From Curtobacterium sp. SGAir0471 (GTDB taxonomy: Bacteria; Actinomycetota; Actinomycetes; Actinomycetales; Microbacteriaceae), in contig NZ_CP027869.1 in NCBI RefSeq assembly GCF_005490985.1, positions 2,728,001 to 2,792,000 on the forward strand: a stretch of 64,000 bases of DNA, read 5' to 3'. Below the pieces are notes generated by a model, which had not been told where the DNA came from, ran no database searches, and worked only from the letters and a program-made list of their open reading frames with translations. Shown here piece after piece: positions 1-64,000 of the stretch. Position 1 is the first letter of the stretch. Each line of letters starts with the position of its first letter. A program made the position numbers and the translations under genes.

Positions 1-557
1 GGGTCCACGCCGTAGAGACGCGCATCGACCTCCCGCTCGATCGCGGAAACCTTGATGTTCTCGGCCAGTGCGTTGAAGCCTTGTCGGACGGCGGATTCGA
101 GTCCGCGGACGGTGTCGGCCCAGTCGCCGTGGAACGACTCATCAGCGTTGGCTGCCGTCGGAGTTGAGACGGGCTCATCGATCTGTGCGCGGCGCATTCG
201 CACGATGCGCACAGAAGTCACGATCTCCCACAACCCGCGCAGGACGGCCCTCACGTACGGCCCGGCCATCCGCGGATGCCGGAACAAGAACCGAGGCCAC
301 GACGTCGTGCCTTCCGGGCGCGGCAGATCGTTGGTGAGTCGACTCAGCTGCTCGACGTGGCGTCCGAAGGCCGCAAGGGAGGGCGCAACTCGCACTGAGG
401 ACTCCGACGGCCATCCTGCTGAGAGTGCGACTTCTTCGTCGAGCATTCGCTTCACTGCAGGACCAAGTGCGATCCGCTTTCGAAGGTGCTGGCTCAGGAT
501 GAAATGCACGGAGGCGCCGTCGAATCGGGCCTCATGCGGCGGCGCCACGTCGGTCAT
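1..557 (-). CDS. Hypothetical protein, partial (3' end outside window)
   Basis: This open frame on the minus strand runs off the left edge. It begins at the ATG at 557 with the residues MTDVAPPHEARFDG, and about 185 codons lie inside the window without a stop. The protein is mostly hydrophilic and charged, with a basic stretch (LWEIVTSVRIVRMRR) around residue 125. I recognise no domain. Codon usage (G/C at third positions) supports this frame over the overlapping shorter ones. It could be a regulator or a mobile-element protein, but nothing visible decides this. Confidence 0.5.
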   Translation of the reverse strand, partial: MTDVAPPHEARFDGASVHFILSQHLRKRIALGPAVKRMLDEEVALSAGWPSESSVRVAPSLAAFGRHVEQLSRLTNDLPRPEGTTSWPRFLFRHPRMAGPYVRAVLRGLWEIVTSVRIVRMRRAQIDEPVSTPTAANADESFHGDWADTVRGLESAVRQGFNALAENIKVSAIEREVDARLYGVD

Positions 558-1173
558 CCCCTCACCGTAGAGGCATCCTCGGACACCCCACGCGCCCCGA
601 TCGAGGCAGGTCTCTCTAGGATCCGACGGAGCGGATGCCTCACCAGATACGGTGACGGTCGAGTTCGTTCGGTTTAGGACTGCAGACGCGTGGTCCGAAT
701 TACGCTCCTGCTCGCGACGATCCACGCGGCTGCGCCACCGCGCAGGGTCATCCCTTCGCATTGCCTTTTGGCAGCGCCGAGCCCGGTCCCCATCCGGCCA
801 CCGCGTCAAACCTGGCTCGGGCCATGCGACGTCGGAGATGAAGTTGTGACATTACTGCGCAAGGGCGCCGCGGGTGTTTAGCCTGGCTGCCGACTGCGCT
901 TGACGATGGACGGCGCAGGCCGCACCGTCGCGGCGAATTCGATCTCAGGGCTGAGCGGCAGCGCCATATCGATGGCATCTCGTACGCGCTCGACCTCCTA
1001 AAGCTGGTGACGCCATAACGCCGCTAGCGCGGCAGCCAGACCGGGTCGTTACCGGTTCGGAGACAGGCGAGGTACTGGGCCGAGTGAGCGGAGCGCCCGG
1101 CTGAAGCAGAAGCGGTCGCTCACGTGGCGCCTTCCAGCGCGAGAATCAACCGACGCGACACTGCCGATACCCT
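558..1173. other. Intergenic stretch without a supported gene
   Basis: About 600 bases between the divergent partial gene and the GNAT gene. Several short open frames occur but none has a convincing ribosome-binding site or protein character. A plus-strand frame ending near 1017 (…YALDLLKLVTP) looks like the tail of a decayed gene, but its upstream part is not open. Confidence 0.4.
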
Positions 1174-1779
1174 GTGCTCGTGACCGAAAGAGACGTGAGC
1201 TACCTTGCGTTCGAACCGGTCTTCCCTCTAACCAGAGATCCGGGACTAGTGCGGTGGCGTAAGTCGTTGGAGGCCCTCCCCCCGTCGCAACCGACGCTGC
1301 GTGAAGCAACTGTTGATCCAGGCGACGCACGCCGTCTCAAAGACTTGCAACTCGCATGCGAGCCGATCATGGTGCAAACGGTGCAGCACAACGCAACGAT
1401 GATCGCGGAGCATCTGGTACTCCTCGCCGAGATCGGCAATGTGCACGTGGGATTCTGCATGGCGTCGATCGGCAGCGGCCCTCGTGACCCGACGTTCATC
1501 CAGGTCGTGGCCGTGGCGCCGCCCGCACAGCGAAGGGGCGTCGCGATGGCGCTGCTCGATTCGATCGGGGGGCGTGCGCCGCAGCATGACATCGCTTTCG
1601 CTACCCGCGACGACAACACGGCAGCTCTAGCGCTAACCACGCGATTCGCCGAACGCATCGGAGCAAGTCTGCGGCCGGTGCCGCCGGGAACCTACCGGCA
1701 CGGCGATCTCGGCACCGCACGTGGCCTGGGTTACCGTCCATGGCTCATCACACAGTCGAGGAATCAAAACAGCCGGTGA
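1174..1779 (+). CDS. GNAT family N-acetyltransferase
   Basis: This 201-residue protein of the GCN5-related N-acetyltransferase fold would transfer an acetyl group from acetyl-CoA to an unknown amine. The acetyl-CoA pyrophosphate-binding motif A is visible around residues 108-125 (VVAVAPPAQRRGVAMALL, matching V-x-P-x-x-R/Q-x-x-G-x-A/G). It is followed by a strand and an Asn-rich helix start (DDNTAALAL), as expected for motif B. Start is GTG at 1174; a second GTG lies at 1180. The N-terminal 60 residues are not conserved GNAT sequence and may confer specificity. It stands alone between weakly coding regions. Substrate unknown. Confidence 0.75.
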   Translation: MLVTERDVSYLAFEPVFPLTRDPGLVRWRKSLEALPPSQPTLREATVDPGDARRLKDLQLACEPIMVQTVQHNATMIAEHLVLLAEIGNVHVGFCMASIGSGPRDPTFIQVVAVAPPAQRRGVAMALLDSIGGRAPQHDIAFATRDDNTAALALTTRFAERIGASLRPVPPGTYRHGDLGTARGLGYRPWLITQSRNQNSR

Positions 1780-2061
1780 ACTAAGCCGAGCCGATGAGAC
1801 CAGAGCCGCTGGACCGCTCGGTCGTTGCAGCGACGCCTTGCTGACCGCACCAGTGGCGCATCCCAGGGCAGTCTTAAGCCCGCTGCACTTGCCAAAGCGA
1901 AACGTCGGCAGCCCACCGGAATTTTAAAGATTATAGATCACGCCGTCCTCCTCGAAGCGGCGAGGCGGGCGAACGGGCACTGGCGTCCCGTGACCACGAA
2001 CCCATGCCATCGATCAGTCGCGGTGCTTCACAACCCTGGTGACTCAGGACAAACTGATCCA

Positions 2062-2796
2062 ATGATGTTTGAGTCCGACCGCAGCGGCGTTCCTCGTGCG
2101 TACGTGACGGCAGACGTAGCCGCCGTCGACGCGATAGGTCTCGCAGCCGACTGGGGCTGGAACCTCAACACCGGCCAGCGCCTCGGCATCCTGATACCCC
2201 ACCGCACTGCCATCGAAGAGAACTCGGGACTCGCGCAGCTTGACCGGTCCGGCGAGGGGGTCTTCGCGACGTGGCGCTACTCCGCCGCCAACGCCAAGAC
2301 TTCGGGTCCACAAATCGCCTACTACCCCGATCTTGAACACCTTCTTGAGGTGGAACGGCGGATGCCTGCTGGCATCGTGCTCGTTGGGGCTGACGAGACA
2401 CACCGCTCATGGGTCACCGCCTACAGCCCGACGCTGCTCGCCGGTAAACCGATAGCAGCCGTCGAGCCGGCGATCGATCCGGTTGTGGCCGTAGCCGTGG
2501 CGACCTTCACCGACTCCGTCAACTCCAGCACGGGGCTGGTCGACCGTCGCGACCGCTCGAAGGTGACGGACGGTCTGCAACGCCTGCTTCGCCACGGGTA
2601 CGCGTTCACTCCGGAGCAGCTCATCGCAGCGGCCCTCAGCGCTAACTGGCAAGGGCGAGCGGCGTTCGCGTTGGGTGCACTAGCCGACGACGTCCTACGC
2701 GGGGTTCGCAAGCAGGTACGCGAGCGTTACGCGGACGGAATCGTCGAACGATGGCAAGCGGCGGCCTCCGACCGAGGTCGAGAGGGCGGACCCTGA
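2062..2796 (+). CDS. Hypothetical protein upstream of the ImmA-cyclase pair
   Basis: A 244-residue soluble protein from the ATG at 2062; the frame is open further upstream to 1825, so the start is uncertain. The N-terminal part has a mixed alpha/beta look (AIGLAADWGWNLNTGQRLGI). The C-terminal half is helical and charged (VTDGLQRLLRHGY…ADDVLRGVRKQVRERYADG). I recognise no known family. It lies in the same orientation about 130 bases before the ImmA/IrrE peptidase, so it may be the first gene of that operon. A sensor, substrate or effector role in that module would be inference only. Confidence 0.55.
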   Translation: MMFESDRSGVPRAYVTADVAAVDAIGLAADWGWNLNTGQRLGILIPHRTAIEENSGLAQLDRSGEGVFATWRYSAANAKTSGPQIAYYPDLEHLLEVERRMPAGIVLVGADETHRSWVTAYSPTLLAGKPIAAVEPAIDPVVAVAVATFTDSVNSSTGLVDRRDRSKVTDGLQRLLRHGYAFTPEQLIAAALSANWQGRAAFALGALADDVLRGVRKQVRERYADGIVERWQAAASDRGREGGP

Positions 2797-2928
2797 CGCG
2801 GACAACGCGGTCTTCCACTGGCGTTGAGAGCAGTGCTACGGCGGGCCGCCGCGCACTGCACCCCTGTCACCTTGGCTCGATAGGATGTTTCCGTGTCCCA
2901 CAACGGGACGCACCCGGAAAGGAACCTC

Positions 2929-3438
2929 ATGCCGCAGGAGTACGCCCCGGTCACACCGGCGCCGCTTCCGCACGCTCAGATCCGAGACTGGGCAGAACGA
3001 GTCGGCGAGCACTACAAGATCTACGGCTCATCCGGCCACGCCGATCTCGACACGCTCATCAAGTCGCTGGGCGGCAGCATCGACTACCGAGACGGCGAGG
3101 AATCTCTTCGGGTTCGGGCCCGTCGGGACTTCACCATCTACCTTCCGCACATGACCTCGGCGCGGCGAGATCGGTTCACCCAGTCACATGAGCTGGGTCA
3201 CTATTTTCTGCATTACCTACTACCCGCGCGAGAAGGCGACATGGGATTCGGTCGTGGCGCCCGGAACGGAGCGGAGACGCAAGCCAACGTGTTCGCGTCG
3301 AGTCTGCTCATGCCGGAAAGCCACTTCCGCCGCGTTCATGAGCAAACCAACGGCGAGATCTGGCGGCTCGCTCAGCACTTCGACGTATCTCCAGATGCCG
3401 CACGAGTCCGCTGCGAAGTGCTGGGCCTCGGAAGTTGA
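2929..3438 (+). CDS. ImmA/IrrE family metallopeptidase
   Basis: A 169-residue zinc metallopeptidase of the ImmA/IrrE (COG2856) family. The family cleaves repressors or other regulators in phage-induction and DNA-damage responses. The HEXXH zinc motif is at residues 87-91 (SHELGHYFLHY), followed by the family's downstream segment with N/A/F residues (QANVFASSLLMP) that normally carries the third metal ligand region. I chose the ATG at 2929 because an AAGGAA ribosome-binding site sits 5-6 bases upstream; a GTG at 2893 would add 12 residues. Its stop overlaps the TTG start of the cyclase gene, which implies translational coupling. No XRE repressor partner is adjacent, which is unusual for this family. 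Confidence 0.88.
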   Translation: MPQEYAPVTPAPLPHAQIRDWAERVGEHYKIYGSSGHADLDTLIKSLGGSIDYRDGEESLRVRARRDFTIYLPHMTSARRDRFTQSHELGHYFLHYLLPAREGDMGFGRGARNGAETQANVFASSLLMPESHFRRVHEQTNGEIWRLAQHFDVSPDAARVRCEVLGLGS

Positions 3439-4466
3439 CCGGCAACTCCGACCAGGCGGATCCCCACTCACTGCTGTTCATGTCGGTCGACCTCGTCGGA
3501 TCGACCAGCTACAAGCAGCAAAAGGGCAGTGACTGGCCACGTAAGTTCTTGCAGTTCTACCGTGAATTCCCGCAAGCCCTCGCCGAGGTGCAAAGCGATG
3601 TCTCGTCGGTGCGATTCTCCATGTGGAAGCCGATTGGCGACGAGCTTATCTTCACGTGCAGGGTCAATCACGAAGCCGAGGTAGTGGACGCGGTGCGGAC
3701 GTGGCTGGCGGCGATGCGCCAGTACGAGGAACGGTCGCTTTCAGACGTGCCGCTGAAAACAAAAGGTGGCGCTTTCATCGCGACCTTCCCCGGTCCCGAC
3801 ACCCAAGCAACCGCTCCGCTGGACCCGTTCACGGAAACCTCTTCCCGCGATGTCCTCGACCTCAACGACGATGCGCTGCGAGAACGGGACCGGGACCGAT
3901 TCATCTACGACTACATCGGACCAAGCATCGATACCGGGTTCCGAATCCTCTCCGCCTGCGACCAGCGCTACTTCACGATGAGCATCGAAGTCGCTTGGGC
4001 GTTCAGCTGGGGCGTTCGCGGACTTCAGCAGAAATCGCCCGACATTGCGTACCTTGGCGAACGTGACTTCAAGGGGGTGTGGGGTGGCCGGCGATACCCG
4101 GTGGTCGCGATCGATCGCCAATTCGAAGATGCCGTCAACGAAGCGATACGTGGCATGAGCAGCACGGCCGCCGTCGACGTCGAGGCGCTCTGCAAGGCAT
4201 GTTTGGAATCCGAGGGATGGCCATCCCGAATGTATCTGCCGAAGTCAGACTTCGCTCCGTTCAAGCGGCTTCCCGAGGATGCACTGCGTGAACACCGCGT
4301 CCGAGACGTTGATGGAATTGAAAACGTCGCGACCGAGTTGGTACCCGCTCCCGCGAACGCCGAAATGTCACAGCTGCCGATGGGCGACGAGGACACGACC
4401 TCAGAGCCAGGTACGACAGGCACGCTTCCGCCGGCCGGAAGCATGCCTGAATCCTCCCTGGCGTGA
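3435..4466 (+). CDS. Class III-type nucleotide cyclase (Pycsar-like)
   Basis: A 343-residue protein with the hallmarks of a class III nucleotidyl cyclase. These make cyclic mononucleotides from NTPs with two Asp-bound metal ions. The first Asp is in SVDLVGSTSYK (D19) and the second in WKPIGDELIF (D69), the usual spacing. The D-x-V-G-S-T and K-x-x-G-D-E forms resemble the stand-alone cyclases of Pycsar anti-phage systems, which make cCMP or cUMP. Nucleotide specificity cannot be read here. The middle and C-terminal regions (residues about 120-270) are specific to this protein, and the last 50 residues look disordered. It starts with TTG overlapping the stop of the ImmA gene. No typical Pycsar effector (TIR or TM) follows, so the peptidase is the obvious candidate partner. 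Confidence 0.75.
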   Translation: MTGNSDQADPHSLLFMSVDLVGSTSYKQQKGSDWPRKFLQFYREFPQALAEVQSDVSSVRFSMWKPIGDELIFTCRVNHEAEVVDAVRTWLAAMRQYEERSLSDVPLKTKGGAFIATFPGPDTQATAPLDPFTETSSRDVLDLNDDALRERDRDRFIYDYIGPSIDTGFRILSACDQRYFTMSIEVAWAFSWGVRGLQQKSPDIAYLGERDFKGVWGGRRYPVVAIDRQFEDAVNEAIRGMSSTAAVDVEALCKACLESEGWPSRMYLPKSDFAPFKRLPEDALREHRVRDVDGIENVATELVPAPANAEMSQLPMGDEDTTSEPGTTGTLPPAGSMPESSLA

Positions 4467-4664
4467 GTGGATTGCAGTCCATCCGATTAAGGCTGGCAAG
4501 CGATTGCAAGCAAAGACAACGTTGGGCGCGATTGCTTTTACGTGCGCACCTTGGCGCCCCGGCCTGCCCGTCAGTCATGGCCCGCGGCTCGCCTTGAGTC
4601 ACCCCAGAGTCATTTCTCACCAGTGCAGTTCTCTTCGAAGGCTGCGGACAGACGCACGCCGTCC

Positions 4665-5852
4665 TCAGGCACGAATATTGCCTTCGTCATGCGTGCATCG
4701 GACGTGGCGGGCGATATACGCCCACTTGAGTCGCGGGTGGTGGATTGGACCGTTCTGCGCAATGAGCCATCGCGCGCGAGGCATGAGGGACTCTTGGCGC
4801 GCAGTGGGAGCAATAGTACCGTGATGCGGAGCGAGGATCGTCATGTACCGCGCCCGCAGGTTCGGGTGCTGAAGCGATCGTCGAAGGCCAAACCCCTTCA
4901 CATCCCCCATTGCAAGAAGCCGTCCACTTGCGCTGGAAAGTACGAGACTTAGCTCGTTGTTCAAACCTTGAAGGCGGCCGAACAGCTCTCGTATCGGTTG
5001 AGACTCAGAGACGCCTCTTGTCGTAGCGACGCTTGAACTGGTGGCAAGGCCGTCCCCTAGCTCGCGAGTGCCACCGCGGTCGCCCCTGTCGCCATGGTCG
5101 CTATCGTTATATAGCGCGTCTTCCGACTCATCGAACGGGCCGGCAAGGTCGTTCTGAGCTTGCTTCCACGGGTCGAAGGTTTCACGTTCGCTGACGTCGA
5201 CCTCGATATCGGCTCCCCAGGACCTCCCGTAGGCTTTCCTGAAGGCCTCGTCGAGCCATCCGTTCTCCGGATGGTTCGCTAGTTCGCGGGCACGTCGGAT
5301 GAGGGTTGTTGCCCGTTTCCCCCAGCCGACGGGCAATACGGCGGGCGGCCATAGCACATCCCAGTCTTCTCCTGCCATGTGGAAGGACTGACCGGCTTGC
5401 TTAGGGCGCGGGTTTAACTTGACCCCTCGTGCCGCCCAAGCGTCAACCACCTCCGCCATGCTGCCCGCCGGGTACGCAGGCATATGGGTTGCTAGAGCAT
5501 GAAGCAGCGCGGGAACCCACCGGGCCGTCGCGGGCAGTTGCGGGTAAACGAACTCGAGAGACCCGCGCATGGCCGCCGATTGTGGCAGCAGCGCCGGCAG
5601 CGCCGCGAGTCCTTTCCAGTGGTCGGCGTCGAAGTGCGACACCGCAAGGCAGCGGAGTCGCGAGATACGCGGGAGGATCAGCGTCGCGAGCTGATGAGCT
5701 GACGGAGCGCCGGAGACGTCATGAAGGCTCCCGCAGTCGATGACCATCATCGAAGAAGTGCGGACACTATCGATCACGCTACAGGCGCCGTCGCCGACGT
5801 GGACAACCTCGACACTAGTCACGAGTTGTTCCAATTCCTCTCGTATGGGCAC
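4665..5852 (-). CDS. ComEC/Rec2-type MBL-fold hydrolase
   Basis: A 395-residue metallo-beta-lactamase-fold protein like the stand-alone C-terminal domain of ComEC/Rec2. Visible metal-site motifs are the early Asp segment VIDCGS (residues 37-42), HFDADH at 73-78, LLAMGDVKG and a late APHHG. No membrane segments are present, so it is cytoplasmic, unlike full ComEC. A low-complexity acidic insert (about residues 240-285, DNDSDHGDRGDRGG-like) is odd. Proteins of this type cleave phosphodiesters or other esters and occur in some defence-type operons. Here it converges on the cyclase gene, with about 200 bases between the two 3' ends. Confidence 0.7.
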   Translation of the reverse strand: MPIREELEQLVTSVEVVHVGDGACSVIDSVRTSSMMVIDCGSLHDVSGAPSAHQLATLILPRISRLRCLAVSHFDADHWKGLAALPALLPQSAAMRGSLEFVYPQLPATARWVPALLHALATHMPAYPAGSMAEVVDAWAARGVKLNPRPKQAGQSFHMAGEDWDVLWPPAVLPVGWGKRATTLIRRARELANHPENGWLDEAFRKAYGRSWGADIEVDVSERETFDPWKQAQNDLAGPFDESEDALYNDSDHGDRGDRGGTRELGDGLATSSSVATTRGVSESQPIRELFGRLQGLNNELSLVLSSASGRLLAMGDVKGFGLRRSLQHPNLRARYMTILAPHHGTIAPTARQESLMPRARWLIAQNGPIHHPRLKWAYIARHVRCTHDEGNIRA

Positions 5853-6023
5853 TTTTAGCGGCAGTTGCCGCCGAGATCAGCTGCGCCTGCCCGCCGCAGG
5901 CACGATGATTTGAAGACGACCTCTACCAAACACACATGTGTTGCCGACGGCATGCGCTAGACGTTCAAATCGGCCGTCACGAACGAGTGGTCCAGGCCAG
6001 CGTGCTGCATATCCGCGGCGTCG

Positions 6024-6662
6024 CTAACTGTTCCAGCTGTAGCCGGGAAGGTTCATGCTGGCGAGCACACGTTGGCGTTTCCAGCAGCCGGGGCAAGCAC
6101 CGCAGGGAAAGTTTGACCGGTGGCACGATGCTGTTTCGGCGATGATGTTTGCACCGAGGCCTGCGGCGACTAGCAGTTCTTCGGTGGTGTAATTGATGGC
6201 TGGGGCTGAAATACGGATGCCGCCTTCCTGGTAGGCAACCAGTGCATCCAGCAGCCGGTAGAACTCTTCGGTACCGTCGAGGTGCCGATCTCCGTCGCCG
6301 CGGACAGTCCCGAGCGCGATGGCCTCCGACCCAGTTTTCAAAGCCAACGCCGAAGCGGCTGTTGCGAGGAACTGGTTGCGATACGGCCACCATTCGGGAC
6401 TCGGAGCATCCTTCACTGCGTCTGCGTCGTCGTGCAGGATGCCCGATCCGAAGTCACGGATGCCGAGCGTGGCGACGTGCAGCCTAATGCCGTATTCCGT
6501 GGCGATTCGCTCGGCGGCACGTTGCTCCGTATGCGCTGGGCGTTGTCCATAGTCGAGATACAGCGCGTGCTGCGGACGGAGAAGCGCAGCGAGGGCGGAG
6601 CTGTCAAGGCCACCCGAGAGAAGCAGAAGCGTGTTGGGTTGCGAGTCAATCGACACGGGCAC
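6024..6662 (-). CDS. QueC-like 7-cyano-7-deazaguanine synthase, divergent
   Basis: A 212-residue PP-loop ATPase of the QueC family. Canonical QueC adenylates 7-carboxy-7-deazaguanine (CDG) and aminates it twice to preQ0. The PP-loop SGGLDS is at residues 16-21. Four Cys in the C-terminal CHRSNFPCGACPGC segment match the family's zinc site. It departs from canonical QueC where a VPGRN motif becomes WPYRN and the YPDCR motif becomes HLDGTEEF. This recalls the QueC paralogue of type IV CBASS (Cap9), which I know to use CDG for nucleobase-protein conjugation. It is the last gene of a four-gene overlapping operon; its GTG start lies 17 bases inside the kinase-NDT gene. Whether it makes preQ0 or a conjugate cannot be decided from sequence. 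Confidence 0.85.
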   Translation of the reverse strand: MPVSIDSQPNTLLLLSGGLDSSALAALLRPQHALYLDYGQRPAHTEQRAAERIATEYGIRLHVATLGIRDFGSGILHDDADAVKDAPSPEWWPYRNQFLATAASALALKTGSEAIALGTVRGDGDRHLDGTEEFYRLLDALVAYQEGGIRISAPAINYTTEELLVAAGLGANIIAETASCHRSNFPCGACPGCWKRQRVLASMNLPGYSWNS

Positions 6663-7881
6663 GTCTCCGACGCGGCGTGCCGAGGCCGATCCAAATGGCT
6701 CGGTAGAGCGCCGTCGTGACGTCCTGGTGCAGTTCGGCGTTCGTACCTGCGAGCATCGTTGTCTGGATGCCCCCCAGATTCGCGGCGACCCCGACGATCG
6801 GGATGTTGCGGGCTGTTGCCCATCCAGTTTCGAAGAGGGTCCCGGCGTCCCATCCGTCGAGTAGCGCCAGAACTACATCGCTGTCAGCGAGCCCGTCGAG
6901 GTCGGCTTGTGCCACTTCCTCAGCGCCGGGCCCGACGTCGTGGATGGGGCTGAAGACGTTCGCACCGGCTTCGAGAAGGAACATACGGCATGTGTCGACG
7001 AGCCATCGCTCGGCGACGGTGAAGAACGGGCCGGCCAGGTAAACCGTCGGCTGTCGGCCGTCGTTGTCGAGGTGCGTTCCCGTAAGCCCGTCAACGTCAA
7101 GTCCGGTCAGGAGTTGAGGTGGCAGCGCCATAGTGCGCGTCGAACAACACCATGCGGCTGCCCGGCTCGCAACGCGCGTTGCGTCCGTAGGGAACGCTCC
7201 GTTTCCCCACGCGTAAGCGAAGCCCGCTGAGAAGGCGTCCCCGCTTCCGATCTTCCAGACCTCGTCGGTAGGGATCGCACCGACCCACTGAGCGTCTTCG
7301 GCAGTTGCATCGACGACGAGGGCGCCTCGTGCGCCCGCCTTGACGACGACCACGTCGAGGTTCAGGTCGGCGATAGCTGCTCGCGCAGCGGCTTCGACGT
7401 CTTCGCGACGACCGATCGATCGAACTTCGCGCGCATTTGCGATGAGGGCGGTGGGACCGGCGGTGGAGCGCAACAGCTGATCGGTTCGTGCGTCGGTGAC
7501 GCTTTGCGGGTCATAAATCAGGCGTTCCGAAGTGACCGAGATATCGCCGTCCTCGATCATGCCAAACGCCAGCACGGTGTCGTCCGCGACGTGACATGGC
7601 TGCTCAAGTCGCGCGGGGCGGCCGCTGATGGATGGCTCAGCGAATGGCGCGAGGTAGTTGAACGAGATCGCGTGGTCGCGCGGGACGGACTCCCCCGCAA
7701 TGCCAAGCGTCGAGAGTCCTGAGCGGAAGAGTGCGTCCCCGGCGGCTTCAACGCTGCTCGTGAACGACACGTCGGGCATTCTGCTGAGCGCCGCCGCCGC
7801 GCGGAATCCGCTGCCACCGAGGTCCTCATGATGCTCCGGAGCCGTGACGCGCTCCTGGTAGGTGCCCCCTAAAATCTTCAC
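6646..7881 (-). CDS. PfkB-type kinase fused to nucleoside 2-deoxyribosyltransferase
   Basis: A 411-residue two-domain enzyme. Residues 1 to about 265 form a PfkB/ribokinase-like sugar or nucleoside kinase: a Gly-Gly segment near residue 23 (DLGGSGF), substrate-lid region, and the second PfkB signature KIGSGDAFSAG at 210-220 with the catalytic Asp in GSGD. Residues 280-405 form a nucleoside 2-deoxyribosyltransferase domain. It has the opening VYLAGPFF, then SDVVLALLDGWDAGT and FETGWATA, which holds the Glu expected as glycosyl-accepting nucleophile. The GTG start at 7881 overlaps the stop of the 105-aa gene by four bases. The fusion suggests base removal or exchange coupled to phosphorylation of the sugar or nucleoside. 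Substrate unknown; the operon suggests a 7-deazaguanine compound. Confidence 0.85.
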   Translation of the reverse strand: MKILGGTYQERVTAPEHHEDLGGSGFRAAAALSRMPDVSFTSSVEAAGDALFRSGLSTLGIAGESVPRDHAISFNYLAPFAEPSISGRPARLEQPCHVADDTVLAFGMIEDGDISVTSERLIYDPQSVTDARTDQLLRSTAGPTALIANAREVRSIGRREDVEAAARAAIADLNLDVVVVKAGARGALVVDATAEDAQWVGAIPTDEVWKIGSGDAFSAGFAYAWGNGAFPTDATRVASRAAAWCCSTRTMALPPQLLTGLDVDGLTGTHLDNDGRQPTVYLAGPFFTVAERWLVDTCRMFLLEAGANVFSPIHDVGPGAEEVAQADLDGLADSDVVLALLDGWDAGTLFETGWATARNIPIVGVAANLGGIQTTMLAGTNAELHQDVTTALYRAIWIGLGTPRRRRARVD

Positions 7882-8195
7882 GCAGCGCTCACTCGAAGCG
7901 TGATCGCGCCGGAAGTGCGGCTGACCTCCGCGAAGTATCGGAACCCAGCGCGGAGGCAATTGATGAGGCGTTGGTCCGGCATGACGGCGCCGGCAACTTG
8001 GCCTTCAGCAAGCACCGCCACGATCGTGGGGAAATCTCCTTCGACGAGTTGCAGGGTCAGAATGGTGCCATTACGTAGCTGATCGTCGAGGTGCGGGTCG
8101 GGCTGCTCGAGCGCCTTAAGAGTCGACACGCTGCCGCAGTCGTCTTCACGTCCACCGCCACCGAAATCAAGGTCCGGCCCCTCGCTACCACTCAT
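7878..8195 (-). CDS. Small hypothetical protein in the 7-deazaguanine operon
   Basis: A 105-residue protein that I do not recognise. The first 20 residues are Gly- and acid-rich (MSGSEGPDLDFGGGGREDD) and look flexible. The remainder reads as a compact alpha/beta domain with a strand-rich start (GTILTLQLVEGDFPTIVAVL) and a C-terminal strand. The ATG at 8195 has a good GAGGGGAC ribosome-binding site and overlaps the stop of the glycosylase-like gene in an ATGA; its own stop overlaps the next gene in a GTGA. Such tight coupling on both sides argues that it is real and works with its neighbours. It could be a scaffold, substrate or sensor subunit, but this is inference. Confidence 0.75.
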   Translation of the reverse strand: MSGSEGPDLDFGGGGREDDCGSVSTLKALEQPDPHLDDQLRNGTILTLQLVEGDFPTIVAVLAEGQVAGAVMPDQRLINCLRAGFRYFAEVSRTSGAITLRVSAA

Positions 8196-9013
8196 GACGT
8201 CCCCTCGTTTCTGAGTACTGTAGCGGGTTTCGGGTCCAGCAGTTGGGATCGGTTCGGAGAGGGCCTGCGACGTGCCGCAGCTGCCTGGTCCATCCACACG
8301 ACGGCGTCGAGATCTTGCGCGGGCACGCCGCCCACATCTGCCCACGAAATGAACGCTGACTCCATGAGCCGATAGTCCTTTGCCGGCGTCCATCTGCCGT
8401 CGAACACGCCGGCCTGGACGCCAGCACGCATGAGATGGATATCGATGATCGCTACGTCGGCAGATCCGAAGTGATTCCGGACGACCCAGCTCGCAGTCTT
8501 GAGTCCGACGCCCGGGAACGTCAGGAGCCATTCCCTTGCAGCGAGTGGCTCCGGCGGAGCTTGCTCGAACCGAAGTCGGTCGAGCGCGGCGGCGATACGA
8601 GCAGCCTTCTGGCGAGGAAATCGGTAGCGGAAGCTGCGCCCCGCATAGACGATCGGCTCGACCAGTCTTGAGTACAGCACTTCGGCGGACGCGGAGGAGC
8701 CTTCCGCGAGCAGACCAGCCGCACGAAGCGCGCGGAACGCTGCGACGTTCGCCTCGTACGTGATCCCATGGCCTCCGAGTAAACAGGCGACCACCTCTTC
8801 GGCGAAGGTCACGCCCAGGCGGTGGGGGGTGCGCGCAGTGGAAGCGCGGAGGAGCCACTCCTCGGTACGTGCGATCCAGTAGGCGGGCGATTGGAAGTGC
8901 CACGGTAATCCCCACCGGACTGGTCGCAAGGAACCGTCGATGAGCCGGAGTTGACGAACGTCTTCGGTCGGGCCGCCGCCGCCACTCGCATACGATCCAG
9001 TACAACGTGACAC
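8192..9013 (-). CDS. HhH-GPD DNA glycosylase homologue (OGG-like)
   Basis: A protein of about 273 residues with the helix-hairpin-helix plus Gly/Pro/Asp core of the HhH-GPD glycosylase/lyase superfamily. The segment LTFPGVGLKTASWVVRN (residues 164-180) contains the hairpin and the Lys (K172) used as lyase nucleophile by OGG enzymes. IIDIH at 189-193 holds the catalytic Asp (D191). HhH-GPD/OGG-like proteins also occur beside QueC-like proteins in type IV CBASS operons. I take the GTG at 9013 as start because the frame further upstream runs antisense into queD; the start remains uncertain. It is the first gene of the leftward operon and is divergent from queD, with about 115 bases of shared promoter region. 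Confidence 0.78.
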   Translation of the reverse strand: MSRCTGSYASGGGGPTEDVRQLRLIDGSLRPVRWGLPWHFQSPAYWIARTEEWLLRASTARTPHRLGVTFAEEVVACLLGGHGITYEANVAAFRALRAAGLLAEGSSASAEVLYSRLVEPIVYAGRSFRYRFPRQKAARIAAALDRLRFEQAPPEPLAAREWLLTFPGVGLKTASWVVRNHFGSADVAIIDIHLMRAGVQAGVFDGRWTPAKDYRLMESAFISWADVGGVPAQDLDAVVWMDQAAAARRRPSPNRSQLLDPKPATVLRNEGTS

Positions 9014-9127
9014 GACTCGACGGTAGCTCACAACAAAGCAACTGCGCGCGACCCGTGCCGCGACACGATCCACCGCCGACGTTCGCAATCGCTCGAACGC
9101 ATCGAAATTTGACCCAAGAGGGGGACC

Positions 9128-9475
9128 ATGAAACATAGCCTGACCCGCAGTTTCCGATTCGAGGCTGCACACGTGTTGCCGTGGCACCGAGGCAAGTGCT
9201 CGAGACTTCACGGGCACAGCTACCGCCTGGAAGTCACCATCACAGGTCCACTGGATGTGAACGGCATTGTTACGGACTTCGGTGAAATCCGGCAGATCGT
9301 GGATGCACACGTCGTACAGGTTCTCGACCATACTTACTTGAACGACCGCTTCGATAATCCGACCGTAGAGCTTGTCGCAAGCTGGGTTTTCGAGACGCTC
9401 GAGCCTCATTTGCGCGGGCTCACCTCGGTCCGGATGTGGGAGACCGCCGACTCGAGTGTGGCCGTGCACCGATGA
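9128..9475 (+). CDS. queD: 6-carboxytetrahydropterin synthase QueD
   Basis: A 115-residue enzyme of the PTPS/QueD family that converts dihydroneopterin triphosphate to 6-carboxy-5,6,7,8-tetrahydropterin, the second step to 7-deazaguanines. Zinc ligands are H15 in FEAAHVLPW and H28/H30 in KCSRLHGHSY. C24 is the catalytic Cys of the family's CxxxHxH motif. The later motifs VTDFGEI, LDHTYLND and PTVELVASW also fit. The ATG at 9128 follows a strong AGAGGGGGA ribosome-binding site. Its stop overlaps the queE start in ATGA. No folE lies in this window, so GTP cyclohydrolase I must come from elsewhere. Confidence 0.93.
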   Translation: MKHSLTRSFRFEAAHVLPWHRGKCSRLHGHSYRLEVTITGPLDVNGIVTDFGEIRQIVDAHVVQVLDHTYLNDRFDNPTVELVASWVFETLEPHLRGLTSVRMWETADSSVAVHR

Positions 9476-10179
9476 GAGACCGATTACACGTTTCGGAGAT
9501 TTTCACCTCCCTGCAGGGCGAGGGGCCGAGCCTGGGCGAGTACGCCGTATTTCTTCGACTGGGGCGATGCAACCTCAGCTGCAGCTGGTGTGACACCGCC
9601 TACTCGTGGGACTGGACGCGGTTCAACGAAGCGGAGGAGATCACCTCGATGCCGATCAGCGACGTAGTCGCGCACGTGCTGGCCATCAACCCGCGACCGT
9701 CTCTTCTCGTTGTCTCGGGTGGAGAGCCGCTTCTGCAGCAACCCGCGCTAACGCGACTTCTCGTGACGCTGAACGAGGCAGCGCCCGAATTGCGGGTGGA
9801 ATTCGAGACTAATGGCACTATTCGCCCATCCCGCATGCTCGCTACGCGAGCAAACCGATTCGTCGTGTCACCTAAATTGAGTAACAGCGACGTGCCTCTC
9901 GAGCGCCGGATACGGCCGGAGACCCTTCGGACGTTCGCCACGGCCGACGCAAACGCCTTCAAGTTCGTAGTGTCGAATGTCGAGGATGTCTCTGAGGTCG
10001 TGGCTCTCAGCCGAGAGGTCGGTTTCTCGCGAAATCGGGTGTGGTTGATGCCAGAAGGAGCGACTGAACGTCAGCAGCAGCGATCGATGCGCCTCCTCGC
10101 CGACGCGGCAATCAAGGAGGGTTTCAACTTCACGCCGCGCCTGCAGGTCATCCTTTGGGGTGACGAGCGCGGTACATGA
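9472..10179 (+). CDS. queE: 7-carboxy-7-deazaguanine synthase QueE
   Basis: A 235-residue radical SAM enzyme that rearranges 6-carboxytetrahydropterin to 7-carboxy-7-deazaguanine (CDG), the substrate of QueC. The N-terminal FTSLQGEGPSLGEYAVFLRL segment is typical of QueE. The cluster motif is C33-x3-C37-x2-C40 (CNLSCSWCDTAY). SGGEPLLQ, an SAM-contact motif, follows at about residue 81. Start at 9472 is fixed by the ATGA overlap with queD; the frame is open 36 bases further upstream. Together with queD it supplies CDG, presumably to the QueC-like protein encoded on the other strand. Confidence 0.93.
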   Translation: MRDRLHVSEIFTSLQGEGPSLGEYAVFLRLGRCNLSCSWCDTAYSWDWTRFNEAEEITSMPISDVVAHVLAINPRPSLLVVSGGEPLLQQPALTRLLVTLNEAAPELRVEFETNGTIRPSRMLATRANRFVVSPKLSNSDVPLERRIRPETLRTFATADANAFKFVVSNVEDVSEVVALSREVGFSRNRVWLMPEGATERQQQRSMRLLADAAIKEGFNFTPRLQVILWGDERGT

Positions 10180-10783
10180 CCCAGAACAGGCCACATACGG
10201 GGCGCGATGCAGTCGTCAATTCGTCGATTCGTCGGACGGCAGTCGACGATCGCAGTCTGCTGGACGCCGACCGCAGTGCGTGCGGCCTCAGCGTTGTTCG
10301 ACGGGTCGCTCTTGACAGAGACTTTGGGCCGAACATCCTGCAGTTGCTTTCGGCGAGCTAGCGCTCGCGGTGTGAGCGTTGCGCGGTCTCTAGACGCGAC
10401 GCGCACGCGGGGCCATAGAAGACCAACGCCACCTACCAGGCTGCGAACGCTGAAAAGACCGTGACCTCTATACTCGATGGCGCAAATCTCAGGGCAAATT
10501 TCTTCGCAACTCTGAGAAAGTAACGCGGCCTGCTGGCCGCGCTCTTCTAAGACCGGCCATGACCACCGACCTGACGTCTGCTGCCACCCGGTCGCCCTCG
10601 CTGGCGACCGGTGTCGCTCGACCCGCTGCGTCCCCGACGTTCCCTGGCGGGTGCCCGGACGCCGTGCGGCGAGACGGGAGCGCGCCGAGCGATTGCCATC
10701 GCAGCCGCCGCACCCGAGGATGACAGCAGCGGATGCGCCTTGTTCGCCCCTTCCAATCGCAACCCGAATCGACTGGACCGCGC
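10180..10783. other. Intergenic region before the SIR2 gene
   Basis: About 600 bases without a supported gene. It contains one GC hairpin (10524-10541). No promoter motif is certain; a TATACTCGAT-like stretch near 10467 could be a -10 element. Confidence 0.4.
10524..10541. terminator. GC hairpin downstream of queE
   Basis: A perfect 7-bp inverted repeat with a 4-base loop, followed by CTCTTCT. It lies 345 bases after queE and about 240 before the SIR2 gene. It may end queDE transcription, but the T-tract is weak. Confidence 0.35.
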
Positions 10784-12757
10784 ATGAGAAAAGCAGAGTT
10801 CCCGGGCACGGCGTGGGCTGACGTCGTGTTCACCGGCGCCGGAGTCTCCATGGGACCGCCGACCGCATTGCCGTCCGGAGCGGATCTGACGGCTGTGGCC
10901 TGGCAAGCGGTCCGCGAATCGCTACCTGATTACCAGGCCGTGCTTAGCGATGCGGCGGAGGTGATTTCGACCCCGACCGCGTCCGATGATGGCGGCCTGC
11001 GCCTCGAACACCTCATGAATCTCATTGATCGGGTGCGCGCAGATCGTCCGCTGGTCGAAATCTACGACCTCGTGAAGGGTGGGCAGCCCAACGAACTGCA
11101 CGCGCTGATCGCTGAGCTTCCTGCCCAGGTAGCGACGGTCAACATGGACCTTCTGCACGAGGCAGCAAGCCCTGGTGGCGTGAACGTGATGCATCTCCAC
11201 GGTGACGTCGACCACGAGGACCGGATCTCGACCACGATCGAGCAGTACCTCATCGGGGTTCCGGACGCACTTGCGGAGCCCTTTGTTGACGCCATCGCGG
11301 GTCGTCGCGTCCTTGTCGTCGGCTGGGGCTCCCGCGATCTCGACATCGTCGAACTGTTCCTCCGCCACCCTCCCGCAGCGGTACATCTGATTCAGCACGG
11401 AAGTGCAGAAACGCAAGATCCGCAGTTGAGTGACCCTGCACGGATCTTCCTGCAACGCGTTGCAGCTCAGACCCGGCATGGGGCAGCGCCCGAGGTGACG
11501 TGGCAGCAGGCGGACGCCACCGAACTGCTTCGCACCGCAATGGGCCGCGAGCAGGAACGGCTGCACCCGGCCGATGCTCCGCGCCGCCGCGACTGGCCCG
11601 TGCCCGAACGGGCCGCGCAGGCGCTCGGCACCCTCTCCGAATCAGCGCGAGTAGCTGCCGCCATCCGTGTGCTTTTCGCATCCGGCGAGCACGAGGCGGT
11701 CATTCGGATGGCCGTCCTGGCTCGACGGCGCGGTGCAAGCAACGACGAGATCGAGACGAACCGCGGCCGATCCCTACGGAAACAGGGCCAGCACCGAGCC
11801 GCGCTGATGGCGTTCCTCTCCCTGCGCGGACGGGAAAACGGACCTAGGCCACGACCGCACCCGAACGAGATATCTGCTCTGCTCCCAGCGTTTGGACTAC
11901 AGCGCGCCAGCACCATCTTCGACACTGCGCTAGTGGCGCGGGCCGTACGTCGCGGCCAACGCGCGGAGGAGGTGTTGCCGCTGGCACGGCGAGTGCAACT
12001 GCTGAACGTGCGCGGGCGGATTCGCGACACGGCGTTCGACGCGGAACGAGTCTGGCAGTTGAGTAACTCACTAGGGCCCCTTGGGCTCGGCAATCAGATC
12101 GACGCAATCACGTGGTCCGCAGACGCGCTGAAGCTGCAGGGTCGCTTCGAGGAAGCGATCCGGCGCATCAGCGAGGCATCCGACCGGATCCCGTACAGCA
12201 ACCCATCGCAGTCGGCATGGGCGATGTGGAAACTGGCGGAATTGCAGCTCCTCGCCGGCCGGCCGGCGGAGGCGCTACAGACGCTCGACAGGGCCCTGCC
12301 GGACGTCCGGCGGGCGGCGGAGGCTTCTATCCGTTTCTGGATGCTCAGCACCCGAGCGGACGCAGAGCGAACCGTTGACCCTACCGCCGCGCGCGGACAT
12401 CTCGCGGAGGCGGCGCGGATCAATCCCCGCGATCCGGAGTCCCACGCGTACTTCCGGCTGATCGCGGGCTCCTTAGACGCGGCCGAAGGGCGACACAGCT
12501 CCGCAACTCAGCACCTCCTCGCCGTTACCCGGATGGCTCGTTCCCCGTTGCGGCCTATCGCGACCGCGCTGGTGGCTGCGAAGCTCATCCGGATCGCGTT
12601 CGCATCAAGCCCGAGCGCCCATGAGTTGCGTCGCATCGCGCGTCGCTCGTACCGCATCGGTTTAGATGGGGGCGGTCAGCGGGCCGCTTCGATGCTTCTG
12701 GCGTTTGAGGATGGCGAGGACCTCACGCAGTTCCTGGCGCTTCCCATCCTCATGTGA
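10784..12757 (+). CDS. SIR2-domain protein with helical-repeat C-terminus
   Basis: A protein of about 657 residues. The N-terminal 200 residues form a SIR2-like NAD-binding domain: VVFTGAGVSMG (residues 14-24), TVNMD (118-122), HLHG with the likely catalytic His (137-140), and VLVVGWGSRDLDI (176-188). SIR2 domains of this kind act as NAD-depleting effectors in several anti-phage systems (Thoeris ThsA, DSR, SIR2-pAgo). The remaining about 450 residues are Ala/Arg/Leu-rich helices in TPR-like pairs, probably for partner or phage-protein sensing. There is no TM segment. ATG at 10733 is an alternative start 17 residues upstream. It follows the queDE arm in the same direction and may be the killing arm of the 7-deazaguanine module, though a separate single-gene defence is equally possible. 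Confidence 0.75.
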   Translation: MRKAEFPGTAWADVVFTGAGVSMGPPTALPSGADLTAVAWQAVRESLPDYQAVLSDAAEVISTPTASDDGGLRLEHLMNLIDRVRADRPLVEIYDLVKGGQPNELHALIAELPAQVATVNMDLLHEAASPGGVNVMHLHGDVDHEDRISTTIEQYLIGVPDALAEPFVDAIAGRRVLVVGWGSRDLDIVELFLRHPPAAVHLIQHGSAETQDPQLSDPARIFLQRVAAQTRHGAAPEVTWQQADATELLRTAMGREQERLHPADAPRRRDWPVPERAAQALGTLSESARVAAAIRVLFASGEHEAVIRMAVLARRRGASNDEIETNRGRSLRKQGQHRAALMAFLSLRGRENGPRPRPHPNEISALLPAFGLQRASTIFDTALVARAVRRGQRAEEVLPLARRVQLLNVRGRIRDTAFDAERVWQLSNSLGPLGLGNQIDAITWSADALKLQGRFEEAIRRISEASDRIPYSNPSQSAWAMWKLAELQLLAGRPAEALQTLDRALPDVRRAAEASIRFWMLSTRADAERTVDPTAARGHLAEAARINPRDPESHAYFRLIAGSLDAAEGRHSSATQHLLAVTRMARSPLRPIATALVAAKLIRIAFASSPSAHELRRIARRSYRIGLDGGGQRAASMLLAFEDGEDLTQFLALPILM

Positions 12758-13748
12758 CCGAGCCGCCGCTCGCCTATCTTGAACAAGCACCGTGAAGACA
12801 GCGCACCCAGCCCATCCCGCCAACCACGGCACTGGCATATTGCGGCGCGCAATACCTGGTCAGGGTGCCAGCCCGAGATGCGGCAGAGGGCACGAATAAA
12901 GGGGGCCGGAGCCTGCGGCCGGCCAAACGGCGCGCTGCCTCGTCCGGTGCGCTCACAAGAGCGCAGATGCTAAGTCACGCGACAGTGAGGACGAGCACGC
13001 AGACGGAGCGGAGGGAAAGGCAGACGGCGAGCAGGGCGGGGAGGTGGTTAGTGTGCGCGGGAAGCCAATCGAGTGGGTGACGGCTGGCCTGTCGGTCCGC
13101 ACGTCGATGCCGGACTGAAGCCAGCGGCACCGCGCTGAGAGCCAACAGCCGGCGCTGCGGCTCGCTCAGGGGTCTGCGCCGTAGTAGCGGCCGCTACCGA
13201 ACCGGTGCGATCGGACGCGATCTGATTGATTACCGACGAACGAGCACCTCACCACGTCACGCGCTCAGCCGCCGAGCCGCGAGCACCTCGACGCGGAAGT
13301 GCCGGCCTTCATGTCGGCGGGGAAGACGACGACGAGGTCAGTCATGTACCGCCACGACGACCGGTCAACCACCGTCGAGAGACGCTCAAAGGACCGGACT
13401 GACCGGGGCGCGGCACTTGCCCACTGTCGGTACCTTGTAGGCCGCGCCGCTCTGCCCGGCTCAAGGCGGGCGCCAGCATCGACAGTGCTGTCCACCGGGA
13501 TGAGGGGGGCGTACGGCGCCGCGCTCCGCGCTCCGTGCTCGTGCACCGCGTGGGTCCCGGCCTCAACCGACCCACACTCCGCTAGCGCCATCCCGGACAC
13601 CTCGTGAACGTAAGTCTTGAGATGCGTGTGCCTTGACAGACTCGCCCGCGAGGAGTTGTATCAAGGAAGCCAAAAGTCTTCGCACTTCGCCCCGAGGTTC
13701 CACTCCCGGGATGATAAGGCGATATCCATCAGGCGGGGGATCTCAAAG
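12758..13748. other. Intergenic region between SIR2 gene and glycoside cluster
   Basis: About 990 bases. The first 800 are GC-rich with only unconvincing open frames. From about 13600 the base composition drops, as in the following cluster. I see no RNA gene or repeat array. Confidence 0.4.
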
Positions 13749-13844
13749 ATGAGAATTGAAAGTTCGACGTCCGGTATTGCAAGAATTCCGGGGCAATTTC
13801 GCATCACCGAGCTTGTTGGGACCGATGGGCGTCGGTCAGAATGA
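13749..13844 (+). CDS. Possible 31-residue leader peptide
   Basis: A short frame that starts at ATG 13749 behind a GGGGGAT stretch and ends in an ATGA overlap with the HAD gene. The peptide is hydrophilic (MRIESSTSGIARIPGQF then RITELVGTDGRRSE). The frame is open back to 13617, so a 75-residue version is possible. The overlap suggests translational coupling to the cluster. It could be a leader peptide, a peptide substrate or chance. I see no known precursor-peptide motif. Confidence 0.3.
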   Translation: MRIESSTSGIARIPGQFRITELVGTDGRRSE

Positions 13845-14539
13845 AACCGGTGTTGCGTTGCGATCTGGGGCGCCCGAGGGCCTTACTTTTCGATCTCGAC
13901 GGGACAATCGTCGACACGGAAACCGCCTTTCGTGATTCCTGGTTACGAGCGGGATATGAATACGGGCTGCAAGCAAGCGCCCTTGACGTTGACAAGGTGG
14001 CGGCGAAACAGCTCGACGGCTTATCGACGGCCGAAGCTTTGTTTGGAATCCACGAGGAAAGTCTTCTTGTCGCGATCGCGGGGTTCGCGCACGACTATCG
14101 CCAGAAGGCGAGGAAGACGCTCGAGCTTTTGCCAGGCGTGGAGGACTTCATACTGAGCGCTCGCGGTAGCTCGGTTCGAACTGCACTCGTCACAAACGCC
14201 CCAGCCTGGCGCGTCCAAGAAGTTTTCGCAGGAGTGAAATTGACGACTGGACTGGATCTAGCCACCCTCTTCGACGTTGTCGTTCACTCCCATCACCGAG
14301 CACGTCCCAAGCCGGCTCCTGATCTCTACGAGGAGGCGGTGCGACTTCTCGATGTGCCGCCCGCCGTCGCTTTGGCATTTGAAGACTCCGTTACTGGCCT
14401 CGCCGCCGCGACCTCAGCGGGGGTGCGCTGCGTGCATATCCTGCAGGATTGCGGCCGAAGTCGCTGCATCAGGTACGCGGCTGCGTGCTTCCCTAACTTC
14501 ATGACGGCAGCAGCGCACACCGAAGAGGGGTCAATGTGA
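13841..14539 (+). CDS. HAD-superfamily phosphatase (beta-phosphoglucomutase-like)
   Basis: A 232-residue HAD hydrolase. Motif I is FDLDGTIVDTE with the nucleophile Asp and the DxD acid/base pair. Motif II is LVTNAP, motif III the Lys in RPKPAPDLYEEA, and motif IV FEDSVTGLAAA. The helical cap between motifs I and II (about residues 30-95) places it in the PGMB-like subclass that acts on small phosphates or sugar phosphates. It is the first enzyme gene of an overlapping operon, and its stop overlaps the GTG start of the glycosyltransferase. In a nucleoside or glycoside pathway it would remove a phosphate from an intermediate; the substrate is unknown. Confidence 0.82.
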   Translation: MKPVLRCDLGRPRALLFDLDGTIVDTETAFRDSWLRAGYEYGLQASALDVDKVAAKQLDGLSTAEALFGIHEESLLVAIAGFAHDYRQKARKTLELLPGVEDFILSARGSSVRTALVTNAPAWRVQEVFAGVKLTTGLDLATLFDVVVHSHHRARPKPAPDLYEEAVRLLDVPPAVALAFEDSVTGLAAATSAGVRCVHILQDCGRSRCIRYAAACFPNFMTAAAHTEEGSM

Positions 14540-15534
14540 GCCGTAAGAGCCAGCCTATCCATTTCCTCACTTCTGACGGCACGACCGAGCGACGAACTCG
14601 CGCAGCACTGACCCCTGCACCAGAACTCACGCAAGACCTAGACGCTCGGTTGCAGCGGATTGCCATCGTCATACCCGTCCTGAACGACCGACGGGTACAT
14701 CAATGCCTCGATTCCATTCGAAACGATCTTGTTTCGGTGGTGATCGTGTCCAATGGGAGTACCAACGAGTTCAACGAAGAGCTGCGGCAGATTGAACGGC
14801 CGAATGTTACGATTATCACTTCACGCACGGCCGGAATTGGGCCTGCCTATAATCTCGGGATAGCACAGACGGACAAACCCTGGATTCTCCTGATGGACGC
14901 GGATTGCACGTTTGAGCCAGGCGCAGTGGAAGCGCTGGCGGCAGGCATGGATCTCGCGGACTTCGTGCGTGGGCGGGTTGTGTTCGATGAGAAATCTATT
15001 GAGACCTCTATACCTGCCAGGGCCCGCAGGTTCACGGAGGACGCACTGCATTCGCGCCGGATAACGGCGTATAGCCCACCTCTGCTATACCGCAAAGACG
15101 TCGTTGCGCTAATGGGCGGATACCATTTTGATGATCGGCTAGCATGGAGAGAAGACCGGGAGTTCGAGCTCCGGCGGCGCTCAGCGGGAATCGCCATCGC
15201 GTTCGCCATGGCGGGCGTGATACACCACGCACCCTTGAGGATCGCAGCGGATCTTCGGAGTCTTCGGTCATATGGACGAAGTGAAGCTGTGGGCCGAGCA
15301 CTCGGACTCTTTCCAGCTGAACCCGCCCGATCGCGTGCTGCTAAGACTCTCCGCACCGCTTGGCGAGTGCTCTACCGAGATCACGCACCGGACGCAGCGG
15401 CGTACATCTTCGTTCGAAGGCTGGCGTTCAGCATCGGTCGTCTGGAGCAGATGTGGACGATTCGCATGCAGAACGCTCAAGATGGCAGCATCGTATCGAA
15501 TGCTTTGTACCCTCGGAGAGATAGACGTGGGTGA
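14536..15534 (+). CDS. Glycosyltransferase family 2 protein
   Basis: A 332-residue GT-A glycosyltransferase. After about 45 variable residues come IAIVIPVLND and VVIVSNGSTN, the nucleotide-binding strands. AYNLGIAQTDKPWILLMDAD follows, with the D-x-D metal site in MDADC. The acceptor region has WREDREFELRRR (ED motif). No TM segments are present, so it is cytosolic or peripheral. The GTG start overlaps the HAD stop (GTGA), and the gene ends 8 bases inside the NUDIX gene. It probably adds a sugar from a nucleotide-sugar donor to a small molecule or lipid-linked glycan; donor and acceptor cannot be inferred. Confidence 0.8.
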   Translation: MSRKSQPIHFLTSDGTTERRTRAALTPAPELTQDLDARLQRIAIVIPVLNDRRVHQCLDSIRNDLVSVVIVSNGSTNEFNEELRQIERPNVTIITSRTAGIGPAYNLGIAQTDKPWILLMDADCTFEPGAVEALAAGMDLADFVRGRVVFDEKSIETSIPARARRFTEDALHSRRITAYSPPLLYRKDVVALMGGYHFDDRLAWREDREFELRRRSAGIAIAFAMAGVIHHAPLRIAADLRSLRSYGRSEAVGRALGLFPAEPARSRAAKTLRTAWRVLYRDHAPDAAAYIFVRRLAFSIGRLEQMWTIRMQNAQDGSIVSNALYPRRDRRG

Positions 15535-16072
15535 GATGGACAAGAAGTTCGACCAGGATCTCTTCAAACCTGTTCATTGGCCGTGGGCCCAAGTTCGTGT
15601 CCGCTTTTGGAGGACGATGCCGGACCCGGAGTATATTCAAAGCGTCCATCTCGTCTGCATTGTAGACGATGCTGCAGGATCAATCGTGATCGTGCGCGAA
15701 GCCGCAGGTCCGTTCACCCTGCCAGGTGGCACACGAGAACCGGCCGAGACACTCGAAGACTGCGCACGGCGCGAACTCGTGGAGGAAGCAGGCGTGACAG
15801 CCGTCGGCCAGTTTCATTGGGTGGGGGCGCACGTCGGCATCGGGTATAAAGACCGGCCGTATAGGGACCATCTCCCGCACCCGTTGAAGGCTTGGGCTTG
15901 GGGCGTTGTGAGAGTAACGCATACGGGAAACCCTTCCAATCCGCCCGGTGCAGAGCAGATCGTGGAGGTCCGCAACGAGCCGATCGAGAATGCGAAAAAG
16001 CTTTTAGCCGAGCGCGACTATTGGTATCCAGCCCTCGTTGATGAGGCTGTAGCGCATTTGCGACAACAATGA
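15527..16072 (+). CDS. NUDIX hydrolase
   Basis: A 181-residue NUDIX-fold hydrolase that would cleave a nucleoside diphosphate linked to another group. The NUDIX box is visible as G-x5-E-x7-RELxEExG: GTREPAETLEDC followed by ARRELVEEAGV. I chose the GTG at 15527 because GGAGAG lies 6 bases upstream; ATG at 15536 is an alternative. It overlaps the GT2 gene by 8 bases. In this operon a NUDIX enzyme could trim a nucleotide-linked intermediate or clear toxic products. The substrate is unknown. Confidence 0.83.
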   Translation: MGEMDKKFDQDLFKPVHWPWAQVRVRFWRTMPDPEYIQSVHLVCIVDDAAGSIVIVREAAGPFTLPGGTREPAETLEDCARRELVEEAGVTAVGQFHWVGAHVGIGYKDRPYRDHLPHPLKAWAWGVVRVTHTGNPSNPPGAEQIVEVRNEPIENAKKLLAERDYWYPALVDEAVAHLRQQ

Positions 16073-16085
16073 TAGGGGACCTGCC

Positions 16086-16670
16086 ATGGCAGTGCTTTCA
16101 CATGAAGATGACCCTTGGGCGGGGAGACGGTCCGTCCGCGGCTACCCCCTCGACGAATTGATCTCAGCCCTTCAGAAGCTCATCAGACGTTGCGAGATGG
16201 AGGAAGCAATCTTGGTCGCCCGCGAACTATGGGAAACGGGCGAGGATGTTGAAGACAAGCTTTGGGAGCGGCTTCGCGTCATTTCGGTGGAAGACCTTGG
16301 AGGGTCTGAGCCCCTGGTGATGCTGGAGGTGCAGACGCTAAATTACTTGCGAACTAGCCTCCCTCCCCGTTCACGTGACCGTTGGCTAATGGCTGTGCAG
16401 GCGGTGCGTCGACTGGCTGAGTTGCCAAAAGACCGGTCCACGGACGACATTGCGGCTTGGGCGATTCTGATGCTCACAACTGGCCGACGGAAGCCCACTA
16501 TTCCGGACTACGCGCTTGATGTTCATACCAGGCGGGGTCAGCTGGCAGGCAAGGACTCACTCGATTTCCTCCGATCGAGTGCGAAAGTCGGCCTGCAAAG
16601 TTCGAGTTACGACGATCGTTACTGGCGGATGCTTGTGGAGGCGGCGGAAGAGGGGGTCTGGAATGACTAG
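16086..16670 (+). CDS. Stand-alone RarA/MgsA C-terminal-like protein
   Basis: A 194-residue helical protein. The stretch LWERLRVISVEDLG (about residues 58-71), then PKDRSTDD and PDYALDVHTRRGQ, matches the C-terminal helical domain of RarA/MgsA clamp-loader-related ATPases. The AAA+ module is absent. RarA acts at stalled replication forks, but isolated C-terminal domains have no established role known to me. An AGGGGAC ribosome-binding site precedes the ATG. The gene overlaps the nucleoside hydrolase by 8 bases, so it clearly belongs to the operon. It is an unexpected member of a small-molecule cluster. Confidence 0.65.
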   Translation: MAVLSHEDDPWAGRRSVRGYPLDELISALQKLIRRCEMEEAILVARELWETGEDVEDKLWERLRVISVEDLGGSEPLVMLEVQTLNYLRTSLPPRSRDRWLMAVQAVRRLAELPKDRSTDDIAAWAILMLTTGRRKPTIPDYALDVHTRRGQLAGKDSLDFLRSSAKVGLQSSSYDDRYWRMLVEAAEEGVWND

Positions 16671-17655
16671 TTCACGACAGCGCCGATCGGTGATCATAGA
16701 CTGCGATGCCGGCGTAGACGACGGCTTGGCTCTTGCATACTGCGCATCCGTGGCGCCCGCACGCATCGCTGCTGTCACGACCGTCGCAGGAAACAATCGA
16801 GCTGCTGTAAGCGCCCGGAACGTACGTCTCCTCCTGCGCCTGCTGGGGCTACCGGAAACGATTCAAGTCGTTGCGGGGGCGGAGCGAATGCTTCACGGGC
16901 GCAGGCCGGACACGGCTGAACTCGTTCACGGTGATGATGGCTTGGGAGGGCAGGCGGAAGCTATGGGCTTGCCTGAGCAGGCGGAAGCCGTGCAGTCAGC
17001 CGCAGCTGAGTTCCTCGTCACCTATGCGCGGTCCCACGGTCCTGTGACGATCGTCGCTCTCGGTCCACTCACGAACCTCGCTCTCGCCCTGCAGCGAGAC
17101 CGTCAGCTGCCCGACTTCATCGATCAAGTCGTGGTGATGGGGGGGGCCGTCGAGCATCCCGGCAATGGAAGCCCCACTGCGGAGGCCAACATTCGCAACG
17201 ACCCGCAGGCAGCCAATGTCGTTTTGAACGCTGGCTGGAACATCACGATGGTTCCTCTTGACGTCACCATGCAACACCGACTCACCACATGGGATGCCGC
17301 GCGTCTCGCGAGTTCTAGAAACGAAGCAGTACGCCTTCTCGCCAGGGCTTCCGAGACGTACTTGACTTTCCACGAGGGGCGCCACTTCGCTGAGCGTGAG
17401 GGGGCGCTCCACGACCCGGTGGCAATGGCAGTCGCGCTCCGTCAGGTCGAGCTATCCCTCGCGCCGCACATGCACGTCGTCGTTGACGAACGCGAAGGTT
17501 TGACGTACGGCATGACGATAGCTGACGGGAGACGCAAATATCTCGGCTACCCCCTGAATGGTAATGAGAATTGCCGGGTCGTGCTGCAGCTGAACGATGA
17601 CTTCCGACCAGCCTTTGTTGATGCTCTGATGCACCTCGAGCCGGTTGCACGATGA
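16663..17655 (+). CDS. Inosine-uridine preferring nucleoside hydrolase family
   Basis: A 330-residue nucleoside hydrolase. The calcium-binding N-terminal motif DCDAGVDDGLAL (DxDxxxDD) sits at about residues 13-24. GNN, the long helical middle, the NIRNDPQAAN active-site loop and a late HDPVAMA with the catalytic-type His-Asp follow. The family splits N-ribosides into base and ribose. Start at 16663 is set by an 8-base overlap with the preceding gene. Its stop overlaps the MFS gene in ATGA. In context it may free a nucleobase for re-glycosylation by the GT-B enzyme two genes downstream; this is inferred. Confidence 0.9.
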   Translation: MTSSRQRRSVIIDCDAGVDDGLALAYCASVAPARIAAVTTVAGNNRAAVSARNVRLLLRLLGLPETIQVVAGAERMLHGRRPDTAELVHGDDGLGGQAEAMGLPEQAEAVQSAAAEFLVTYARSHGPVTIVALGPLTNLALALQRDRQLPDFIDQVVVMGGAVEHPGNGSPTAEANIRNDPQAANVVLNAGWNITMVPLDVTMQHRLTTWDAARLASSRNEAVRLLARASETYLTFHEGRHFAEREGALHDPVAMAVALRQVELSLAPHMHVVVDEREGLTYGMTIADGRRKYLGYPLNGNENCRVVLQLNDDFRPAFVDALMHLEPVAR

Positions 17656-18866
17656 ACGCCGGATACGGATCAGTCCTGAGGGATACCGGAGCGTTGTCGT
17701 TCTTCGTCTCGGCCGGGCTGGGCCGGCTTGGGATCGCGATGACCAGCTTGTCACTCGTGTGGCTGGTGCACGAAGCAACCGGTTCTTTCCTTCAGGCGGG
17801 GATCGTGACAGGCGCGTTCGCTCTGTGTGAGGCGATCGTCGGCCCTCTACTTGCTCGACTTGTCGACCGGTACGGACAATCAAAGGTCCTTCCTGCTCAG
17901 GTCACCGTGCACCTCTGCCTCGTAGTGACGCTAGTGCTCGCTGCGCGTTCGGCCGCGGACGTTCCGGTTCTCGTGATTCTCGCCGGCGGCGTTGGTGCCA
18001 CGATCCCGCAATTTGGCGCACTGTCAGCAGCGAGGTGGTCCTTCCTGCTACGCGACACCCCATCGACGCTACAGCGCGCATTCTCTCTCGAGTCGATTGC
18101 GAACGGGACCGTCTTCCTTATCGGACCAGTAGTGGTCAGTATCTTGGGCGCTTCCGGGCTGGCCGTAGTATCGCAGTTGGCTGCGGGAGGTTTGATCTTT
18201 GTTGGCGGCGTGAGCTTAGCGCTGCTTGTAGGCACGGCTCCTCCGACGGCGGCAGGCCGACACACCAGGGCTAGACGGGCACGCGCCTTTGGACAGGCTG
18301 TTGTGGCACTAATCTTGATGAATCTCGCAATTGGTGCTTACTTCGGCTCGATCCAGGTCTCCGTGACGGGATTTGCTGTCACGGCTGGACAAGAGGGCCT
18401 CGCAGCGGTGGTGTTTCTCGTAGGAAGCTGCGCCGGGCTGTTTGGCGCCTTCGTGTACGGCAGGATCACGTTCAAAGGCGGGCCTGCGAATCGAACAGTC
18501 GTTCTCGCTTCGATATTCGCGGCACTCACTGCACTACTGCTCCTGGCGACCAATATCCCCACACTCCTCCCGATTGTACTGGTCACCGAGCTGCTGGTGC
18601 CACCGTTGCTGGTGAACCTTAGTGTGTTGATGGAGAGGGTGGCCGACCCGAATGCTCTAACACAAGCGTTTACTTGGGCAAATTCGGCCAGCGCGGCTGG
18701 TGCCGCGGTAGCCGCATCGATCGCTGGGGCGTTGCTGGACGCGCACGGCCGGTCGGGCGGCTTCTACGTGGTCATCGCTGGAGCTCTGCTTCTCGCGATT
18801 CTGGCGATTGTGAGCAGACCTGCCGCTATGCGTGCCCTGCGGGAAAGAACGGGAGTTGAATCGTGA
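17652..18866 (+). CDS. MFS transporter (probable exporter)
   Basis: A 404-residue integral membrane protein with about 12 hydrophobic segments and a central basic loop (RHTRARRARAFG, around residue 200). This is the pattern of drug-efflux-type major facilitator proteins. A MFS-type loop with acidic and basic residues (RLVDRYGQSKVLP) lies after TM2. Translation is coupled to the nucleoside hydrolase through ATGA and to the next gene through GTGA. In this cluster it would export the final product or provide self-resistance. No substrate can be read from the sequence. Confidence 0.85.
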   Translation: MNAGYGSVLRDTGALSFFVSAGLGRLGIAMTSLSLVWLVHEATGSFLQAGIVTGAFALCEAIVGPLLARLVDRYGQSKVLPAQVTVHLCLVVTLVLAARSAADVPVLVILAGGVGATIPQFGALSAARWSFLLRDTPSTLQRAFSLESIANGTVFLIGPVVVSILGASGLAVVSQLAAGGLIFVGGVSLALLVGTAPPTAAGRHTRARRARAFGQAVVALILMNLAIGAYFGSIQVSVTGFAVTAGQEGLAAVVFLVGSCAGLFGAFVYGRITFKGGPANRTVVLASIFAALTALLLLATNIPTLLPIVLVTELLVPPLLVNLSVLMERVADPNALTQAFTWANSASAAGAAVAASIAGALLDAHGRSGGFYVVIAGALLLAILAIVSRPAAMRALRERTGVES

Positions 18867-20020
18867 AGTTGCTAATCGGTGGTGACGAGTTCGGATGGGG
18901 AAGTGTCGGGATACTGGCGGCCATCCTGAGCGAGCTCCGCGTTCTCGACCCCGGTCTCGATCTCGTCGGAATTGACACAGACTCTGGACGCTCTGTTCTT
19001 GAGAAGGAGGGCGTCCATACCTGGATCAGCTCTGAGTCCGACGAGGCGGACTTCGACGTCGCCTTGGATTCGCTGCAACCTCGCATAGCCTTGATTGCCT
19101 TGAACGCACGGGTGGCGAGTCGGCTTGTGGACAAGGGTATCCGGGTCGTTTACGTCGACACCATGCCCTTCATCTGGGGCGCTAATGACTTCTTACCAGT
19201 TGACGTAGCCATATACTGCGCTCAACGGTTTGGGTCGGCATCGCTCCGCCATGAATCCCCACTTGAGTCTGCCCATAATCTGCAGTGGGTTGGTGGAATT
19301 GTGGGGCGGCTCCCGACACCTCTCGCGGACGTCCCATCCGAATCCCCGGTTGTCGCGCTGGGCGGTCTGCAATCCCCAGCAAGCACAGAATCGAGTGTGC
19401 GAGCGTATCTCTCAACAGCAGTTGTTCCTACTCTTACTTCTATACTCGCAAACGGTACTGACGAAGTGGAGGTGGTGGGCAATGTGAGGAAGGACACGCT
19501 GCTGGAGGTACTCCCGTCCGCGCTTCGGCCTCGTGTCAGCGTGAGTCGGTACAGTCACGATGAGTTTTTAAGGCGCGTTGCTCGATCTCCTTTCGTCGCC
19601 ACCTCGCCCGGCTTGACAACCATATTGGAACTGGGAAGGCTGGGCGTTCCGGCATTCGTTTTGCCTGCTCAGAATTACACCCAGCTACGCTTCGCCATGG
19701 AACTCGATCGCGTATGCGTCGAGCCGTCTGTCGTACGCTGGCCCGCGGATGTTGCGCACCCGCCGGCCCTCGATTACTTACTAGATACTCAAGGCGAAGA
19801 CGCTGCGGTACGGCACTTATATCACTCAATCATGCAGGCGGCGGCGCCTGCTGACCTCCCGAAGTTCCAACGAGAGATGGCAAGATCGGTCGAAGTCGTT
19901 TTGACGAACGTGCTTCACACTCGGTCGACTCTCTCGCCTATGAACAGCTTGCTGGGCGACCGGGGAGCGCACGACGTTGCCGCTCGAGTGCTCGATCTGG
20001 GTCAGTCCGCTCCGAAGTGA
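18863..20020 (+). CDS. GT-B glycosyltransferase, cytosylglucuronate-synthase-like
   Basis: A 385-residue protein with a MurG-like GT-B layout: an N-terminal GGDEFGWGSVG loop, a central linker near residue 150, and a C-terminal donor-binding motif SPGLTTILELGRLGVPAF. I know similar sequences as CGA-synthase-related proteins, named for the blasticidin/mildiomycin enzyme that joins cytosine to UDP-glucuronate. That assignment is from memory of the family and not a search. The GTG start overlaps the MFS stop, and its 3' end overlaps the convergent glf gene by 19 bases. Likely reaction: transfer of a sugar from a UDP-sugar to a nucleobase or related acceptor. Confidence 0.6.
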   Translation: MKLLIGGDEFGWGSVGILAAILSELRVLDPGLDLVGIDTDSGRSVLEKEGVHTWISSESDEADFDVALDSLQPRIALIALNARVASRLVDKGIRVVYVDTMPFIWGANDFLPVDVAIYCAQRFGSASLRHESPLESAHNLQWVGGIVGRLPTPLADVPSESPVVALGGLQSPASTESSVRAYLSTAVVPTLTSILANGTDEVEVVGNVRKDTLLEVLPSALRPRVSVSRYSHDEFLRRVARSPFVATSPGLTTILELGRLGVPAFVLPAQNYTQLRFAMELDRVCVEPSVVRWPADVAHPPALDYLLDTQGEDAAVRHLYHSIMQAAAPADLPKFQREMARSVEVVLTNVLHTRSTLSPMNSLLGDRGAHDVAARVLDLGQSAPK

Positions 20021-21147
20021 AACTCGACGTCATGCAAAGCCGCCGCGATTGCCATATGCATGTCTAGGTATTTATACGACCCAAGTCTCCCACCGAACAC
20101 GACGCCGCGTTCCTTAGATGCCAGGGTCCGGTAACTTCGAAGTCGTTCGCGGTCTAGTATCGAATTCACTGGGTAGTACGGCTCATCGTCTGGCGATGCA
20201 AAGCGCGACAACTCGTGCGCCACGACGGTCTGCTCAACTTGGCCATGCCGTTCTGGCGAGTAGTGTTTGAACTCATGTGAGCGAGTGAACGGCACATCAA
20301 GGTCGGCATAGTTCACCACTGCCGTGCCTTGATAATCAGAAACATCGAATCGGTGCCACTCGAAATCCAAAGTCCGCCAGGACAACGAGCCTGCAGAGTA
20401 GTCAAAGTATCGATCGAGGGCGCCAGTGTAGATGACTGGAATACGGCCAACGGTCTTTCCCTTACTGAAGCTCGACCTCACATCAAAAAAATCTTCTGAA
20501 AGGTGAACCTCGACACCTTCCTCGCTCGCCATTCGTTCCGCCATCACCCCGTAACCATCTATCGGCAGCCCCTGGTATTTGTCGCTGAAGTAGCGCGTGT
20601 CGTAGTTATACCTGACAGGCAGCCGGGTGATCACGTCTGCTGGAAGTTCGGAGGGCTTCGTTTGCCATTGCTTCTGAGTGTACGACTTGATGAGCGCATC
20701 ATATAATCTTGGACCAATGGCCGCGAGTGCCTTGGCCTCAAGCGAATCGGCAACAGCCGATTGGTACGGTTCGGTATCCTTCTTGATCTGCACCCTCGCC
20801 TCGTGGGGTGAAAAGCTGGCTTCGTAGAGTTGATTGATCGTAGCCAACGAGATCGGCATCGGATACACCCTTCCTGCGTGCCTCGTGAAGACTCGGTGCT
20901 CGTAACGGTCCATCCGCGCGTATCGGGAGACGAACTTCCATACGCGTTCGTTAGACGTGTGGAAGATGTGCGATCCATACTTGTGAATCTCGATCCCGCT
21001 TTCTTTATCGCGGTAACTGTACGCGTTACCGCCAACATGGTCGCGCTTGTCGATAACCGCGACGTTGCGCCCCGTTCGCGCCAGCGCTACGGCGGCGGTT
21101 AAGCCGTAGAGACCAGCTCCAACCACCAAGACATCACATGACAGCAT
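20002..21147 (-). CDS. glf: UDP-galactopyranose mutase
   Basis: A 381-residue flavoenzyme that interconverts UDP-galactopyranose and UDP-galactofuranose. The FAD-binding motif VVGAGLYGLTAA is at the N-terminus, followed by DKRDHVGGNAYS and the family motif HKYGSHIFHTS. C-terminal YPVNSILDRERL and GGRLGSYKYLDM are also typical of Glf. I prefer ATG 21147, which follows AGGGGTG, over the upstream ATG at 21180. It converges on the GT-B gene (overlapping 3' ends) and is divergent from galE, suggesting joint supply of UDP-Galf. It could serve the cluster's glycosyltransferases or a cell-surface galactan. Confidence 0.93.
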   Translation of the reverse strand: MLSCDVLVVGAGLYGLTAAVALARTGRNVAVIDKRDHVGGNAYSYRDKESGIEIHKYGSHIFHTSNERVWKFVSRYARMDRYEHRVFTRHAGRVYPMPISLATINQLYEASFSPHEARVQIKKDTEPYQSAVADSLEAKALAAIGPRLYDALIKSYTQKQWQTKPSELPADVITRLPVRYNYDTRYFSDKYQGLPIDGYGVMAERMASEEGVEVHLSEDFFDVRSSFSKGKTVGRIPVIYTGALDRYFDYSAGSLSWRTLDFEWHRFDVSDYQGTAVVNYADLDVPFTRSHEFKHYSPERHGQVEQTVVAHELSRFASPDDEPYYPVNSILDRERLRSYRTLASKERGVVFGGRLGSYKYLDMHMAIAAALHDVEFHFGAD

Positions 21148-21299
21148 CGTCACCCCTAATAGTCGATTTGTGACGCTCACCGCTGGTGACGTCCGAACGA
21201 GTCCCGCTCTCGTCGATCGTACGCATGCTAGGCGCGGAACGGTATAGACACGGTCATTTGAGAGGCGTAGTCTCAGAATGAATTGATCGAGGGGGATCT

Positions 21300-22307
21300 A
21301 TGACTGTGCTGATCATCGGTGGGGGCGGCTACATCGGCTCGCACATCGCAAGCGAACTTCGTCGATGCGGCCAAGATACATTGGTCGCGGACAATTGGGC
21401 GTCCGGCGTCAGACGCCTGGGCAATACGGTGCGAGCAGCGACGGTCGATATAACAGCTCCAGGAGCGAGCCATCAACTCGCGGCACTTATGCGCACTGAG
21501 CGCGTTCGGGTCGTCTTCCACCTGGCAGCTCTGAAGAGTGTTGAGGAATCGGTGCGTGACCCGAGGCGCTACATCGAAGTGAACGTCGCGGGCACAGCGG
21601 CGGTTCTGAATGCGATGTCGAACGCCGCAGTCCGCAAGCTAGTATTTGCCTCCTCTGCGGCTGTTTATGCGCCGATAGCGACGGGGCGAGTGACAATAGC
21701 TTCACCTATTGGTCCAGTCAATCCCTACGGGGTGAGCAAGCTTGAGGCTGAAGGGTTGATTAGGACTTATACCGGGCGGGGAATAATAGACGCAGTCGTC
21801 CTGCGCTTTTTCAATGTCGCCGGGTGTGAGTCACCGTCTCTGGCCGACCTCGAGGGAGTGAGTGTTATGTCGCAGTTTTGCCGCGCTGCCGCCAACGAAG
21901 GCCCGCTAGTGGTTCGTGGAACGGACTACAGGACGGCAGACGGCTCGGCAGTGCGCGACTACATCGACGTTCGTGATATCGCTGACCTTCACCGGCGTTT
22001 GGCTGAGGACCGGGCTTGGCCGCCCGGTATTCGCTACAGTAATGTCGGCCGTGGCTTGAGCGTGTCTGTTCTCGAACTCGCTCAACGAGTACAAGCGCTG
22101 GCACCTTCTAAGCCACCAATTATCTCTAGTGCAAATCGCGCGGGTGACATCGAGCAGATGGTCTCGAGCAGGGAAGAGACTCAAATATGCGAAGGGTGGC
22201 AACCGCGCTATGGACTCGACGATATGATCCGCGCAACGTTGGAGGCCCAGCTGGTCTACGCGTCGGACGGCGCGACGCCAGTGCCGGCGCGGACACCTGA
22301 GCATTAA
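21300..22307 (+). CDS. galE: UDP-glucose 4-epimerase family protein
   Basis: A 335-residue extended short-chain dehydrogenase. The NAD-binding GGGGYIGSH sits at residues 7-15, NWASG near 37, HLAALKSVEES in the middle, the catalytic Ser in SSAAVY and the Tyr/Lys pair in YGVSK. The C-terminal region with YIDVRDIADLH is typical of GalE. It interconverts UDP-glucose and UDP-galactose, giving the substrate for Glf encoded next door. A strong GAGGGGGA ribosome-binding site precedes the ATG. The shared 150-base region with glf should carry divergent promoters. Confidence 0.88.
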   Translation: MTVLIIGGGGYIGSHIASELRRCGQDTLVADNWASGVRRLGNTVRAATVDITAPGASHQLAALMRTERVRVVFHLAALKSVEESVRDPRRYIEVNVAGTAAVLNAMSNAAVRKLVFASSAAVYAPIATGRVTIASPIGPVNPYGVSKLEAEGLIRTYTGRGIIDAVVLRFFNVAGCESPSLADLEGVSVMSQFCRAAANEGPLVVRGTDYRTADGSAVRDYIDVRDIADLHRRLAEDRAWPPGIRYSNVGRGLSVSVLELAQRVQALAPSKPPIISSANRAGDIEQMVSSREETQICEGWQPRYGLDDMIRATLEAQLVYASDGATPVPARTPEH

Positions 22308-22308
22308 G

Positions 22309-23862
22309 TCAAGCTCGTGGCTCTCTCCTCGACGTGGTGATCCTTTCACCGGCGGTCGTTAGGCACGCTCCAGTGGCTAGGTCAAACCTCCAGCCGTGAA
22401 CCTGGCAAACTAGCTGTTCACCCTCAATGATTCCGGAGGTTGAGAAGTCGGCTCCGAGGTGAGGGCAGTTACGCTGCACCGTCCAGTCGCCGATATCGAT
22501 CATCTCTCGAGCGTTAGCTTTCTCTGCATACCATCGCTCTATGTAGTCCATACGCTCCTGCGACAGGGACGTGAAAAAGGCGTAAAGCTGCTGGTTGAAC
22601 TTTCCGATACGGCCGGTCCTGAACCGGAAAGACAGGAAAATCGTGTTGCACCAGTCTGGTTCTGCTGCTTGTATATTGGAGTAGACGAGCGCTGGCTCGA
22701 TCTGGAACCAATACCGGGGTTTGTCCGCAGGTTCCCGATGGCGCACTTCCGATCGGCGAAAATCAAGCATCACATCGACGATCCCGAGGTCCAATGCGAC
22801 GCCCCCAGCCAAAGCCGAGGATATGATAGGGGCGGATGCCATAAGAGGCTCAAACCAATTCTTCAAAGTCTGGAGGTAAAATTCTCCATCAACGTCTCCT
22901 GGAGGCGGTACGCGTGCTTCCTCAATCTCCTCCCGTCGATCCGTTGCCTGAACTTCGATATACTCTTGTGGATTGCGATAGACCCAATCGATCTGCTCTT
23001 CATCGAAGAGCGTCTGTCGCACCGCTGCGACGGAATTGTTTTCGAGTGTGATCTCGGTTCCGGCAACAAATCGTATCCCCTGCTGATCGACGCCTGATTC
23101 GCTAAGTTGCTCCAGGAATACCTCCTGCGACTCGAAGATCGACTCACCGTCAGGTCCTGTGCCATTCAACCACTGCAACGGCTCATCGAGGAAAGCGGGT
23201 GGCCCAGCGAACGGCACCACCGAGGTCGCGTCGATGGCTTTTGCATAGAAAATAGCGCGCTTTCGCTGCGACTGTCGTTTCAGGGCAGCAAACGACCGCA
23301 TCGCCCTCGGGGACATGTCGTAACACATCGGCCACCAGATCGCTCCCGAATGCTGCATGAAGTGGATTCCGTACGGGCCAAACTCGCGAATCACATCAAG
23401 ATTCAGCAGGTGGGCGTCATTTTGATTCAAGATCGTATTGCGACCGTCGCTCAGGCTCAGCGATGAATCGCCAATCGGCCCATCGCTCGGAGATCGCATC
23501 GGACTGATCATTGCCGATAGTCCGTCGAGCTGCACCGTGGTATTCGCTGGCATGCGGCGCAGGTTTGTGAAACCTATGTCGGTCAGGGAGCGTTCCAAGT
23601 CGGCAGTGGGATAGTCGGGCACGAGGATCGTCGTTCGCTTGTCGACCAGGTCGCGAAGTAAGCGTGCGTCCAAATGGTCCGCATGCCGGTGTGATATGTA
23701 CATGTAATCAGGCCGCGAGAATCGTGACCAGTCAAGGCCTCGGTTGTCCGGATGGGGAAACCAGCTCCCGAAGAACGCAGGATTAAGCCATGGATCGCAC
23801 AGTACGGTCGCGTTATCGGTCTCGATCCACAGTCCAGCGTGCCCCAGCCCCGTGATGCGCAT
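22309..23862 (-). CDS. MBL-fold/Rieske [2Fe-2S] fusion protein (CMAH-like layout)
   Basis: A 517-residue protein with two metal domains. The N-terminal metallo-beta-lactamase fold has SHRHADHLDA (residues 57-66; H58, H60, D62, H63) in an UlaG-like arrangement. The C-terminal 60 residues form a Rieske centre: C466-x-H468 (CPHLG) and C486-x2-H489 (CQVHGW). This order resembles CMP-N-acetylneuraminate hydroxylase and relatives, which hydroxylate sugar-nucleotides with O2. ATG 23862 is preferred because GGGGGT lies 7 bases upstream. Its 3' end nearly touches galE (convergent). In this cluster it could oxidise a nucleotide-sugar or nucleoside. A partner reductase is not visible. Confidence 0.78.
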   Translation of the reverse strand: MRITGLGHAGLWIETDNATVLCDPWLNPAFFGSWFPHPDNRGLDWSRFSRPDYMYISHRHADHLDARLLRDLVDKRTTILVPDYPTADLERSLTDIGFTNLRRMPANTTVQLDGLSAMISPMRSPSDGPIGDSSLSLSDGRNTILNQNDAHLLNLDVIREFGPYGIHFMQHSGAIWWPMCYDMSPRAMRSFAALKRQSQRKRAIFYAKAIDATSVVPFAGPPAFLDEPLQWLNGTGPDGESIFESQEVFLEQLSESGVDQQGIRFVAGTEITLENNSVAAVRQTLFDEEQIDWVYRNPQEYIEVQATDRREEIEEARVPPPGDVDGEFYLQTLKNWFEPLMASAPIISSALAGGVALDLGIVDVMLDFRRSEVRHREPADKPRYWFQIEPALVYSNIQAAEPDWCNTIFLSFRFRTGRIGKFNQQLYAFFTSLSQERMDYIERWYAEKANAREMIDIGDWTVQRNCPHLGADFSTSGIIEGEQLVCQVHGWRFDLATGACLTTAGERITTSRREPRA

Positions 23863-25050
23863 GACATACCCCCGTTGTGTCGTCATCGACTACACGGGAT
23901 AGTCTGCTCGGCATCGACGCGCTTTGCAACGGCTGTGCACCGATTTCTACCAGGGTCGTGTGGTCGATGATCTCGCCGTGTCCGTATCGCTGGGCGTGCC
24001 GCCTACTGGTGGCGAGAGTTTCGGTCCTCGGGCTCGGTCGCGGGGCCTGCTCTCAGCCCGCTCCACGTTCTCTTGGCGTTCCTCGTCCGTTTGCGCGGCT
24101 CAAAGGCGGACACCGTCGATTCGCCGCCGAAACCGACTGGAACTGGCCGGCTCGCCCGCGTCCTGTTCCAGCTCCCGCACCAGCGGGCAACCGCTTGTCG
24201 CCGTCCTGATGAAGATACCCGCGGCGCGCGTCGCGTCATGGCCGCGGTTCGCCGTTCGTGGCTACCATCGGCTCCGCGAGGCGCGACCCGAACAAGTGCT
24301 GCTCTTGCGGCGTGCAGGTCGCCCGCGCAGTGGCACCGGTCATGCTCGCTGCGGGCGAAGCTCATCGCGCTTGCCGGTAGTTAGCCAAGAAAATGGCAGG
24401 AGGGCGGGGTGATGCTCCCGTTTTGAAGGCGTGAGACGCCCGCACCGCGCGTCGACGGTGACGTCGGCCCAGATAAGGGTCGATCGAAGCCTAGCGACGT
24501 GTTTCGCCAGCCTGATACCCCCCAAAGAAAGAACGGGGTGCTCTTGCATGCGCTTCGGTCCGCGACAGCACAGCGGACTCGCGGCGCATCGGCGCATCGG
24601 CGCATCGGCGCATCGGCGCATCGGCGCATCGGCGCATCGGCGCATCGGCGAGGATCCTGTTACCGCCGGATCTATAATTTCTATAATCCGAGGCGCAGGC
24701 ACACCCTGAGTGGCCGGTTGCAGTTAGCAACATTCCGAGCGCGACGGCGGCTGCGCTATCAGGAGCAGCCGAACTGCGGTGCGAAAGACAGCGGTCAGGA
24801 GAAGCAGTCGCGCCGCTATAGAGGTTTGTAACGACCGGGTTGCACTCCGGTACGAGCTGCACGGCATTGGCCGGCATGGGGCCGCTGTGTTTCCGCGCTG
24901 CGAGGCGACGAACGGCGATCGTTCTCGACTCGATGTACGAGACAGGTCGCACATTCCGCTTCAATGGACGGCAATCTCTTGTGCTTCCCACTAGGACCGC
25001 GGAAATCTGCAACAATGGGAGCAGCGAATCCTGACCGATAGGAGCATCCT
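23863..25050. other. Long non-coding stretch with octanucleotide repeat
   Basis: About 1.2 kb without a supported gene. The part up to 24400 holds only short frames without family resemblance. It contains an 8-bp tandem repeat (24583-24650). The segment 24660-25050 leads into lsr2 and is less GC-rich, so it may carry its promoter. Confidence 0.5.
24583..24650. repeat. 8-bp tandem repeat, eight full units
   Basis: Eight perfect head-to-tail copies of GGCGCATC plus half a ninth. The unit length is not a multiple of three, so a change in copy number would shift any frame through it. No supported gene covers it. Slipped-strand variation is likely; a role is unknown. Confidence 0.9.
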
Positions 25051-25395
25051 GTGGCACAGAGAGTCACCACGCATCTCGTTGACGACCTCACTGGCGACAC
25101 CATCGAAGACGGAGAGGGCAGCACTGTTACCTTCGGCTTCGACGGAAGCAATTACGAGATCGACCTCACCAATGATCATGCCGAGCAGCTTCGTGAGGCG
25201 TTCGCTGACTACGTTGCGGCTGCTCGGAAGGTGGGGGGTCGATCTGGTCGCAGCACCTCGGGAAGTGCTCCGAGGCGGGGCAATTCGGTAGAGCTTGCGA
25301 AGATCCGTGAGTGGGCGAATGCAAACGGCCACGACGTCTCGTCCCGCGGCCGCATCAGCCAGGTCGTTCGGGACGCGTACGACGCCGCGCACTGA
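25051..25395 (+). CDS. lsr2: Lsr2 family nucleoid-associated protein
   Basis: A 114-residue H-NS-like xenogeneic silencer of actinobacteria. The N-terminal dimerisation domain begins MAQRVTTHLVDDLTGD and continues with TVTFGFDGSNYEIDLT. A basic Gly/Ser linker with GRSGRS follows. The C-terminal DNA-binding domain ends in IREWANANGHDVSSRGRI, holding the AT-hook-like R-G-R-I motif. The GTG start has AGGAG 7 bases upstream. Actinobacterial chromosomes usually carry a core lsr2; this copy lies in accessory DNA. It may silence the AT-richer genes around it, or modulate host silencing. Confidence 0.93.
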   Translation: MAQRVTTHLVDDLTGDTIEDGEGSTVTFGFDGSNYEIDLTNDHAEQLREAFADYVAAARKVGGRSGRSTSGSAPRRGNSVELAKIREWANANGHDVSSRGRISQVVRDAYDAAH

Positions 25396-25704
25396 CAGTC
25401 GCGATCGCAACGCGGTTGGTGTCCGACATGACGCCCGGCCGCGTTGTCATTGGTAGCAACCATGCTGCCTTTTTCGCATCGGGCACCACGACCTCGAGGG
25501 CGAGCAACACACGCATCGAGCGCCGATCATCCCTCGTCGCAGGTCCGGACGAGGCCGCATCGCGAACAACCTCCCCTCCGAGAAGCACGCTCCCACGATC
25601 CGTGGACATGTTTCGCACGACGAGATGCCCTCCTGCGCTGTTTTCGCGTTCAGCGGTGTGCTCGGGAAGTAGACGCCGGGTTTCGCGCAATCGTCTGGTG
25701 GAGT
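25396..25704. other. Gap between lsr2 and the next gene
   Basis: About 310 bases between convergent genes. I see no gene, RNA or clear terminator hairpin here. Confidence 0.35.
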
Positions 25705-26103
25705 TCAGCTTGTGGGCGAAGGACCGAGCCATGAGGTGACCCGAAGGTCCACCGTGAGAGCGGCCGGAGTGGCCCAGTAGTGGGCGGACAGCGGTGCTTG
25801 AATCCGAACTTCTTCCGGGCGCGCCGCCCAGGAAGCAGGACCAGTTTCGTCGTAGACGCGCGGCTCCAGCTCAATCTGAGTCAGAGGATCCCTTATGGTC
25901 GCGCTGACGATCACGAGCAAGGAGATGAACGCCGGAGGATCATCCTTTCCGAGGTTGTATCGGAGGTGCACGACAACGTCCGTGGCCGACCCTCGCTTGC
26001 CACGTTCAAGGACCAGACGTTCGACCGTGACGAGCGGATCGTTCGTCGCAGCCGCAACGGGGAACGTCGATAGCGTGTCGCTGTTGATGCCGACGAGAAT
26101 CAT
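25705..26103 (-). CDS. Hypothetical beta-rich protein
   Basis: A 132-residue protein starting at ATG 26103 behind a good AGGAG site. Alternating hydrophobic residues (VVVHLRYNLG, FISLLVIVSATI, ALTVDLRVTSW) suggest a beta-sandwich. I see no signal peptide or catalytic motif and do not recognise the family. It lies 85 bases after the metallophosphoesterase gene on the same strand and may be co-transcribed. The Ile/Val-rich strands and conserved-looking proline turns could suit a small binding domain. Confidence 0.6.
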   Translation of the reverse strand: MILVGINSDTLSTFPVAAATNDPLVTVERLVLERGKRGSATDVVVHLRYNLGKDDPPAFISLLVIVSATIRDPLTQIELEPRVYDETGPASWAARPEEVRIQAPLSAHYWATPAALTVDLRVTSWLGPSPTS

Positions 26104-26188
26104 CGCTCCTGCTTCCTTTTCTTTGAGCCTGAACTCATTGCCTGACTGAGGACCGGCCGTAGAGCGGTCGGATCGCAGATGGGCCGGG

Positions 26189-27076
26189 TCAGCCGCGCAC
26201 AATGTGGACCCCACGGTTGCGTGTATCGAGGAGGGCGATGCTGCCAGCAAGGGGCGCACGAGCGAGAGCGTGAACATCGCCATCCGCTGCGGAGGTGTGG
26301 CTACCTGCGACGTGCATGTGTCCGTGGAAAGTGAGGTCGGGCCGGAGTCGTGTGCGAAGCGCAGTGACGAGTTCTCGAGACTCCTCGCTGGCGCGGAGGC
26401 GTTCGGAAGGCCACCGCGTTCCCCCGTTGATGATGGCGTCGATCTGTGCGATGCCCGCGTTGACCGCCTCGTGAAGGAGAAGAACGTTGATGTGCTGGAT
26501 CGGCTGGACTGCGGCTGCTTCGTCCGCCGATGCGACCTCATGGGCGCTCCAACGCGACGAACCTGGTCCCTGGTCCAGGGAAGCAGCGCCGCCGAATGAC
26601 AAGAAGGTGGTGTCTGCGATTATGAATTCGAAACCTCTGGGGAGGATCCAGATCTTCCGACTCACCCGATAGGGCCGGTCGGGATGCCGGCTGAACTCCT
26701 GGTGGAGCTGCTCCCACCACTCGTGGTTGCCGGGTGTGAGGAGCAGGCGCTCGATGTTGCGCTCGTGGAGTTGTTCGTCGAGCCACGGGAGTAAGCGCGG
26801 ACCGAATTGAAGATGCGCGCCGCTCCCTGCCGGTGGAGCGGCGAAGCGGAGGTCTCCGAGGTGCAGGATCGTGCGGGTGGATGGGGCTTCTCGGTTGATG
26901 ACCTCGAGGGTCGTCTCGATATGGGCGCGGTGTGATTCCCAGTCGCCGACAATAGCGACGGTGTGCTCTCCGGAAAGCGTCAGGTTGTGGGTCGGTGTGC
27001 CGGTTTGCGTGGGCCAGACGCGTCGTGAACTGGCGGAAAGCTTGGCGCGTGTGGGCGGGCGGCGTTGTTCGGACAT
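26189..27076 (-). CDS. Calcineurin-like metallophosphoesterase
   Basis: A 295-residue phosphoesterase with the bimetal-site motifs in order: VGDWES (D of the first motif, altered from D-x-H), LHLGDLR (GD), TPGNHEWW (GNHE), then HEAV and late FHGHMH (GHxH). The family hydrolyses phosphomonoesters or diesters, including nucleotides. A GAAGGAG site precedes ATG 27076. The first motif normally reads D-x-H; here it is DWE, so one metal ligand may differ. Next to it on the opposite strand lies a fragment of another metallophosphoesterase. Confidence 0.82.
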   Translation of the reverse strand: MSEQRRPPTRAKLSASSRRVWPTQTGTPTHNLTLSGEHTVAIVGDWESHRAHIETTLEVINREAPSTRTILHLGDLRFAAPPAGSGAHLQFGPRLLPWLDEQLHERNIERLLLTPGNHEWWEQLHQEFSRHPDRPYRVSRKIWILPRGFEFIIADTTFLSFGGAASLDQGPGSSRWSAHEVASADEAAAVQPIQHINVLLLHEAVNAGIAQIDAIINGGTRWPSERLRASEESRELVTALRTRLRPDLTFHGHMHVAGSHTSAADGDVHALARAPLAGSIALLDTRNRGVHIVRG

Positions 27077-27169
27077 TCGGCTCCTTCGAAGGATGTTCGC
27101 TCATGCTTCGGCCACGGCACTGGCGGCGGGTGGATAGCGGCTTGTTCCCGCGATCTGGCCGAGGTGTTG

Positions 27170-27607
27170 GCGGGTTCAACTAAGCGACCTCCAGAAGCGG
27201 AAGGGCGTTCCTGGTGGCGTCGTGAGATGCCGACCGTCGCCGAGGTGGCGACGAGCGTACTGGGCGGCGGTGCCGACATTGTCCTGGCCCATGTAGCACC
27301 GATCGGGGGTTCGAAGCGTGTTGACGCGATGCTTGCGCGCCGCCCACTCCGGAACATCGAGGACCGTGCGTACACCCAGCAGGGACGCCAGCGGATCACC
27401 GAGCTGTGGGACGATATTCGTCCGCAACTGTTATTCAACGGACACCATCACGTGCGCGCCGAAGGGCATCACGTCGATGGCCGCTCAATGTACTCGTTGA
27501 ACCAGAATCAGCAGCCGGACAATCTCATAGCGCTCGGGCTTTTGGACTTGAACGTTCGATGGCTCGAAGCGCCCGGCTCTCCAACTTCCGACATGGGTTC
27601 ACCGTAA
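27170..27607 (+). pseudogene. 5'-truncated metallophosphoesterase remnant
   Basis: The plus-strand frame from about 27170 to the stop at 27607 reads as the C-terminal half of a metallophosphoesterase. It has GRSWWRREMPT, IVLAHVAP and LLFNGHHHVR with the late GHxH metal motif, then SLNQNQQPDNLI. The N-terminal motifs (DxH, GDxxD, GNHD) are missing, because upstream lies the 5' end of the divergent gene. It is not a copy of the intact neighbour, which has different motif spacing. Deletion at an insertion junction is a likely cause. Confidence 0.6.
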
Positions 27608-27638
27608 CCGGTCGGGCCGACGGCACCAGTCGCATGAC

Positions 27639-28649
27639 CTAGTTGCCCGCAAGGCGGGCGGTGGCGTTGACCTCCCGCAGGTACGGCAGCATCTCGCTGA
27701 CACGCAAGCTCTTCACTCCCGCTGCTTCGAGGAGCGGGCGAAGCGCCACACCTCTGTCGAGATGCTCGCACAACCAGGTGTTCCGAAGTCGCCGAGGATC
27801 GAGCGGCGGCAGGGAGGTCGGGAGTCGCAGCTGCCCCCGAATCTTCGCTAGCGGATCATCTGGGTCGCCGTTGTATCGTCCTGCGAGAGCCCCCCTCGGG
27901 CGGTCGACCCGCAGCTGATCTACGGCTCGGTCGTAGCGGCGGAGAATCGGGACGATCCTCCCCCGAGCAGTCCCCCGTGGGCGGGCATGAACCAGCCATC
28001 CGACCTCTTCCGAGGCGCCTGGGGTGATGTCCGCAGCGGTGAGTGGCCGAATCTCGATGCTGCGGAGCCCCGACCCGTGCGCGAAGATCAGAAGACACAT
28101 CATGTATTGCCGCAGCCGTACGGTCGGTTGCAGCAATGCAGCGTCCCAGTAGTGCTCAATCTGCGCCGGGGAATATGGCGGGAGGAAGCGGTTTGGACGC
28201 AGGTAAGCGTAATCGGTCTCGGCGGGCCAGGGGGCCGTGCGGGTGGTAGCCCGCGCGACGCGACGCAACTGCGTGCGCAGCGTCGCGCGGGTGCCTGGGG
28301 CAAGGTCACGTCGACGTCCGGTCGAGAGGTACTCGTCGACGCGGTCCGGGGTGAGGACGCGGTCGGGAGTGAGGGGAAGGTCCTGCTCCAGAGCCCAGGC
28401 GGTGAAGCCGGCCAGTGCAGTGAGGAGCTTGTAGGCCGTATTCGGAGTCTTGGGGTCGACTGCGCGGACAGCGTCGCGGACAAACTCGATGTGCTGCGCA
28501 TCCCAGAGCACAGCTTGCCGAGCACGCGGGAACCCATCGATGGTTGCGAGAACGGTCGCCGAGTGCGGGCCCCGGTAGACCAGCGACGCTTCTTCCGCTT
28601 CCACGGTGGTTGTCGGCGACTCGTTCTGCGGTGGCGTCTGTTCGCTCAT
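27639..28649 (-). CDS. Tyrosine-recombinase-like protein B of a compact mobile element
   Basis: A 336-residue protein with a helical N-terminal SAM-like DNA-binding part (residues 30-150) and a C-terminal fold like tyrosine recombinases. The box I Arg is seen in GSGLRSIEIRPLTAADI. Box II is RRLRNTWLCEHL, where the usual first His is Arg and LRHT reads LRNT. The last conserved block, ending LPYL, may contain the nucleophile Tyr, but the alignment is not certain. It is a paralogue of the product of 30603-31712 (shared TPxxAYK and PxxV-type segments). The start overlaps the stop of the 76-aa gene in ATGA. Confidence 0.65.
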   Translation of the reverse strand: MSEQTPPQNESPTTTVEAEEASLVYRGPHSATVLATIDGFPRARQAVLWDAQHIEFVRDAVRAVDPKTPNTAYKLLTALAGFTAWALEQDLPLTPDRVLTPDRVDEYLSTGRRRDLAPGTRATLRTQLRRVARATTRTAPWPAETDYAYLRPNRFLPPYSPAQIEHYWDAALLQPTVRLRQYMMCLLIFAHGSGLRSIEIRPLTAADITPGASEEVGWLVHARPRGTARGRIVPILRRYDRAVDQLRVDRPRGALAGRYNGDPDDPLAKIRGQLRLPTSLPPLDPRRLRNTWLCEHLDRGVALRPLLEAAGVKSLRVSEMLPYLREVNATARLAGN

Positions 28650-28876
28650 GCGATTGATCCGGGCGGTGTCGAACCGAAGCGGCCGGGGTCATCGCCGCGT
28701 GCCCGGGCACTGTCCCGCGCGGCGGCGTGTGCGCCGACCGTGCGGCGAGCCCATCCCGGGTCGGCTGCCTCTCGTTCGGTCGCTTCGCGGAGCGCGGCCA
28801 TGTACTTGGGGGTCGTACTGCCGGTGCTGCGTTGCAGGATGCGCGCAGCGCGCTGCAGAAGGCTTGATGCGGTCAT
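28646..28876 (-). CDS. Small protein of the recombinase/transposase operon
   Basis: A 76-residue basic, Ala/Arg-rich helical protein (MTASSLLQRAARILQ…) that I do not recognise. ATGA overlaps join it to the transposase-like gene before it and to the recombinase-like gene after it. That is the main evidence that it is real. It may be an accessory DNA-binding subunit, as small third proteins are in Tn554-type elements; this is inference. Confidence 0.55.
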   Translation of the reverse strand: MTASSLLQRAARILQRSTGSTTPKYMAALREATEREAADPGWARRTVGAHAAARDSARARGDDPGRFGSTPPGSIA

Positions 28877-30603
28877 GCGGGAGTGTCCGTTCTCGTGGTG
28901 GAGCGCTGGCGACGCGGCTTGTTGCGGAGGTGGCGGGCGACGACGGCGGGAGTGCGGCGGCGACGCGGAGCGGTGTGCGACGCGGAGGTGGTGCTGGTGG
29001 GGTCGATGTCGCCGTAGGCGTCGCGGAGCATGCTGATGTTCACCGCGATGCTGTTTAACGCGAACACGAGCGTGTTCGCCGTGGTTCCGAACATCGCCGT
29101 GCTGTTGCGGCGCATGGACCCTCGCCAATACTTGAGCTGAGCGTTCTGGCTCTCAACGAGGTTCCGCAGTCCGTAATGGGCGGCCCACTTGGTGGTGCCG
29201 TAGACAAACGTCTGCCGTTCCCATTCCGCTTCGGTGGGTGGGATGACGACTGTCTTGGCGCAGACGCACGGCGCCCCAGGTTCGCACGCTGTGCGTGGGA
29301 TGTTGCTGCCCAATCGAGTCGAGGGCGGGTAGTTCACGCAGCGGACGTGGAGGGCACGTGCGGGACCCTTCAGTTGGACGCTGCCGTCGGGGTAGCGGCG
29401 GTTGGGGACGAACGCCCACGTGGCACGTTCGTCGTATGCGGCGTGGAGCTTGTCGCGCTTTTCGGCGGAGGTGCGCGCTTTGAAGCCGGGAAGCTTTCGC
29501 ATCCGCTGCGGCAGCGAAGCGGGGAACAGTGACCCGTCCAGCCAGAACGCGCCGAGCAGCGTGTCTGCTGGGTGGGGTCGGCGTTGTGCGGTGTGCAGGT
29601 CATGCACGATGCGCAGGCCGCGCGTGCGGATCTGCTGTGCCCATGCTTCGGGGACGGCGTAGCTGTATCCGCGGTCGACGACGAGGGTGTTGAAGGTGAT
29701 GCCGCCCAGAAGTGAGTCCAGCAGTGCGATGCCGGCGGCAGCTTTATAGCTGCCGGCTGCGCGCAGCAGGACACCGCGGATTAGCGGGAACCAGAAGCGA
29801 CTCCCCGCTTCACCGGCGTCGACGAGGAGATGGCCATCACGCCCGTTGAAGGCGTTGGCTCCGCGTTCCATCGTTTTGGTCCGCCAACCGATGCGGGCCT
29901 CCAGGTCGGCGCTGACAACCGCTCGGCCGTCGGCCCCGGTTTTCGGCCAGACCGCTGCGTCGTGAGTCCACTCGCTGCTGGGCGCGGCGTCGTTGGGAGC
30001 GACTGGGTCAGGGCCGTCCGGGGTGGCAGTCCATGCCCGAGACTTCGCGCTGGTCTCGACGTCGGTGGAGTCCATCGCCTGCACCGGAGTGGGTGGAAGG
30101 ATTGTGCGCCAGCCGGGCAGGCGACATGAGGCGCCGACGAGTGCGTTTGCGAAGACGTCGAGGCTCGGTAGCCAGCCCAGCCGCGGCGTCAGCAGCGCTC
30201 CGTCGTCGTCGAGACGGAAGATGCTTTCTTCCGGGTCGAGTGCCGCGCACAGTTGCCGCCACGGCACCTGCAATCGGTTGTAGGTGAAGCGACTGGACAG
30301 GCCGATGCGGCGTCGTTGGGCACGATTTAAGGTTGCCGCCCACCGGGTGAGGTCGGAGAGCAGGAAGTCCCGCTTGGGGTCCTGCACCTTGAACGCGATC
30401 GCCAGCTGCAGAACTGTGGCCATCGGCACCATTGCGGTCAGTCCGGGACGAGCGTGCTGCAGTCGGTCTAGGACCGGTCGCATCCCTGACCAGTTGAGTA
30501 CCTCGACGGCGATGCGGATGGCTTCCGCGTTGGTGGGGATGACGCCTTCGGGAAGGTGGCCGGGCATCCGTCGGAAGCCCTCCGGGAGAGTGGAGTCAAT
30601 CAT
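28873..30603 (-). CDS. DDE-transposase-like protein
   Basis: A 576-residue protein with an acidic triad resembling DDE transposases of the IS4/IS1182 type. D178 is in VQAMDSTDVE, D310 in TLVVDRGYSY, and E484 in RNLVESQNAQLKYW, where the E-x-x-N-x-x-L-K pattern is typical. A Cys cluster (CEPGAPCVC, about 440-448) before the last acidic residue could bind metal. The C-terminal tail is Arg-rich. ATG 30603 shares one base with the stop of the upstream recombinase-like gene (TGATG). The operon context with two recombinase-like paralogues is unusual for a DDE enzyme. Confidence 0.65.
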   Translation of the reverse strand: MIDSTLPEGFRRMPGHLPEGVIPTNAEAIRIAVEVLNWSGMRPVLDRLQHARPGLTAMVPMATVLQLAIAFKVQDPKRDFLLSDLTRWAATLNRAQRRRIGLSSRFTYNRLQVPWRQLCAALDPEESIFRLDDDGALLTPRLGWLPSLDVFANALVGASCRLPGWRTILPPTPVQAMDSTDVETSAKSRAWTATPDGPDPVAPNDAAPSSEWTHDAAVWPKTGADGRAVVSADLEARIGWRTKTMERGANAFNGRDGHLLVDAGEAGSRFWFPLIRGVLLRAAGSYKAAAGIALLDSLLGGITFNTLVVDRGYSYAVPEAWAQQIRTRGLRIVHDLHTAQRRPHPADTLLGAFWLDGSLFPASLPQRMRKLPGFKARTSAEKRDKLHAAYDERATWAFVPNRRYPDGSVQLKGPARALHVRCVNYPPSTRLGSNIPRTACEPGAPCVCAKTVVIPPTEAEWERQTFVYGTTKWAAHYGLRNLVESQNAQLKYWRGSMRRNSTAMFGTTANTLVFALNSIAVNISMLRDAYGDIDPTSTTSASHTAPRRRRTPAVVARHLRNKPRRQRSTTRTDTPA

Positions 30604-31712
30604 CAGTTCGTACCCGTCAGCTGCGCGATGACAGCCGCGGTGTCCTTTCGGTGTAGGTGTGGGAGGAGAGACCCGAGGCGCAGGTCGGTGGCGCCTGCGG
30701 CGGCGGCGAAGTCGCCGAGGGGTACACCGTCGTTGAGAACGTCGACCATCCACGACATGCGGAGCCGCCGCAGCGAGAGCGCAGGGGCGTTGTCAGGAAT
30801 GATCAGCCTCGCCTTCATCCGCGACATCGGCGCTTTCTGCTCATCCCGGTAGGGCCCGAGCAGCGGCCCCTCGGGATACTCCAGGGCGAGCTGCAGCAAC
30901 GACTGCGTCAACGCGGCGCGGGCAGGCACAGTCCGGGCATACTCCCCTCCAACCCGCACGTGGAGCGCCCCGCGGCGCTCGAAGAGGTCAGAGGCATGCA
31001 CATAGCGCATCTCGACACCACGCAATCCGACTCCGAACCCAAGCCCGAGAACGCCAGCGAAGAAACGCCGCCGGGCTTCAGTGGGCTGCACCGGAACGAG
31101 GCAGCGAAGCCCGCGTCGCTCGTCGGTGCAGTACGGCTCCGCGGCCAGGGGCTTCGTGAAGCGCGTGTCGGGGGGCGACCAGGCGGCGCGCCGTGTACTG
31201 GCTCGCCCGATCTGCCGAAGGGCGCCGCGCTTTGTGGAGCGAGAGTGCTCCCCGAGACGCTGCAGCTGTGTGGCGCAGTACCACTCGACGTTCTCCGGCG
31301 TGAAGACCGCTTCGGCCTCGAGGGGAACGTCCTGAGCGCTCAGCCAACGCACGTAGTCACATGCGGCAACCATGGCCTTGTACGCAGCCGTGGGAGTCTG
31401 CAGTCCTAGTGCGGCGACGAGTGGCCGGACGAACGCGTTCTGCTTCTCCCAAGTCGATTCATGGGCGTGCACAGAACGGTACCGATCAATGACCTCGTCG
31501 GCGGAGTAGACCCAAGCTCCGCCCACCCAAGCGCGGCTCACCATCAGGTGCTCCGCGTCCGACGGGCAGGCCGCGGCGCCGCTGGACGGCGCTGCACTCG
31601 AAGGGGTCCGCGTCGGGTGCGGTGAGGCACCTTGCAGGGCGGGGCCAACGGACCGGAAGGTGACGTGCTGGTACCCAGATGCGGATGCGGTGGAACCAGC
31701 TCTTGCGTGCAT
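30603..31712 (-). CDS. Tyrosine-recombinase-like protein A of a compact mobile element
   Basis: A 369-residue protein, or about 313 residues if translation starts at ATG 31544. It has a helical N-terminal domain and a C-terminal integrase-like fold. The box I Arg appears in GFGVGLRGVEMRYVHASDL. The box II region is LSLRRLRMSWMVDVL, lacking the usual His. The final block ends LPHL, where the paralogue has LPYL, so the nucleophile Tyr may be missing. It resembles protein B (27639-28649) along its length. It is the first of four genes joined by 1-4-base overlaps. The first 55 residues look non-conserved. Confidence 0.6.
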   Translation of the reverse strand: MHARAGSTASASGYQHVTFRSVGPALQGASPHPTRTPSSAAPSSGAAACPSDAEHLMVSRAWVGGAWVYSADEVIDRYRSVHAHESTWEKQNAFVRPLVAALGLQTPTAAYKAMVAACDYVRWLSAQDVPLEAEAVFTPENVEWYCATQLQRLGEHSRSTKRGALRQIGRASTRRAAWSPPDTRFTKPLAAEPYCTDERRGLRCLVPVQPTEARRRFFAGVLGLGFGVGLRGVEMRYVHASDLFERRGALHVRVGGEYARTVPARAALTQSLLQLALEYPEGPLLGPYRDEQKAPMSRMKARLIIPDNAPALSLRRLRMSWMVDVLNDGVPLGDFAAAAGATDLRLGSLLPHLHRKDTAAVIAQLTGTN

Positions 31713-31853
31713 GGGCGCACGCCAGTAGCATCGAGGTGACTTACCACAGTTCCTCGAAGGCCATCAGCCACTCTCCCGACCAGGGGGCGGTTGGTGGCTT
31801 TTCTGGTTCTACCGTCGTGATGACGGTGATTCATGAGGTGAAGCGTGTTCCTT

Positions 31854-32681
31854 TCACAAGTTGGTGCGCCGCCAAACGCCGCGGACGTCGGTTCGCTCGA
31901 TCAGACCCGACCTACGTAGCCCGCTGATCGCTTGCGCGATCTGGGTCGCGGTGCATTCGATTCCTCGCGCCTGCAGCGTCGCCCGGATAACTCCGGTTGC
32001 GGTGCCTTCTGCGGTGACCAACCGCAGAACGCGTTGCCGCAGCGGCATGCGTGCGAGCGAGGTGGCTCCCGGTGAGCCTCGATCCAAGCGCAGCCGTTCT
32101 GCTTCCCAGGACTCGGGCCCCGGGTCGCCGCCTTGCTCGGTGACAGCGCGCTGCAACTCCGCCGCAACGCTCATGAGCGTGCGGATCGTCTCGGCCACAT
32201 GACCGAGTCGTTCCTCCTGCTCATGCACGTCGTGCATCGTTCGCGCTTTCACGGTCTCCACGATTGCTTGTTGCATGAGTTGTGTGAAGGGGCTGCGCAG
32301 TGAAAGCCGCACGTCCTGGACCGCTTTGTGTAGCACCACAGATCCTGAGAGCACGGCCTGTAGTCGAAGCCCGAGGATGCTGTGGCGGAGGAGCCGGGCG
32401 TAGTCCGACGGCTGCAACCAACGTTCGCCTTTGCGCAGGTTGTTGAACTGATCTTCGCTAAGACCAAGGTCTCGGCGGAGGGCGACCCGAAGCGCTGCAG
32501 TCTCGTGTCTGCTGCCTGAAACGTTGAGACGCTGCTCCGCCTGGCGGATGTATTGCACTACAACTCCGACCGCTTGGAACTCCGACCCGATGGCTTCGCA
32601 GCGCTCGCACCACGGATCGAGGCAGGGCCACTGCACCCGATGGTGCAGGGCAACCTCGAAGGGCCACCCACCTTGTTCCAT
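31854..32681 (-). CDS. Hypothetical DNA-binding protein of the mobile element
   Basis: A 275-residue protein. Near the N-terminus CLDPWCERC forms a possible zinc knuckle (residues about 19-27). A helical segment ending FNNLRKGERWL resembles an HTH region. The middle is a long helix (residues 110-190). The last 70 residues (LRLVTAEGTATGVIRATL…GLRRSGLIERTDVRGVWRR) look like a winged helix. It is on the same strand as the recombinase/transposase operon, 140 bases upstream. A regulator or target-recognition factor is likely, but I know no named family. Confidence 0.5.
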   Translation of the reverse strand: MEQGGWPFEVALHHRVQWPCLDPWCERCEAIGSEFQAVGVVVQYIRQAEQRLNVSGSRHETAALRVALRRDLGLSEDQFNNLRKGERWLQPSDYARLLRHSILGLRLQAVLSGSVVLHKAVQDVRLSLRSPFTQLMQQAIVETVKARTMHDVHEQEERLGHVAETIRTLMSVAAELQRAVTEQGGDPGPESWEAERLRLDRGSPGATSLARMPLRQRVLRLVTAEGTATGVIRATLQARGIECTATQIAQAISGLRRSGLIERTDVRGVWRRTNL

Positions 32682-32961
32682 CGCGCCAGTCTGCCAGCAA
32701 CACGACAACAACACGCAACAAATCACGCATCAAGGACTCGGAGCCGTTGTTGTCCACAACAATCAGTGGAACGGACTGCCGCACGCAGGCACACGCCAGC
32801 GAGCAGCCCGCTTGACCGACCAATCGGTGCGAACGGCAGCCCGCAATCTCCAACGGATCCGTGCAGATTCGTGCTTGGACGGCCCCGGGCACGAGCAGCT
32901 TTGCTCGGTGTCGTCGTTCTCGCGCGGTCCCGTGCCTTGATCGCGCCCCGGAAGCTGATTA
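32682..32961. other. Short gap right of the mobile element
   Basis: About 280 bases with no supported gene. If the element has a right end, it should lie here or slightly beyond; I did not find a clear inverted repeat by eye. Confidence 0.3.
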
Positions 32962-33144
32962 CTAGGCGCCGTCGCGTGCGACGGTGAAATACGCGCGACA
33001 CTCCGACTGGGACCCGGCGCACGGAGCGTACATCGATGCTGCCGAGCCGCTCGGCTCCTCCCGCAACTCAACCGCATCGGCGCACAGCGCCGGAGCGTCG
33101 TCAGAGTCGTTGTACTCGCGCCTCAATCGGACGGTGTGGACCAT
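32962..33144 (-). CDS. Short hypothetical ORF
   Basis: A 60-residue frame starting at ATG 33144, inside the end of the preceding frame. The product has an acidic middle (YNDSDDAPALCADAVELREE). It overlaps the frame at 33123-33362 by 22 bases. I see no family signature. It may be a remnant or a small real gene. Confidence 0.3.
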   Translation of the reverse strand: MVHTVRLRREYNDSDDAPALCADAVELREEPSGSAASMYAPCAGSQSECRAYFTVARDGA

Positions 33145-33362
33145 CGCTCACCGATCCTGACCCGGTCGATCAGGTCCGCGAACTCCAGCCAGCGGTCCTT
33201 ATCGGCATCCGTTACCGCGAAGGACGCCAGAAAGGGCGTGCCGTCAACCAGAGGCTGCGCCTCGACCAGCCGGTCCACCACAGTGATCTCTTGCGTGGCC
33301 TCGTCATCGGCCTTCGCCGTGTCGCACAGATAGACCTGCAGCACCACTAGGTCGACAGCCAC
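33123..33362 (-). CDS. Short hypothetical ORF, possibly 5'-truncated
   Basis: A 79-residue frame from GTG 33362. The sequence is protein-like (AVDLVVLQVYLCDTAKADDE, TDADKDRWLEFADLIDRV), unlike the shadow frames around it. Upstream the frame runs antisense into the Fic remnant, so the true 5' end may have been lost. Function unknown. Confidence 0.35.
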   Translation of the reverse strand: MAVDLVVLQVYLCDTAKADDEATQEITVVDRLVEAQPLVDGTPFLASFAVTDADKDRWLEFADLIDRVRIGERWSTPSD

Positions 33363-33389
33363 GACTGTCGCGCTGTCGCCGGTACCAAT

Positions 33390-34058
33390 GGGCCAGAACA
33401 AGACACCGCGGGCAGCCCGTCGAAAGCGCGCGGTTTGTCTCGCCGCCGTTCGAGTTCCTCGAGAGCGGTCTCGCCACCTAGGAGCTATGAAGAACGACGA
33501 CGACTTCCCGCTCATGGCCAAGCTGGTGATGTCGCAATACCGGCTCGAGACGCTCCACCCCTTCAGCGACGGCAACCGACGCGGCGGCCGGCTCATCGTG
33601 ACCCTCCGACTGCTCATCGCTAAGGAGATCGATTACCCGATCTCGAGCATATCGGCCTACCTCGAGCGAAGGCGGGAGGCTTACATCGACGCTCCTCGTT
33701 GGGCGTCCGCGGCCAGTGACTTCGACCCGTGGATCGTCATGTTTTGCATCGCTGTTCACGAGCGTTCCCGCGCGGCGCTCCAGGTGATCGACGTGCTGCT
33801 CAGCTACCGCGACCCGGCCATGTCGAAAGCCGATCACGAGGGTATCCGGGAAATCACCGCAGAGGTCGCCAACGTGGTGGTGGGGCAGCCCTTCAACTCC
33901 ATCACCGCGTTCGCTGAGGCCCGGACATTGCGTACAACACGACCCGACGCCTCATCCAGAAGCTGGAGCGCCTCGATGTGCCGCAGGAGGTGACAGGCGG
34001 CAACTACAAGAAGGTCCGCGTCGCCCGCGAAGTCACGTGCATCATCAGCCTGCTGTGA
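33390..34058 (+). pseudogene. Fic-domain protein remnant with frameshifts
   Basis: Three plus-strand frames together read as the C-terminal two thirds of a Fic AMP-transferase-type protein. QPVESARFVSPPFEFLE (from about 33410) ends in a stop. The next frame gives YRLETLHPFSDGNRR, the Fic core HPFxDGNGR with the second Gly replaced by Arg. A third frame (from about 33925) gives the family's C-terminal winged-helix part, RLIQKLERLDVPQEVTGG, to the stop at 34058. The N-terminus is absent. At least two frameshifts and the altered core make activity unlikely. Confidence 0.7.
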
Positions 34059-34118
34059 CGACCTCTCGTCCCGCGGGCGCTACTCAGCCCGTAGGGCTTC
34101 GAACTAAAGACAAAGCAG

Positions 34119-34148
34119 CGGGTGCGCACTGTAGTCAGTGCGCACCCG
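34119..34148. terminator. Hairpin after the Fic remnant
   Basis: A perfect 12-bp GC-rich stem with a 6-base loop, 61 bases after the Fic remnant's stop. There is no T-tract. It is likely the terminator of the former gene. Confidence 0.5.
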
Positions 34149-34366
34149 TGCCGACCGTATTACATCCCAGCTCCGAAAAGCGAAGGCGCCCATCGGGGCC
34201 CTAAGAAGTATGCGATACGTACGGTTACAAATGCTTCCGTGGGTATCATCCTCGATCATCAGCTCGCCGATCGTGCACGCCTAATCTCCCGCCCCGCAAA
34301 ACCGAACCTTCGCGGAAGTCCGTTGCTACATGCGATATCTTTCGGCCCGATCTGACCGGACGAGTC

Positions 34367-34422
34367 GACGAACGGACGAACGGACGAACGGACGAACGGA
34401 CGAACGGACGAACGCACGAACG
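34367..34422. repeat. 8-bp tandem repeat, six perfect units plus one variant
   Basis: Six head-to-tail copies of GACGAACG followed by one with a first-base change (CACGAACG). It lies between the Fic remnant and the HEPN-like gene's 3' end. As with the repeat at 24583, the unit is 8 bp and no supported gene covers it. The rest of 34149-34499 shows nothing further. Confidence 0.85.
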
Positions 34423-34499
34423 CAGCGACATGGCTCGATCACGGGTCAATGAGCGCAGCCATCCGGCGAGTCGACGACTTCGCCACGTGACTGACCCAG

Positions 34500-35978
34500 T
34501 TAGTTCAGAAACGCCATCAAATTGTCACGTCGGCGCTTGATGCGGCTTTCAAGCATCATGGACTCTGCGGGACCTGTAAACTTATCGATTGCCCGCCACA
34601 GCGCATGCGAGGGCTCCCCGACAAGTTTGGGCTGCAAAATTGCCATCAACTCCGTGAGCTGTCCCTGAGGGAATTTGAATGACAGCGTGCCCGCCAAATT
34701 TGGTCCCGAGACCTCCAGGAGCGCGAGCGCGGCCTCCTCGGGCGTGAGCTTGTCAAGCAGTTGCTGATATACGGGTTTTGCGTTCTGCCCGATACCGGTC
34801 CGACGCCCGAGGAACACATCCACCAGCACCGCAACGTACCGTTCGCGAACACCGGCCGGTACTTCCTGATCGCCGATGTAGTCCTGGATCTGCTTTGCGA
34901 TGGGTGGTTCGTTGTAAAAGTTGTCGTAAGCCTCATGCGCGCCGAGCAGGCGGTCCACAAGAACCGCGATTTCCGCGACCCGTACCTCCGTTGGCAGGTA
35001 GGAGGCCCCTCCGACGGTCTCCAAAAACTCGCGTGCCAGAGAAGCCTGCTGAACGTCGAGGTTTGCCTTGAACCTCATGTACTTTACGCCGAATGTTGCT
35101 CGGGTCTTCTCCGGGATGTGCGGCCAGAGGTACGGCACGAGCAGCCGGATGTTGTCTCGTGCTGAGGTTGTCGAGTCGGGACGAGAATAGATTCCGAACA
35201 GGCCGTTAGCGAGAGCGGTCACTTGTTCAAACCGAAGCGCGGCGAACAGCGACTCGTATCCCGCAGCATCAGTCCTCGTCACCTTCTCTTCGCGGACGTT
35301 CCGCAACAGTCGCGAGGTGTCAACCATTGTCTGCGACTCGGGGAGGAGGATAACCTCGGCGATGCAGGTCTGTACGTAACCGAGAAGCTGGAATGGCTTT
35401 AATTCATGCTGATTCGGATGCGCAGCACTCGCATGGTTTCGCATGAATCGAACGACGTCGAGTTGGCGTTGGCCGACTGCGGAGATGAATCCCACTGTGG
35501 CTGCGGCACGGATCAGCTCGTCGTCCGTTATCTTTGCGAGGTCCTCGGGGTCCTGCAAATCCTTTCGCTTCTCTGGATCAGAAATGGCAAGGTCGAAGAA
35601 GTAACTGAGATCGTAGTCGACGATGCGGCGTCGAAGCTCACTGATCGTCTCGTCCCACAAATAATTTAGCGCTGCGTCAAAAAGACCAGCACTGACCGCG
35701 AGAGCGAACTTGGAAAGGTACATCGAGTTCGCCCGATACTCGGCCGGGAGTTCGGATATCGCACCCTGAAGATTGCTCAACACCTGCACGCGCTCCTGAA
35801 CACCGATGAGGACTTCCTCCCGCGGGAGGCCCAGAGAGGACACGTGTCCGAGCATCAACTCCTCAAAATTGACGATCGACGTCGTCAGGTCCTTCACGCC
35901 CTCCAACACGACGACTTCGTTGCTCACTTTTCCCCCAGCCACGGCTGTCTCCTCATGCTCGACCATCACACTTCGCAT
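34500..35978 (-). CDS. Hypothetical protein with HEPN-like motif
   Basis: A helical protein of about 492 residues from ATG 35978; ATG 35966 is also possible. In the N-terminal half, VVRFMRNHASAAHPNQHE carries an R-x(4-6)-H motif like HEPN domains, which are often RNases in anti-phage or toxin systems. The preceding region (ELRRRIVDYDLSYFFDLAI…) is like the abortive-infection/DUF4145 type. The C-terminal half is an all-helical repeat region. There is no membrane segment. It lies 120 bases after a membrane protein gene on the same strand, third in a likely operon. HEPN assignment rests on one motif only. Confidence 0.55.
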   Translation of the reverse strand: MRSVMVEHEETAVAGGKVSNEVVVLEGVKDLTTSIVNFEELMLGHVSSLGLPREEVLIGVQERVQVLSNLQGAISELPAEYRANSMYLSKFALAVSAGLFDAALNYLWDETISELRRRIVDYDLSYFFDLAISDPEKRKDLQDPEDLAKITDDELIRAAATVGFISAVGQRQLDVVRFMRNHASAAHPNQHELKPFQLLGYVQTCIAEVILLPESQTMVDTSRLLRNVREEKVTRTDAAGYESLFAALRFEQVTALANGLFGIYSRPDSTTSARDNIRLLVPYLWPHIPEKTRATFGVKYMRFKANLDVQQASLAREFLETVGGASYLPTEVRVAEIAVLVDRLLGAHEAYDNFYNEPPIAKQIQDYIGDQEVPAGVRERYVAVLVDVFLGRRTGIGQNAKPVYQQLLDKLTPEEAALALLEVSGPNLAGTLSFKFPQGQLTELMAILQPKLVGEPSHALWRAIDKFTGPAESMMLESRIKRRRDNLMAFLN

Positions 35979-36097
35979 CTCGCGTCGCCCGTCGATTCTG
36001 GCACTCACGCGCTCGGCGCAGGAGTCCCCAGCTCGCGGGGGAAGGGGGAAGGCAAGAGGCGGGATCGCCGACAGCCTGCTTTGGGCAGCAGAGAGGC

Positions 36098-37213
36098 TCA
36101 GCGTCGCTGGCGCAAAGTCCACTCTCGCACGGATAGGGGCCCAAGCGGTGCTTGAAGGTCGGTCAAGGTCCGGCCCGCCGCGGCCGACCGGCGCTCGGCT
36201 GCTGCCCGGACGAGCTGAAGGTACGGGTCCCGGATGAGGCGCAACGGTCGCACTCGCCATTTCACGGCCGTCACAAGCACAGGAGCCGTCACCGCCGCTG
36301 CGATAGGCGCTACGAACACCCAGCCGCCGCTACTGCTGGCGACAATGATGAGGACTGCAAGAGGAACGCCCCCGAGGTACGCGATTTCGACGTATAACGC
36401 GAGCCGGTCTGCTGCTTCGCCGTCGCTATGCAACCAAGTACCCCAGAGGGAAATTATGCCGGACGCACCCCAAAGCGCCGCAATGCTGAAGAGGACAAGG
36501 CTGAAGGCGTAACCAGTGAGGCTGGCCCCTGCGAACCAAACAGTCGAGACCAAGATGAGTATCGCCAGGAGGATGCTTCCCACGGTGACAGCGCAGATGC
36601 CCCATGTCAGCCGCCACAGAAGGGCGCGCACGCTCCGCCGCGCGTCCTCACTGTCCACCGGCGCGGCAGCGCTGGCGCGCTCTACGAGAGCTTTCGTGCG
36701 CTGCGACCGTGTGTGGACTGTGCACGCAGCACGGAGCCGTTCGTCTCGGCTCGCCACTGTAGTCACTGTTGCCAGGTACGCGACACCAACGAGAATGAAG
36801 CACACAAGGCCTACCGGATAGAGGTGCCCTAGGTCATCTGGGTGATCGACGCAATGAGCGGTGACCAGGGCAAACGTGACAATACTTGCTCCGGCGATCG
36901 CGGTCGGAGCATGCAGGCGCATCCATCGCTGGTCCGGGCTCGACCGGTCAGCGACGACGAGGGACAGGAGTGCCCCGACGAGGCACGGGAGCACCCAGGG
37001 CAGGTCGAAGAAGACTGCATCTCCGACTCCGACGACTCCTCGCATGGTGCGCGCGTAGTTGAAGCTCGCCGGTGCGCCGCAGGCCACCACGAGGACCCAA
37101 CTCAGAGCAGCTGAGCCTGCCAAGACCATGCTTGCCGCCCGTGCCAGCGCAGAGGCCATGTTTGAATCCGCCGAGCCGCTCGATGGACCGGCGGGTTCTG
37201 CGGCGTCATTCAC
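36098..37213 (-). CDS. Hypothetical polytopic membrane protein
   Basis: A 371-residue protein with about eight hydrophobic segments. Clear ones are ALSWVLVVACGAP, LPCLVGALLSLVV, GLVCFILVGVAYLATV, GSILLAILILVSTVWFAG and GVPLAVLIIVASSSGGW. A cytoplasmic-looking Arg-rich linker (about 165-205) separates two membrane blocks. The C-terminal 50 residues are basic. Its start overlaps the preceding gene by 8 bases. No known transporter or channel signature is visible. Partnered with a HEPN-like protein, it may be a sensor or an effector at the membrane. Confidence 0.65.
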   Translation of the reverse strand: MNDAAEPAGPSSGSADSNMASALARAASMVLAGSAALSWVLVVACGAPASFNYARTMRGVVGVGDAVFFDLPWVLPCLVGALLSLVVADRSSPDQRWMRLHAPTAIAGASIVTFALVTAHCVDHPDDLGHLYPVGLVCFILVGVAYLATVTTVASRDERLRAACTVHTRSQRTKALVERASAAAPVDSEDARRSVRALLWRLTWGICAVTVGSILLAILILVSTVWFAGASLTGYAFSLVLFSIAALWGASGIISLWGTWLHSDGEAADRLALYVEIAYLGGVPLAVLIIVASSSGGWVFVAPIAAAVTAPVLVTAVKWRVRPLRLIRDPYLQLVRAAAERRSAAAGRTLTDLQAPLGPLSVREWTLRQRR

Positions 37214-37715
37214 CGGAGTCTGCCGCTGTCGGCGCTTCGGGAGTCACGCCCTCTTCGGGCGTGATTCGCCATCGGCGGCCGGACGCGTCCGTTAGGACAA
37301 TCCGGTTCACCCTGTAGCGGTCCGTCCTGGTGTATGGCCGAAGCACCCGGCCATACTCCTCCAAGCTCGTGGCGTACCCCCAGGTGTCATCTTTATACAG
37401 CTGCACGAAGAAGTCACCCGGAGGAAGCGTCATGATCCGAGCTGGGTCGAACACGCGTCCGTGCATCATCACCTCCACGATGACATCCCGGAAGGGTTTC
37501 CCGGACGCGTTTGTGATCACGAAACCGAACTCCTTGCCTGCACCTGCGACGTCTCCCCGGTACGAACCAGTCCACGCCCACAGCCCGCTCGCTTGAGCGC
37601 GTGCCTCCTGCTCAGCCCGCGTCCGACGATCTTTACGGTCTTGGAACAGTTGCATCGCGCCGAACACCACGGCCAACGTCGTCACCCACGTTGGCAGATC
37701 TCCCCAGAACCCCAT
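37206..37715 (-). CDS. Hypothetical protein with N-terminal membrane anchor
   Basis: A 169-residue protein. The N-terminus has a single hydrophobic helix (WVTTLAVVFGAMQLF) followed by a charged segment (QDRKDRRTRAEQEARAQ) that looks like a short coiled coil. Residues 45-150 form a beta-rich domain (FGFVITNASGKPFRDVIVEV…) like the immunoglobulin-type domains of similar anchored proteins. It is the first gene of the three-gene leftward operon. Function unknown. Confidence 0.65.
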   Translation of the reverse strand: MGFWGDLPTWVTTLAVVFGAMQLFQDRKDRRTRAEQEARAQASGLWAWTGSYRGDVAGAGKEFGFVITNASGKPFRDVIVEVMMHGRVFDPARIMTLPPGDFFVQLYKDDTWGYATSLEEYGRVLRPYTRTDRYRVNRIVLTDASGRRWRITPEEGVTPEAPTAADSGE

Positions 37716-38113
37716 CTTCCCTTCCCCAGTCGTGGCTCACGGTTCTCGAGCCGCGACACCCACGCTAGTGGCGTATGACAGATGAAAGCTGCGGTCGTTA
37801 TTGCCCCACTTGGAGGGGCCCGCCGCTTCACGGCTTCAGATCTCGGCGAAGCGCTGCCGCCGTTCTCTTGCTGGTGGCATCGGACGACCTGGCGGGACAT
37901 AGCTGGAAGCGCAGCACTGATCGCGACGTCCTGTTGTCGCGGTCGAGAAGCACTCGGAACTCCGTGCTCGTTGCTCCTGGCCTGGTTGCCCGAGCTGGAA
38001 GAACGGGTCATCGCGTTCACGGAGCGCGCGTTGCTCGTTCACTGGCGTCCGGGCGCGGCGCGAACCCGACTTGTATTCGGTACAGCGCGTCGATCCGCGG
38101 GACTGTGGGCTAG
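37716..38113. other. Intergenic region
   Basis: About 400 bases between two leftward operons. Short frames exist on both strands but none is convincing. It should contain the promoter of the HEPN-like operon. Confidence 0.4.
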
Positions 38114-38581
38114 CTACTTTTCCGGGATCATCGGATCGTGGGCTTGGGGAAACAGATGGCGAGTGATGACGAGCATCAGGCCAACTACCTGCGCCACGCT
38201 GCCCCCCGCCCAAGTGCTGAGAACCACGGGGCTTGCTTCCTTGCCGAAGTAGATCATGTAAGCCACGATCCCTAGGACGCTTACGGTAGCGAACGCGAGC
38301 ACGATCCCGTAGACGGTCCAGAACAAAACCGGCCTCCACTTCGTGTTTTGGCCGGCCTGGTTTGCGACTTCCTCGGCCTGCTTATTCCGCGCCGCTTCGT
38401 AGTCGTCGACCGGTGTCGACGCCGTCTGCATGCGGATGATTGCCTCTTGCCAGTTCGGCTGAAGCCCGTAGGGGACGTCTCCGCTCAGATCTTCTGCTGG
38501 CTCTTCACCAAAGTTGAGCGGAAGGTCGACATTCGGCTCCGTGTCGTCTTGGAGCCCGGAGTCGTCGTCAATGCCCGCCAT
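38114..38581 (-). CDS. Hypothetical two-TM protein paired with ImmA/IrrE
   Basis: A 155-residue protein from ATG 38581. The N-terminal 75 residues are acidic and hydrophilic (DDDSGLQDDTEPNVDL…). Two membrane helices follow: FWTVYGIVLAFATVSVLGIV and a second around LSTWAGGSVAQVVGLMLVI, with a short cytosolic tail. The start lies 14 bases inside the ImmA/IrrE gene, so the pair is probably co-translated. In this context it could be the peptidase's membrane-bound substrate or an effector released by cleavage; that is inference. Confidence 0.6.
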   Translation of the reverse strand: MAGIDDDSGLQDDTEPNVDLPLNFGEEPAEDLSGDVPYGLQPNWQEAIIRMQTASTPVDDYEAARNKQAEEVANQAGQNTKWRPVLFWTVYGIVLAFATVSVLGIVAYMIYFGKEASPVVLSTWAGGSVAQVVGLMLVITRHLFPQAHDPMIPEK

Positions 38582-39065
38582 CGAGCAGTCCGAGAGCGCG
38601 GAGACGGCTGCGGACTGCGGGCTGCGAGACGACGAAGCGATCCGACAGCGATGCAACGCTGAGGCCCTCGTCCGCCGCAGCGATGAACTCGCGCGTCGGC
38701 ATCAACAGGTTTGCCGCGAAATGCTCTGCGAACCACTCGCGCGCGTCGTTGGGCTTGGCGTTGCGATGGTCGACGAACGAATACTCACCGTCATCTTGGC
38801 GCTCTCGTTCAAACCAGTGGCCGAGTTCGTGAGCGCACGTGAAGTTCTGCCGTAGTAGCGGCTCATTCGCGTTAATGACGATTTCAGCCGGTTCCCCAGC
38901 ACGCTTGCTGATCATCCCCGACTCGTCGTCGTCCAGATAGGCACGGTAGACGCGCATGCCGAGCTTCATCGCTATACGTGCCGGGTCGACTGGGATCTGC
39001 CCGTCCCAGTGCTGCTGGAGGGCGCGGTGGGCCGCGGATCGAGCTACGTCTTTGACAAGTGCCAT
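38568..39065 (-). CDS. ImmA/IrrE family metallopeptidase (second copy)
   Basis: A 165-residue zinc peptidase. HELGH is at residues 79-83 (TCAHELGHWFE), followed by the FAANLLMP segment typical of the family. The C-terminus ends in an HTH-like stretch (SVASLSDRFVVSQPAVRSRL). ATG 39065 follows a GGAGGGAGG site. It is not closely similar to the peptidase at 2929-3438 outside the motifs. No XRE-type repressor is next to it; the partner is a two-TM protein. It lies about 270 bases from the tRNA-Ser 3' end. Confidence 0.88.
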   Translation of the reverse strand: MALVKDVARSAAHRALQQHWDGQIPVDPARIAMKLGMRVYRAYLDDDESGMISKRAGEPAEIVINANEPLLRQNFTCAHELGHWFERERQDDGEYSFVDHRNAKPNDAREWFAEHFAANLLMPTREFIAAADEGLSVASLSDRFVVSQPAVRSRLRALGLLDGGH

Positions 39066-39337
39066 GGTCAGGCCTCCCTCCACACATGCGTCGTCGAATC
39101 AAACGCTAGCAGCGGGTCGTCTGTTCCCTCCGCTACGGCACGATCTGGATGCAGGTCCCCTCAGGCACAGCCGCGGTACCGCTTACGGCACGGGAGCTTG
39201 GGTCACACGGGCCAAAATTGATGTCGCACGGAGCGCCGCGTGCGTCCGAAAGCCCGCGACCAGATCCGCACCAACATTGAGATGTACGGCCTCAACCCAT
39301 CAACATGGACGGGTCGAGACCGTTAACATCCCGAGTG
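39066..39337. other. Junction region between island and tRNA-Ser
   Basis: About 270 bases without a gene. Being next to the 3' end of a tRNA gene, it is the expected place for an attachment site. The matching direct repeat is not in the window, so no att site is called. Confidence 0.4.
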
Positions 39338-39427
39338 CGGAGACGGAGGGATTTGAACCCTCGGTCCCCTCAAAGGGGACTCCACCTTAGCAGGGTGGTG
39401 CACTCGGCCTGACTATGCGACGTCTCC
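39338..39427 (-). tRNA. tRNA-Ser (anticodon GCU)
   Basis: Reading the minus strand gives a 7-bp acceptor stem (GGAGACG paired with CGTCTCC), a long variable arm, a T-loop TTCAAAT and the anticodon loop CTGCTAA with GCT. This is a class II tRNA of about 90 bases for Ser codons AGC/AGU. CCA is not encoded. The 3' end points towards the accessory region, the usual geometry for an island inserted at a tRNA 3' end. Confidence 0.95.
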
Positions 39428-39763
39428 GTACGCTCTCGCGAGCGCGTGTCCCACCATACAGGAGGACGAGCGTCCTCTCGACCTCGCGCGACGACACGAC
39501 CGACCGGGCGCGGACGACCGGTCCCCTGAAGTGGGGACAGGTGGGGGTTGTCGGGTCGTACCCCGACGCCTAGCATCGACGGGACGCGGACATCACGTTC
39601 CGGGGGCATCACCTCCCCCGTCGCCGCGACACAGCACCAGACGTCGTCCCCCCTTCTGCCGAGCCCGACGCACCCGAACGCGGCGGCCCGGACGGGGACG
39701 GCCAGGGGGCGCGGACCCGGTCCGCGCCCCCGCTCTGGGTGTCCCTCAGGTGACCGCCGCGCG
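39428..39763. other. Gap between tRNA-Ser and GntR gene
   Basis: About 330 bases of GC-rich DNA without a convincing gene. It includes the promoter region of the tRNA (minus strand) and the 3' flank of the GntR gene. Confidence 0.35.
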
Positions 39764-40438
39764 TCAAGCAGCCGAACGGAACCGGTCCGGCAGGGCGATG
39801 AGGTCCTCGGCCAGGGCCAGGAGCTCAGACGCACACACGTCGAGCTGCCCGCGCTCCGCCGCAGCAGCCGCCCGCTCGACCTGCTGCACGCGCGCACGCC
39901 GTCCGACGACCGCGTCGATCCCGTTCGCCACGGCGACGTCGTCGGTGAAGAACGTGTCGAGCACCGCGCGCTGCGCCACGAGCCAGTCGGCGCTGACGAT
40001 CGCACCGCGTCGCCGCAGGTACCACGCGCCGACCTCGACGAGTGCCCCGGCCTCGGTCAGGCAGGACCGGAGCACGTGCGCGTCGAACGGCTCGTCCACG
40101 CCCTGGCACCCGGGCGCAGGGTCGGCGATCATCGCCCGCGCGACCCGGAGCCGCTCGACCATCTGCCCGACCGACCACGGCGCGACCACGACCCCGACGT
40201 AGCGCTGCACGCTGACGAGTCGCAGCGACTCGAGCGGGACGAGGGCTTCGCGCACGGGTGTCCGGGAGACCTGCATGTCCCGCGCGATGTCGTCGAGTCG
40301 GAGTCGCTGCCCGCGGCGGTAGACCCCGCGCAGGACGTTCTCGAGCAGCTTGAGGAAGACGGCGTCCCGCAGCAGGCTGCGCCGGATGCCGTTCGGGTCG
40401 GGGACCCGGTCGTTCCCCGAGGACGATGACCGATCCAT
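39764..40438 (-). CDS. GntR family (FadR-like) transcriptional regulator
   Basis: A 224-residue regulator. The N-terminal winged helix includes LRLDDIARDMQVSRTPVREA (residues about 45-65), the canonical GntR recognition helix, followed by a wing (VSVQRYVGVVV). The C-terminal all-helical domain (residues 85-224) is of the FCD/FadR type that binds a small carboxylate. I chose ATG 40438. It is on the same strand as the MFS transporter but separated by a terminator hairpin. It may control the neighbouring MFS or MetE-like genes. Confidence 0.85.
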   Translation of the reverse strand: MDRSSSSGNDRVPDPNGIRRSLLRDAVFLKLLENVLRGVYRRGQRLRLDDIARDMQVSRTPVREALVPLESLRLVSVQRYVGVVVAPWSVGQMVERLRVARAMIADPAPGCQGVDEPFDAHVLRSCLTEAGALVEVGAWYLRRRGAIVSADWLVAQRAVLDTFFTDDVAVANGIDAVVGRRARVQQVERAAAAAERGQLDVCASELLALAEDLIALPDRFRSAA

Positions 40439-40532
40439 CGCCCCAGGGTCACGCACGACGACCACCGGGTGCTCCGGAGGCGGGCGACCGGTGGAACGAT
40501 CCGGTCGGTGTCGGGATGTGGAGGAGTGACAT

Positions 40533-40563
40533 GCCGAGACCCTCCCAGCGGGAGGGTCTCGGC
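40533..40563. terminator. Intrinsic-type hairpin after the MFS gene
   Basis: A perfect 14-bp GC-rich stem with an AGC loop, 25 bases downstream of the leftward MFS gene's stop. It separates it from the GntR gene. Confidence 0.8.
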
Positions 40564-40587
40564 GCTAAACATCACGTATACGAAATC

Positions 40588-42036
40588 CTACTTCTTGGAC
40601 GCGTCGGTGAGGACCGACAAGGGTTGGGTGATGTCCTCCAGCCCCTTGCGCGCCGCATCGACCCCGAACACCAAGGCCACGACCCCGCCGGCGATCATCA
40701 CCGCCGACCCGAGCAGGTACCCCCAGAACAGCGGTTCGCGCGACGACCCATCCCCGATGAACGCGCCGTAGATCGCGGGCGCGACCGCACCGAAGATCTG
40801 CGCGAGGGCGAAGAAGTACGAGATCGCCTGCGACCGCAGTTCGAGCGGGAAGATCTCGCTCACGGTGAGGTACGCGCTCGAGGCACCGGCCGACGCGAAG
40901 AAGAACGAGACGCACCAGAACACGACCTGCACCGTGGCGCTGATCGCGTCCGCTCGGAACAGGAACGCCGACGTCGCCAGCACGAGCCCGGACACCAGGT
41001 ACGTCAGGAAGATCATCTGCCGCCGACCCCAGGTGTCGAAGAAGCGACCGAGGATGATCGGCCCGAGCAGGTTGCCGATGGCGAACGGGAAGAAGTACAC
41101 CGACGTCTCCGAGGTCTTCAGCCCGAAGAAGTTCGTGAGCACCAGCGCGTAGGTGAAGAAGATCGCGTTGTAGAGGAACGCCTGCGTGATCATCATCGTC
41201 GCGCCGACCAGGGTGCGGGTCGGGTACTGCTTGAGCAGGACCCGCGCGATCGTGAGGAAGCCGACCTTGTCGAGCGGGGTGACGGTCATCGCCTTCGACT
41301 CGTCGACGTCGGGCAGACGGTGGCCCGTGCTCTTCTCGACGGAGTCCTCGATCTCCGACACCGTCCGTTCGGCCTCGTCCTCGCGCCCGTGGGTCATCAA
41401 CCAGCGCGGGCTCTCGGGGATGTGCCGCCGCAGGAAGATGATCGCGATACCGAGCACCGGGCCGAGGAAGAACCCGATGCGCCAGCCGATGTTCTCCGCG
41501 AAGATCGACGGGTCGAGCAGGTAGATGTTCGCGAAGGCGCCGAGCGCGGCACCACCCCAGTACGTGCCGTTGATGGCGATGTCGACGTGGCCGCGGTACT
41601 TCGAGGGGATGAGCTCGTCGATCGCCGAGTTGATCGCCGCGTACTCGCCGCCGATGCCGAGCCCCGCGATGAACCGGAACGCCGCGAGGAACCAGAAGTC
41701 CTGCGCCAACCCGGCGATGCCCGAGCCGATCAGGTAGATCGCGAGGGTGAGGATGAAGAGCTTGCGGCGTCCGAGACGGTCGGACATGCGCCCGAAGACG
41801 AGAGCGCCGACGACCTGACCGACCAGGTAGATGGTCCCGAGCAGCGTCACCTGCTGTGTCGACAGGTCCAGGTCTGCCTGGAAGCCGGCGTTCGACACGA
41901 TCTGGATCTCGAGTCCGTCGAGGATCCAGGAGACCCCCAGCCCGACCACGACGCTCCAGTGGAACCGCGTCCACGGCAGTCTGTCCATCCTGGCGGGGAC
42001 CAGGCTCTTGATCGCCCCGTTCGTCGTACTGCTCAC
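40588..42036 (-). CDS. MFS transporter (sugar/organic-acid porter type)
   Basis: A 482-residue, 12-TM major facilitator. Signature loops are FGRMSDRLGRRKLF after TM2 and RFFDTWGRRQMIF in the second half, and PESPRWLMTHGRE follows TM6. These are features of the sugar porter and related organic-acid transporter families. A hydrophilic central loop of about 50 residues separates the halves. The GTG start at 42036 is inferred from the first conserved residues. It is divergent from the MetE-like gene. The substrate is probably a small carboxylate or sugar; I cannot specify it. Confidence 0.85.
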   Translation of the reverse strand: MSSTTNGAIKSLVPARMDRLPWTRFHWSVVVGLGVSWILDGLEIQIVSNAGFQADLDLSTQQVTLLGTIYLVGQVVGALVFGRMSDRLGRRKLFILTLAIYLIGSGIAGLAQDFWFLAAFRFIAGLGIGGEYAAINSAIDELIPSKYRGHVDIAINGTYWGGAALGAFANIYLLDPSIFAENIGWRIGFFLGPVLGIAIIFLRRHIPESPRWLMTHGREDEAERTVSEIEDSVEKSTGHRLPDVDESKAMTVTPLDKVGFLTIARVLLKQYPTRTLVGATMMITQAFLYNAIFFTYALVLTNFFGLKTSETSVYFFPFAIGNLLGPIILGRFFDTWGRRQMIFLTYLVSGLVLATSAFLFRADAISATVQVVFWCVSFFFASAGASSAYLTVSEIFPLELRSQAISYFFALAQIFGAVAPAIYGAFIGDGSSREPLFWGYLLGSAVMIAGGVVALVFGVDAARKGLEDITQPLSVLTDASKK

Positions 42037-42130
42037 GAGAGCGGACCGTACTCCGGAGATTCCAGGCTGGTTCCCAGTGCGGTCGGAGCTTTGCGTCCTC
42101 ACAGATTCAGGAAGTCGTGCAAGGTGAACA

Positions 42131-42163
42131 GGAGGCGCGGGACGGGCCGGCACCGTGCCTCCC
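42131..42163. repeat. Copy of the GGGAGGC inverted-repeat family
   Basis: An imperfect 10-12-bp inverted repeat with arms GGAGGCGCGG and CCGTGCCTCC. It lies in the divergent region between the MFS and MetE-like genes, so it is not a terminator. Related copies are at 43585, 47069, 54286 and 62373. Confidence 0.6.
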
Positions 42164-42237
42164 GTCCGCCTCGCACCGGCACGACGCGCGACGTCACGAC
42201 CGCACCCGGCGCACGTCCGCCTCGGTACCGTGGCGAC

Positions 42238-43437
42238 GTGCCGCTCCAGAACTCGACCGACCGCATCCTGACCACGCACACCGGGTCGCTCCCCCGGACG
42301 CCCGAGCTGACCGCGCTCCTGGTCGCCCGCGACCAGGGGAAACCGTACGACGAACAGGCGCTCCGCGAGGAGACGGCCGCCGTCCTCGCGCGGACCGTCG
42401 ACGCGCAGCTCGACGCGGGCATCGACGTCGTGAACGACGGCGAGGTCCCGCGCGTCGGCTTCTCGACGTACATCCGCGAGCGTCTGTCCGGCTTCGGCGG
42501 GTCGGGACACCGCAAGCCCACGCTCGACAGCGTGAAGTTCCCGGAGTACGCGGCGTTCCAGGCCCGGCAGATCGACGAGGGCGCCGAGTTCGCCCGCGTG
42601 TGGGACACCCCGGTGGCCCAGGGCCTGCTCGAGTACGACCAGGAGCGCGCCGGCATCCGCGAGGACCTCGACGGCTTCGCGCGCGAGCTCGACCGGAACG
42701 CCGTTGCCGGCCGCACCCCGGCGGGCACCTTCATCTCGGCCGCGACGCCGGGCATCGTCGCGACGACCCTGCTGCTCGACGAGGCGAACCCGCACTACCG
42801 CGACCACCGCGAGTACGTCTTCGCCCTGGCTGAGCAGCTCCGCGTCGAGTACGAGGAGATCGTCGCACGCGGGCACGTCCTGCAGCTCGACGCCCCGGAC
42901 CTCGCCATGGAGCGCGTCATCCACTTCGGGGAAGCGTCGCTCGACGAGTTCCTCGCGGCCGTCGACCTGCACGTCGACGCCCTGAACCACGCGCTGCGGA
43001 ACATCCCGAAGGAGCAGACCCGGTTGCACGTCTGCTACGGCAACTGGCAGGGACCGCACCAGGACGACGTCCCCGTCGACGTGCTGCTCCCCCACCTGTA
43101 CCGGGCGGAGGTCGGCTCCTTCAGCATCCCGTTCGGCAACCCGCGGCACGCGCACGAGTTCCCGGCGTTCCGTGACCTGCCGCTGCCCGACGGCGCGGTG
43201 CTCGTGCCCGGTGTCATCGACGTCACGACGAACTACCTGGAGCACCCGCAGCTCGTCGCGAACCGGATCGTCGAGGCCGCCGAGGCCGTCGGGGACCCCA
43301 CGCGGATCGTCGCGGGGACGGACTGCGGCCTGGCCACGTTCGCCAGCTACGAGTTCGTCGCGTCCGACGTCGCGTGGGCGAAGCTCCGCGCGCTCGTCGA
43401 GGGCGCCGAGATCGCGTCGCGCCGCCTGTTCGGCTGA
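42238..43437 (+). CDS. MetE-like cobalamin-independent methyltransferase
   Basis: A 399-residue TIM-barrel protein of the MetE C-terminal/epoxyalkane-CoM transferase superfamily. It has TTHTGSLPRTPEL at the N-terminus, DVVNDGEVPR, LQLDAPDLAME, HVCYGNWQG (His-x-Cys zinc ligands) and AGTDCGLATF at the end with the final Cys ligand. Such short homologues transfer methyl or alkyl groups between thiols and are often not methionine synthases. I take GTG 42238 as start because homology begins there. Divergent from the MFS transporter, so both may handle one substrate. Confidence 0.85.
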   Translation: MPLQNSTDRILTTHTGSLPRTPELTALLVARDQGKPYDEQALREETAAVLARTVDAQLDAGIDVVNDGEVPRVGFSTYIRERLSGFGGSGHRKPTLDSVKFPEYAAFQARQIDEGAEFARVWDTPVAQGLLEYDQERAGIREDLDGFARELDRNAVAGRTPAGTFISAATPGIVATTLLLDEANPHYRDHREYVFALAEQLRVEYEEIVARGHVLQLDAPDLAMERVIHFGEASLDEFLAAVDLHVDALNHALRNIPKEQTRLHVCYGNWQGPHQDDVPVDVLLPHLYRAEVGSFSIPFGNPRHAHEFPAFRDLPLPDGAVLVPGVIDVTTNYLEHPQLVANRIVEAAEAVGDPTRIVAGTDCGLATFASYEFVASDVAWAKLRALVEGAEIASRRLFG

Positions 43438-43584
43438 CGCTCCCGCCGCCCGTTCCGGCACGGTCGGCTGCGAGACGCCGGCGTCGGCACGAGGCGCACC
43501 CGATGCGGCGAGACGCCGCCGGACCCGGGGGCGTTCCGCGTGGTCGAGGGCGTCTCGCGGTACACGGACGCGGGCCGTCACCAG

Positions 43585-43630
43585 GCGGACGGGAGGCGCG
43601 CGGCGGGACCGCCACGCGCCTCCCGTCCGC
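43585..43630. repeat. Copy of the GGGAGGC inverted-repeat family
   Basis: A perfect 16-bp stem with a 14-base loop, 148 bases after the MetE-like gene and 31 bases before the MoxR start. It could terminate the first gene or act on the second. Confidence 0.75.
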
Positions 43631-43660
43631 ATGTCGGTGCGCGGGCGTAGCGTGCGGACC

Positions 43661-45046
43661 GTGACCCGACCTGACATCCACACGGTCGGCGAGCTCCGCG
43701 CTGCTGGGCACGTCCAGAAGTCGGTCCGCGCCGAGATCCGCGACAACCTCCTCCAGGCCCTGCGCGAGGGCCGCGACCCCTGGCCCGGCCTGCACGGCTT
43801 CGAGACCACCGTCATCCCGCAGCTCGAACGCGCGCTCATCGCCGGGCACGACGTCGTGCTGCTCGGCGAGCGCGGGCAGGGCAAGACCCGCCTGCTCCGC
43901 ACCCTGCAGGGACTGCTCGACGAGTGGACCCCGGTGATCACCGGGTCCGAGCTCGGCGAGCACCCCTTCGAACCGATCACGACGGCGAGCACCCATCGCG
44001 CCGAGGACCTCGGCGACGCCCTGCCGATCTCGTGGGTGCACCGCGACGAGCGCTACGTCGAGAAGCTCGCGACCCCGGACACCAGCGTCGCCGACCTGAT
44101 CGGCGACGTCGACCCGATGAAGGTCGCGGAAGGGCGCAGCCTCGGCGACCCCGAGACCATCCACTTCGGCCTGATCCCCCGCGGTCACCGCGGCATCGTG
44201 GCGATCAACGAGCTGCCCGACCTGGCGGAGCGCATCCAGGTCGCGATGCTCAACGTGATGGAGGAACGCGACGTCCAGATCCGCGGCTACGTGCTGCGCC
44301 TGCCGCTCGACGTGCTCGTCGTCGCGAGCGCCAACCCCGAGGACTACACGAACCGCGGTCGGATCATCACGCCGCTGAAGGACCGCTTCGGCGCCGAGAT
44401 CCGCACGCACTACCCGATCGAGCTCGCGGACGAGGTCGCGGTCATCCGACAAGAGGCGCAGCTCACCGCCGAGGTGCCGGACGCACTGATCGAGATCCTC
44501 GCCCGCTTCACCCGCGCCCTGCGCCAGTCGAGCGCCGTCGACCAGCGCAGCGGCGTCAGCGCACGCTTCGCGATCGCCGGGGCCGAGACGATCTCCGCCG
44601 CGGCCGTGCACCGTGCGGCGCGGCAGGGCGAGGAGCACCCGGTCGCCCGGCCGATCGACCTCGAGACCGCGGTCGACGTGCTCGGCGGCAAGATCGAGTT
44701 CGAGAACGGTGAAGAGGACCGTGCCGACGAGGTCCTCGAGCACCTCCTCCGCACCGCGACGGCCGAGACCGTGCGCTCGCGCTTCCGCGGGATCGACTTC
44801 GGTGTCCTCGTCGAGGCGCTCGACGGCGGCACGATGGTGACCACCGGTGAGCAGGTCAGCGCGCGGGCGTTCCTCGAGGGACTGCCCTCGATCGGCGAGT
44901 CCGACGTGTACGACCAGGTCTGCGAGCGGCTCGGGGCGACCGACGACGGCGAGCGGGCCGGCGCGATCGAGCTCGCGCTCGAGGGGCTCTTCCTCGCCCG
45001 CCGCATCAGCAAGGAGTCGGGGGGCGGCGAGGCCGTCTATGGCTAG
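43661..45046 (+). CDS. MoxR/Mg-chelatase-type AAA+ ATPase
   Basis: A 461-residue AAA+ ATPase. Walker A is GERGQGKTRLL (about residues 67-77), Walker B GIVAINELPD, and sensor-type VVASANPEDYTNRGRI follows. MoxR and magnesium-chelatase-I-like ATPases work as chaperones with VWA-domain partners. The next gene encodes just such a partner and overlaps by 8 bases. GTG 43661 is the start closest to the conserved region. The pair is conserved in actinobacteria, but its client is not known to me. Confidence 0.88.
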   Translation: MTRPDIHTVGELRAAGHVQKSVRAEIRDNLLQALREGRDPWPGLHGFETTVIPQLERALIAGHDVVLLGERGQGKTRLLRTLQGLLDEWTPVITGSELGEHPFEPITTASTHRAEDLGDALPISWVHRDERYVEKLATPDTSVADLIGDVDPMKVAEGRSLGDPETIHFGLIPRGHRGIVAINELPDLAERIQVAMLNVMEERDVQIRGYVLRLPLDVLVVASANPEDYTNRGRIITPLKDRFGAEIRTHYPIELADEVAVIRQEAQLTAEVPDALIEILARFTRALRQSSAVDQRSGVSARFAIAGAETISAAAVHRAARQGEEHPVARPIDLETAVDVLGGKIEFENGEEDRADEVLEHLLRTATAETVRSRFRGIDFGVLVEALDGGTMVTTGEQVSARAFLEGLPSIGESDVYDQVCERLGATDDGERAGAIELALEGLFLARRISKESGGGEAVYG

Positions 45047-47057
45047 TCGACAGAACCGCCGCCTGACCCGCGACGCCCGCTACGGCAGGTACGAGGGCGG
45101 GCCCGACCCGCTCGCTCCCCCGGTCGACCTGTCCGAGGCGCTCGACGCCATCGGCGAGGACGTCATGGGCGGCACCTCGCCGGAACGTGCCATGCGCGAG
45201 TTCCTGCGGCGCGGCGGGCAGACCCAGCGCGGACTCGACGACCTGATGCGCCGTGTCGCCGAACGTCGGCGCGAGCTCACCAGCCGGAACAACCTCGACG
45301 GCACCCTGCAGCAGGTCAAGCAGCTGCTCGACGAGGCCCTGCTCGCCGAACGCGGTGAGCTCGCCCGGAACGTCGACCTCGACGACGGCGACCGTGCACT
45401 GGCCGAGATGCAACTCGACAGCCTCCCGCCGTCGCCTGCGAGCGCCGTGCAGGAACTGAACGGCTACGACTGGAAGAGCCGGACGGCCCGGCAGAAGTAC
45501 GACGAGATCAAGGACCTGCTCGGGCGCGAGGTCCTCGACCAGCGCTTCGCCGGCATGAAGCAGGCGCTCGAGAACGCCTCCGACGAAGACCGCGCCGCAG
45601 TCTCGGCGATGATGCGCGACCTCAACCAGCTGCTCGAGGACCACCGACGCGGCACCGACACGCACGAGCAGTTCGACGCGTTCATGGCACAGCACGGGCA
45701 GCACTTCCCGTCGCAGCCGAAGAACGTCGAGGAGCTGCTCGACGACCTCGCCGCCCGTGCCGCGGCCGCCCAGCGCATGCGGAACTCGATGACCCAGGAG
45801 CAGCGGGACGAGCTCGATGCCCTGGCGCAGCAGGCGTTCGGCTCGCCGGACCTGATGGGCCAGCTCGGGCAGCTCGACGACAACCTGCGCGCGCTCCGTC
45901 CCGGCGAGGACTGGGGCGGTTCGGAGCGCATGGACGGCGAGCAGGGCCTCGGACTCGGCGACGGCACCGGGGTCTTCCAGGACATCGCCGACCTCGACGC
46001 CCTGGCCGAGCAGCTCGCGCAGTCCGGGCCGGGGTCCGACCTGGCCGACCTCGACCTCGACGCGCTGCAGCGCCAGCTCGGGGACGAGGCAACGGTCGAC
46101 GCCAGGACCCTGCAGCGGTTGGAGCAGGCCCTGCGGAACTCGGGCGCCATGAAGCGCGGCTCGGACGGACAGCTCCGCCTGACCCCGAAGGCGATGCGCC
46201 AGCTCGGCAAGAGCCTGCTCAAGGACGTCGCCGAGCGGATGTCGGGGCGGCAGGGCGCCCGCGACCTCCGCCGGTCGGGTGCCTCCGGCGAGCCCTCCGG
46301 CGCGACCCGCCCGTGGGCGTTCGGCGACACCGAACCGTGGGACCTGCCCAGGTCGATCACGAACGCCCTCGTGCGCACCGCCGCGGACGGCAGGACCGGG
46401 CCCGGCGTGCGCCTGACGATCGACGACGTCGAGGTCCAGGAGACCGAGGCGCGGACGCAGGCCTGTGTCGCGCTGCTCGTCGACACCTCGTTCTCGATGG
46501 CGATGGAGGACCGCTGGGTCCCGATGAAGCGCACCGCCCTCGCGCTCCACACGCTGGTCAGCACCCGGTTCCGCGGCGACGACCTGCAGCTCATCGCCTT
46601 CGGGCGCGAGGCCGAGGTGATGGACGTCGACCAGCTCGTCGGCCTCGACGCGCAGTGGGACAAGGGCACGAACCTGCACCACGCGCTGCTCCTGGCGAAC
46701 CGGCACTTCCGGAAGCACCCGACGGCCCAGCCCGTGCTCCTGGTCGTCACCGACGGTGAGCCGACCTCGCACCTCGAGCCGAACGGTCAGGTGTGGTTCG
46801 GCTACCCGCCCGACCCGGTGACGATCGCGCTGACGGTGCGCGAGCTGGAGAACGCCGGTCGGCTCGGCGCACAGACGACGTTCTTCCGGCTGGGCGACGA
46901 CCCCGGGCTGGCGCGGTTCATCGACGCGATGGCCCGGCGGGTGGACGGCTCCGTCGTGGCGCCCGAGAACGACGACCTCGGGGTCGCCGTGGTCGGCTCG
47001 TACCTCGGTGCACGTCGCGGCGGCGCGTCCCTGTTCGGCGACGACTGGACGGGCTGA
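45039..47057 (+). CDS. VWA-domain protein, partner of MoxR ATPase
   Basis: A 672-residue protein. Residues 1-440 are mostly charged helices, with coiled-coil-like and Asp/Leu-rich repeats (LADLDLDALQRQLGD). The C-terminal 200 residues form a von Willebrand factor A domain with the MIDAS motif DTSFSMA (D-x-S-x-S), a T in GTNLHHAL and D in TDGEPTS. No TM segment. The ATG overlaps the MoxR stop. The pair likely forms a metal-dependent chaperone or assembly machine. Confidence 0.88.
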   Translation: MASRQNRRLTRDARYGRYEGGPDPLAPPVDLSEALDAIGEDVMGGTSPERAMREFLRRGGQTQRGLDDLMRRVAERRRELTSRNNLDGTLQQVKQLLDEALLAERGELARNVDLDDGDRALAEMQLDSLPPSPASAVQELNGYDWKSRTARQKYDEIKDLLGREVLDQRFAGMKQALENASDEDRAAVSAMMRDLNQLLEDHRRGTDTHEQFDAFMAQHGQHFPSQPKNVEELLDDLAARAAAAQRMRNSMTQEQRDELDALAQQAFGSPDLMGQLGQLDDNLRALRPGEDWGGSERMDGEQGLGLGDGTGVFQDIADLDALAEQLAQSGPGSDLADLDLDALQRQLGDEATVDARTLQRLEQALRNSGAMKRGSDGQLRLTPKAMRQLGKSLLKDVAERMSGRQGARDLRRSGASGEPSGATRPWAFGDTEPWDLPRSITNALVRTAADGRTGPGVRLTIDDVEVQETEARTQACVALLVDTSFSMAMEDRWVPMKRTALALHTLVSTRFRGDDLQLIAFGREAEVMDVDQLVGLDAQWDKGTNLHHALLLANRHFRKHPTAQPVLLVVTDGEPTSHLEPNGQVWFGYPPDPVTIALTVRELENAGRLGAQTTFFRLGDDPGLARFIDAMARRVDGSVVAPENDDLGVAVVGSYLGARRGGASLFGDDWTG

Positions 47058-47068
47058 GCGCGACCGGC

Positions 47069-47118
47069 TGACGGACGGGAGGCGCGGTGCCGGCCAGTAC
47101 CGCGCCTCCCGTCCGTCA
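47069..47118. terminator. Hairpin between convergent genes (GGGAGGC family)
   Basis: A perfect 20-bp stem with a 10-base loop starting 12 bases after the VWA gene's stop. It lies before the 3' end of the convergent SCO1664-like gene. It fits a bidirectional terminator and belongs to the dispersed repeat family. Confidence 0.8.
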
Positions 47119-47238
47119 CGCCCTGCGCCCGCATCCGCGCCCGCGTCCGCGCCGCAAGACGCAACCTCGGCGACAGCGCGCAGTGCTGTACCGCTGCGCG
47201 CAACCGGCAAGGTTGCGTTCTGCGGAGGGGGGGGTGCG

Positions 47239-48015
47239 TCAGAAGAGCGGCCAGGGGACGGCGGGGCCGTGTCCGGGCGGCGGCGGGAACATGCCGACCG
47301 CGCGCAGGGCAGCGCAGCGCGCACGGAGGTTGTCGACCTCGCCGCGGGTCAGGTGCTCGGCGAGCGCGACGCCCAGGTCGCCGCGGAGTGCCTCGGACAC
47401 CCGGTCGAGCCCCTCGAGCTCATCGGGGTCGAGCGGCTCCCCGATCCAGCCCCAGAGGACCGTGCGGAGCTTGTGGTCGACGTGGAAGGTCAGGCCGTGG
47501 TCGACGCCGTACCGATGACCGTCCGGCATGGCGAGCACGTGCCCGCCCTTGCGGTCGGCGTTGTTCACCACCACGTCGAACACGGCCATCCGGCGGAGCG
47601 CAGCGGTGTCCTCGTGCACGAGCGTGACCGGCTGGTCGTGCTCGTCGATCGCCTCGAGCACGGGCAGCCACGGCGTGCCCTCGGCCTCGGCCTCGTCGGT
47701 GGGCACCAGGTCGACGGCGTCCTGCTCCGGGTCGATCTCCTGCCAGCGCTGCACCATGCCGGGGCCGAACGGGCCGTCGCCGAGCCACGTGGGCGGCACG
47801 ATGCCCCATCCGAAGGCCTCGGAGACCAGGTGCGCGGCGACCTCGCGGCCGGCGAGGGTCCCGTCGGGGAAGTCCCAGAGCGGGCGCTCCCCCTCGACGG
47901 GCTTGTACACGACGGACTCGCCGTCGAGGTCGGCGAGGAAGGTGGCGTTCGAGGCCTCGCGGATGCGCGCCCGGATCGTCAGTGCACCGTCGGACTGGCG
48001 TGGGCCGTCGCTCAT
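47239..48015 (-). CDS. SCO1664 family protein (PI-kinase-like fold)
   Basis: A 258-residue protein of an actinobacterial family related to phosphatidylinositol 3/4-kinases. VVYKPVEGERPLWDFP resembles the kinase Lys strand. FDVVVNNADRKGGH carries the catalytic-loop N/D residues. YGVDHGLTFHVD resembles the metal-binding D-x-G region. The family is usually found with DUF3090, a histidine phosphatase and mycothiol ligase genes. Its start overlaps the DUF3090 stop by four bases. Substrate unknown. Confidence 0.85.
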   Translation of the reverse strand: MSDGPRQSDGALTIRARIREASNATFLADLDGESVVYKPVEGERPLWDFPDGTLAGREVAAHLVSEAFGWGIVPPTWLGDGPFGPGMVQRWQEIDPEQDAVDLVPTDEAEAEGTPWLPVLEAIDEHDQPVTLVHEDTAALRRMAVFDVVVNNADRKGGHVLAMPDGHRYGVDHGLTFHVDHKLRTVLWGWIGEPLDPDELEGLDRVSEALRGDLGVALAEHLTRGEVDNLRARCAALRAVGMFPPPPGHGPAVPWPLF

Positions 48016-48539
48016 GCGCCGTCGGGGCGTCGACCCGCTGCGACGACCTCGCGCGTGCGTTCGACGAAGGCACGCGCACTGCCGACGGGGATCTTCACCT
48101 GGAAGACCTCGGCCGGCTCGGGCATCTCGACGACGGCCTCGACCTCGTCGCCGTCCTCGTTCGTCTCGGTGACGATCTCGAGCTCGTCCTCGATCGGGTA
48201 CGCCTCGATGACCACCTGCGCGGTCGCCGGGTCGAACCCCAGGCTCAGCGCGCCCGCGCGGAACTCGGGCTCCACCGGCTGGTCGAGCGGTGCGGCGTCG
48301 CGGAGCTCGGACGGTGCTTCCGGCGGGACGCTGAAGCGGTTGTCCTCGACGGTGGCGACCTCGTCGAGGAGCTCGGCGACCTTGTCCGCGAGCACGGCCG
48401 ACTGCTCCTTCTCGAGCGCGACGCTGGTCACCCGCTTGCCGTCGCGTGCCTGCAGGTAGAAGGCACGCTCGCCCGGGCGGCCGACCGTCCCGACGACGAG
48501 ACGTTCCGGCCAGTCGAAGCCGTGCACGATGGTGGGCAT
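48012..48539 (-). CDS. DUF3090 family protein
   Basis: A 175-residue actinobacterial protein of unknown function. The N-terminus (VHGFDWPERLVVGTVG) and the middle QARDGKRVTSVALEKEQ match the DUF3090 pattern as I remember it. There is an acidic stretch at about 130-145. It sits between the histidine phosphatase and SCO1664-like genes in the order conserved across actinobacteria. Confidence 0.88.
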   Translation of the reverse strand: MPTIVHGFDWPERLVVGTVGRPGERAFYLQARDGKRVTSVALEKEQSAVLADKVAELLDEVATVEDNRFSVPPEAPSELRDAAPLDQPVEPEFRAGALSLGFDPATAQVVIEAYPIEDELEIVTETNEDGDEVEAVVEMPEPAEVFQVKIPVGSARAFVERTREVVAAGRRPDGA

Positions 48540-48572
48540 GACCCGATTGTAGGAGCGTCCGGCTCCGTCCGT

Positions 48573-49382
48573 TCAGGGTCGCGCGGTCCCCGGCTCGCCG
48601 TGACCCACACCGCCAGCAGGACCGGACTCGCCGTGGCCGGCACCGCTGGCAGGACCGGACTCGCCGTGGCCGGCACCGCTGGCAGGACCGGACTCACCGT
48701 GTCCCGCACCGCCGCCGACCGCCGCGTCCCCGGTCGGCGCCGCTGCCGCCGCGAGCCACGACAGGTCTCCCGAGTCGGTGTTCGTCGCGACGACCTCGGG
48801 CCGGTGCTCGCCGTAGCGGACGACCGAGACGGACGCCGGACCGACCGCGATCCGCTGGAACAGGTCGAGGTGCATGCCGAGGGCGTCGGCGAGGACGGAC
48901 TTCACGATGTCGCCGTGGCTCACCGCGACCCACACCGCGGTCGGACCGTGCGCGGCCTCGACCTCGGCGTCGATGCGGCGGATCGCAGCGACGGCGCGGG
49001 ACTGCATGGTCTGCATCGACTCACCGCCGGGGAACACCACGGCGCTCGGGTTCACCTGCACCGTCCTCCAGAGCGGCTCCTCCGCCAGGTCCGCGAGCTT
49101 CCGGCCCTGCCAATCGCCGTAGTCCGCTTCGGTGATCGCCCGTTCGACGCGCACGTCGGGGTTGCCCTGCTGGCGGGCGAGCAGCGCGCGGGCGGTCTGT
49201 CGGCAGCGCTCGAGCGGGCTCGTGACGAGCGCGGCGAGCGGGATCGGCGCGATGCGCTCGGCGGCACGGTCGGCCTGCTCGCGGCCGACACGGTCGAGGG
49301 CGACCCCGGCGGTGCGACCCGCCAGGACGCCGGTCGCGTTCGCGGTGGTGCGTCCGTGCCGGACGAGGAGGACGGTCGCCAT
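48573..49382 (-). CDS. Histidine phosphatase family protein with C-terminal repeats
   Basis: A 269-residue phosphoglycerate-mutase-like phosphatase. The phospho-acceptor motif LVRHGRTTAN is at residues 5-14, then TSPLERCRQTA, EADYGDWQG and VSHGDIVKS with the second catalytic His. The first 225 residues cover the family. The last 45 are Gly/Ala/His-rich repeats of an 11-residue unit (GHGESGPASGA), encoded by a 33-bp DNA repeat. It starts the conserved trio with DUF3090 and the SCO1664-like gene. The tail is probably disordered and may vary between strains. Confidence 0.88.
   Translation of the reverse strand: MATVLLVRHGRTTANATGVLAGRTAGVALDRVGREQADRAAERIAPIPLAALVTSPLERCRQTARALLARQQGNPDVRVERAITEADYGDWQGRKLADLAEEPLWRTVQVNPSAVVFPGGESMQTMQSRAVAAIRRIDAEVEAAHGPTAVWVAVSHGDIVKSVLADALGMHLDLFQRIAVGPASVSVVRYGEHRPEVVATNTDSGDLSWLAAAAAPTGDAAVGGGAGHGESGPASGAGHGESGPASGAGHGESGPAGGVGHGEPGTARP
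48591..48720. repeat. 33-bp tandem repeat inside the histidine phosphatase gene
   Basis: Nearly four copies of a 33-bp unit; the two central copies are identical. It keeps the reading frame and encodes the 11-residue Gly/His-rich tail repeats. Confidence 0.8.
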
Positions 49383-49392
49383 GCGGTCGATC

Positions 49393-50109
49393 CTAGGCCG
49401 CGGCGGGCACGGCCTCCGGCACGGTGACGACCCGCCCGTCGACCACCGTCACCAGGGTGTCCAGCGCGCCCCGGTGCACCAGGTCGTGCGTGACGAGCAG
49501 CGTCGCCGTGCCCCGCTCGTGCGTCAGCCGGGCGATCAGGTCCATGACGGCTCCACCCCGCTCCTGGTCGAGCGCGCTCGTGGGTTCGTCGACGAGCAGC
49601 ACCTCCGGGTCGTGCACGAGCGCACGGGCGATCGCGACGCGCTGTCGTTGGCCGCCGGAGAGCTGGGCCGGCCGCTTGTCGCCGTGTCCGGAGAGCCCGA
49701 CGGCGTCGAGCAGGGCGTCCACGCGATCGCGCGGGACACGAGCCCTGCGTCGAGCACCACGGGCGCCGAGGTGTCCCATCACCAGCAGCTGTTCACGCGC
49801 GGTGAGCGACGGCAACAGGTTCGACTGCTGGAAGACGAGGCCGATGTGCTCCCGGCGGAAGGTCGTCGCCTCGTCGCGGGACAGTGCCGCCACGTCGACG
49901 GTGTCCGCTCCGGTGCCGACGAGCACCCGACCCGACTCCGGGCGGATCAGCGTAGCGGCGACGGCGAGCAGCGACGACTTGCCGGATCCGGACGGGCCGG
50001 TGACGCCGGTGACATCACCCGACGGAGCGGTCAGGGAGACGTGGTCGACGGCCGTGACGCGGCGGTCGCCGTCGGGGAAGGTGAGGGTGACGTCGTCGAA
50101 GGTGATCAT
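49393..50109 (-). CDS. ABC transporter ATP-binding protein (MacB/LolD type)
   Basis: A 238-residue ATPase. Walker A is GPSGSGKSS, the Q-loop VFQQSNLLPSL, the signature LSGGQRQRVAIARAL and Walker B VLLVDEPTSALD, with the H-loop His in LLVTHD. The sequence is of the LolD/MacB exporter class. ATG 50109 overlaps the permease stop in ATGA. Together with the permease it forms a mechanotransmission-type exporter, probably controlled by the divergent two-component system. Confidence 0.92.
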   Translation of the reverse strand: MITFDDVTLTFPDGDRRVTAVDHVSLTAPSGDVTGVTGPSGSGKSSLLAVAATLIRPESGRVLVGTGADTVDVAALSRDEATTFRREHIGLVFQQSNLLPSLTAREQLLVMGHLGARGARRRARVPRDRVDALLDAVGLSGHGDKRPAQLSGGQRQRVAIARALVHDPEVLLVDEPTSALDQERGGAVMDLIARLTHERGTATLLVTHDLVHRGALDTLVTVVDGRVVTVPEAVPAAA

Positions 50110-51290
50110 CGGTTGCTCCCGAGTGCGGTGAGGGGGTCGGCTGCGGTGACGGTGCGGAGGGCGACCGCGGCGCCGGCGAGACCGAGCACGGCCATCGCGA
50201 CGCCGGGCACCAGGGTGGTGAGGGGGCTGAGGAGGAACGGCAGGGCGCTGCCGGCGACCGCGCCGAGCACGGCGACGAGCGCGGTCCCGGCGCCGATGCC
50301 GACGACGAGGACGACCAGCGCCTGGCCGAGCGCATCGCGGACCAGCGACCCCGTGCTCGCACCGAGGGCCTTGAGCACGGCGACGTCCCCGGCCCGCTGC
50401 ATGGTCCACACCGTGAAGAAGGCGCCGACGACCAGCGCGGAGACGCCGAACAGCATCGCGATCATGAGACCGAGCGACCCGACCTCGGACCGGAAGGTCT
50501 CGAGCGCCGTCAGCGATCCGAGCGGTGTCGCGGCAGAGGTGTGCGTGGCCGCGGCGACGGCGTCCCAGTCCGGGGAACCGCTCACCGCGAGGAGCGTCGG
50601 TGCCCCGTTCCCCCCGAGCCGGCGGTCGGCGGCTGCCCAGGCGTCCGGGGTCATCGCGACGACCGGGGTGTGGCTGTACCAGGCGTCGCCGCCGACGGAC
50701 GCGACTCGGTAGTCGGTGCCGGTGACGGTGATGCGGTCACCGACGTCGACGCCGAGCTGTGCTGCAGCAGCCGACGACAGGCCGACCGTGTCGTCGCGCG
50801 ACGGTGCGGTCGCGGCCACGGCGCCGCCGCCGCCGCGCGACAGCCCGAACAGCGCGACCCCGACCGCCGATCCGGCGGCGTCGGACGGTGCACCGGCAGC
50901 GGTCGCAGCACTCGCGCGACCCTGCACGATGCCGACCGGGACCGCCTCGTCGACGCCCGCCGCCGTCTGCCAGCCGCGCTGCGCCTCCCGTCCGATCGTG
51001 GACGTGGCGAACGAGGGCTGACCGCCGGACGGTTGCTGCAGGACGAGCCGGTCGCCCGGCAGGTCGAGGACGGCGGAGACGTTCTGCGACGCCAGTCCGC
51101 CCGTCAGGCCCGCCAGGAACCCGACGAGCAGGGTGATGAGCGTCACCACGGAGCCGATGAGCACGAAGCGTCCGCGGGCGAACCGGAGATCGCGCCAGGC
51201 GACGAACACGGTCGTTCCTTCCCGGTCGCGGACCCTCCGCGACCTCTCGACCAGCGTCGCGACCGGCGGGCCGACGGTCATCGCCGGCAC
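50106..51290 (-). CDS. FtsX-like ABC transporter permease
   Basis: A 394-residue permease of the FtsX/MacB class. It has one N-terminal TM (VLIGSVVTLITLLVGFLAG), an extracytoplasmic domain of about 200 residues rich in Ala/Gly, and three C-terminal TM segments. The cytoplasmic coupling motif DVAVLKALGAS lies after TM2, as in this class. ATG 51281 is an alternative start. Possible substrates are lipids, peptides or antibiotics. It is divergent from the histidine kinase gene. Confidence 0.88.
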   Translation of the reverse strand: MPAMTVGPPVATLVERSRRVRDREGTTVFVAWRDLRFARGRFVLIGSVVTLITLLVGFLAGLTGGLASQNVSAVLDLPGDRLVLQQPSGGQPSFATSTIGREAQRGWQTAAGVDEAVPVGIVQGRASAATAAGAPSDAAGSAVGVALFGLSRGGGGAVAATAPSRDDTVGLSSAAAAQLGVDVGDRITVTGTDYRVASVGGDAWYSHTPVVAMTPDAWAAADRRLGGNGAPTLLAVSGSPDWDAVAAATHTSAATPLGSLTALETFRSEVGSLGLMIAMLFGVSALVVGAFFTVWTMQRAGDVAVLKALGASTGSLVRDALGQALVVLVVGIGAGTALVAVLGAVAGSALPFLLSPLTTLVPGVAMAVLGLAGAAVALRTVTAADPLTALGSNR

Positions 51291-51358
51291 GGACGGTCCC
51301 GCGATCGAACTTCTGGTTGATCCGGTGCGGTCACGGCGTCCGTACGCTGTCGGGTGAC

Positions 51359-52528
51359 ATGGCCCACAGCACGCTCACCCCCGTCTTCGTCGGTCTCCGC
51401 ACCGGCCTGCACGTGCTGTCCGCGACGCTCCTGGCGCTGGTCGTCGTCCGCATCGTGGTCGTCCACGACGCCACCGCCCCGCTCGCGGGCGTCCTGGCAG
51501 CGTCCTTCGCGGTCGTCTACCTGCTCGGCGCGGTGGTGGCACGGAGCACCGCCCGCCGCAGGAGGATCGCGGGCGCGGTCTGGGTCGGCGCGCTCTCGGT
51601 GGTGTGGGTGGCCCTCCTGGTGCTCGTCCCCGAGGCCGCCTACCTGGTCTTCCCGCTCTTCTTCCTGTACCTGCACGTGCTCCCCCGGGTGGTCGGTCCC
51701 ACCGCGGTCGTGATCGCGACGGGTGCGGCGGTCGTCGCGCTCGGCCTGCACGGCGGGTTCACCGTCGGCGGGGTCGTCGGACCGCTCGTCGGTGCCGGGG
51801 TCGCGCTGCTCATCGGGCTCGGCTACCGCGCGCTCGCCCGGGAGGCCGTCGAGCGCGAGGCGCTGCTGGCCGAGCTCGTCGCAACGCGTGACCGCCTCGC
51901 GGCGACCGAGCGGGAGCAGGGGGTGCTGGCCGAGCGGGCGCGCCTCGCGCGGGAGATCCACGACACCGTCGCGCAGGGCCTGTCGAGCATCCAGATGCTG
52001 CTGCACGCCGCCGAGCGTGCGGACGGCGACCGGCCCGGCACGGAGCACATCCGCCTGGCGCGGCAGACCGCCGCCGACGGGCTCGCTGACGCCCGTCGGT
52101 TCATCCGGGAGCTCGCCCCGCCGAGCCTCGACCAGGGTCTCGCCGCGGCACTGCGTCGGCTCGCCGACCAGCAGTGGACCCGCGACGGGCTCCGGGTCTC
52201 GGTCGACGCGCCGGACACGGTCCTGCCGACCGAGGTCGGGACGACGCTGCTGCGCATCGCCCAGGGCGCGGTCGCCAACGCCGTGCAGCACGCGACGGCG
52301 TCGCACGTCGCCGTCGTGGTCACCGTCGACGGCCAGGAGGCACGACTGACGGTCGCGGACGACGGTGTCGGTTTCGATCCGGTCGTCGCCGGTGACCGCT
52401 CCGCGGCGTCGGACTCCTTCGGCCTCCGTGCCATGGCGGAGCGCGTCGAGCAGTCCGGTGGTCGCCTCTCCGTCGACAGCGCGCCCGGTCGGGGCACCAC
52501 CGTCACGGCCGTCCTGGAGGTCCCGTGA
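51359..52528 (+). CDS. Sensor histidine kinase (NarL-type, HisKA_3)
   Basis: A 389-residue kinase. Residues 10-155 contain five or six TM helices with short loops. The phospho-acceptor H201 lies in [17 protein letters not shown], the HisKA_3 motif. N- and G-boxes follow ([27 protein letters not shown]). ATG 51359 fits. Its stop overlaps the response-regulator start. With few extracellular residues, it probably senses a membrane-located signal and may control the divergent ABC exporter, as in LiaRS-like systems. Confidence 0.92.
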
Positions 52529-53145
52529 TCCGCATCGTCATCGCCGACGACCACCCCGTCGTCCGGGCCGGGCTCCGCGCGCTCCTCGACGGCGAGGAGG
52601 ACATCGAGGTCGTCGGTGAGGCGGCCACCCCGGACGACGCGACCGCCCTCGCCGAGCAGCTGGCACCCGAGCTGGTGCTCATGGACCTGCAGTTCGGTCA
52701 GGACACCACCGGCGCCGACGCCACCCGTTCGATCCGCGCGCTGGAGGCAGCGCCGTACGTGCTCGTCCTGACGAACTACGACTCGGACGGCGACATCCTC
52801 GGCGCGGTCGAGGCCGGCGCGAGCGGGTACCTGCTCAAGGACGCCCCACCCGACGAGCTCGTCGCCGCGGTCCGGGCGGCGGCCTCCGGCCAGAGCGCCC
52901 TCGCGCCCACGATCGCCGGCCGCTTGATGGCGCGCATGCGGGCACCCCGGGTCAGCCTCTCGGTGCGCGAGATCGAGGTGCTCGGACTCGTCGCGGCGGG
53001 TGCCTCGAACGGTGAGGTCGCACGGACGCTGCACATCAGCGAGGCGACGGTGAAGTCGCACCTCGTGCACGTGTTCTCGAAGCTCGGGGTGTCGTCGCGG
53101 ACGGCGGCCGTGTCGGCGGCTCGCGCGCTCGGCGTCCTCCGGTGA
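52525..53145 (+). CDS. NarL/FixJ-type response regulator
   Basis: A 206-residue regulator. The receiver domain has the acidic pair IADDH, the phospho-acceptor Asp in LVLMDLQFG (D54) and a Lys in [10 protein letters not shown]. The C-terminal LuxR-type HTH is seen in [20 protein letters not shown] and [15 protein letters not shown] 52525 overlaps the kinase stop (GTGA). The pair is a complete two-component system; the likely target is the divergent ABC exporter operon. Confidence 0.93.
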
Positions 53146-53225
53146 CGGGGAGCGGGCGCGGCGGCGCGCAGAGCGCCACGTGGACAGTGGCCGGGGTCGC
53201 ACCGGCGATGCACGAAGATGGAGCG

Positions 53226-53654
53226 GTGCTCGTCTCCATCGTCTACATGAGCCGCTCCGCGGTGCCCTTCGACGACGATGCACTCGCCGAGCTCCTGCGC
53301 GAGTCCCGGCTGCGGAACGAGGCGCTCGGGGTGTCCGGGCTGCTCGTGGCGAAGGGCGGGCGGTTCATGCAGCTGCTCGAGGGTCCGGCGTGGAGCGTCG
53401 ACGACCGCTTCGGGGCGATCGCGCGCGACCCCCGGCACGGCGAGGTGAAGTCGCTGGTCCGCGAGGACATCGAGCGCCGACGGTTCGACGGCTGGTCGAT
53501 GGCCTACCGGTCGCTCGACGACCGCGACGTCGCCACCGAGGAGGGCTTCAGCCCGTTCCTGTCCGGCACGATGGACTTCGCACCGGAGTTCGACGGCACG
53601 AGCGCCGCGTGGCTGCTCAAGTGGTTCCGCGACCGCGAGCTCACCGACCGCTGA
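53226..53654 (+). CDS. BLUF-domain blue-light photoreceptor
   Basis: A 142-residue stand-alone BLUF protein that should bind FAD. The key residues are present: Tyr in SIVYMSRS, Asn in LRNEALGVSGLL, Gln in RFMQLLEG, and Trp/Met in FDGWSMAY. A C-terminal 45-residue helical cap ends in LLKWFRDREL. ATG 53208 is an alternative start, and the frame is open to a GTG at 53142 that overlaps the response-regulator stop. A second BLUF gene lies at 54362-54832. No output domain is fused, so it must act through a partner, possibly the TetR protein between them. Confidence 0.88.
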   Translation: MLVSIVYMSRSAVPFDDDALAELLRESRLRNEALGVSGLLVAKGGRFMQLLEGPAWSVDDRFGAIARDPRHGEVKSLVREDIERRRFDGWSMAYRSLDDRDVATEEGFSPFLSGTMDFAPEFDGTSAAWLLKWFRDRELTDR

Positions 53655-53660
53655 CCCGGC

Positions 53661-54272
53661 TCAGCGTGCCGCGTCGAAGGTGTTGGCGACCACCCCGAGC
53701 AACCGTGCCCGGTGCGCCGGCGCCGCGGTCGCCTGCACGACCACCCGCCACATCACGGCGACGGCTGGGTCGAGGTCCGCACGACCGCTCCGCACCTCGG
53801 CGACGAGCTGCACCCCGGTGAAGTACGGCACGACCGACCCGCCGAGTTCCTCCGGTGTCAGGTCGGTCTCGAGCTCCCCGCTGCCGATCGCGAACCGGAA
53901 CACGTCGACGATGCCGCCGATCCACTGCTCGTAGAACGACGACGTCGCTCCGGAGAACTCGCCGCGCTCGAGCGACAGCCGGATGCCCGCACGGACGATC
54001 GGGTCGGTGCGGAGCAGGTCGGCGATGTGCTTCGACGCGCCGATCAGCGCGGCCAGCGGCGAGGTGGTGTCGTGGTGCACCTCGGCGAAGGTGCGGGCGT
54101 TCTGCTCGTCGATCACCCCGAGGGCGAGCGCGAGCTTCGTCGGGAAGTGGAAGTGGAGCGTGCCCTGCGCGACGTCGGCGCGGCGGGCGACGGCCGCGAT
54201 CGACGTGGCGGCGAAGCCGACACGGTCGAACTCCTCCGCCGCGGCCACCAGGATCTGCTCACGTTTCCCCAC
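53661..54272 (-). CDS. TetR family regulator (butyrolactone-receptor-like)
   Basis: A 203-residue repressor. The N-terminal HTH reads ILVAAAEEFDRVGFAATSIA and then VARRADVAQGTLHFHFPTK, the pattern found in ScbR/ArpA-type autoregulator receptors and related TetR proteins. The ligand domain has LIGASKHIADLL. GTG 54272 is the start just before the conserved region. It converges on the first BLUF gene and lies downstream of the second. Its ligand and targets are unknown. Confidence 0.85.
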   Translation of the reverse strand: MGKREQILVAAAEEFDRVGFAATSIAAVARRADVAQGTLHFHFPTKLALALGVIDEQNARTFAEVHHDTTSPLAALIGASKHIADLLRTDPIVRAGIRLSLERGEFSGATSSFYEQWIGGIVDVFRFAIGSGELETDLTPEELGGSVVPYFTGVQLVAEVRSGRADLDPAVAVMWRVVVQATAAPAHRARLLGVVANTFDAAR

Positions 54273-54285
54273 GTGACCAGTGTTC

Positions 54286-54329
54286 CGGACGGGAGGCTCG
54301 AGGCGGGCCGGCACCGTGCCTCCAGTCCG
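54286..54329. repeat. Copy of the GGGAGGC inverted-repeat family
   Basis: A 12-bp inverted repeat with one mismatch and a 20-base loop. It lies 33 bases downstream of the second BLUF gene and just upstream of the TetR gene, so it may terminate BLUF transcription. Confidence 0.65.
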
Positions 54330-54361
54330 AGGGTGGTCGCGCTGCGTCGCCGGGTCGACCG

Positions 54362-54832
54362 TCAGGCGGCGTGACGGGCCAGGGTCATCCGCTCCTCGGG
54401 GACGTCCTGCAGGTCGCGTCCGCGGAACCAGCGGAGCAGCCAGTCGGCCGGCGAGCCGGCCAGGTCGGCGGGCAGGCCGGAGCGCTCGGTGAGGAAGGTG
54501 CTGAAGCCGGGCTCCTCGCGGACCTCGAGGTCCGACGGGTTGCCGAACGCCATCGACCACCCGTCGAAGCGGCGGGTGTCGATGTCCTCGCGGGAGAGCG
54601 ACTTGACGCCGTGGTGGCGGGTGTCGCGCTCGATCGCGGCGAAGCGGTCCTCGACGCTCCAGGACGGACCCTCGAGCACCTGCATGAAGCGACCGCCCTT
54701 GGCGAGCAGGAGGCCCGAGACACCGAGCGCGTCGTTGCGCAGGCGGGCTTCACGGAGCATGGCGACCAGCTGGTCGTCGGTCATCTCGTCGACGGCGACG
54801 GACATGTACACGAGGGAGGTGAGTTGGGTCAT
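54362..54832 (-). CDS. BLUF-domain blue-light photoreceptor (second copy)
   Basis: A 156-residue stand-alone BLUF protein. It has the flavin-site Tyr in TSLVYMSVA, Asn in RNDALGVSGLLL, Gln in RFMQVLEGP and Trp/Met in FDGWSMAFG. About half of its residues match the copy at 53226, so they are likely paralogues by duplication. The C-terminal cap has LLRWFRGRDL. It is transcribed leftward, towards the TetR gene. Confidence 0.9.
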   Translation of the reverse strand: MTQLTSLVYMSVAVDEMTDDQLVAMLREARLRNDALGVSGLLLAKGGRFMQVLEGPSWSVEDRFAAIERDTRHHGVKSLSREDIDTRRFDGWSMAFGNPSDLEVREEPGFSTFLTERSGLPADLAGSPADWLLRWFRGRDLQDVPEERMTLARHAA

Positions 54833-54875
54833 CGGCGCCAGTCTGTGTCCTGCTGTGGTGGAGGGTCAACGCGGT

Positions 54876-54911
54876 CGTCCGCACACCGCACCACGGTGCG
54901 GTGTGCGGACG
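54876..54911. terminator. Terminator of the sugar ABC operon
   Basis: A perfect GC-rich inverted repeat of about 15-17 bp, 35 bases downstream of the substrate-binding protein gene and upstream of the BLUF gene. It fits a terminator of the leftward operon. Confidence 0.75.
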
Positions 54912-54945
54912 ATCGGCGGCGGGCCGCAGCTCCCGGCACGTCGGC

Positions 54946-56319
54946 TCAGGTCAGCGCGAGGAGCGTGTTCACCTGCTCGTTCACGCCGGTCAGTGTCGAG
55001 ACCGGCTTGCCGTTCGCGTAGATGTCGTCGAACGCCGGCTGGACGAGCGCCTGGACATCTGCCGGGTTCCGCGTGACCGGGAACAGGAACGTCGTGCCGT
55101 CCGCCACCTGCTCGGTGAACGCGGTGACGTCGAGCCCGCGCTCCCGGAACGCGGCGACCGCGGCGTCGGTGCCCGACCGGCGGGCAGGGAAGACGATGCC
55201 GGCGCGGCCGACGATCTCCTGCGCCGCGGCGCTCCCGAGGAACGCAACCCACTTCGCCGCGGCCTCGGGGTTCCGCGCCTGCTTCGTGATCGAGTCGCCC
55301 AGACCGTTGAACATCGACGCGCGGTGGCCGACCGGTCCCTTGGGCGTCGGGGCGATGGCGACGTCGACGCCCTGCAGGTTGGCGTACGCGCCGATCATCC
55401 ACGAGCCGTTGAACGACAGCGCAACCTTCTTCGACCCGAGCTGCACGTCCGGACCGGTCGTCGTCGAGAACACCCCGTACTTCGGCATGTAGCCCTTCTC
55501 GGCGAGCCCGAAGTACCAGGAGATCGTCTTCTGGAAGGCGGGGTCGTCGTAGCGGAACTCGTTCCCCCACGGGTTCTTGTTCGTGTAGAACCAGTCGATC
55601 GACCCCGTGAACGGCGACCACTGCGTCTGCCCGAAGCCGTCGCCACCGCTGCCGTTGGCGCTCATCCCGTAGACCGCCACGTCCGACCTGTCGAACCCGG
55701 GCTCGTCCCCGCGGCGCCCCTTGCCGTCGACGGTCAGGTGCGCGACCGCCTTCTCGAAGGTCCCGCCGTCGTCGGGGTTCCACTCGAGGGCGGCGAGGTC
55801 CTCGGCGGTGTACCCGGCCTTCGCGACGACCTTGCGGTCGTAGAACATCGCGATCGTGTCCCAGTCCTTCGGCGACCCGTACCGGTGGCCGTCCCGGCCC
55901 TTCCAGAGCTGCGCGAGGCCGGACTGGTAGTCGTCGTCGCGGATCGCGCTCGTCGCCTCGAGCTCGTCGAGCCTGTACAGCACGTCGAGGTCGGCGAACT
56001 GCGGGAACTTCGACAGGTGGTCGGTGAACACGTCGGGCGCGGTGCCGGCGATGAACCCGGCGGTGAGCTTCGTCCAGTAGTCGTTCCACCCGAGCTGCGT
56101 GATGCGGATCCGGATGTCCGGCTCCTCGCGCTCGAACGCCTTCGCGACGGCCTGGTAGGCGGGGAGCTGGTTGGCGTCCCAGAGCCAGTAGGACACGGTG
56201 CCGGTCGCACCGCTGCGGGGGTTCGGCGTGCTCGGTGACGAGCAGGCGGCGAGGGCGCCGAGCGCCAGGGCCGAGGCACCGCCCGCGAACAGGGCGCGGC
56301 GGGAGATGGAGTGCGTCAT
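54946..56319 (-). CDS. Sugar ABC transporter substrate-binding lipoprotein
   Basis: A 457-residue extracytoplasmic solute-binding protein of family 1. The signal has a twin-arginine-like SRRALF and a lipobox LAACSS, so it is lipid-anchored at the outer face of the membrane. The mature part has typical WLWDANQLPAYQAVAKAFE and YWTKLTAGFIAGTAPDVF motifs, and FNGSWMIGAY later. It is the last gene of the leftward operon after two permeases; no ATPase is present, so a shared MsiK-type ATPase is expected. Substrate probably an oligosaccharide or glycoside. Confidence 0.92.
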   Translation of the reverse strand: MTHSISRRALFAGGASALALGALAACSSPSTPNPRSGATGTVSYWLWDANQLPAYQAVAKAFEREEPDIRIRITQLGWNDYWTKLTAGFIAGTAPDVFTDHLSKFPQFADLDVLYRLDELEATSAIRDDDYQSGLAQLWKGRDGHRYGSPKDWDTIAMFYDRKVVAKAGYTAEDLAALEWNPDDGGTFEKAVAHLTVDGKGRRGDEPGFDRSDVAVYGMSANGSGGDGFGQTQWSPFTGSIDWFYTNKNPWGNEFRYDDPAFQKTISWYFGLAEKGYMPKYGVFSTTTGPDVQLGSKKVALSFNGSWMIGAYANLQGVDVAIAPTPKGPVGHRASMFNGLGDSITKQARNPEAAAKWVAFLGSAAAQEIVGRAGIVFPARRSGTDAAVAAFRERGLDVTAFTEQVADGTTFLFPVTRNPADVQALVQPAFDDIYANGKPVSTLTGVNEQVNTLLALT

Positions 56320-56331
56320 GTGCGGGGGTCC

Positions 56332-57285
56332 CTACTTGATCCCGGAGAAGCCGATGGAGTTGACGATGCGCTTGGCGAAGACGCCGAACAGCACGATCAT
56401 CGGGAGGGCGGCGACGAGGGTCGCGGCCATGAGGCCCGCCCAGTCGGTGCCGGACTGCGGGGTCTGCGACTTGAAGACGCCGAGCGCCACCGTGAGGACG
56501 CGGGAGCTGTCCGTGTACGACACCATGAGCGGCCAGAAGTAGTCGTTCCAGGCGGTGATGTACGTGAGGACCGCGAGCGTCGCGATCGGTGCCGAGGCCA
56601 TCGGCAGGATGAGCCGGAAGAAGACGCGGACCTTGCCGGCACCGTCGATGAGCGCGGCCTCCTCGACCTCGCGCGAGATGCCGAGGAAGAACTGCCGCAG
56701 GAAGAACACCGCGAACGGGGTCATCAGCATCGAGGGCAGCGCGATCCCGAGCAGGGTGTCGACCAGTCCGAGCGACTTGATCAGCGTGAAGTTCGGCAGG
56801 AGCGTGAAGATCGTGGGGACCATGAGCCCCGCGAGGAACACGCCGAAGACCCTGTCGCGGCCCGGCCACCGCAGGCGTGCGAAGGCGTAGGCGGCGCCTG
56901 CGGAGAAGAACACCTGGCCGACCGTGATCATCGTCGCGGTGATCACCGAGTTGAGCAGGTACTGCCAGAAGTTGATCGCCGCGCCTGATCCGCCCTGCGC
57001 CAGGGCCTCCTCCGTGGACTGCAGGCCGAACACGCGCTCGAACCCGCCGAGGCTGAAGCCGGTCGGCAGCAGCGAGGTGGGATCGGCGGAGATCGCGCCG
57101 TTCGACGACAGCGCCGTGCGGAGGATCCAGTAGAAGGGGAACAGGGTCACGACGATCACGGCGATCATCGCGGTCCAGGCGAGGACGCGTCCGACCGAGG
57201 GCTTCGGACGCGGGGGCTTCGCGCCGCGGGTGGTGAGGGCGCGCGTGGTGGTGGGCTCGACCACCGGGGGCAGGGTGCTGGTCAT
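56332..57285 (-). CDS. Sugar ABC transporter permease (MalG type)
   Basis: A 317-residue permease with six TM helices after a basic 40-residue N-terminus. The EAA loop, which contacts the ATPase, reads EEAALIDGAGKVRVFFRLILP. The sequence ends NSIGFSGIK, typical of MalG-like subunits. It lies 12 bases upstream of the binding-protein gene and 32 bases after the MalF-type gene. Part of a carbohydrate import system. Confidence 0.92.
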   Translation of the reverse strand: MTSTLPPVVEPTTTRALTTRGAKPPRPKPSVGRVLAWTAMIAVIVVTLFPFYWILRTALSSNGAISADPTSLLPTGFSLGGFERVFGLQSTEEALAQGGSGAAINFWQYLLNSVITATMITVGQVFFSAGAAYAFARLRWPGRDRVFGVFLAGLMVPTIFTLLPNFTLIKSLGLVDTLLGIALPSMLMTPFAVFFLRQFFLGISREVEEAALIDGAGKVRVFFRLILPMASAPIATLAVLTYITAWNDYFWPLMVSYTDSSRVLTVALGVFKSQTPQSGTDWAGLMAATLVAALPMIVLFGVFAKRIVNSIGFSGIK

Positions 57286-57317
57286 CGTCGACTCGCTTCC
57301 GGTTGCTTCGGTGGCCG

Positions 57318-58289
57318 TCAGTCCAGGTCGCTCTCGCCGGAGCGCGAGAGTCGGTACTGGACGAACGTGATGATGCTCAGGACGATGAGGAGTGCCACCG
57401 AGACGGCGGACGCGTACCCGAACTGGAACCGGCCGAACGCCAGGTTGTAGATGTAGTTCTGCACGACGTTCGTGGCGTTCGCGGGGCCACCCTGGGTGGT
57501 GATCGCGACCGTGTCGAACACCTGGAACGACCCGATGATCGTGATGATCAGGACGAGCGACAGGATCGGGCGGAGCAGCGGCACGGTGATGCGCCAGAAC
57601 ATCTTCCACTCGCTCGCCCCGTCGATCCGGCCGGCCTCGTAGACGCTCTCGGGCAGCGCCTGCAGGCCCGCGAAGATGAGGAGCGCGGTGTAGCCGACGT
57701 TCCGCCAGACGTTGATGAACGCGATGGTCGGGATGCCCCAGACGTCGCTCTGCAGGAACGGGATGCGGCCGACCCCGATCGCGGACAGGACCTCGTTGCC
57801 GATGCCGAGCTGCGTGTCGAGGATCCAGAGCCAGATGAGCGCCGCGACGACGTTCGACACGAGGTAGGGCGCGAGCACGATGCCACGCACGAAGGTCGAC
57901 TGCGTGAGCCGGTGCATCATGACGGCGATGAAGAGCGCCAGGACCGTCTGGAAGCCGATGTTGAGCACCACGTACTCGACGGTGACGGCCATCGAGTTCC
58001 AGAAGATCGAGTCCTGCACCAACCGCTCGTAGTTCTGCAGGCCCGTGAAGACCGGCGGGGTGAGCAGGTTGTACGTGGTGAAGCTGAGCCAGATGCCCCG
58101 GATCGTCGGCCAGAGCAGGAAGACCACGAAGCCGATCGATGCGGGGGCGATGAACACGAGCGCGAGCCACAGGTCGTTCTGTGGTCGACGCCGTGGTGTG
58201 GTGGTCCGGGCACGGACCGCGTCGGTGCTCCGTGCGGTCCGTGGTGGTGCCGTCACCAGCGGTGACGACAGTGGGCTCTCGGTTGCCAT
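57318..58289 (-). CDS. Sugar ABC transporter permease (MalF type)
   Basis: A 323-residue permease with six TM helices. The EAA loop is YEAGRIDGASEWKMFWRITV. The N-terminal 35 residues are Pro/Arg/Thr-rich and cytoplasmic. It is the first gene of the leftward sugar operon. The region upstream (58290-58485) holds two inverted operator-like sequences shared with the divergent oxidoreductase gene. Confidence 0.92.
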   Translation of the reverse strand: MATESPLSSPLVTAPPRTARSTDAVRARTTTPRRRPQNDLWLALVFIAPASIGFVVFLLWPTIRGIWLSFTTYNLLTPPVFTGLQNYERLVQDSIFWNSMAVTVEYVVLNIGFQTVLALFIAVMMHRLTQSTFVRGIVLAPYLVSNVVAALIWLWILDTQLGIGNEVLSAIGVGRIPFLQSDVWGIPTIAFINVWRNVGYTALLIFAGLQALPESVYEAGRIDGASEWKMFWRITVPLLRPILSLVLIITIIGSFQVFDTVAITTQGGPANATNVVQNYIYNLAFGRFQFGYASAVSVALLIVLSIITFVQYRLSRSGESDLD

Positions 58290-58340
58290 CGCGACTCCTT
58301 CGTCTGCGGTGGACTGACGTCGGCAGTCCGTGGCCGGGAA

Positions 58341-58409
58341 TCTACACGTGGGGACCCACCCTCACAAGCACTGATTTGTGGCGCGCTCCAGGGGGTTGTC
58401 ACGTGTAGA
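58341..58409. promoter_or_regulatory. Paired inverted operator-like sites in a divergent promoter
   Basis: Two copies of TCTACACGTG in inverted orientation, at 58341-58350 and 58400-58409. Each contains the palindrome CACGTG. The centres are 59 bp apart, in the only non-coding stretch between the sugar ABC operon and the Gfo/Idh gene. The nearby LacI protein is the probable binder. Confidence 0.6.
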
Positions 58410-58485
58410 CCGCTGTGTCATGCTTGCCGCGATCGCGACGGAGCGACCTGCTCGGCGACACGTCCCCCACCTCGGAAGGTCACTG

Positions 58486-59718
58486 ATGATCAGCATCGGA
58501 ATGGTCGGAGCCGGCCAGTTCGCGCCCCAGTTCGCCAAGCTCTTCAAGATCCACCCGGACGTCGACCGGGTGTTCGTCACCGACGTCGTCGACGGCCGCG
58601 CCGAGGACCTCGTCGCCGCCCAGCACCTCGACGGCACCCTCGAGGACTTCGACGCGGTGCTCGCGTCGGACGTCGACGCCGTCGCGATCTTCACGCAGCG
58701 CTGGACGCACGGTCCGCTCGTGGTCCGCGCGCTCCGGGCCGGCAAGCACGTCTACTCCGCCGTGCCGATGGCGATCACCGAGGACGAGATCGCCGCGATC
58801 ATCGAGGCCGTCCGCGAGACCGGACTCACCTACATGATGGGCGAGACGAGCCACTACAACCCGGCGACGGTCTTCGCGCGAAAGCGGGTCGCCGAGGGCG
58901 CCTTCGGTCGGGTGTTCTACGCCGAGGGCGACTACGTCCACGACATGGACCTCGGCTTCTACGCCGCGTACCAGTACAGCGGCGGCGAGCAGTGGAAGCG
59001 CACCGCGAGCTACCCGCCCATGCTCTACCCGACGCACTCGGTCGGTGGCGTCCTCGGCGCGATCCCCGGGCACGCGGTCAGCGTCAGCTGCATCGGCGTG
59101 AAGGACGACCGCGATGACGGGGTCTTCGACAAGGAGGTCAGCCAGTTCGACAACGACTTCTCGAACGCGACCGCCCTGTTCGAGCTCGACAACGGCGGCG
59201 TCGTCCGGATCAACGAGATGCGCCGGGTCGGCTACCCGTCGCACATCCGCGAGTCCCGCTTCCGGTACTTCGGCACCGAGGCCAGCTTCGAGCAGCTCGC
59301 CACCGTCAGCGTGTGGCAGGACAAGGAGGCCGTGCACGACGTCAGCGACCAGATCGACACCCGTCCGACGATGGAGCTCGACGACCCGCGCCTCGCCGAC
59401 GTCGACCCGGCCCTCCGCGACGCGTTCGTGTCCGGCTACGCCCCCGTGCACGACGTCGACCGCCTGCCCGACGAGTTCGACGGGGTGCCGACCGGGCACG
59501 AGGGCAGCCACCACTTCCTGGTCGACGACTTCGTCCGCGCGGTCGTCGACGGGACGCTCCCCCCGGTGAACGCCTGGGTCGCGGCCCGCTACACGCTGCC
59601 GGGCATCGTCGCCCACCGGTCGGCACTGCAGGGCGGCGTCCGGCTCCCCGTGCCGGACCACGGCGACGCACCCGAGCCCGCCACCAGCGCCGTCTCGTCT
59701 AGGATCGCGAGCGAGTAG
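58486..59718 (+). CDS. Gfo/Idh/MocA family oxidoreductase
   Basis: A 410-residue NAD(P)-dependent sugar dehydrogenase-type enzyme. The Rossmann motif GMVGAGQFAPQFA is at the N-terminus. GKHVYSAVPMAIT corresponds to the usual E-K-P motif, with Val-Pro in place of Glu-Lys-Pro. The catalytic-region motif around YPTHSVGG with a His is visible. The altered EKP motif is unusual. ATG 58486 is preferred. Divergent from the sugar ABC operon, it probably oxidises the imported sugar. Confidence 0.88.
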   Translation: MISIGMVGAGQFAPQFAKLFKIHPDVDRVFVTDVVDGRAEDLVAAQHLDGTLEDFDAVLASDVDAVAIFTQRWTHGPLVVRALRAGKHVYSAVPMAITEDEIAAIIEAVRETGLTYMMGETSHYNPATVFARKRVAEGAFGRVFYAEGDYVHDMDLGFYAAYQYSGGEQWKRTASYPPMLYPTHSVGGVLGAIPGHAVSVSCIGVKDDRDDGVFDKEVSQFDNDFSNATALFELDNGGVVRINEMRRVGYPSHIRESRFRYFGTEASFEQLATVSVWQDKEAVHDVSDQIDTRPTMELDDPRLADVDPALRDAFVSGYAPVHDVDRLPDEFDGVPTGHEGSHHFLVDDFVRAVVDGTLPPVNAWVAARYTLPGIVAHRSALQGGVRLPVPDHGDAPEPATSAVSSRIASE

Positions 59719-59723
59719 CCCTC

Positions 59724-59760
59724 GTGGTCCGGACCCCGCACGCCGCGGGGTCCGGACCAC
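59724..59760. terminator. Hairpin after the Gfo/Idh gene
   Basis: A perfect 16-bp stem with a 5-base loop starting 5 bases after the stop. It separates the oxidoreductase from the LacI gene. Confidence 0.8.
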
Positions 59761-59794
59761 CACGGCCGGCCACCCGGGTCGGCCGCCCCGGAAG

Positions 59795-60817
59795 GTGACC
59801 CCCGTGAGCATGCCGTCGAGCCCGAGGGCGGTCACCCGCGCGGACGTCGCCCGGTACGCGGGCGTGAGCACCTCCGTCGTGAGCTACGTCGTGCACGACG
59901 GGCCCCGCCCGGTCGCCGCCGAGACGGCAGCGCGGGTGCGCGAGGCGATCCGCGTCCTCGGGTACCGACCGAACGCGAGCGCGCAGGCGCTCCGCACCGG
60001 GTCGTCGAAGATGCTCGGCCTGATCGTGCCCGAGCTCGACAACCCCTTCTGGTCGGAGCTCGCGGTGGCCGTCACGCACGCCGCGGCCGCCCGGGGCTAC
60101 GACGTCCTCATCGCGAACAGCGACGGCGACGCCCAGCAGGAGCGGGAGCGGCTCCGCACGTTGTCCGCCCGCCAGGTCGACGGCATCATCGTGACGAGCA
60201 TCATGACGCACCCCGACCTGTCGTCGACGACCGACCCCGGGATCCCGATGGTCCTGCTCAACACGTTCTTCGAGGTGCCCGAGTACGCGAGCATCGGCGT
60301 GGACGCCCTGCGCGGCGCCCGGGAGGGCACGCAGCACCTGATCGACCACGGCTACCGGGAGATCGGCCTGGTCATGGGGCACACCGGCTCGATGGAGCTC
60401 CGCGAGCAGGGATGGATGCAGGCGCTCCGTGACGCCGGGCTGCCGGACGGCCCGATCGCCCGGTGCTCGTTCGACCGCGCCGGCGGGTACGAGGCCGGTC
60501 TGCGGATGTTCGGCGGCGGCACGGGACCCCGCGCCGTGTTCGTGAGCTCCGACATGCAGGCGGTCGGGCTCCTGCGTGCCCTGTACGAGCTCGGGCTGCG
60601 CGCGCCGGACGACGTCGCCGTGGTGTCGTTCGACGGCGCGGCGGAGGCGGACTACACCAACCCGCAGCTCACCGTCGTCCGGCAGCCCGTCGAGGCGATG
60701 GCCGCGGCCGCGGTGGACCGGGTGCTCGCGCGGGAGGCACGCGACGACCGCCACCTCGACCTGGTGCCGGCGGAGCTGGTGCTCGGCGCGAGCTGCGGCT
60801 GCGACGTGCGCCGCTGA
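59795..60817 (+). CDS. LacI family transcriptional regulator
   Basis: A 340-residue repressor. The N-terminal HTH is RADVARYAGVSTSVVSYVVH, then the hinge region RPNASAQALRTG. The C-terminal periplasmic-binding fold has LGLIVPELDNPFW and a late VVSFDGAAEADY. Translation may start at GTG 59795, GTG 59804 or ATG 59810. It lies downstream of the oxidoreductase gene and is the natural controller of the sugar operon through the CACGTG sites. Confidence 0.9.
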   Translation: MTPVSMPSSPRAVTRADVARYAGVSTSVVSYVVHDGPRPVAAETAARVREAIRVLGYRPNASAQALRTGSSKMLGLIVPELDNPFWSELAVAVTHAAAARGYDVLIANSDGDAQQERERLRTLSARQVDGIIVTSIMTHPDLSSTTDPGIPMVLLNTFFEVPEYASIGVDALRGAREGTQHLIDHGYREIGLVMGHTGSMELREQGWMQALRDAGLPDGPIARCSFDRAGGYEAGLRMFGGGTGPRAVFVSSDMQAVGLLRALYELGLRAPDDVAVVSFDGAAEADYTNPQLTVVRQPVEAMAAAAVDRVLAREARDDRHLDLVPAELVLGASCGCDVRR

Positions 60818-60887
60818 CATGGTCCGTCGTTGCGTCGCTGACGTGCTCCGTCGTTGCGTCGCTGACGTGCTCCGTCGTTGCGTCGCT
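60816..60887. repeat. 24-bp tandem repeat, three copies
   Basis: Three adjacent 24-bp units immediately after the LacI stop. The second and third are identical; the first differs at two positions. A degenerate fourth unit follows. Function unknown. Confidence 0.85.
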
Positions 60888-60916
60888 GGCGTTCTACGTC
60901 TTGTAGAGTGAGCGCT

Positions 60917-60937
60917 CGTGCGGCACCGTGCCGCACG
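60917..60937. terminator. Hairpin between LacI and PepSY genes
   Basis: A GC-rich inverted repeat (about 8-10 bp per arm, short loop), 100 bases after the LacI gene and 35 before the PepSY gene. It could be a terminator or an attenuator. Confidence 0.45.
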
Positions 60938-60971
60938 TCCACCCGAAAGCCCGACAGGACCCTGCGCTCCG

Positions 60972-62369
60972 ATGCCCGCCACCGCCCCGCCTCCGTCCCG
61001 CGGCTGGTTCGCCCAGCTCCTCCTCCGCCTGCACTTCACCGCCGGGCTCTTCGTCGGCCCGTTCGTCCTCGTCGCAGCGCTCTCCGGCGCCGTCTACGCC
61101 ATGGCGCCGACGATCGAGCAGAACGTGTACCGGCACGAGCTCACGGCTCCCTCGACAGCCGCGGCGCTCCCCCTCGCTGACCAGGTCGCGGCCGCCGAGC
61201 GCTACGTCGCCGAGCGCCACCCGGACGACACCGTCGCCGAGGTCCGCCCGGCCCCGTCGCCCGGCACGACCACGCGCGTGATGTTCACCGAGGCGGGCCT
61301 GCTCGACTCCCAGACCCGCGCGGTGTTCATCGACCCCGGTGACGCCGCGGTCCGCGGGGACCTGCCGGTGTACGGCACGTCGGGCTCGCTCCCCTTCCGC
61401 ACGTGGATCAGCACCGTGCACCGGAGCCTGTTCCTCGGCGACGTCGGGCGCCTGTACAGCGAGACCGCCGCGTCGTGGCTCGGCATCGTCTCGCTCGCCG
61501 GCATCGGGCTGTGGGCGTTCCGCCTCCGCAGAGCCCGTCGGAAGCGCGACCTGATCCTGCCGGACAACCGCGCGACCGGGTACCGGCGGATCTTCTCATG
61601 GCACGCCGCGACGGGTGCCGCGGTGCTCCTCGGGGCGCTGTTCCTGTCCGCAACCGGCATCACGTGGTCGCACTTCGCGGGCGACAACGTCACGGCGCTC
61701 CGGTCCGCGCTCAACTGGCAGGCACCGACGGTCGACACCGCGCTCGACGGCTCGTCGTCGGCGGCGTCAGGCGGCGAGCACGCCGGGCACCACGCCGGCG
61801 GCGCGATGCCGATGGCAACCCCGACGACGGCACCGGAGCAGTTCGACGAGGTCCTGGCGGCCGCCCGTGACGCCGGGGTCCGCGCCGCCGAGGTGCGGAT
61901 CCGCCCGGCGACGACCGCCGGCACGGCGTGGACGGTCGAGGAGATCAAGCTCAGTTGGCCGGTCGCGATGAACGCCGTCGCCGTGGACCCGAGCACGATG
62001 ACGGCGGTGTCCGAGGTCACCTGGGCGGACTACCCGCTCATGGCGAAGGCCGCCAAGCTCGGCATCAACACGCACATGGGCGCGCTGTTCGGGCTGACGA
62101 ACCAGGTCGTGCTGCTCCTGGCGGCGCTCGGGATCGCGGCGATGGTCGTGTTCGGGTACGTCATGTGGTGGCAGCGCCGACCCGCCGGTGCGCGCTTCGG
62201 TCGCACCCCGGCAGCGGGAGCGCTGGCCCGGGCCCCGTGGTGGGGCACCGCCGCGGTGGTCGTCGTCGCCGTCGGCCTCGCACTGCTGCTGCCGGTCGTC
62301 GGGGTCACCCTGCTCGGGTTCCTGTTGGTCGACGCCCTGGTCACCACGTTCGGTCGCCGCACTGGGTGA
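60972..62369 (+). CDS. PepSY-associated TM protein
   Basis: A 465-residue membrane protein of the PepSY/iron-uptake-associated family (PiuB-like). TM1 is GLFVGPFVLVAALSGAVYA, then a PepSY-like extracytoplasmic segment, LPFRTWISTVHRSLFLGDVG, and TM2. A second block with FSWHAATGAAVLLGALFL and a third TM pair follow. The loop EHAGHHAGGAMPM is His/Met-rich and could bind copper or another metal. An ATG at 60972 fits the family start. It may act in metal uptake or reduction. Confidence 0.85.
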   Translation: MPATAPPPSRGWFAQLLLRLHFTAGLFVGPFVLVAALSGAVYAMAPTIEQNVYRHELTAPSTAAALPLADQVAAAERYVAERHPDDTVAEVRPAPSPGTTTRVMFTEAGLLDSQTRAVFIDPGDAAVRGDLPVYGTSGSLPFRTWISTVHRSLFLGDVGRLYSETAASWLGIVSLAGIGLWAFRLRRARRKRDLILPDNRATGYRRIFSWHAATGAAVLLGALFLSATGITWSHFAGDNVTALRSALNWQAPTVDTALDGSSSAASGGEHAGHHAGGAMPMATPTTAPEQFDEVLAAARDAGVRAAEVRIRPATTAGTAWTVEEIKLSWPVAMNAVAVDPSTMTAVSEVTWADYPLMAKAAKLGINTHMGALFGLTNQVVLLLAALGIAAMVVFGYVMWWQRRPAGARFGRTPAAGALARAPWWGTAAVVVVAVGLALLLPVVGVTLLGFLLVDALVTTFGRRTG

Positions 62370-62372
62370 CCC

Positions 62373-62426
62373 CCTGACGGACGGGAGGCCCGTGGCGGTG
62401 TCGCCACGGGCCTCCCGTCCGTCAGG
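62373..62426. terminator. Bidirectional hairpin (GGGAGGC family)
   Basis: A perfect 25-bp stem with a GTGT loop, 4 bases after the PepSY gene and 10 bases before the 3' end of the convergent hxlA gene. It is the longest member of the dispersed repeat family. Confidence 0.85.
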
Positions 62427-62435
62427 TGGTGCGGA

Positions 62436-63074
62436 TCACGCGGAGGCCGGCTCCGAGATCGCGTCGCGCAGCGCAGACGCGGCGGCAGCCACGTCGTCAG
62501 CGCTGTAGATCGCGCTGCCGGCGACCGCGATGCGGGCGCCCGAGGCCTGCACGGCCTCGATCGTGTCGGTGGTGATGCCGCCTGCGACCGAGAACGGGAC
62601 GCCCGAGGCCTCGCCGTCGCGCAGGAGGGTCTCGAAGGTGAAGCCCTCCTCGGCCTGCTCGTCGAGGCCGGCGTGCATCTCGACGAACGCGGCGCCGAGT
62701 GCGACGACCTCCTTGGCGCGGGCGACCTTGTCCGGCACGCCGATCAGGTCGACGACGATTCCCTTGCCGTGCGCCGTCGCGGCCTTCACCGCGCCGGCGA
62801 TGGTGGAGTCGCCGGCGACGCCGAGCACGGTGACGAGGTCGGCACCGGCCGAGAAGGCGATGTCGGCCTCGAGCTCACCGGCGTCCATCGTCTTGAGGTC
62901 GGCGAAGACGACCTTGTCCGGGTGCGCCTCCTTGATCGCGGTGATCGCGGAGAGGCCGGCGCTCTTGATCAGCGGGGTGCCGAGCTCGATGACGTCGACG
63001 TACGGCGCAGCCTTGCCGGCGAGGTCGAGGGCGGCCTCGGTGGTCAGGGTGTCCATGGCGAACTGGAGCTGCAT
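62436..63074 (-). CDS. hxlA: 3-hexulose-6-phosphate synthase
   Basis: A 212-residue TIM-barrel enzyme of the KGPDC/HPS family that condenses formaldehyde with ribulose 5-phosphate to hexulose 6-phosphate. The active-site motif FADLKTMDAGELEAD (D-x-K-x-x-D) is at about residues 57-71. VDVIELGTPLIK and AGGITTDTI are also typical. It is encoded 86 bases downstream of hxlB. In non-methylotrophs the pair detoxifies formaldehyde or makes ribulose 5-phosphate. Homologues use other sugar acids, but hxlB adjacency favours HPS. Confidence 0.9.
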   Translation of the reverse strand: MQLQFAMDTLTTEAALDLAGKAAPYVDVIELGTPLIKSAGLSAITAIKEAHPDKVVFADLKTMDAGELEADIAFSAGADLVTVLGVAGDSTIAGAVKAATAHGKGIVVDLIGVPDKVARAKEVVALGAAFVEMHAGLDEQAEEGFTFETLLRDGEASGVPFSVAGGITTDTIEAVQASGARIAVAGSAIYSADDVAAAASALRDAISEPASA

Positions 63075-63160
63075 GGTGGGGTCCTTCCGGTGGTGGTTCG
63101 TGGGGGTGTCGGTGGCGGTGGCGGTCACGTGCGGCACTGCGTCCGGTGCCGTGCTCGGCG

Positions 63161-63733
63161 TCACTCGAGGTTGGCGTGCCGCGGCCACAGGTCGTCGGCG
63201 GAGTGCCCGCTGCGCTGCCAGAGCGCGTGGAACAGGGCGTCCCCGAGCAGCGCGACGCCCTGCTCGAAGAGGCTGCCGGCGTACTGCGCCGAGGCCGTGC
63301 CCGAGCGGTCGGTCTTCGTCGCCGCCGGGAGCACGAGCGTGGCGGCGGCGACCGCGGACAGCGGCGAGTCGTCCGTGGTGCTGACGGCGAGTACCTGCGC
63401 GCCGACCTCGGACGCGGTCCGGGCAGCCTGCACGATGCCACCCGTCGTGCCCGAGCCGCTCGCGACGAGGAGCAGGTCGCCCTGCCGGATCGCAGGCGTC
63501 GTGACCTCGCCGACGACGTGCACGTCGAGCCCGAGGTGCATGAGGCGCATGGCGGTCATCCGGAGTGCGAGGCCCGAGCGGCCGGCGCCGTGCACGAAGA
63601 CGCGGTCGGCGTCGGCGAGCAGGTCGAGAGCGCGCTCGAACGGCCCCGGATCGGCGCCGCGGACCGTCGCGATGAGGTCCTGGAGTTCGGCGCCGATCAG
63701 CCCGAGGGCGTCGGCGGTCGTCGTGGTGGCCAT
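63161..63733 (-). CDS. hxlB: 6-phospho-3-hexuloisomerase
   Basis: A 190-residue SIS-domain isomerase converting hexulose 6-phosphate to fructose 6-phosphate. VFVHGAGRSGLALRM forms the phosphosugar loop. LLLVASGSGTTGGIV and VSTTDDSPLS are the other SIS motifs. The length and the hxlA gene next to it fit the family. It is divergent from the partial gene at the right edge, with a palindrome between. Confidence 0.9.
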   Translation of the reverse strand: MATTTTADALGLIGAELQDLIATVRGADPGPFERALDLLADADRVFVHGAGRSGLALRMTAMRLMHLGLDVHVVGEVTTPAIRQGDLLLVASGSGTTGGIVQAARTASEVGAQVLAVSTTDDSPLSAVAAATLVLPAATKTDRSGTASAQYAGSLFEQGVALLGDALFHALWQRSGHSADDLWPRHANLE

Positions 63734-63789
63734 GGCGACGATGCTCCTCGTGCGCTGTGGGCGCCGCCGCTCCCCAGGCAGGCGGCTCC

Positions 63790-63807
63790 CCCACCCGATC
63801 GGGTGGG
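63790..63807. promoter_or_regulatory. 18-bp perfect palindrome upstream of hxlB
   Basis: CCCACCCGATCGGGTGGG is a perfect palindrome in the 110-base gap between hxlB and the divergent partial gene. Its half GGGTGGGA recurs at 63819-63826. It is a candidate operator. Confidence 0.55.
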
Positions 63808-63844
63808 ATCATCCGTCCGGGTGGGACGGGTAGGTTCGGTCTCC

Positions 63845-64000
63845 GTGGAGACGGGAGCAGGTCTGGGGGCGGCGCCGGCGGCCAGCCGCATCGCAGCATC
63901 CGAGCACGCACGGACCGTCGCGGAGCAGGCCGACCGCCATGCCCTGACCCTCGAATCGGTCCTGGCCGCGCTGCGGTCCCCTCGCTTGTCCGACGCCGCT
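63845..64000 (+). CDS. Partial gene at the right edge, possible regulator
   Basis: The frame from GTG 63845 stays open to the window end (52 codons). The peptide (AASRIAASEHARTVAEQADRH…) is helical and Ala-rich; no domain can be recognised in this length. Position opposite hxlB suggests a regulator of the operon, but this is a guess from context. Confidence 0.4.
   Translation, partial: METGAGLGAAPAASRIAASEHARTVAEQADRHALTLESVLAALRSPRLSDAA

Follow-up and report, generated by a model that had tools for sequence, protein, structure and literature searches.

A Conserved QueC-like Module in Curtobacterium sp. SGAir0471 That May Attach a 7-Deazaguanine to a Small HIRAN-like Protein

Organization of the locus

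We consider it moderately probable that an operon of Curtobacterium sp. SGAir0471, encoding an HhH protein, a small protein, a PfkB-NDT fusion and a QueC-like enzyme, is a mobile anti-phage module in which the QueC-like enzyme deazaguanylates the HIRAN-like small protein. The window (the whole stretch of DNA analysed, 64,000 nucleotides) contains the following features:

6024..6662, minus strand: QueC-like putative ligase, 212 aa, apparently of Cluster 4 (PF06508, 95.4 bits; PDB profile matches to QueC and Cap9)
6646..7881, minus strand: fusion of a PfkB kinase and a nucleoside 2-deoxyribosyltransferase (PF00294 and PF05014 above cut-off; GTG start)
7878..8195, minus strand: 105-aa small protein, candidate 7-deazaguanine acceptor (tail conservation, structure model, fold search)
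8192..9031, start uncertain, minus strand: predicted HhH/OGG-like DNA glycosylase-lyase (PF22175, 43.2 bits)
9128..9475, plus strand: QueD (TIGR03367, 95.2 bits against a cut-off of 89.25)
9472..10179, ATG start, plus strand: QueE-type radical SAM enzyme with CxxxCxxC (QueE models score best among the NCBIfam matches, none reaching its cut-off)
10733..12757, plus strand: SIR2-TPR protein, a neighbor outside the conserved module (SIR2_2 and TPR matches)

The minus-strand genes are transcribed in the order HhH/OGG-like, 105-aa protein, PfkB-NDT and QueC, and neighboring genes overlap by a few base pairs. The HhH gene has its stop codon at 8192-8194 and candidate GTG starts at 9013, 9031 and 9073. 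GAGGGG precedes the ATG start of the small gene, and its stop codon overlaps the GTG start of PfkB-NDT. The first-pass annotation had described a leftward overlapping operon, a divergent queD-queE pair and a SIR2/helical-repeat gene, and all are present as described.

Conservation and genomic surroundings

Most of the observed gene cluster is a conserved module. The small ORF, PfkB-NDT and QueC occur together in all 75 loci with sufficient upstream contig among the best 80 of 98 relative loci, a set that includes near-identical Methylobacterium copies. This linkage is not chance. An automated count gives 73 rather than the 75 of the map; it misses L017 and L043, where the PfkB-NDT gene is in pieces. 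The OGG-like HhH gene is present in 57 of the best 80 of 98 loci, and some relative modules contain a dGTPase gene. The neighborhood search suggested in the first-pass annotation thus finds QueC conserved with genes other than queD and queE, which accompany it only sometimes, rather than a linkage confined to the three que genes. Alignments combine the window protein with 59 of 66 listed small proteins (A1), 31 of 37 QueC (A2), 20 of 22 HhH (A3) and 21 of 46 PfkB-NDT proteins (A4).

The module is spread over many bacterial phyla and haloarchaea, on plasmids and viral contigs among other places, and is sporadic within the family, the small protein being found in 3 of 299 same-family genomes. 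Defence genes often lie near the modules in the PADLOC analysis of the flanks, in a comparison that counts families rather than proteins, covers 140 of 392 flank and 128 of 247 control proteins (seed-drawn, duplicate loci left out) and uses control regions centred on weak QueC-model matches instead of random places, with Qat genes among them. CD-NTases are found near two modules (L038 and L060), as neighbors, and DNA adenine methylase genes stand beside HhH in four plasmid loci.

The SIR2-TPR protein is not a conserved partner of the module. It scores 24.0 bits with SIR2_2, just below the cut-off of 24.5, and matches TPR_12 above cut-off. No tblastn match (E 1e-3) to it is found in the other 80 loci, and it is missing from a module of the same genus. 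Among the 299 same-family genomes the SIR2 protein occurs in 2, and it coincides with the small protein only in the window's own genome. The earlier suggestion of SIR2 as a possible effector is not supported.

The small protein

The 105-aa protein is predicted to have a disordered Gly/Ser N-terminal tail (MSGSEG...) followed by a HIRAN-like barrel. It has no match in Pfam, NCBIfam or PADLOC. The first-pass annotation listed its gene but did not single it out. Of 120 homologues among the matches listed (144 in all), 117 have a tail that starts with M-[S/G]-G; the search profile included the tail, so that full-length starts are favored among these 120. With no choice of start made, M[S/G]G begins 58 of 73 distinct locus ORFs vs 31 of 1457 other ORFs. 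The small protein of a viral contig (L111) has the tail MGGSGGGFSPS, and the CD-NTase of one fetched type IV CBASS locus, a single control, has the N-terminus MGGSGGGFFSN. The HIRAN fold of the barrel is predicted from a structure model and a fold search, in which Foldseek HIRAN matches have E values of 0.02-0.12, none at 0.001. The Pfam HIRAN model has no match among 60 small-protein members at E 0.1.

The QueC-like enzyme and its partners

QueC of the window contains the SGGxDS ATP loop, EWWPYRNQ, HxDG and four zinc cysteines, motifs that are kept in 67 relatives. It scores 78 bits with the canonical model TIGR00364, about half the cut-off of 150.3. The Asp aligned with D117 of Cap9 is kept in 67/67 module QueC proteins. 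The Cap9-like YxQ(x)5E is found in 65/67 (vs 1/13 canonical QueC), while the canonical YxQxHxxE is found in none of the 67 (vs 11/13 canonical). Position 127 is His in 64/67 module proteins and Tyr in Cap9 and canonical QueC, and the residue after the conserved Asp is Gly instead of Cys (HxDG rather than the canonical YPDC); together these two changes suggest that the substrate may differ from CDG.

By its sequence the enzyme fits Cluster 4 of PF06508, an uncharacterised QueC group for which purine salvage is suggested in passages of PMC13329287 (Biochem J 2026). The Cluster 4 signature CH(x)5CxxCxGCxK is present as CHRSNFPCGACPGCWK, and both this signature and a PfkB-PF05014 neighbor are common to the window QueC and the group as described in those passages. 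The window protein reads YGQ(x)5E where the same source prints YGQ(x)6E, perhaps counted differently.

The motifs NxxE, GSGD and GTxxExG of PfkB-NDT are conserved in 67 relatives. The HhH profile is nearest to structures of 8-oxoguanine DNA glycosylase/AP lyase, and its active-site Lys and Asp are kept in 48/48 relatives.

Supply of the base

The QueD and the QueC of the module are the only ones in the genome. TGT (PF01702) has no match in the whole genome, with a positive control in 14/14. A complete queuosine pathway, which the first-pass annotation had raised as a housekeeping explanation, is thus not encoded. That annotation had seen neither TGT nor folE; for TGT this holds genome-wide, but FolE is encoded elsewhere in the genome. 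No other CDG user is visible there.

The TGT search covered the genomes of 42 of the 80 loci; the searches for QueD and QueC added the own genome to these, and the remaining ones took in 24 genomes for QueE, 17 for PTPS, and 16 plus the own genome for Vut_1. Outside the window, a linked queD-queE pair occurs in L120 and in 7 of the best 80 of 98 loci. In 8 genomes whose module is linked to queD/queE, the linked copy is the sole QueD, and 7 of the 8 have no TGT. QueD is not found in 9 of 43 module-bearing genomes; Vut_1 is linked to the module in two of these nine, located elsewhere in three and not found in four. In three other actinobacterial modules (L011, L014 and L035), which lack queD and queE, queC is followed by a Vut_1 transporter gene, and in L087 the Vut_1 gene is behind a nitroreductase gene downstream of queC. 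When the window, L120 and L087 are included, queD/queE or Vut_1 is embedded in the module of at least 13 loci, an independent hint at which base is used.

Proposed mechanism and alternatives

The core step would work as in type IV CBASS and, as proposed, in Qat. A 7-deazaguanine carboxylate would be supplied by QueD and QueE, and in other hosts by the host pathway or an importer. The Cluster 4 QueC would activate the carboxylate with ATP and join the base to the N-terminal amino group left on the HIRAN-like small protein by removal of Met1. PfkB-NDT may act on the free or protein-bound base by sugar transfer and phosphorylation. The modified small protein might then engage DNA or DNA ends and license a DNA-acting output, presumably the OGG-like HhH protein here and dGTPase in some relatives. 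The first-pass annotation had a base from QueD/QueE attached by the QueC-like enzyme to a protein, nucleoside or nucleic acid; the attachment gains support, and among the three acceptors a protein, the 105-aa product, is favored. An improbable extension is a protein-linked nucleotide, in which QueC would fix the 7-deazaguanine to the small protein's N-terminus, NDT would supply the 2-deoxyribose and PfkB the phosphate; by its lysine chemistry HhH would then exchange the base-bearing tail into phage DNA, leaving the HIRAN-like protein crosslinked to it.

Purine or deazapurine salvage, with QueC and PfkB-NDT processing free bases or nucleosides and the small protein as regulator or scaffold, is what the passages of PMC13329287 suggest for Cluster 4, and PfkB and NDT are indeed nucleoside-type enzymes with intact motifs. 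We find it unlikely, as it leaves the strictly kept glycine tail unexplained, and the module is sporadic, carried on plasmids and viral contigs and found among defence genes. Alternatively, the module could serve defence while its QueC joins a ligand different from 7-deazaguanine to the small protein, as is possible for QatC; this would suit both the His that replaces the base-stacking Tyr and the genomes without QueD. The invariant Asp that reads the guanine edge and the base-supply or transporter genes within modules speak against such a ligand, and we regard it as rather unlikely.

DpdA, the enzyme expected for Dpd-type DNA 7-deazaguanine modification, is a TGT-family transglycosylase, and the genome has no PF01702 match. 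This match is equally missing for a DNA base modification or nucleoside natural product pathway, in which a 7-deazapurine would be built and inserted or exported with HhH aiding the exchange, and no recurrent biosynthetic or export genes surround the module. The OGG-like HhH with its kept Lys and Asp and the adjacent adenine methylase genes on plasmids would agree with such a role, but it is quite improbable. Ordinary queuosine biosynthesis could account for a queC homologue adjoining queD and queE; with no TGT, no canonical QueC motifs and so low a canonical score, it is very improbable. Deazaguanylation of the small protein remains the reading we favor.

Comparison with known systems

If the favored reading is true, acceptor candidate, extra nucleoside enzymes and often the base supply are encoded together, and the QueC group to which the label 'purine salvage' was lately given turns into a ligase and acceptor pair open to testing, whose acceptor candidate, at 105 aa, is of a size suited to mass spectrometry. 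The Cluster 4 passages of PMC13329287 mention neither a small protein nor a defence role and suggest purine salvage instead. HIRAN domains of HLTF and Rad5 resemble the small protein in the predicted barrel fold, with about 12% identity; DNA binding is putative here.

In type IV CBASS the QueC-family Cap9 couples a CD-NTase with an MGGS tail to 7-deazaguanine (PMC11996544, in part, and PMC13279940). In Qat, the partner of the QueC-family enzyme has a disordered tail and the N-terminal Gly motif MGTS (PMC13279940). A PfkB-NDT counterpart is absent from both systems as described in PMC13279940 and passages of PMC11996544, whereas PfkB-NDT is obligatory in the module and HhH, nitroreductase or dGTPase genes are often present. 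The putative acceptor is a HIRAN-like small protein and not a CD-NTase; PADLOC finds no cyclase among ten window proteins, the core map of the 80 loci contains no CD-NTase, and for the TGT-family Cap10 the own genome has no PF01702 match. PADLOC likewise finds no QatA or QatD among the ten window proteins. The module QueC, with 212 aa, has none of the QatC extensions, and the helical QatB differs from the small barrel of the putative acceptor. In the known acceptors the residue exposed at position 2 is Gly; the small proteins here mostly have Ser-Gly. Like qatABCD (PMC13279940), the module is a small gene set with a QueC-family enzyme and a tailed Gly-motif protein. As in type IV CBASS, a short QueC-family ligase has as its neighbor a protein whose N-terminus is flexible and rich in Gly, the Gly/Ser tail is like the MGGS tail of the CD-NTase, and the CDG-reading Asp of Cap9 is kept. 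In 2025 one defence system was reported to conjugate a nucleobase to a protein, and another has been proposed to do so; the module would be a further one.

Genes of the module

The genome is that of an actinobacterium, in a single contig of 3.53 Mb, and the closest relatives of the window QueC are mostly from Microbacteriaceae, although the mobility of the gene makes this weak as a pointer to affiliation. All genes named in the first-pass annotation were found at 6024–12757:

Minus strand, ends overlapping: OGG-like HhH protein (start position uncertain)
Minus strand, ends overlapping: 105-aa protein (start ATG 8195, preceded by GAGGGG)
Minus strand, ends overlapping: PfkB-NDT fusion
Minus strand, ends overlapping: sequence-divergent QueC
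Plus strand, divergent: QueD
Plus strand: QueE
Plus strand: SIR2-TPR gene

The G+C content is 62.3% in 1–39000 and 71.6% in 39001–64000, and tRNA-Arg (36664) and tRNA-Ser (39337) lie close to this shift. The step and the nearby tRNA genes suggest that 1–39000 is likely a genomic island. At 2893–4466 (plus strand), a gene for an M78 peptidase, matched by PADLOC capP at 1.8e-24, overlaps a 343-aa gene, whose product has no Pfam match; its SVDLVGST stretch is reminiscent of class III cyclases. Adjoining queC on the same strand, 4665–5852 encodes a 395-aa protein that by eye resembles a metallo-beta-lactamase fold; neither Pfam nor NCBIfam matches it, and it does not recur in the other loci (best 80 of 98). 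HAD, glycosyltransferase, NUDIX, nucleoside hydrolase, MFS, UDP-galactopyranose mutase, epimerase and SCP2-Rieske genes occupy 13841–23886.

Conservation of the module

The module is real and conserved. A genome scan with the window QueC provided the loci compared here (best 80 of 98). They come from Actinomycetota, Bacteroidota, Pseudomonadota, Verrucomicrobiota and Planctomycetota, and further from Geobacter, a haloarchaeon and MAGs of Eremiobacterota, Bryobacterales and Myxococcales. Five of the 80 are truncated upstream by a contig end and were excluded from the order count. The first-pass annotation had proposed looking for the neighbourhood in other genomes, and the order small protein, PfkB-NDT, QueC is present on the map in all 75 loci with enough upstream contig; the counting script flags 73 of these, missing L017 and L043, in both of which the PfkB-NDT gene is fragmented. 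The small-protein and PfkB-NDT genes overlap by a median of 4 bases. Other genes are more variable among the best 80 of 98: 57 have HhH, 30 a nitroreductase-like gene, 17 a dGTPase-like HD gene (in-operon in 8) and 7 QueD/QueE. Of the 73 flagged modules, 18 lack HhH and 55 have it; a dGTPase gene lies in the operon in 6 of the former and 2 of the latter, so HhH and dGTPase may substitute for each other. The same-genus module L120 contains HhH, small protein, PfkB-NDT, QueC, queD/queE and a nitroreductase-like gene (1.2e-27 to our own profile, no Pfam match).

The SIR2 protein, previously suggested as an effector, falls outside the conserved unit. It has no relative in the other loci (best 80 of 98) and L120 has no SIR2. 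Of 299 genomes from the same family, three encode the small protein (that of the window, the L003 genome G117 and one from the same genus) and two encode the SIR2 protein; they co-occur only in the window's genome.

A second small-protein gene and a second PfkB-NDT gene follow queC in L050, L051, L054, L055, L065, L066, L070, L072, L073 and L112; the two genes duplicate as a pair. By eye, small proteins of L011, L014, L060 and L089 apparently carry two barrel copies behind a single tail. In L016, as in several loci, the dGTPase gene is followed by a 245-aa nucleotidyltransferase-like protein (by eye; 10946–11683), which has no Pfam match.

QueC and the tail of the candidate acceptor

Module QueC forms a separate clade from 13 canonical QueC (100/99), and the window QueC scores 78 bits against a canonical cut-off of 150.3. 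The ATP loop and the four zinc Cys are kept in 67/67, and so is an Asp that aligns with D117, the residue with which Cap9 reads the guanine edge. The Cap9-like YxQ(x)5E is found in 65/67 versus 1/13 canonical, while YxQxHxxE is found in 0/67 versus 11/13. Two positions depart from Cap9 and canonical QueC alike: His replaces the base-stacking Tyr in 64/67, and Gly replaces the Cys after the Asp in 67/67. In type IV CBASS, Cap9 is described as coupling CDG to exposed Gly2 of the CD-NTase, tail MGGS (PMC13279940, PMC11996544); QatB starts MGTS and defence requires that start (PMC13279940). The CD-NTase of our one type IV CBASS control locus starts MGGSGGGFFSN, and the small protein of viral contig L111, read from an internal start, has MGGSGGGFSPS. 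Taken together, these features point towards deazaguanylation by a predicted ligase-acceptor pair, which is conserved.

Supply of the base

The first-pass annotation saw neither TGT nor folE. TGT is indeed absent genome-wide (no match; control positive in 14/14), while FolE is encoded elsewhere in the genome. The genome also has no second QueC, so a complete queuosine pathway does not explain these genes; with no Vut_1 transporter either, no other user of the CDG from this QueD/QueE is seen there. In 8/8 searched genomes with module-linked queD/queE (own, L002, L004, L005, L006, L009, L010, L012), the module queD is the sole QueD; TGT is absent in seven, and L004's genome has one. A Vut_1 gene lies directly behind queC in three actinobacterial modules without queD/queE (L011, L014, L035), and behind the nitroreductase gene in L087 (Roseivivax plasmid); the L087 gene carries a queuosine salvage annotation. 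Among the loci that these searches matched, none combines queD/queE with Vut_1. Counting against base supply, QueD is absent by two models in 9 of 43 module-bearing genomes; two of these carry module-linked Vut_1 (L014, L035) and three a Vut_1 gene at another place, which leaves four with neither (MAGs of L003, L007 and L037; Ramlibacter isolate of L015).

Mobility and defence surroundings

Base supply is encoded in part of the loci, and the surroundings are defence-related. Twenty-five plasmid records carry QueC relatives, 24 of them with E values of 2e-24 or below and one with a weak match; 12 of the 25 are typed conjugative or mobilizable. Four viral contigs carry QueC relatives too. All three core genes are present in 8/8 plasmid and 4/4 viral loci examined. 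Nearby are 'anti-phage deoxyguanosine triphosphatase' annotations (L083, L086), TIR (L084), multiubiquitin and ThiF (L085), CD-NTase (L060, PADLOC 2e-138), patatin and CD-NTase (L038, 6e-123), AAA_15 and DUF4435 (L067; L045, AriB 2.5e-31), ThsB-TIR (L027) and Mrr (L090). In plasmid modules L083, L084, L085 and L088, the immediate same-strand neighbour of HhH is a DNA adenine methylase gene, a hint that HhH may be linked to DNA marking. With an E threshold of 1e-15, the PADLOC families matched number 246 for 140 flank proteins and 32 for 128 control proteins, the latter drawn from 20 of the same genomes. The comparison is one of families, not proteins; type I restriction models inflate it, and Qat matches occur in the control as well. 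At least one protein of control regions L091–L110 matches QatA, QatC and QatD, so one region may contain a Qat system.

Proposed mechanism

QueC would activate the deazaguanine carboxylate and couple it to the Ser2/Gly2 amine of the small protein. PfkB-NDT, obligatory and with kinase and transferase motifs intact, would act on free or protein-bound base; after deoxyribosyl transfer and then phosphorylation, the protein would carry a deazaguanosine phosphate. HLTF is known to bind DNA ends, and by analogy the HIRAN-like barrel suggests that the small protein does so. OGG-type Lys and Asp are kept in 48/48 HhH relatives, so HhH could be the DNA-acting output, with dGTPase instead in some loci (e.g. 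L016, L086).

Comparison with known systems

Module QueC corresponds to 'Cluster 4' of PMC13329287, whose authors suggest purine salvage and report a PfkB-PF05014 neighbour in ~89% as well as frequent helix-turn-helix genes nearby; the available part of that paper mentions no small protein, HhH or defence role for Cluster 4. The literature searched, with incomplete coverage, gave no description of this gene set. The module is proposed to work like type IV CBASS and Qat. It is assigned to neither, since no CD-NTase or Qat protein is among the window proteins scanned and, different from type IV CBASS, the genome has no TGT-family protein. Most probably, the module is one more defence system based on protein deazaguanylation, with a new acceptor.
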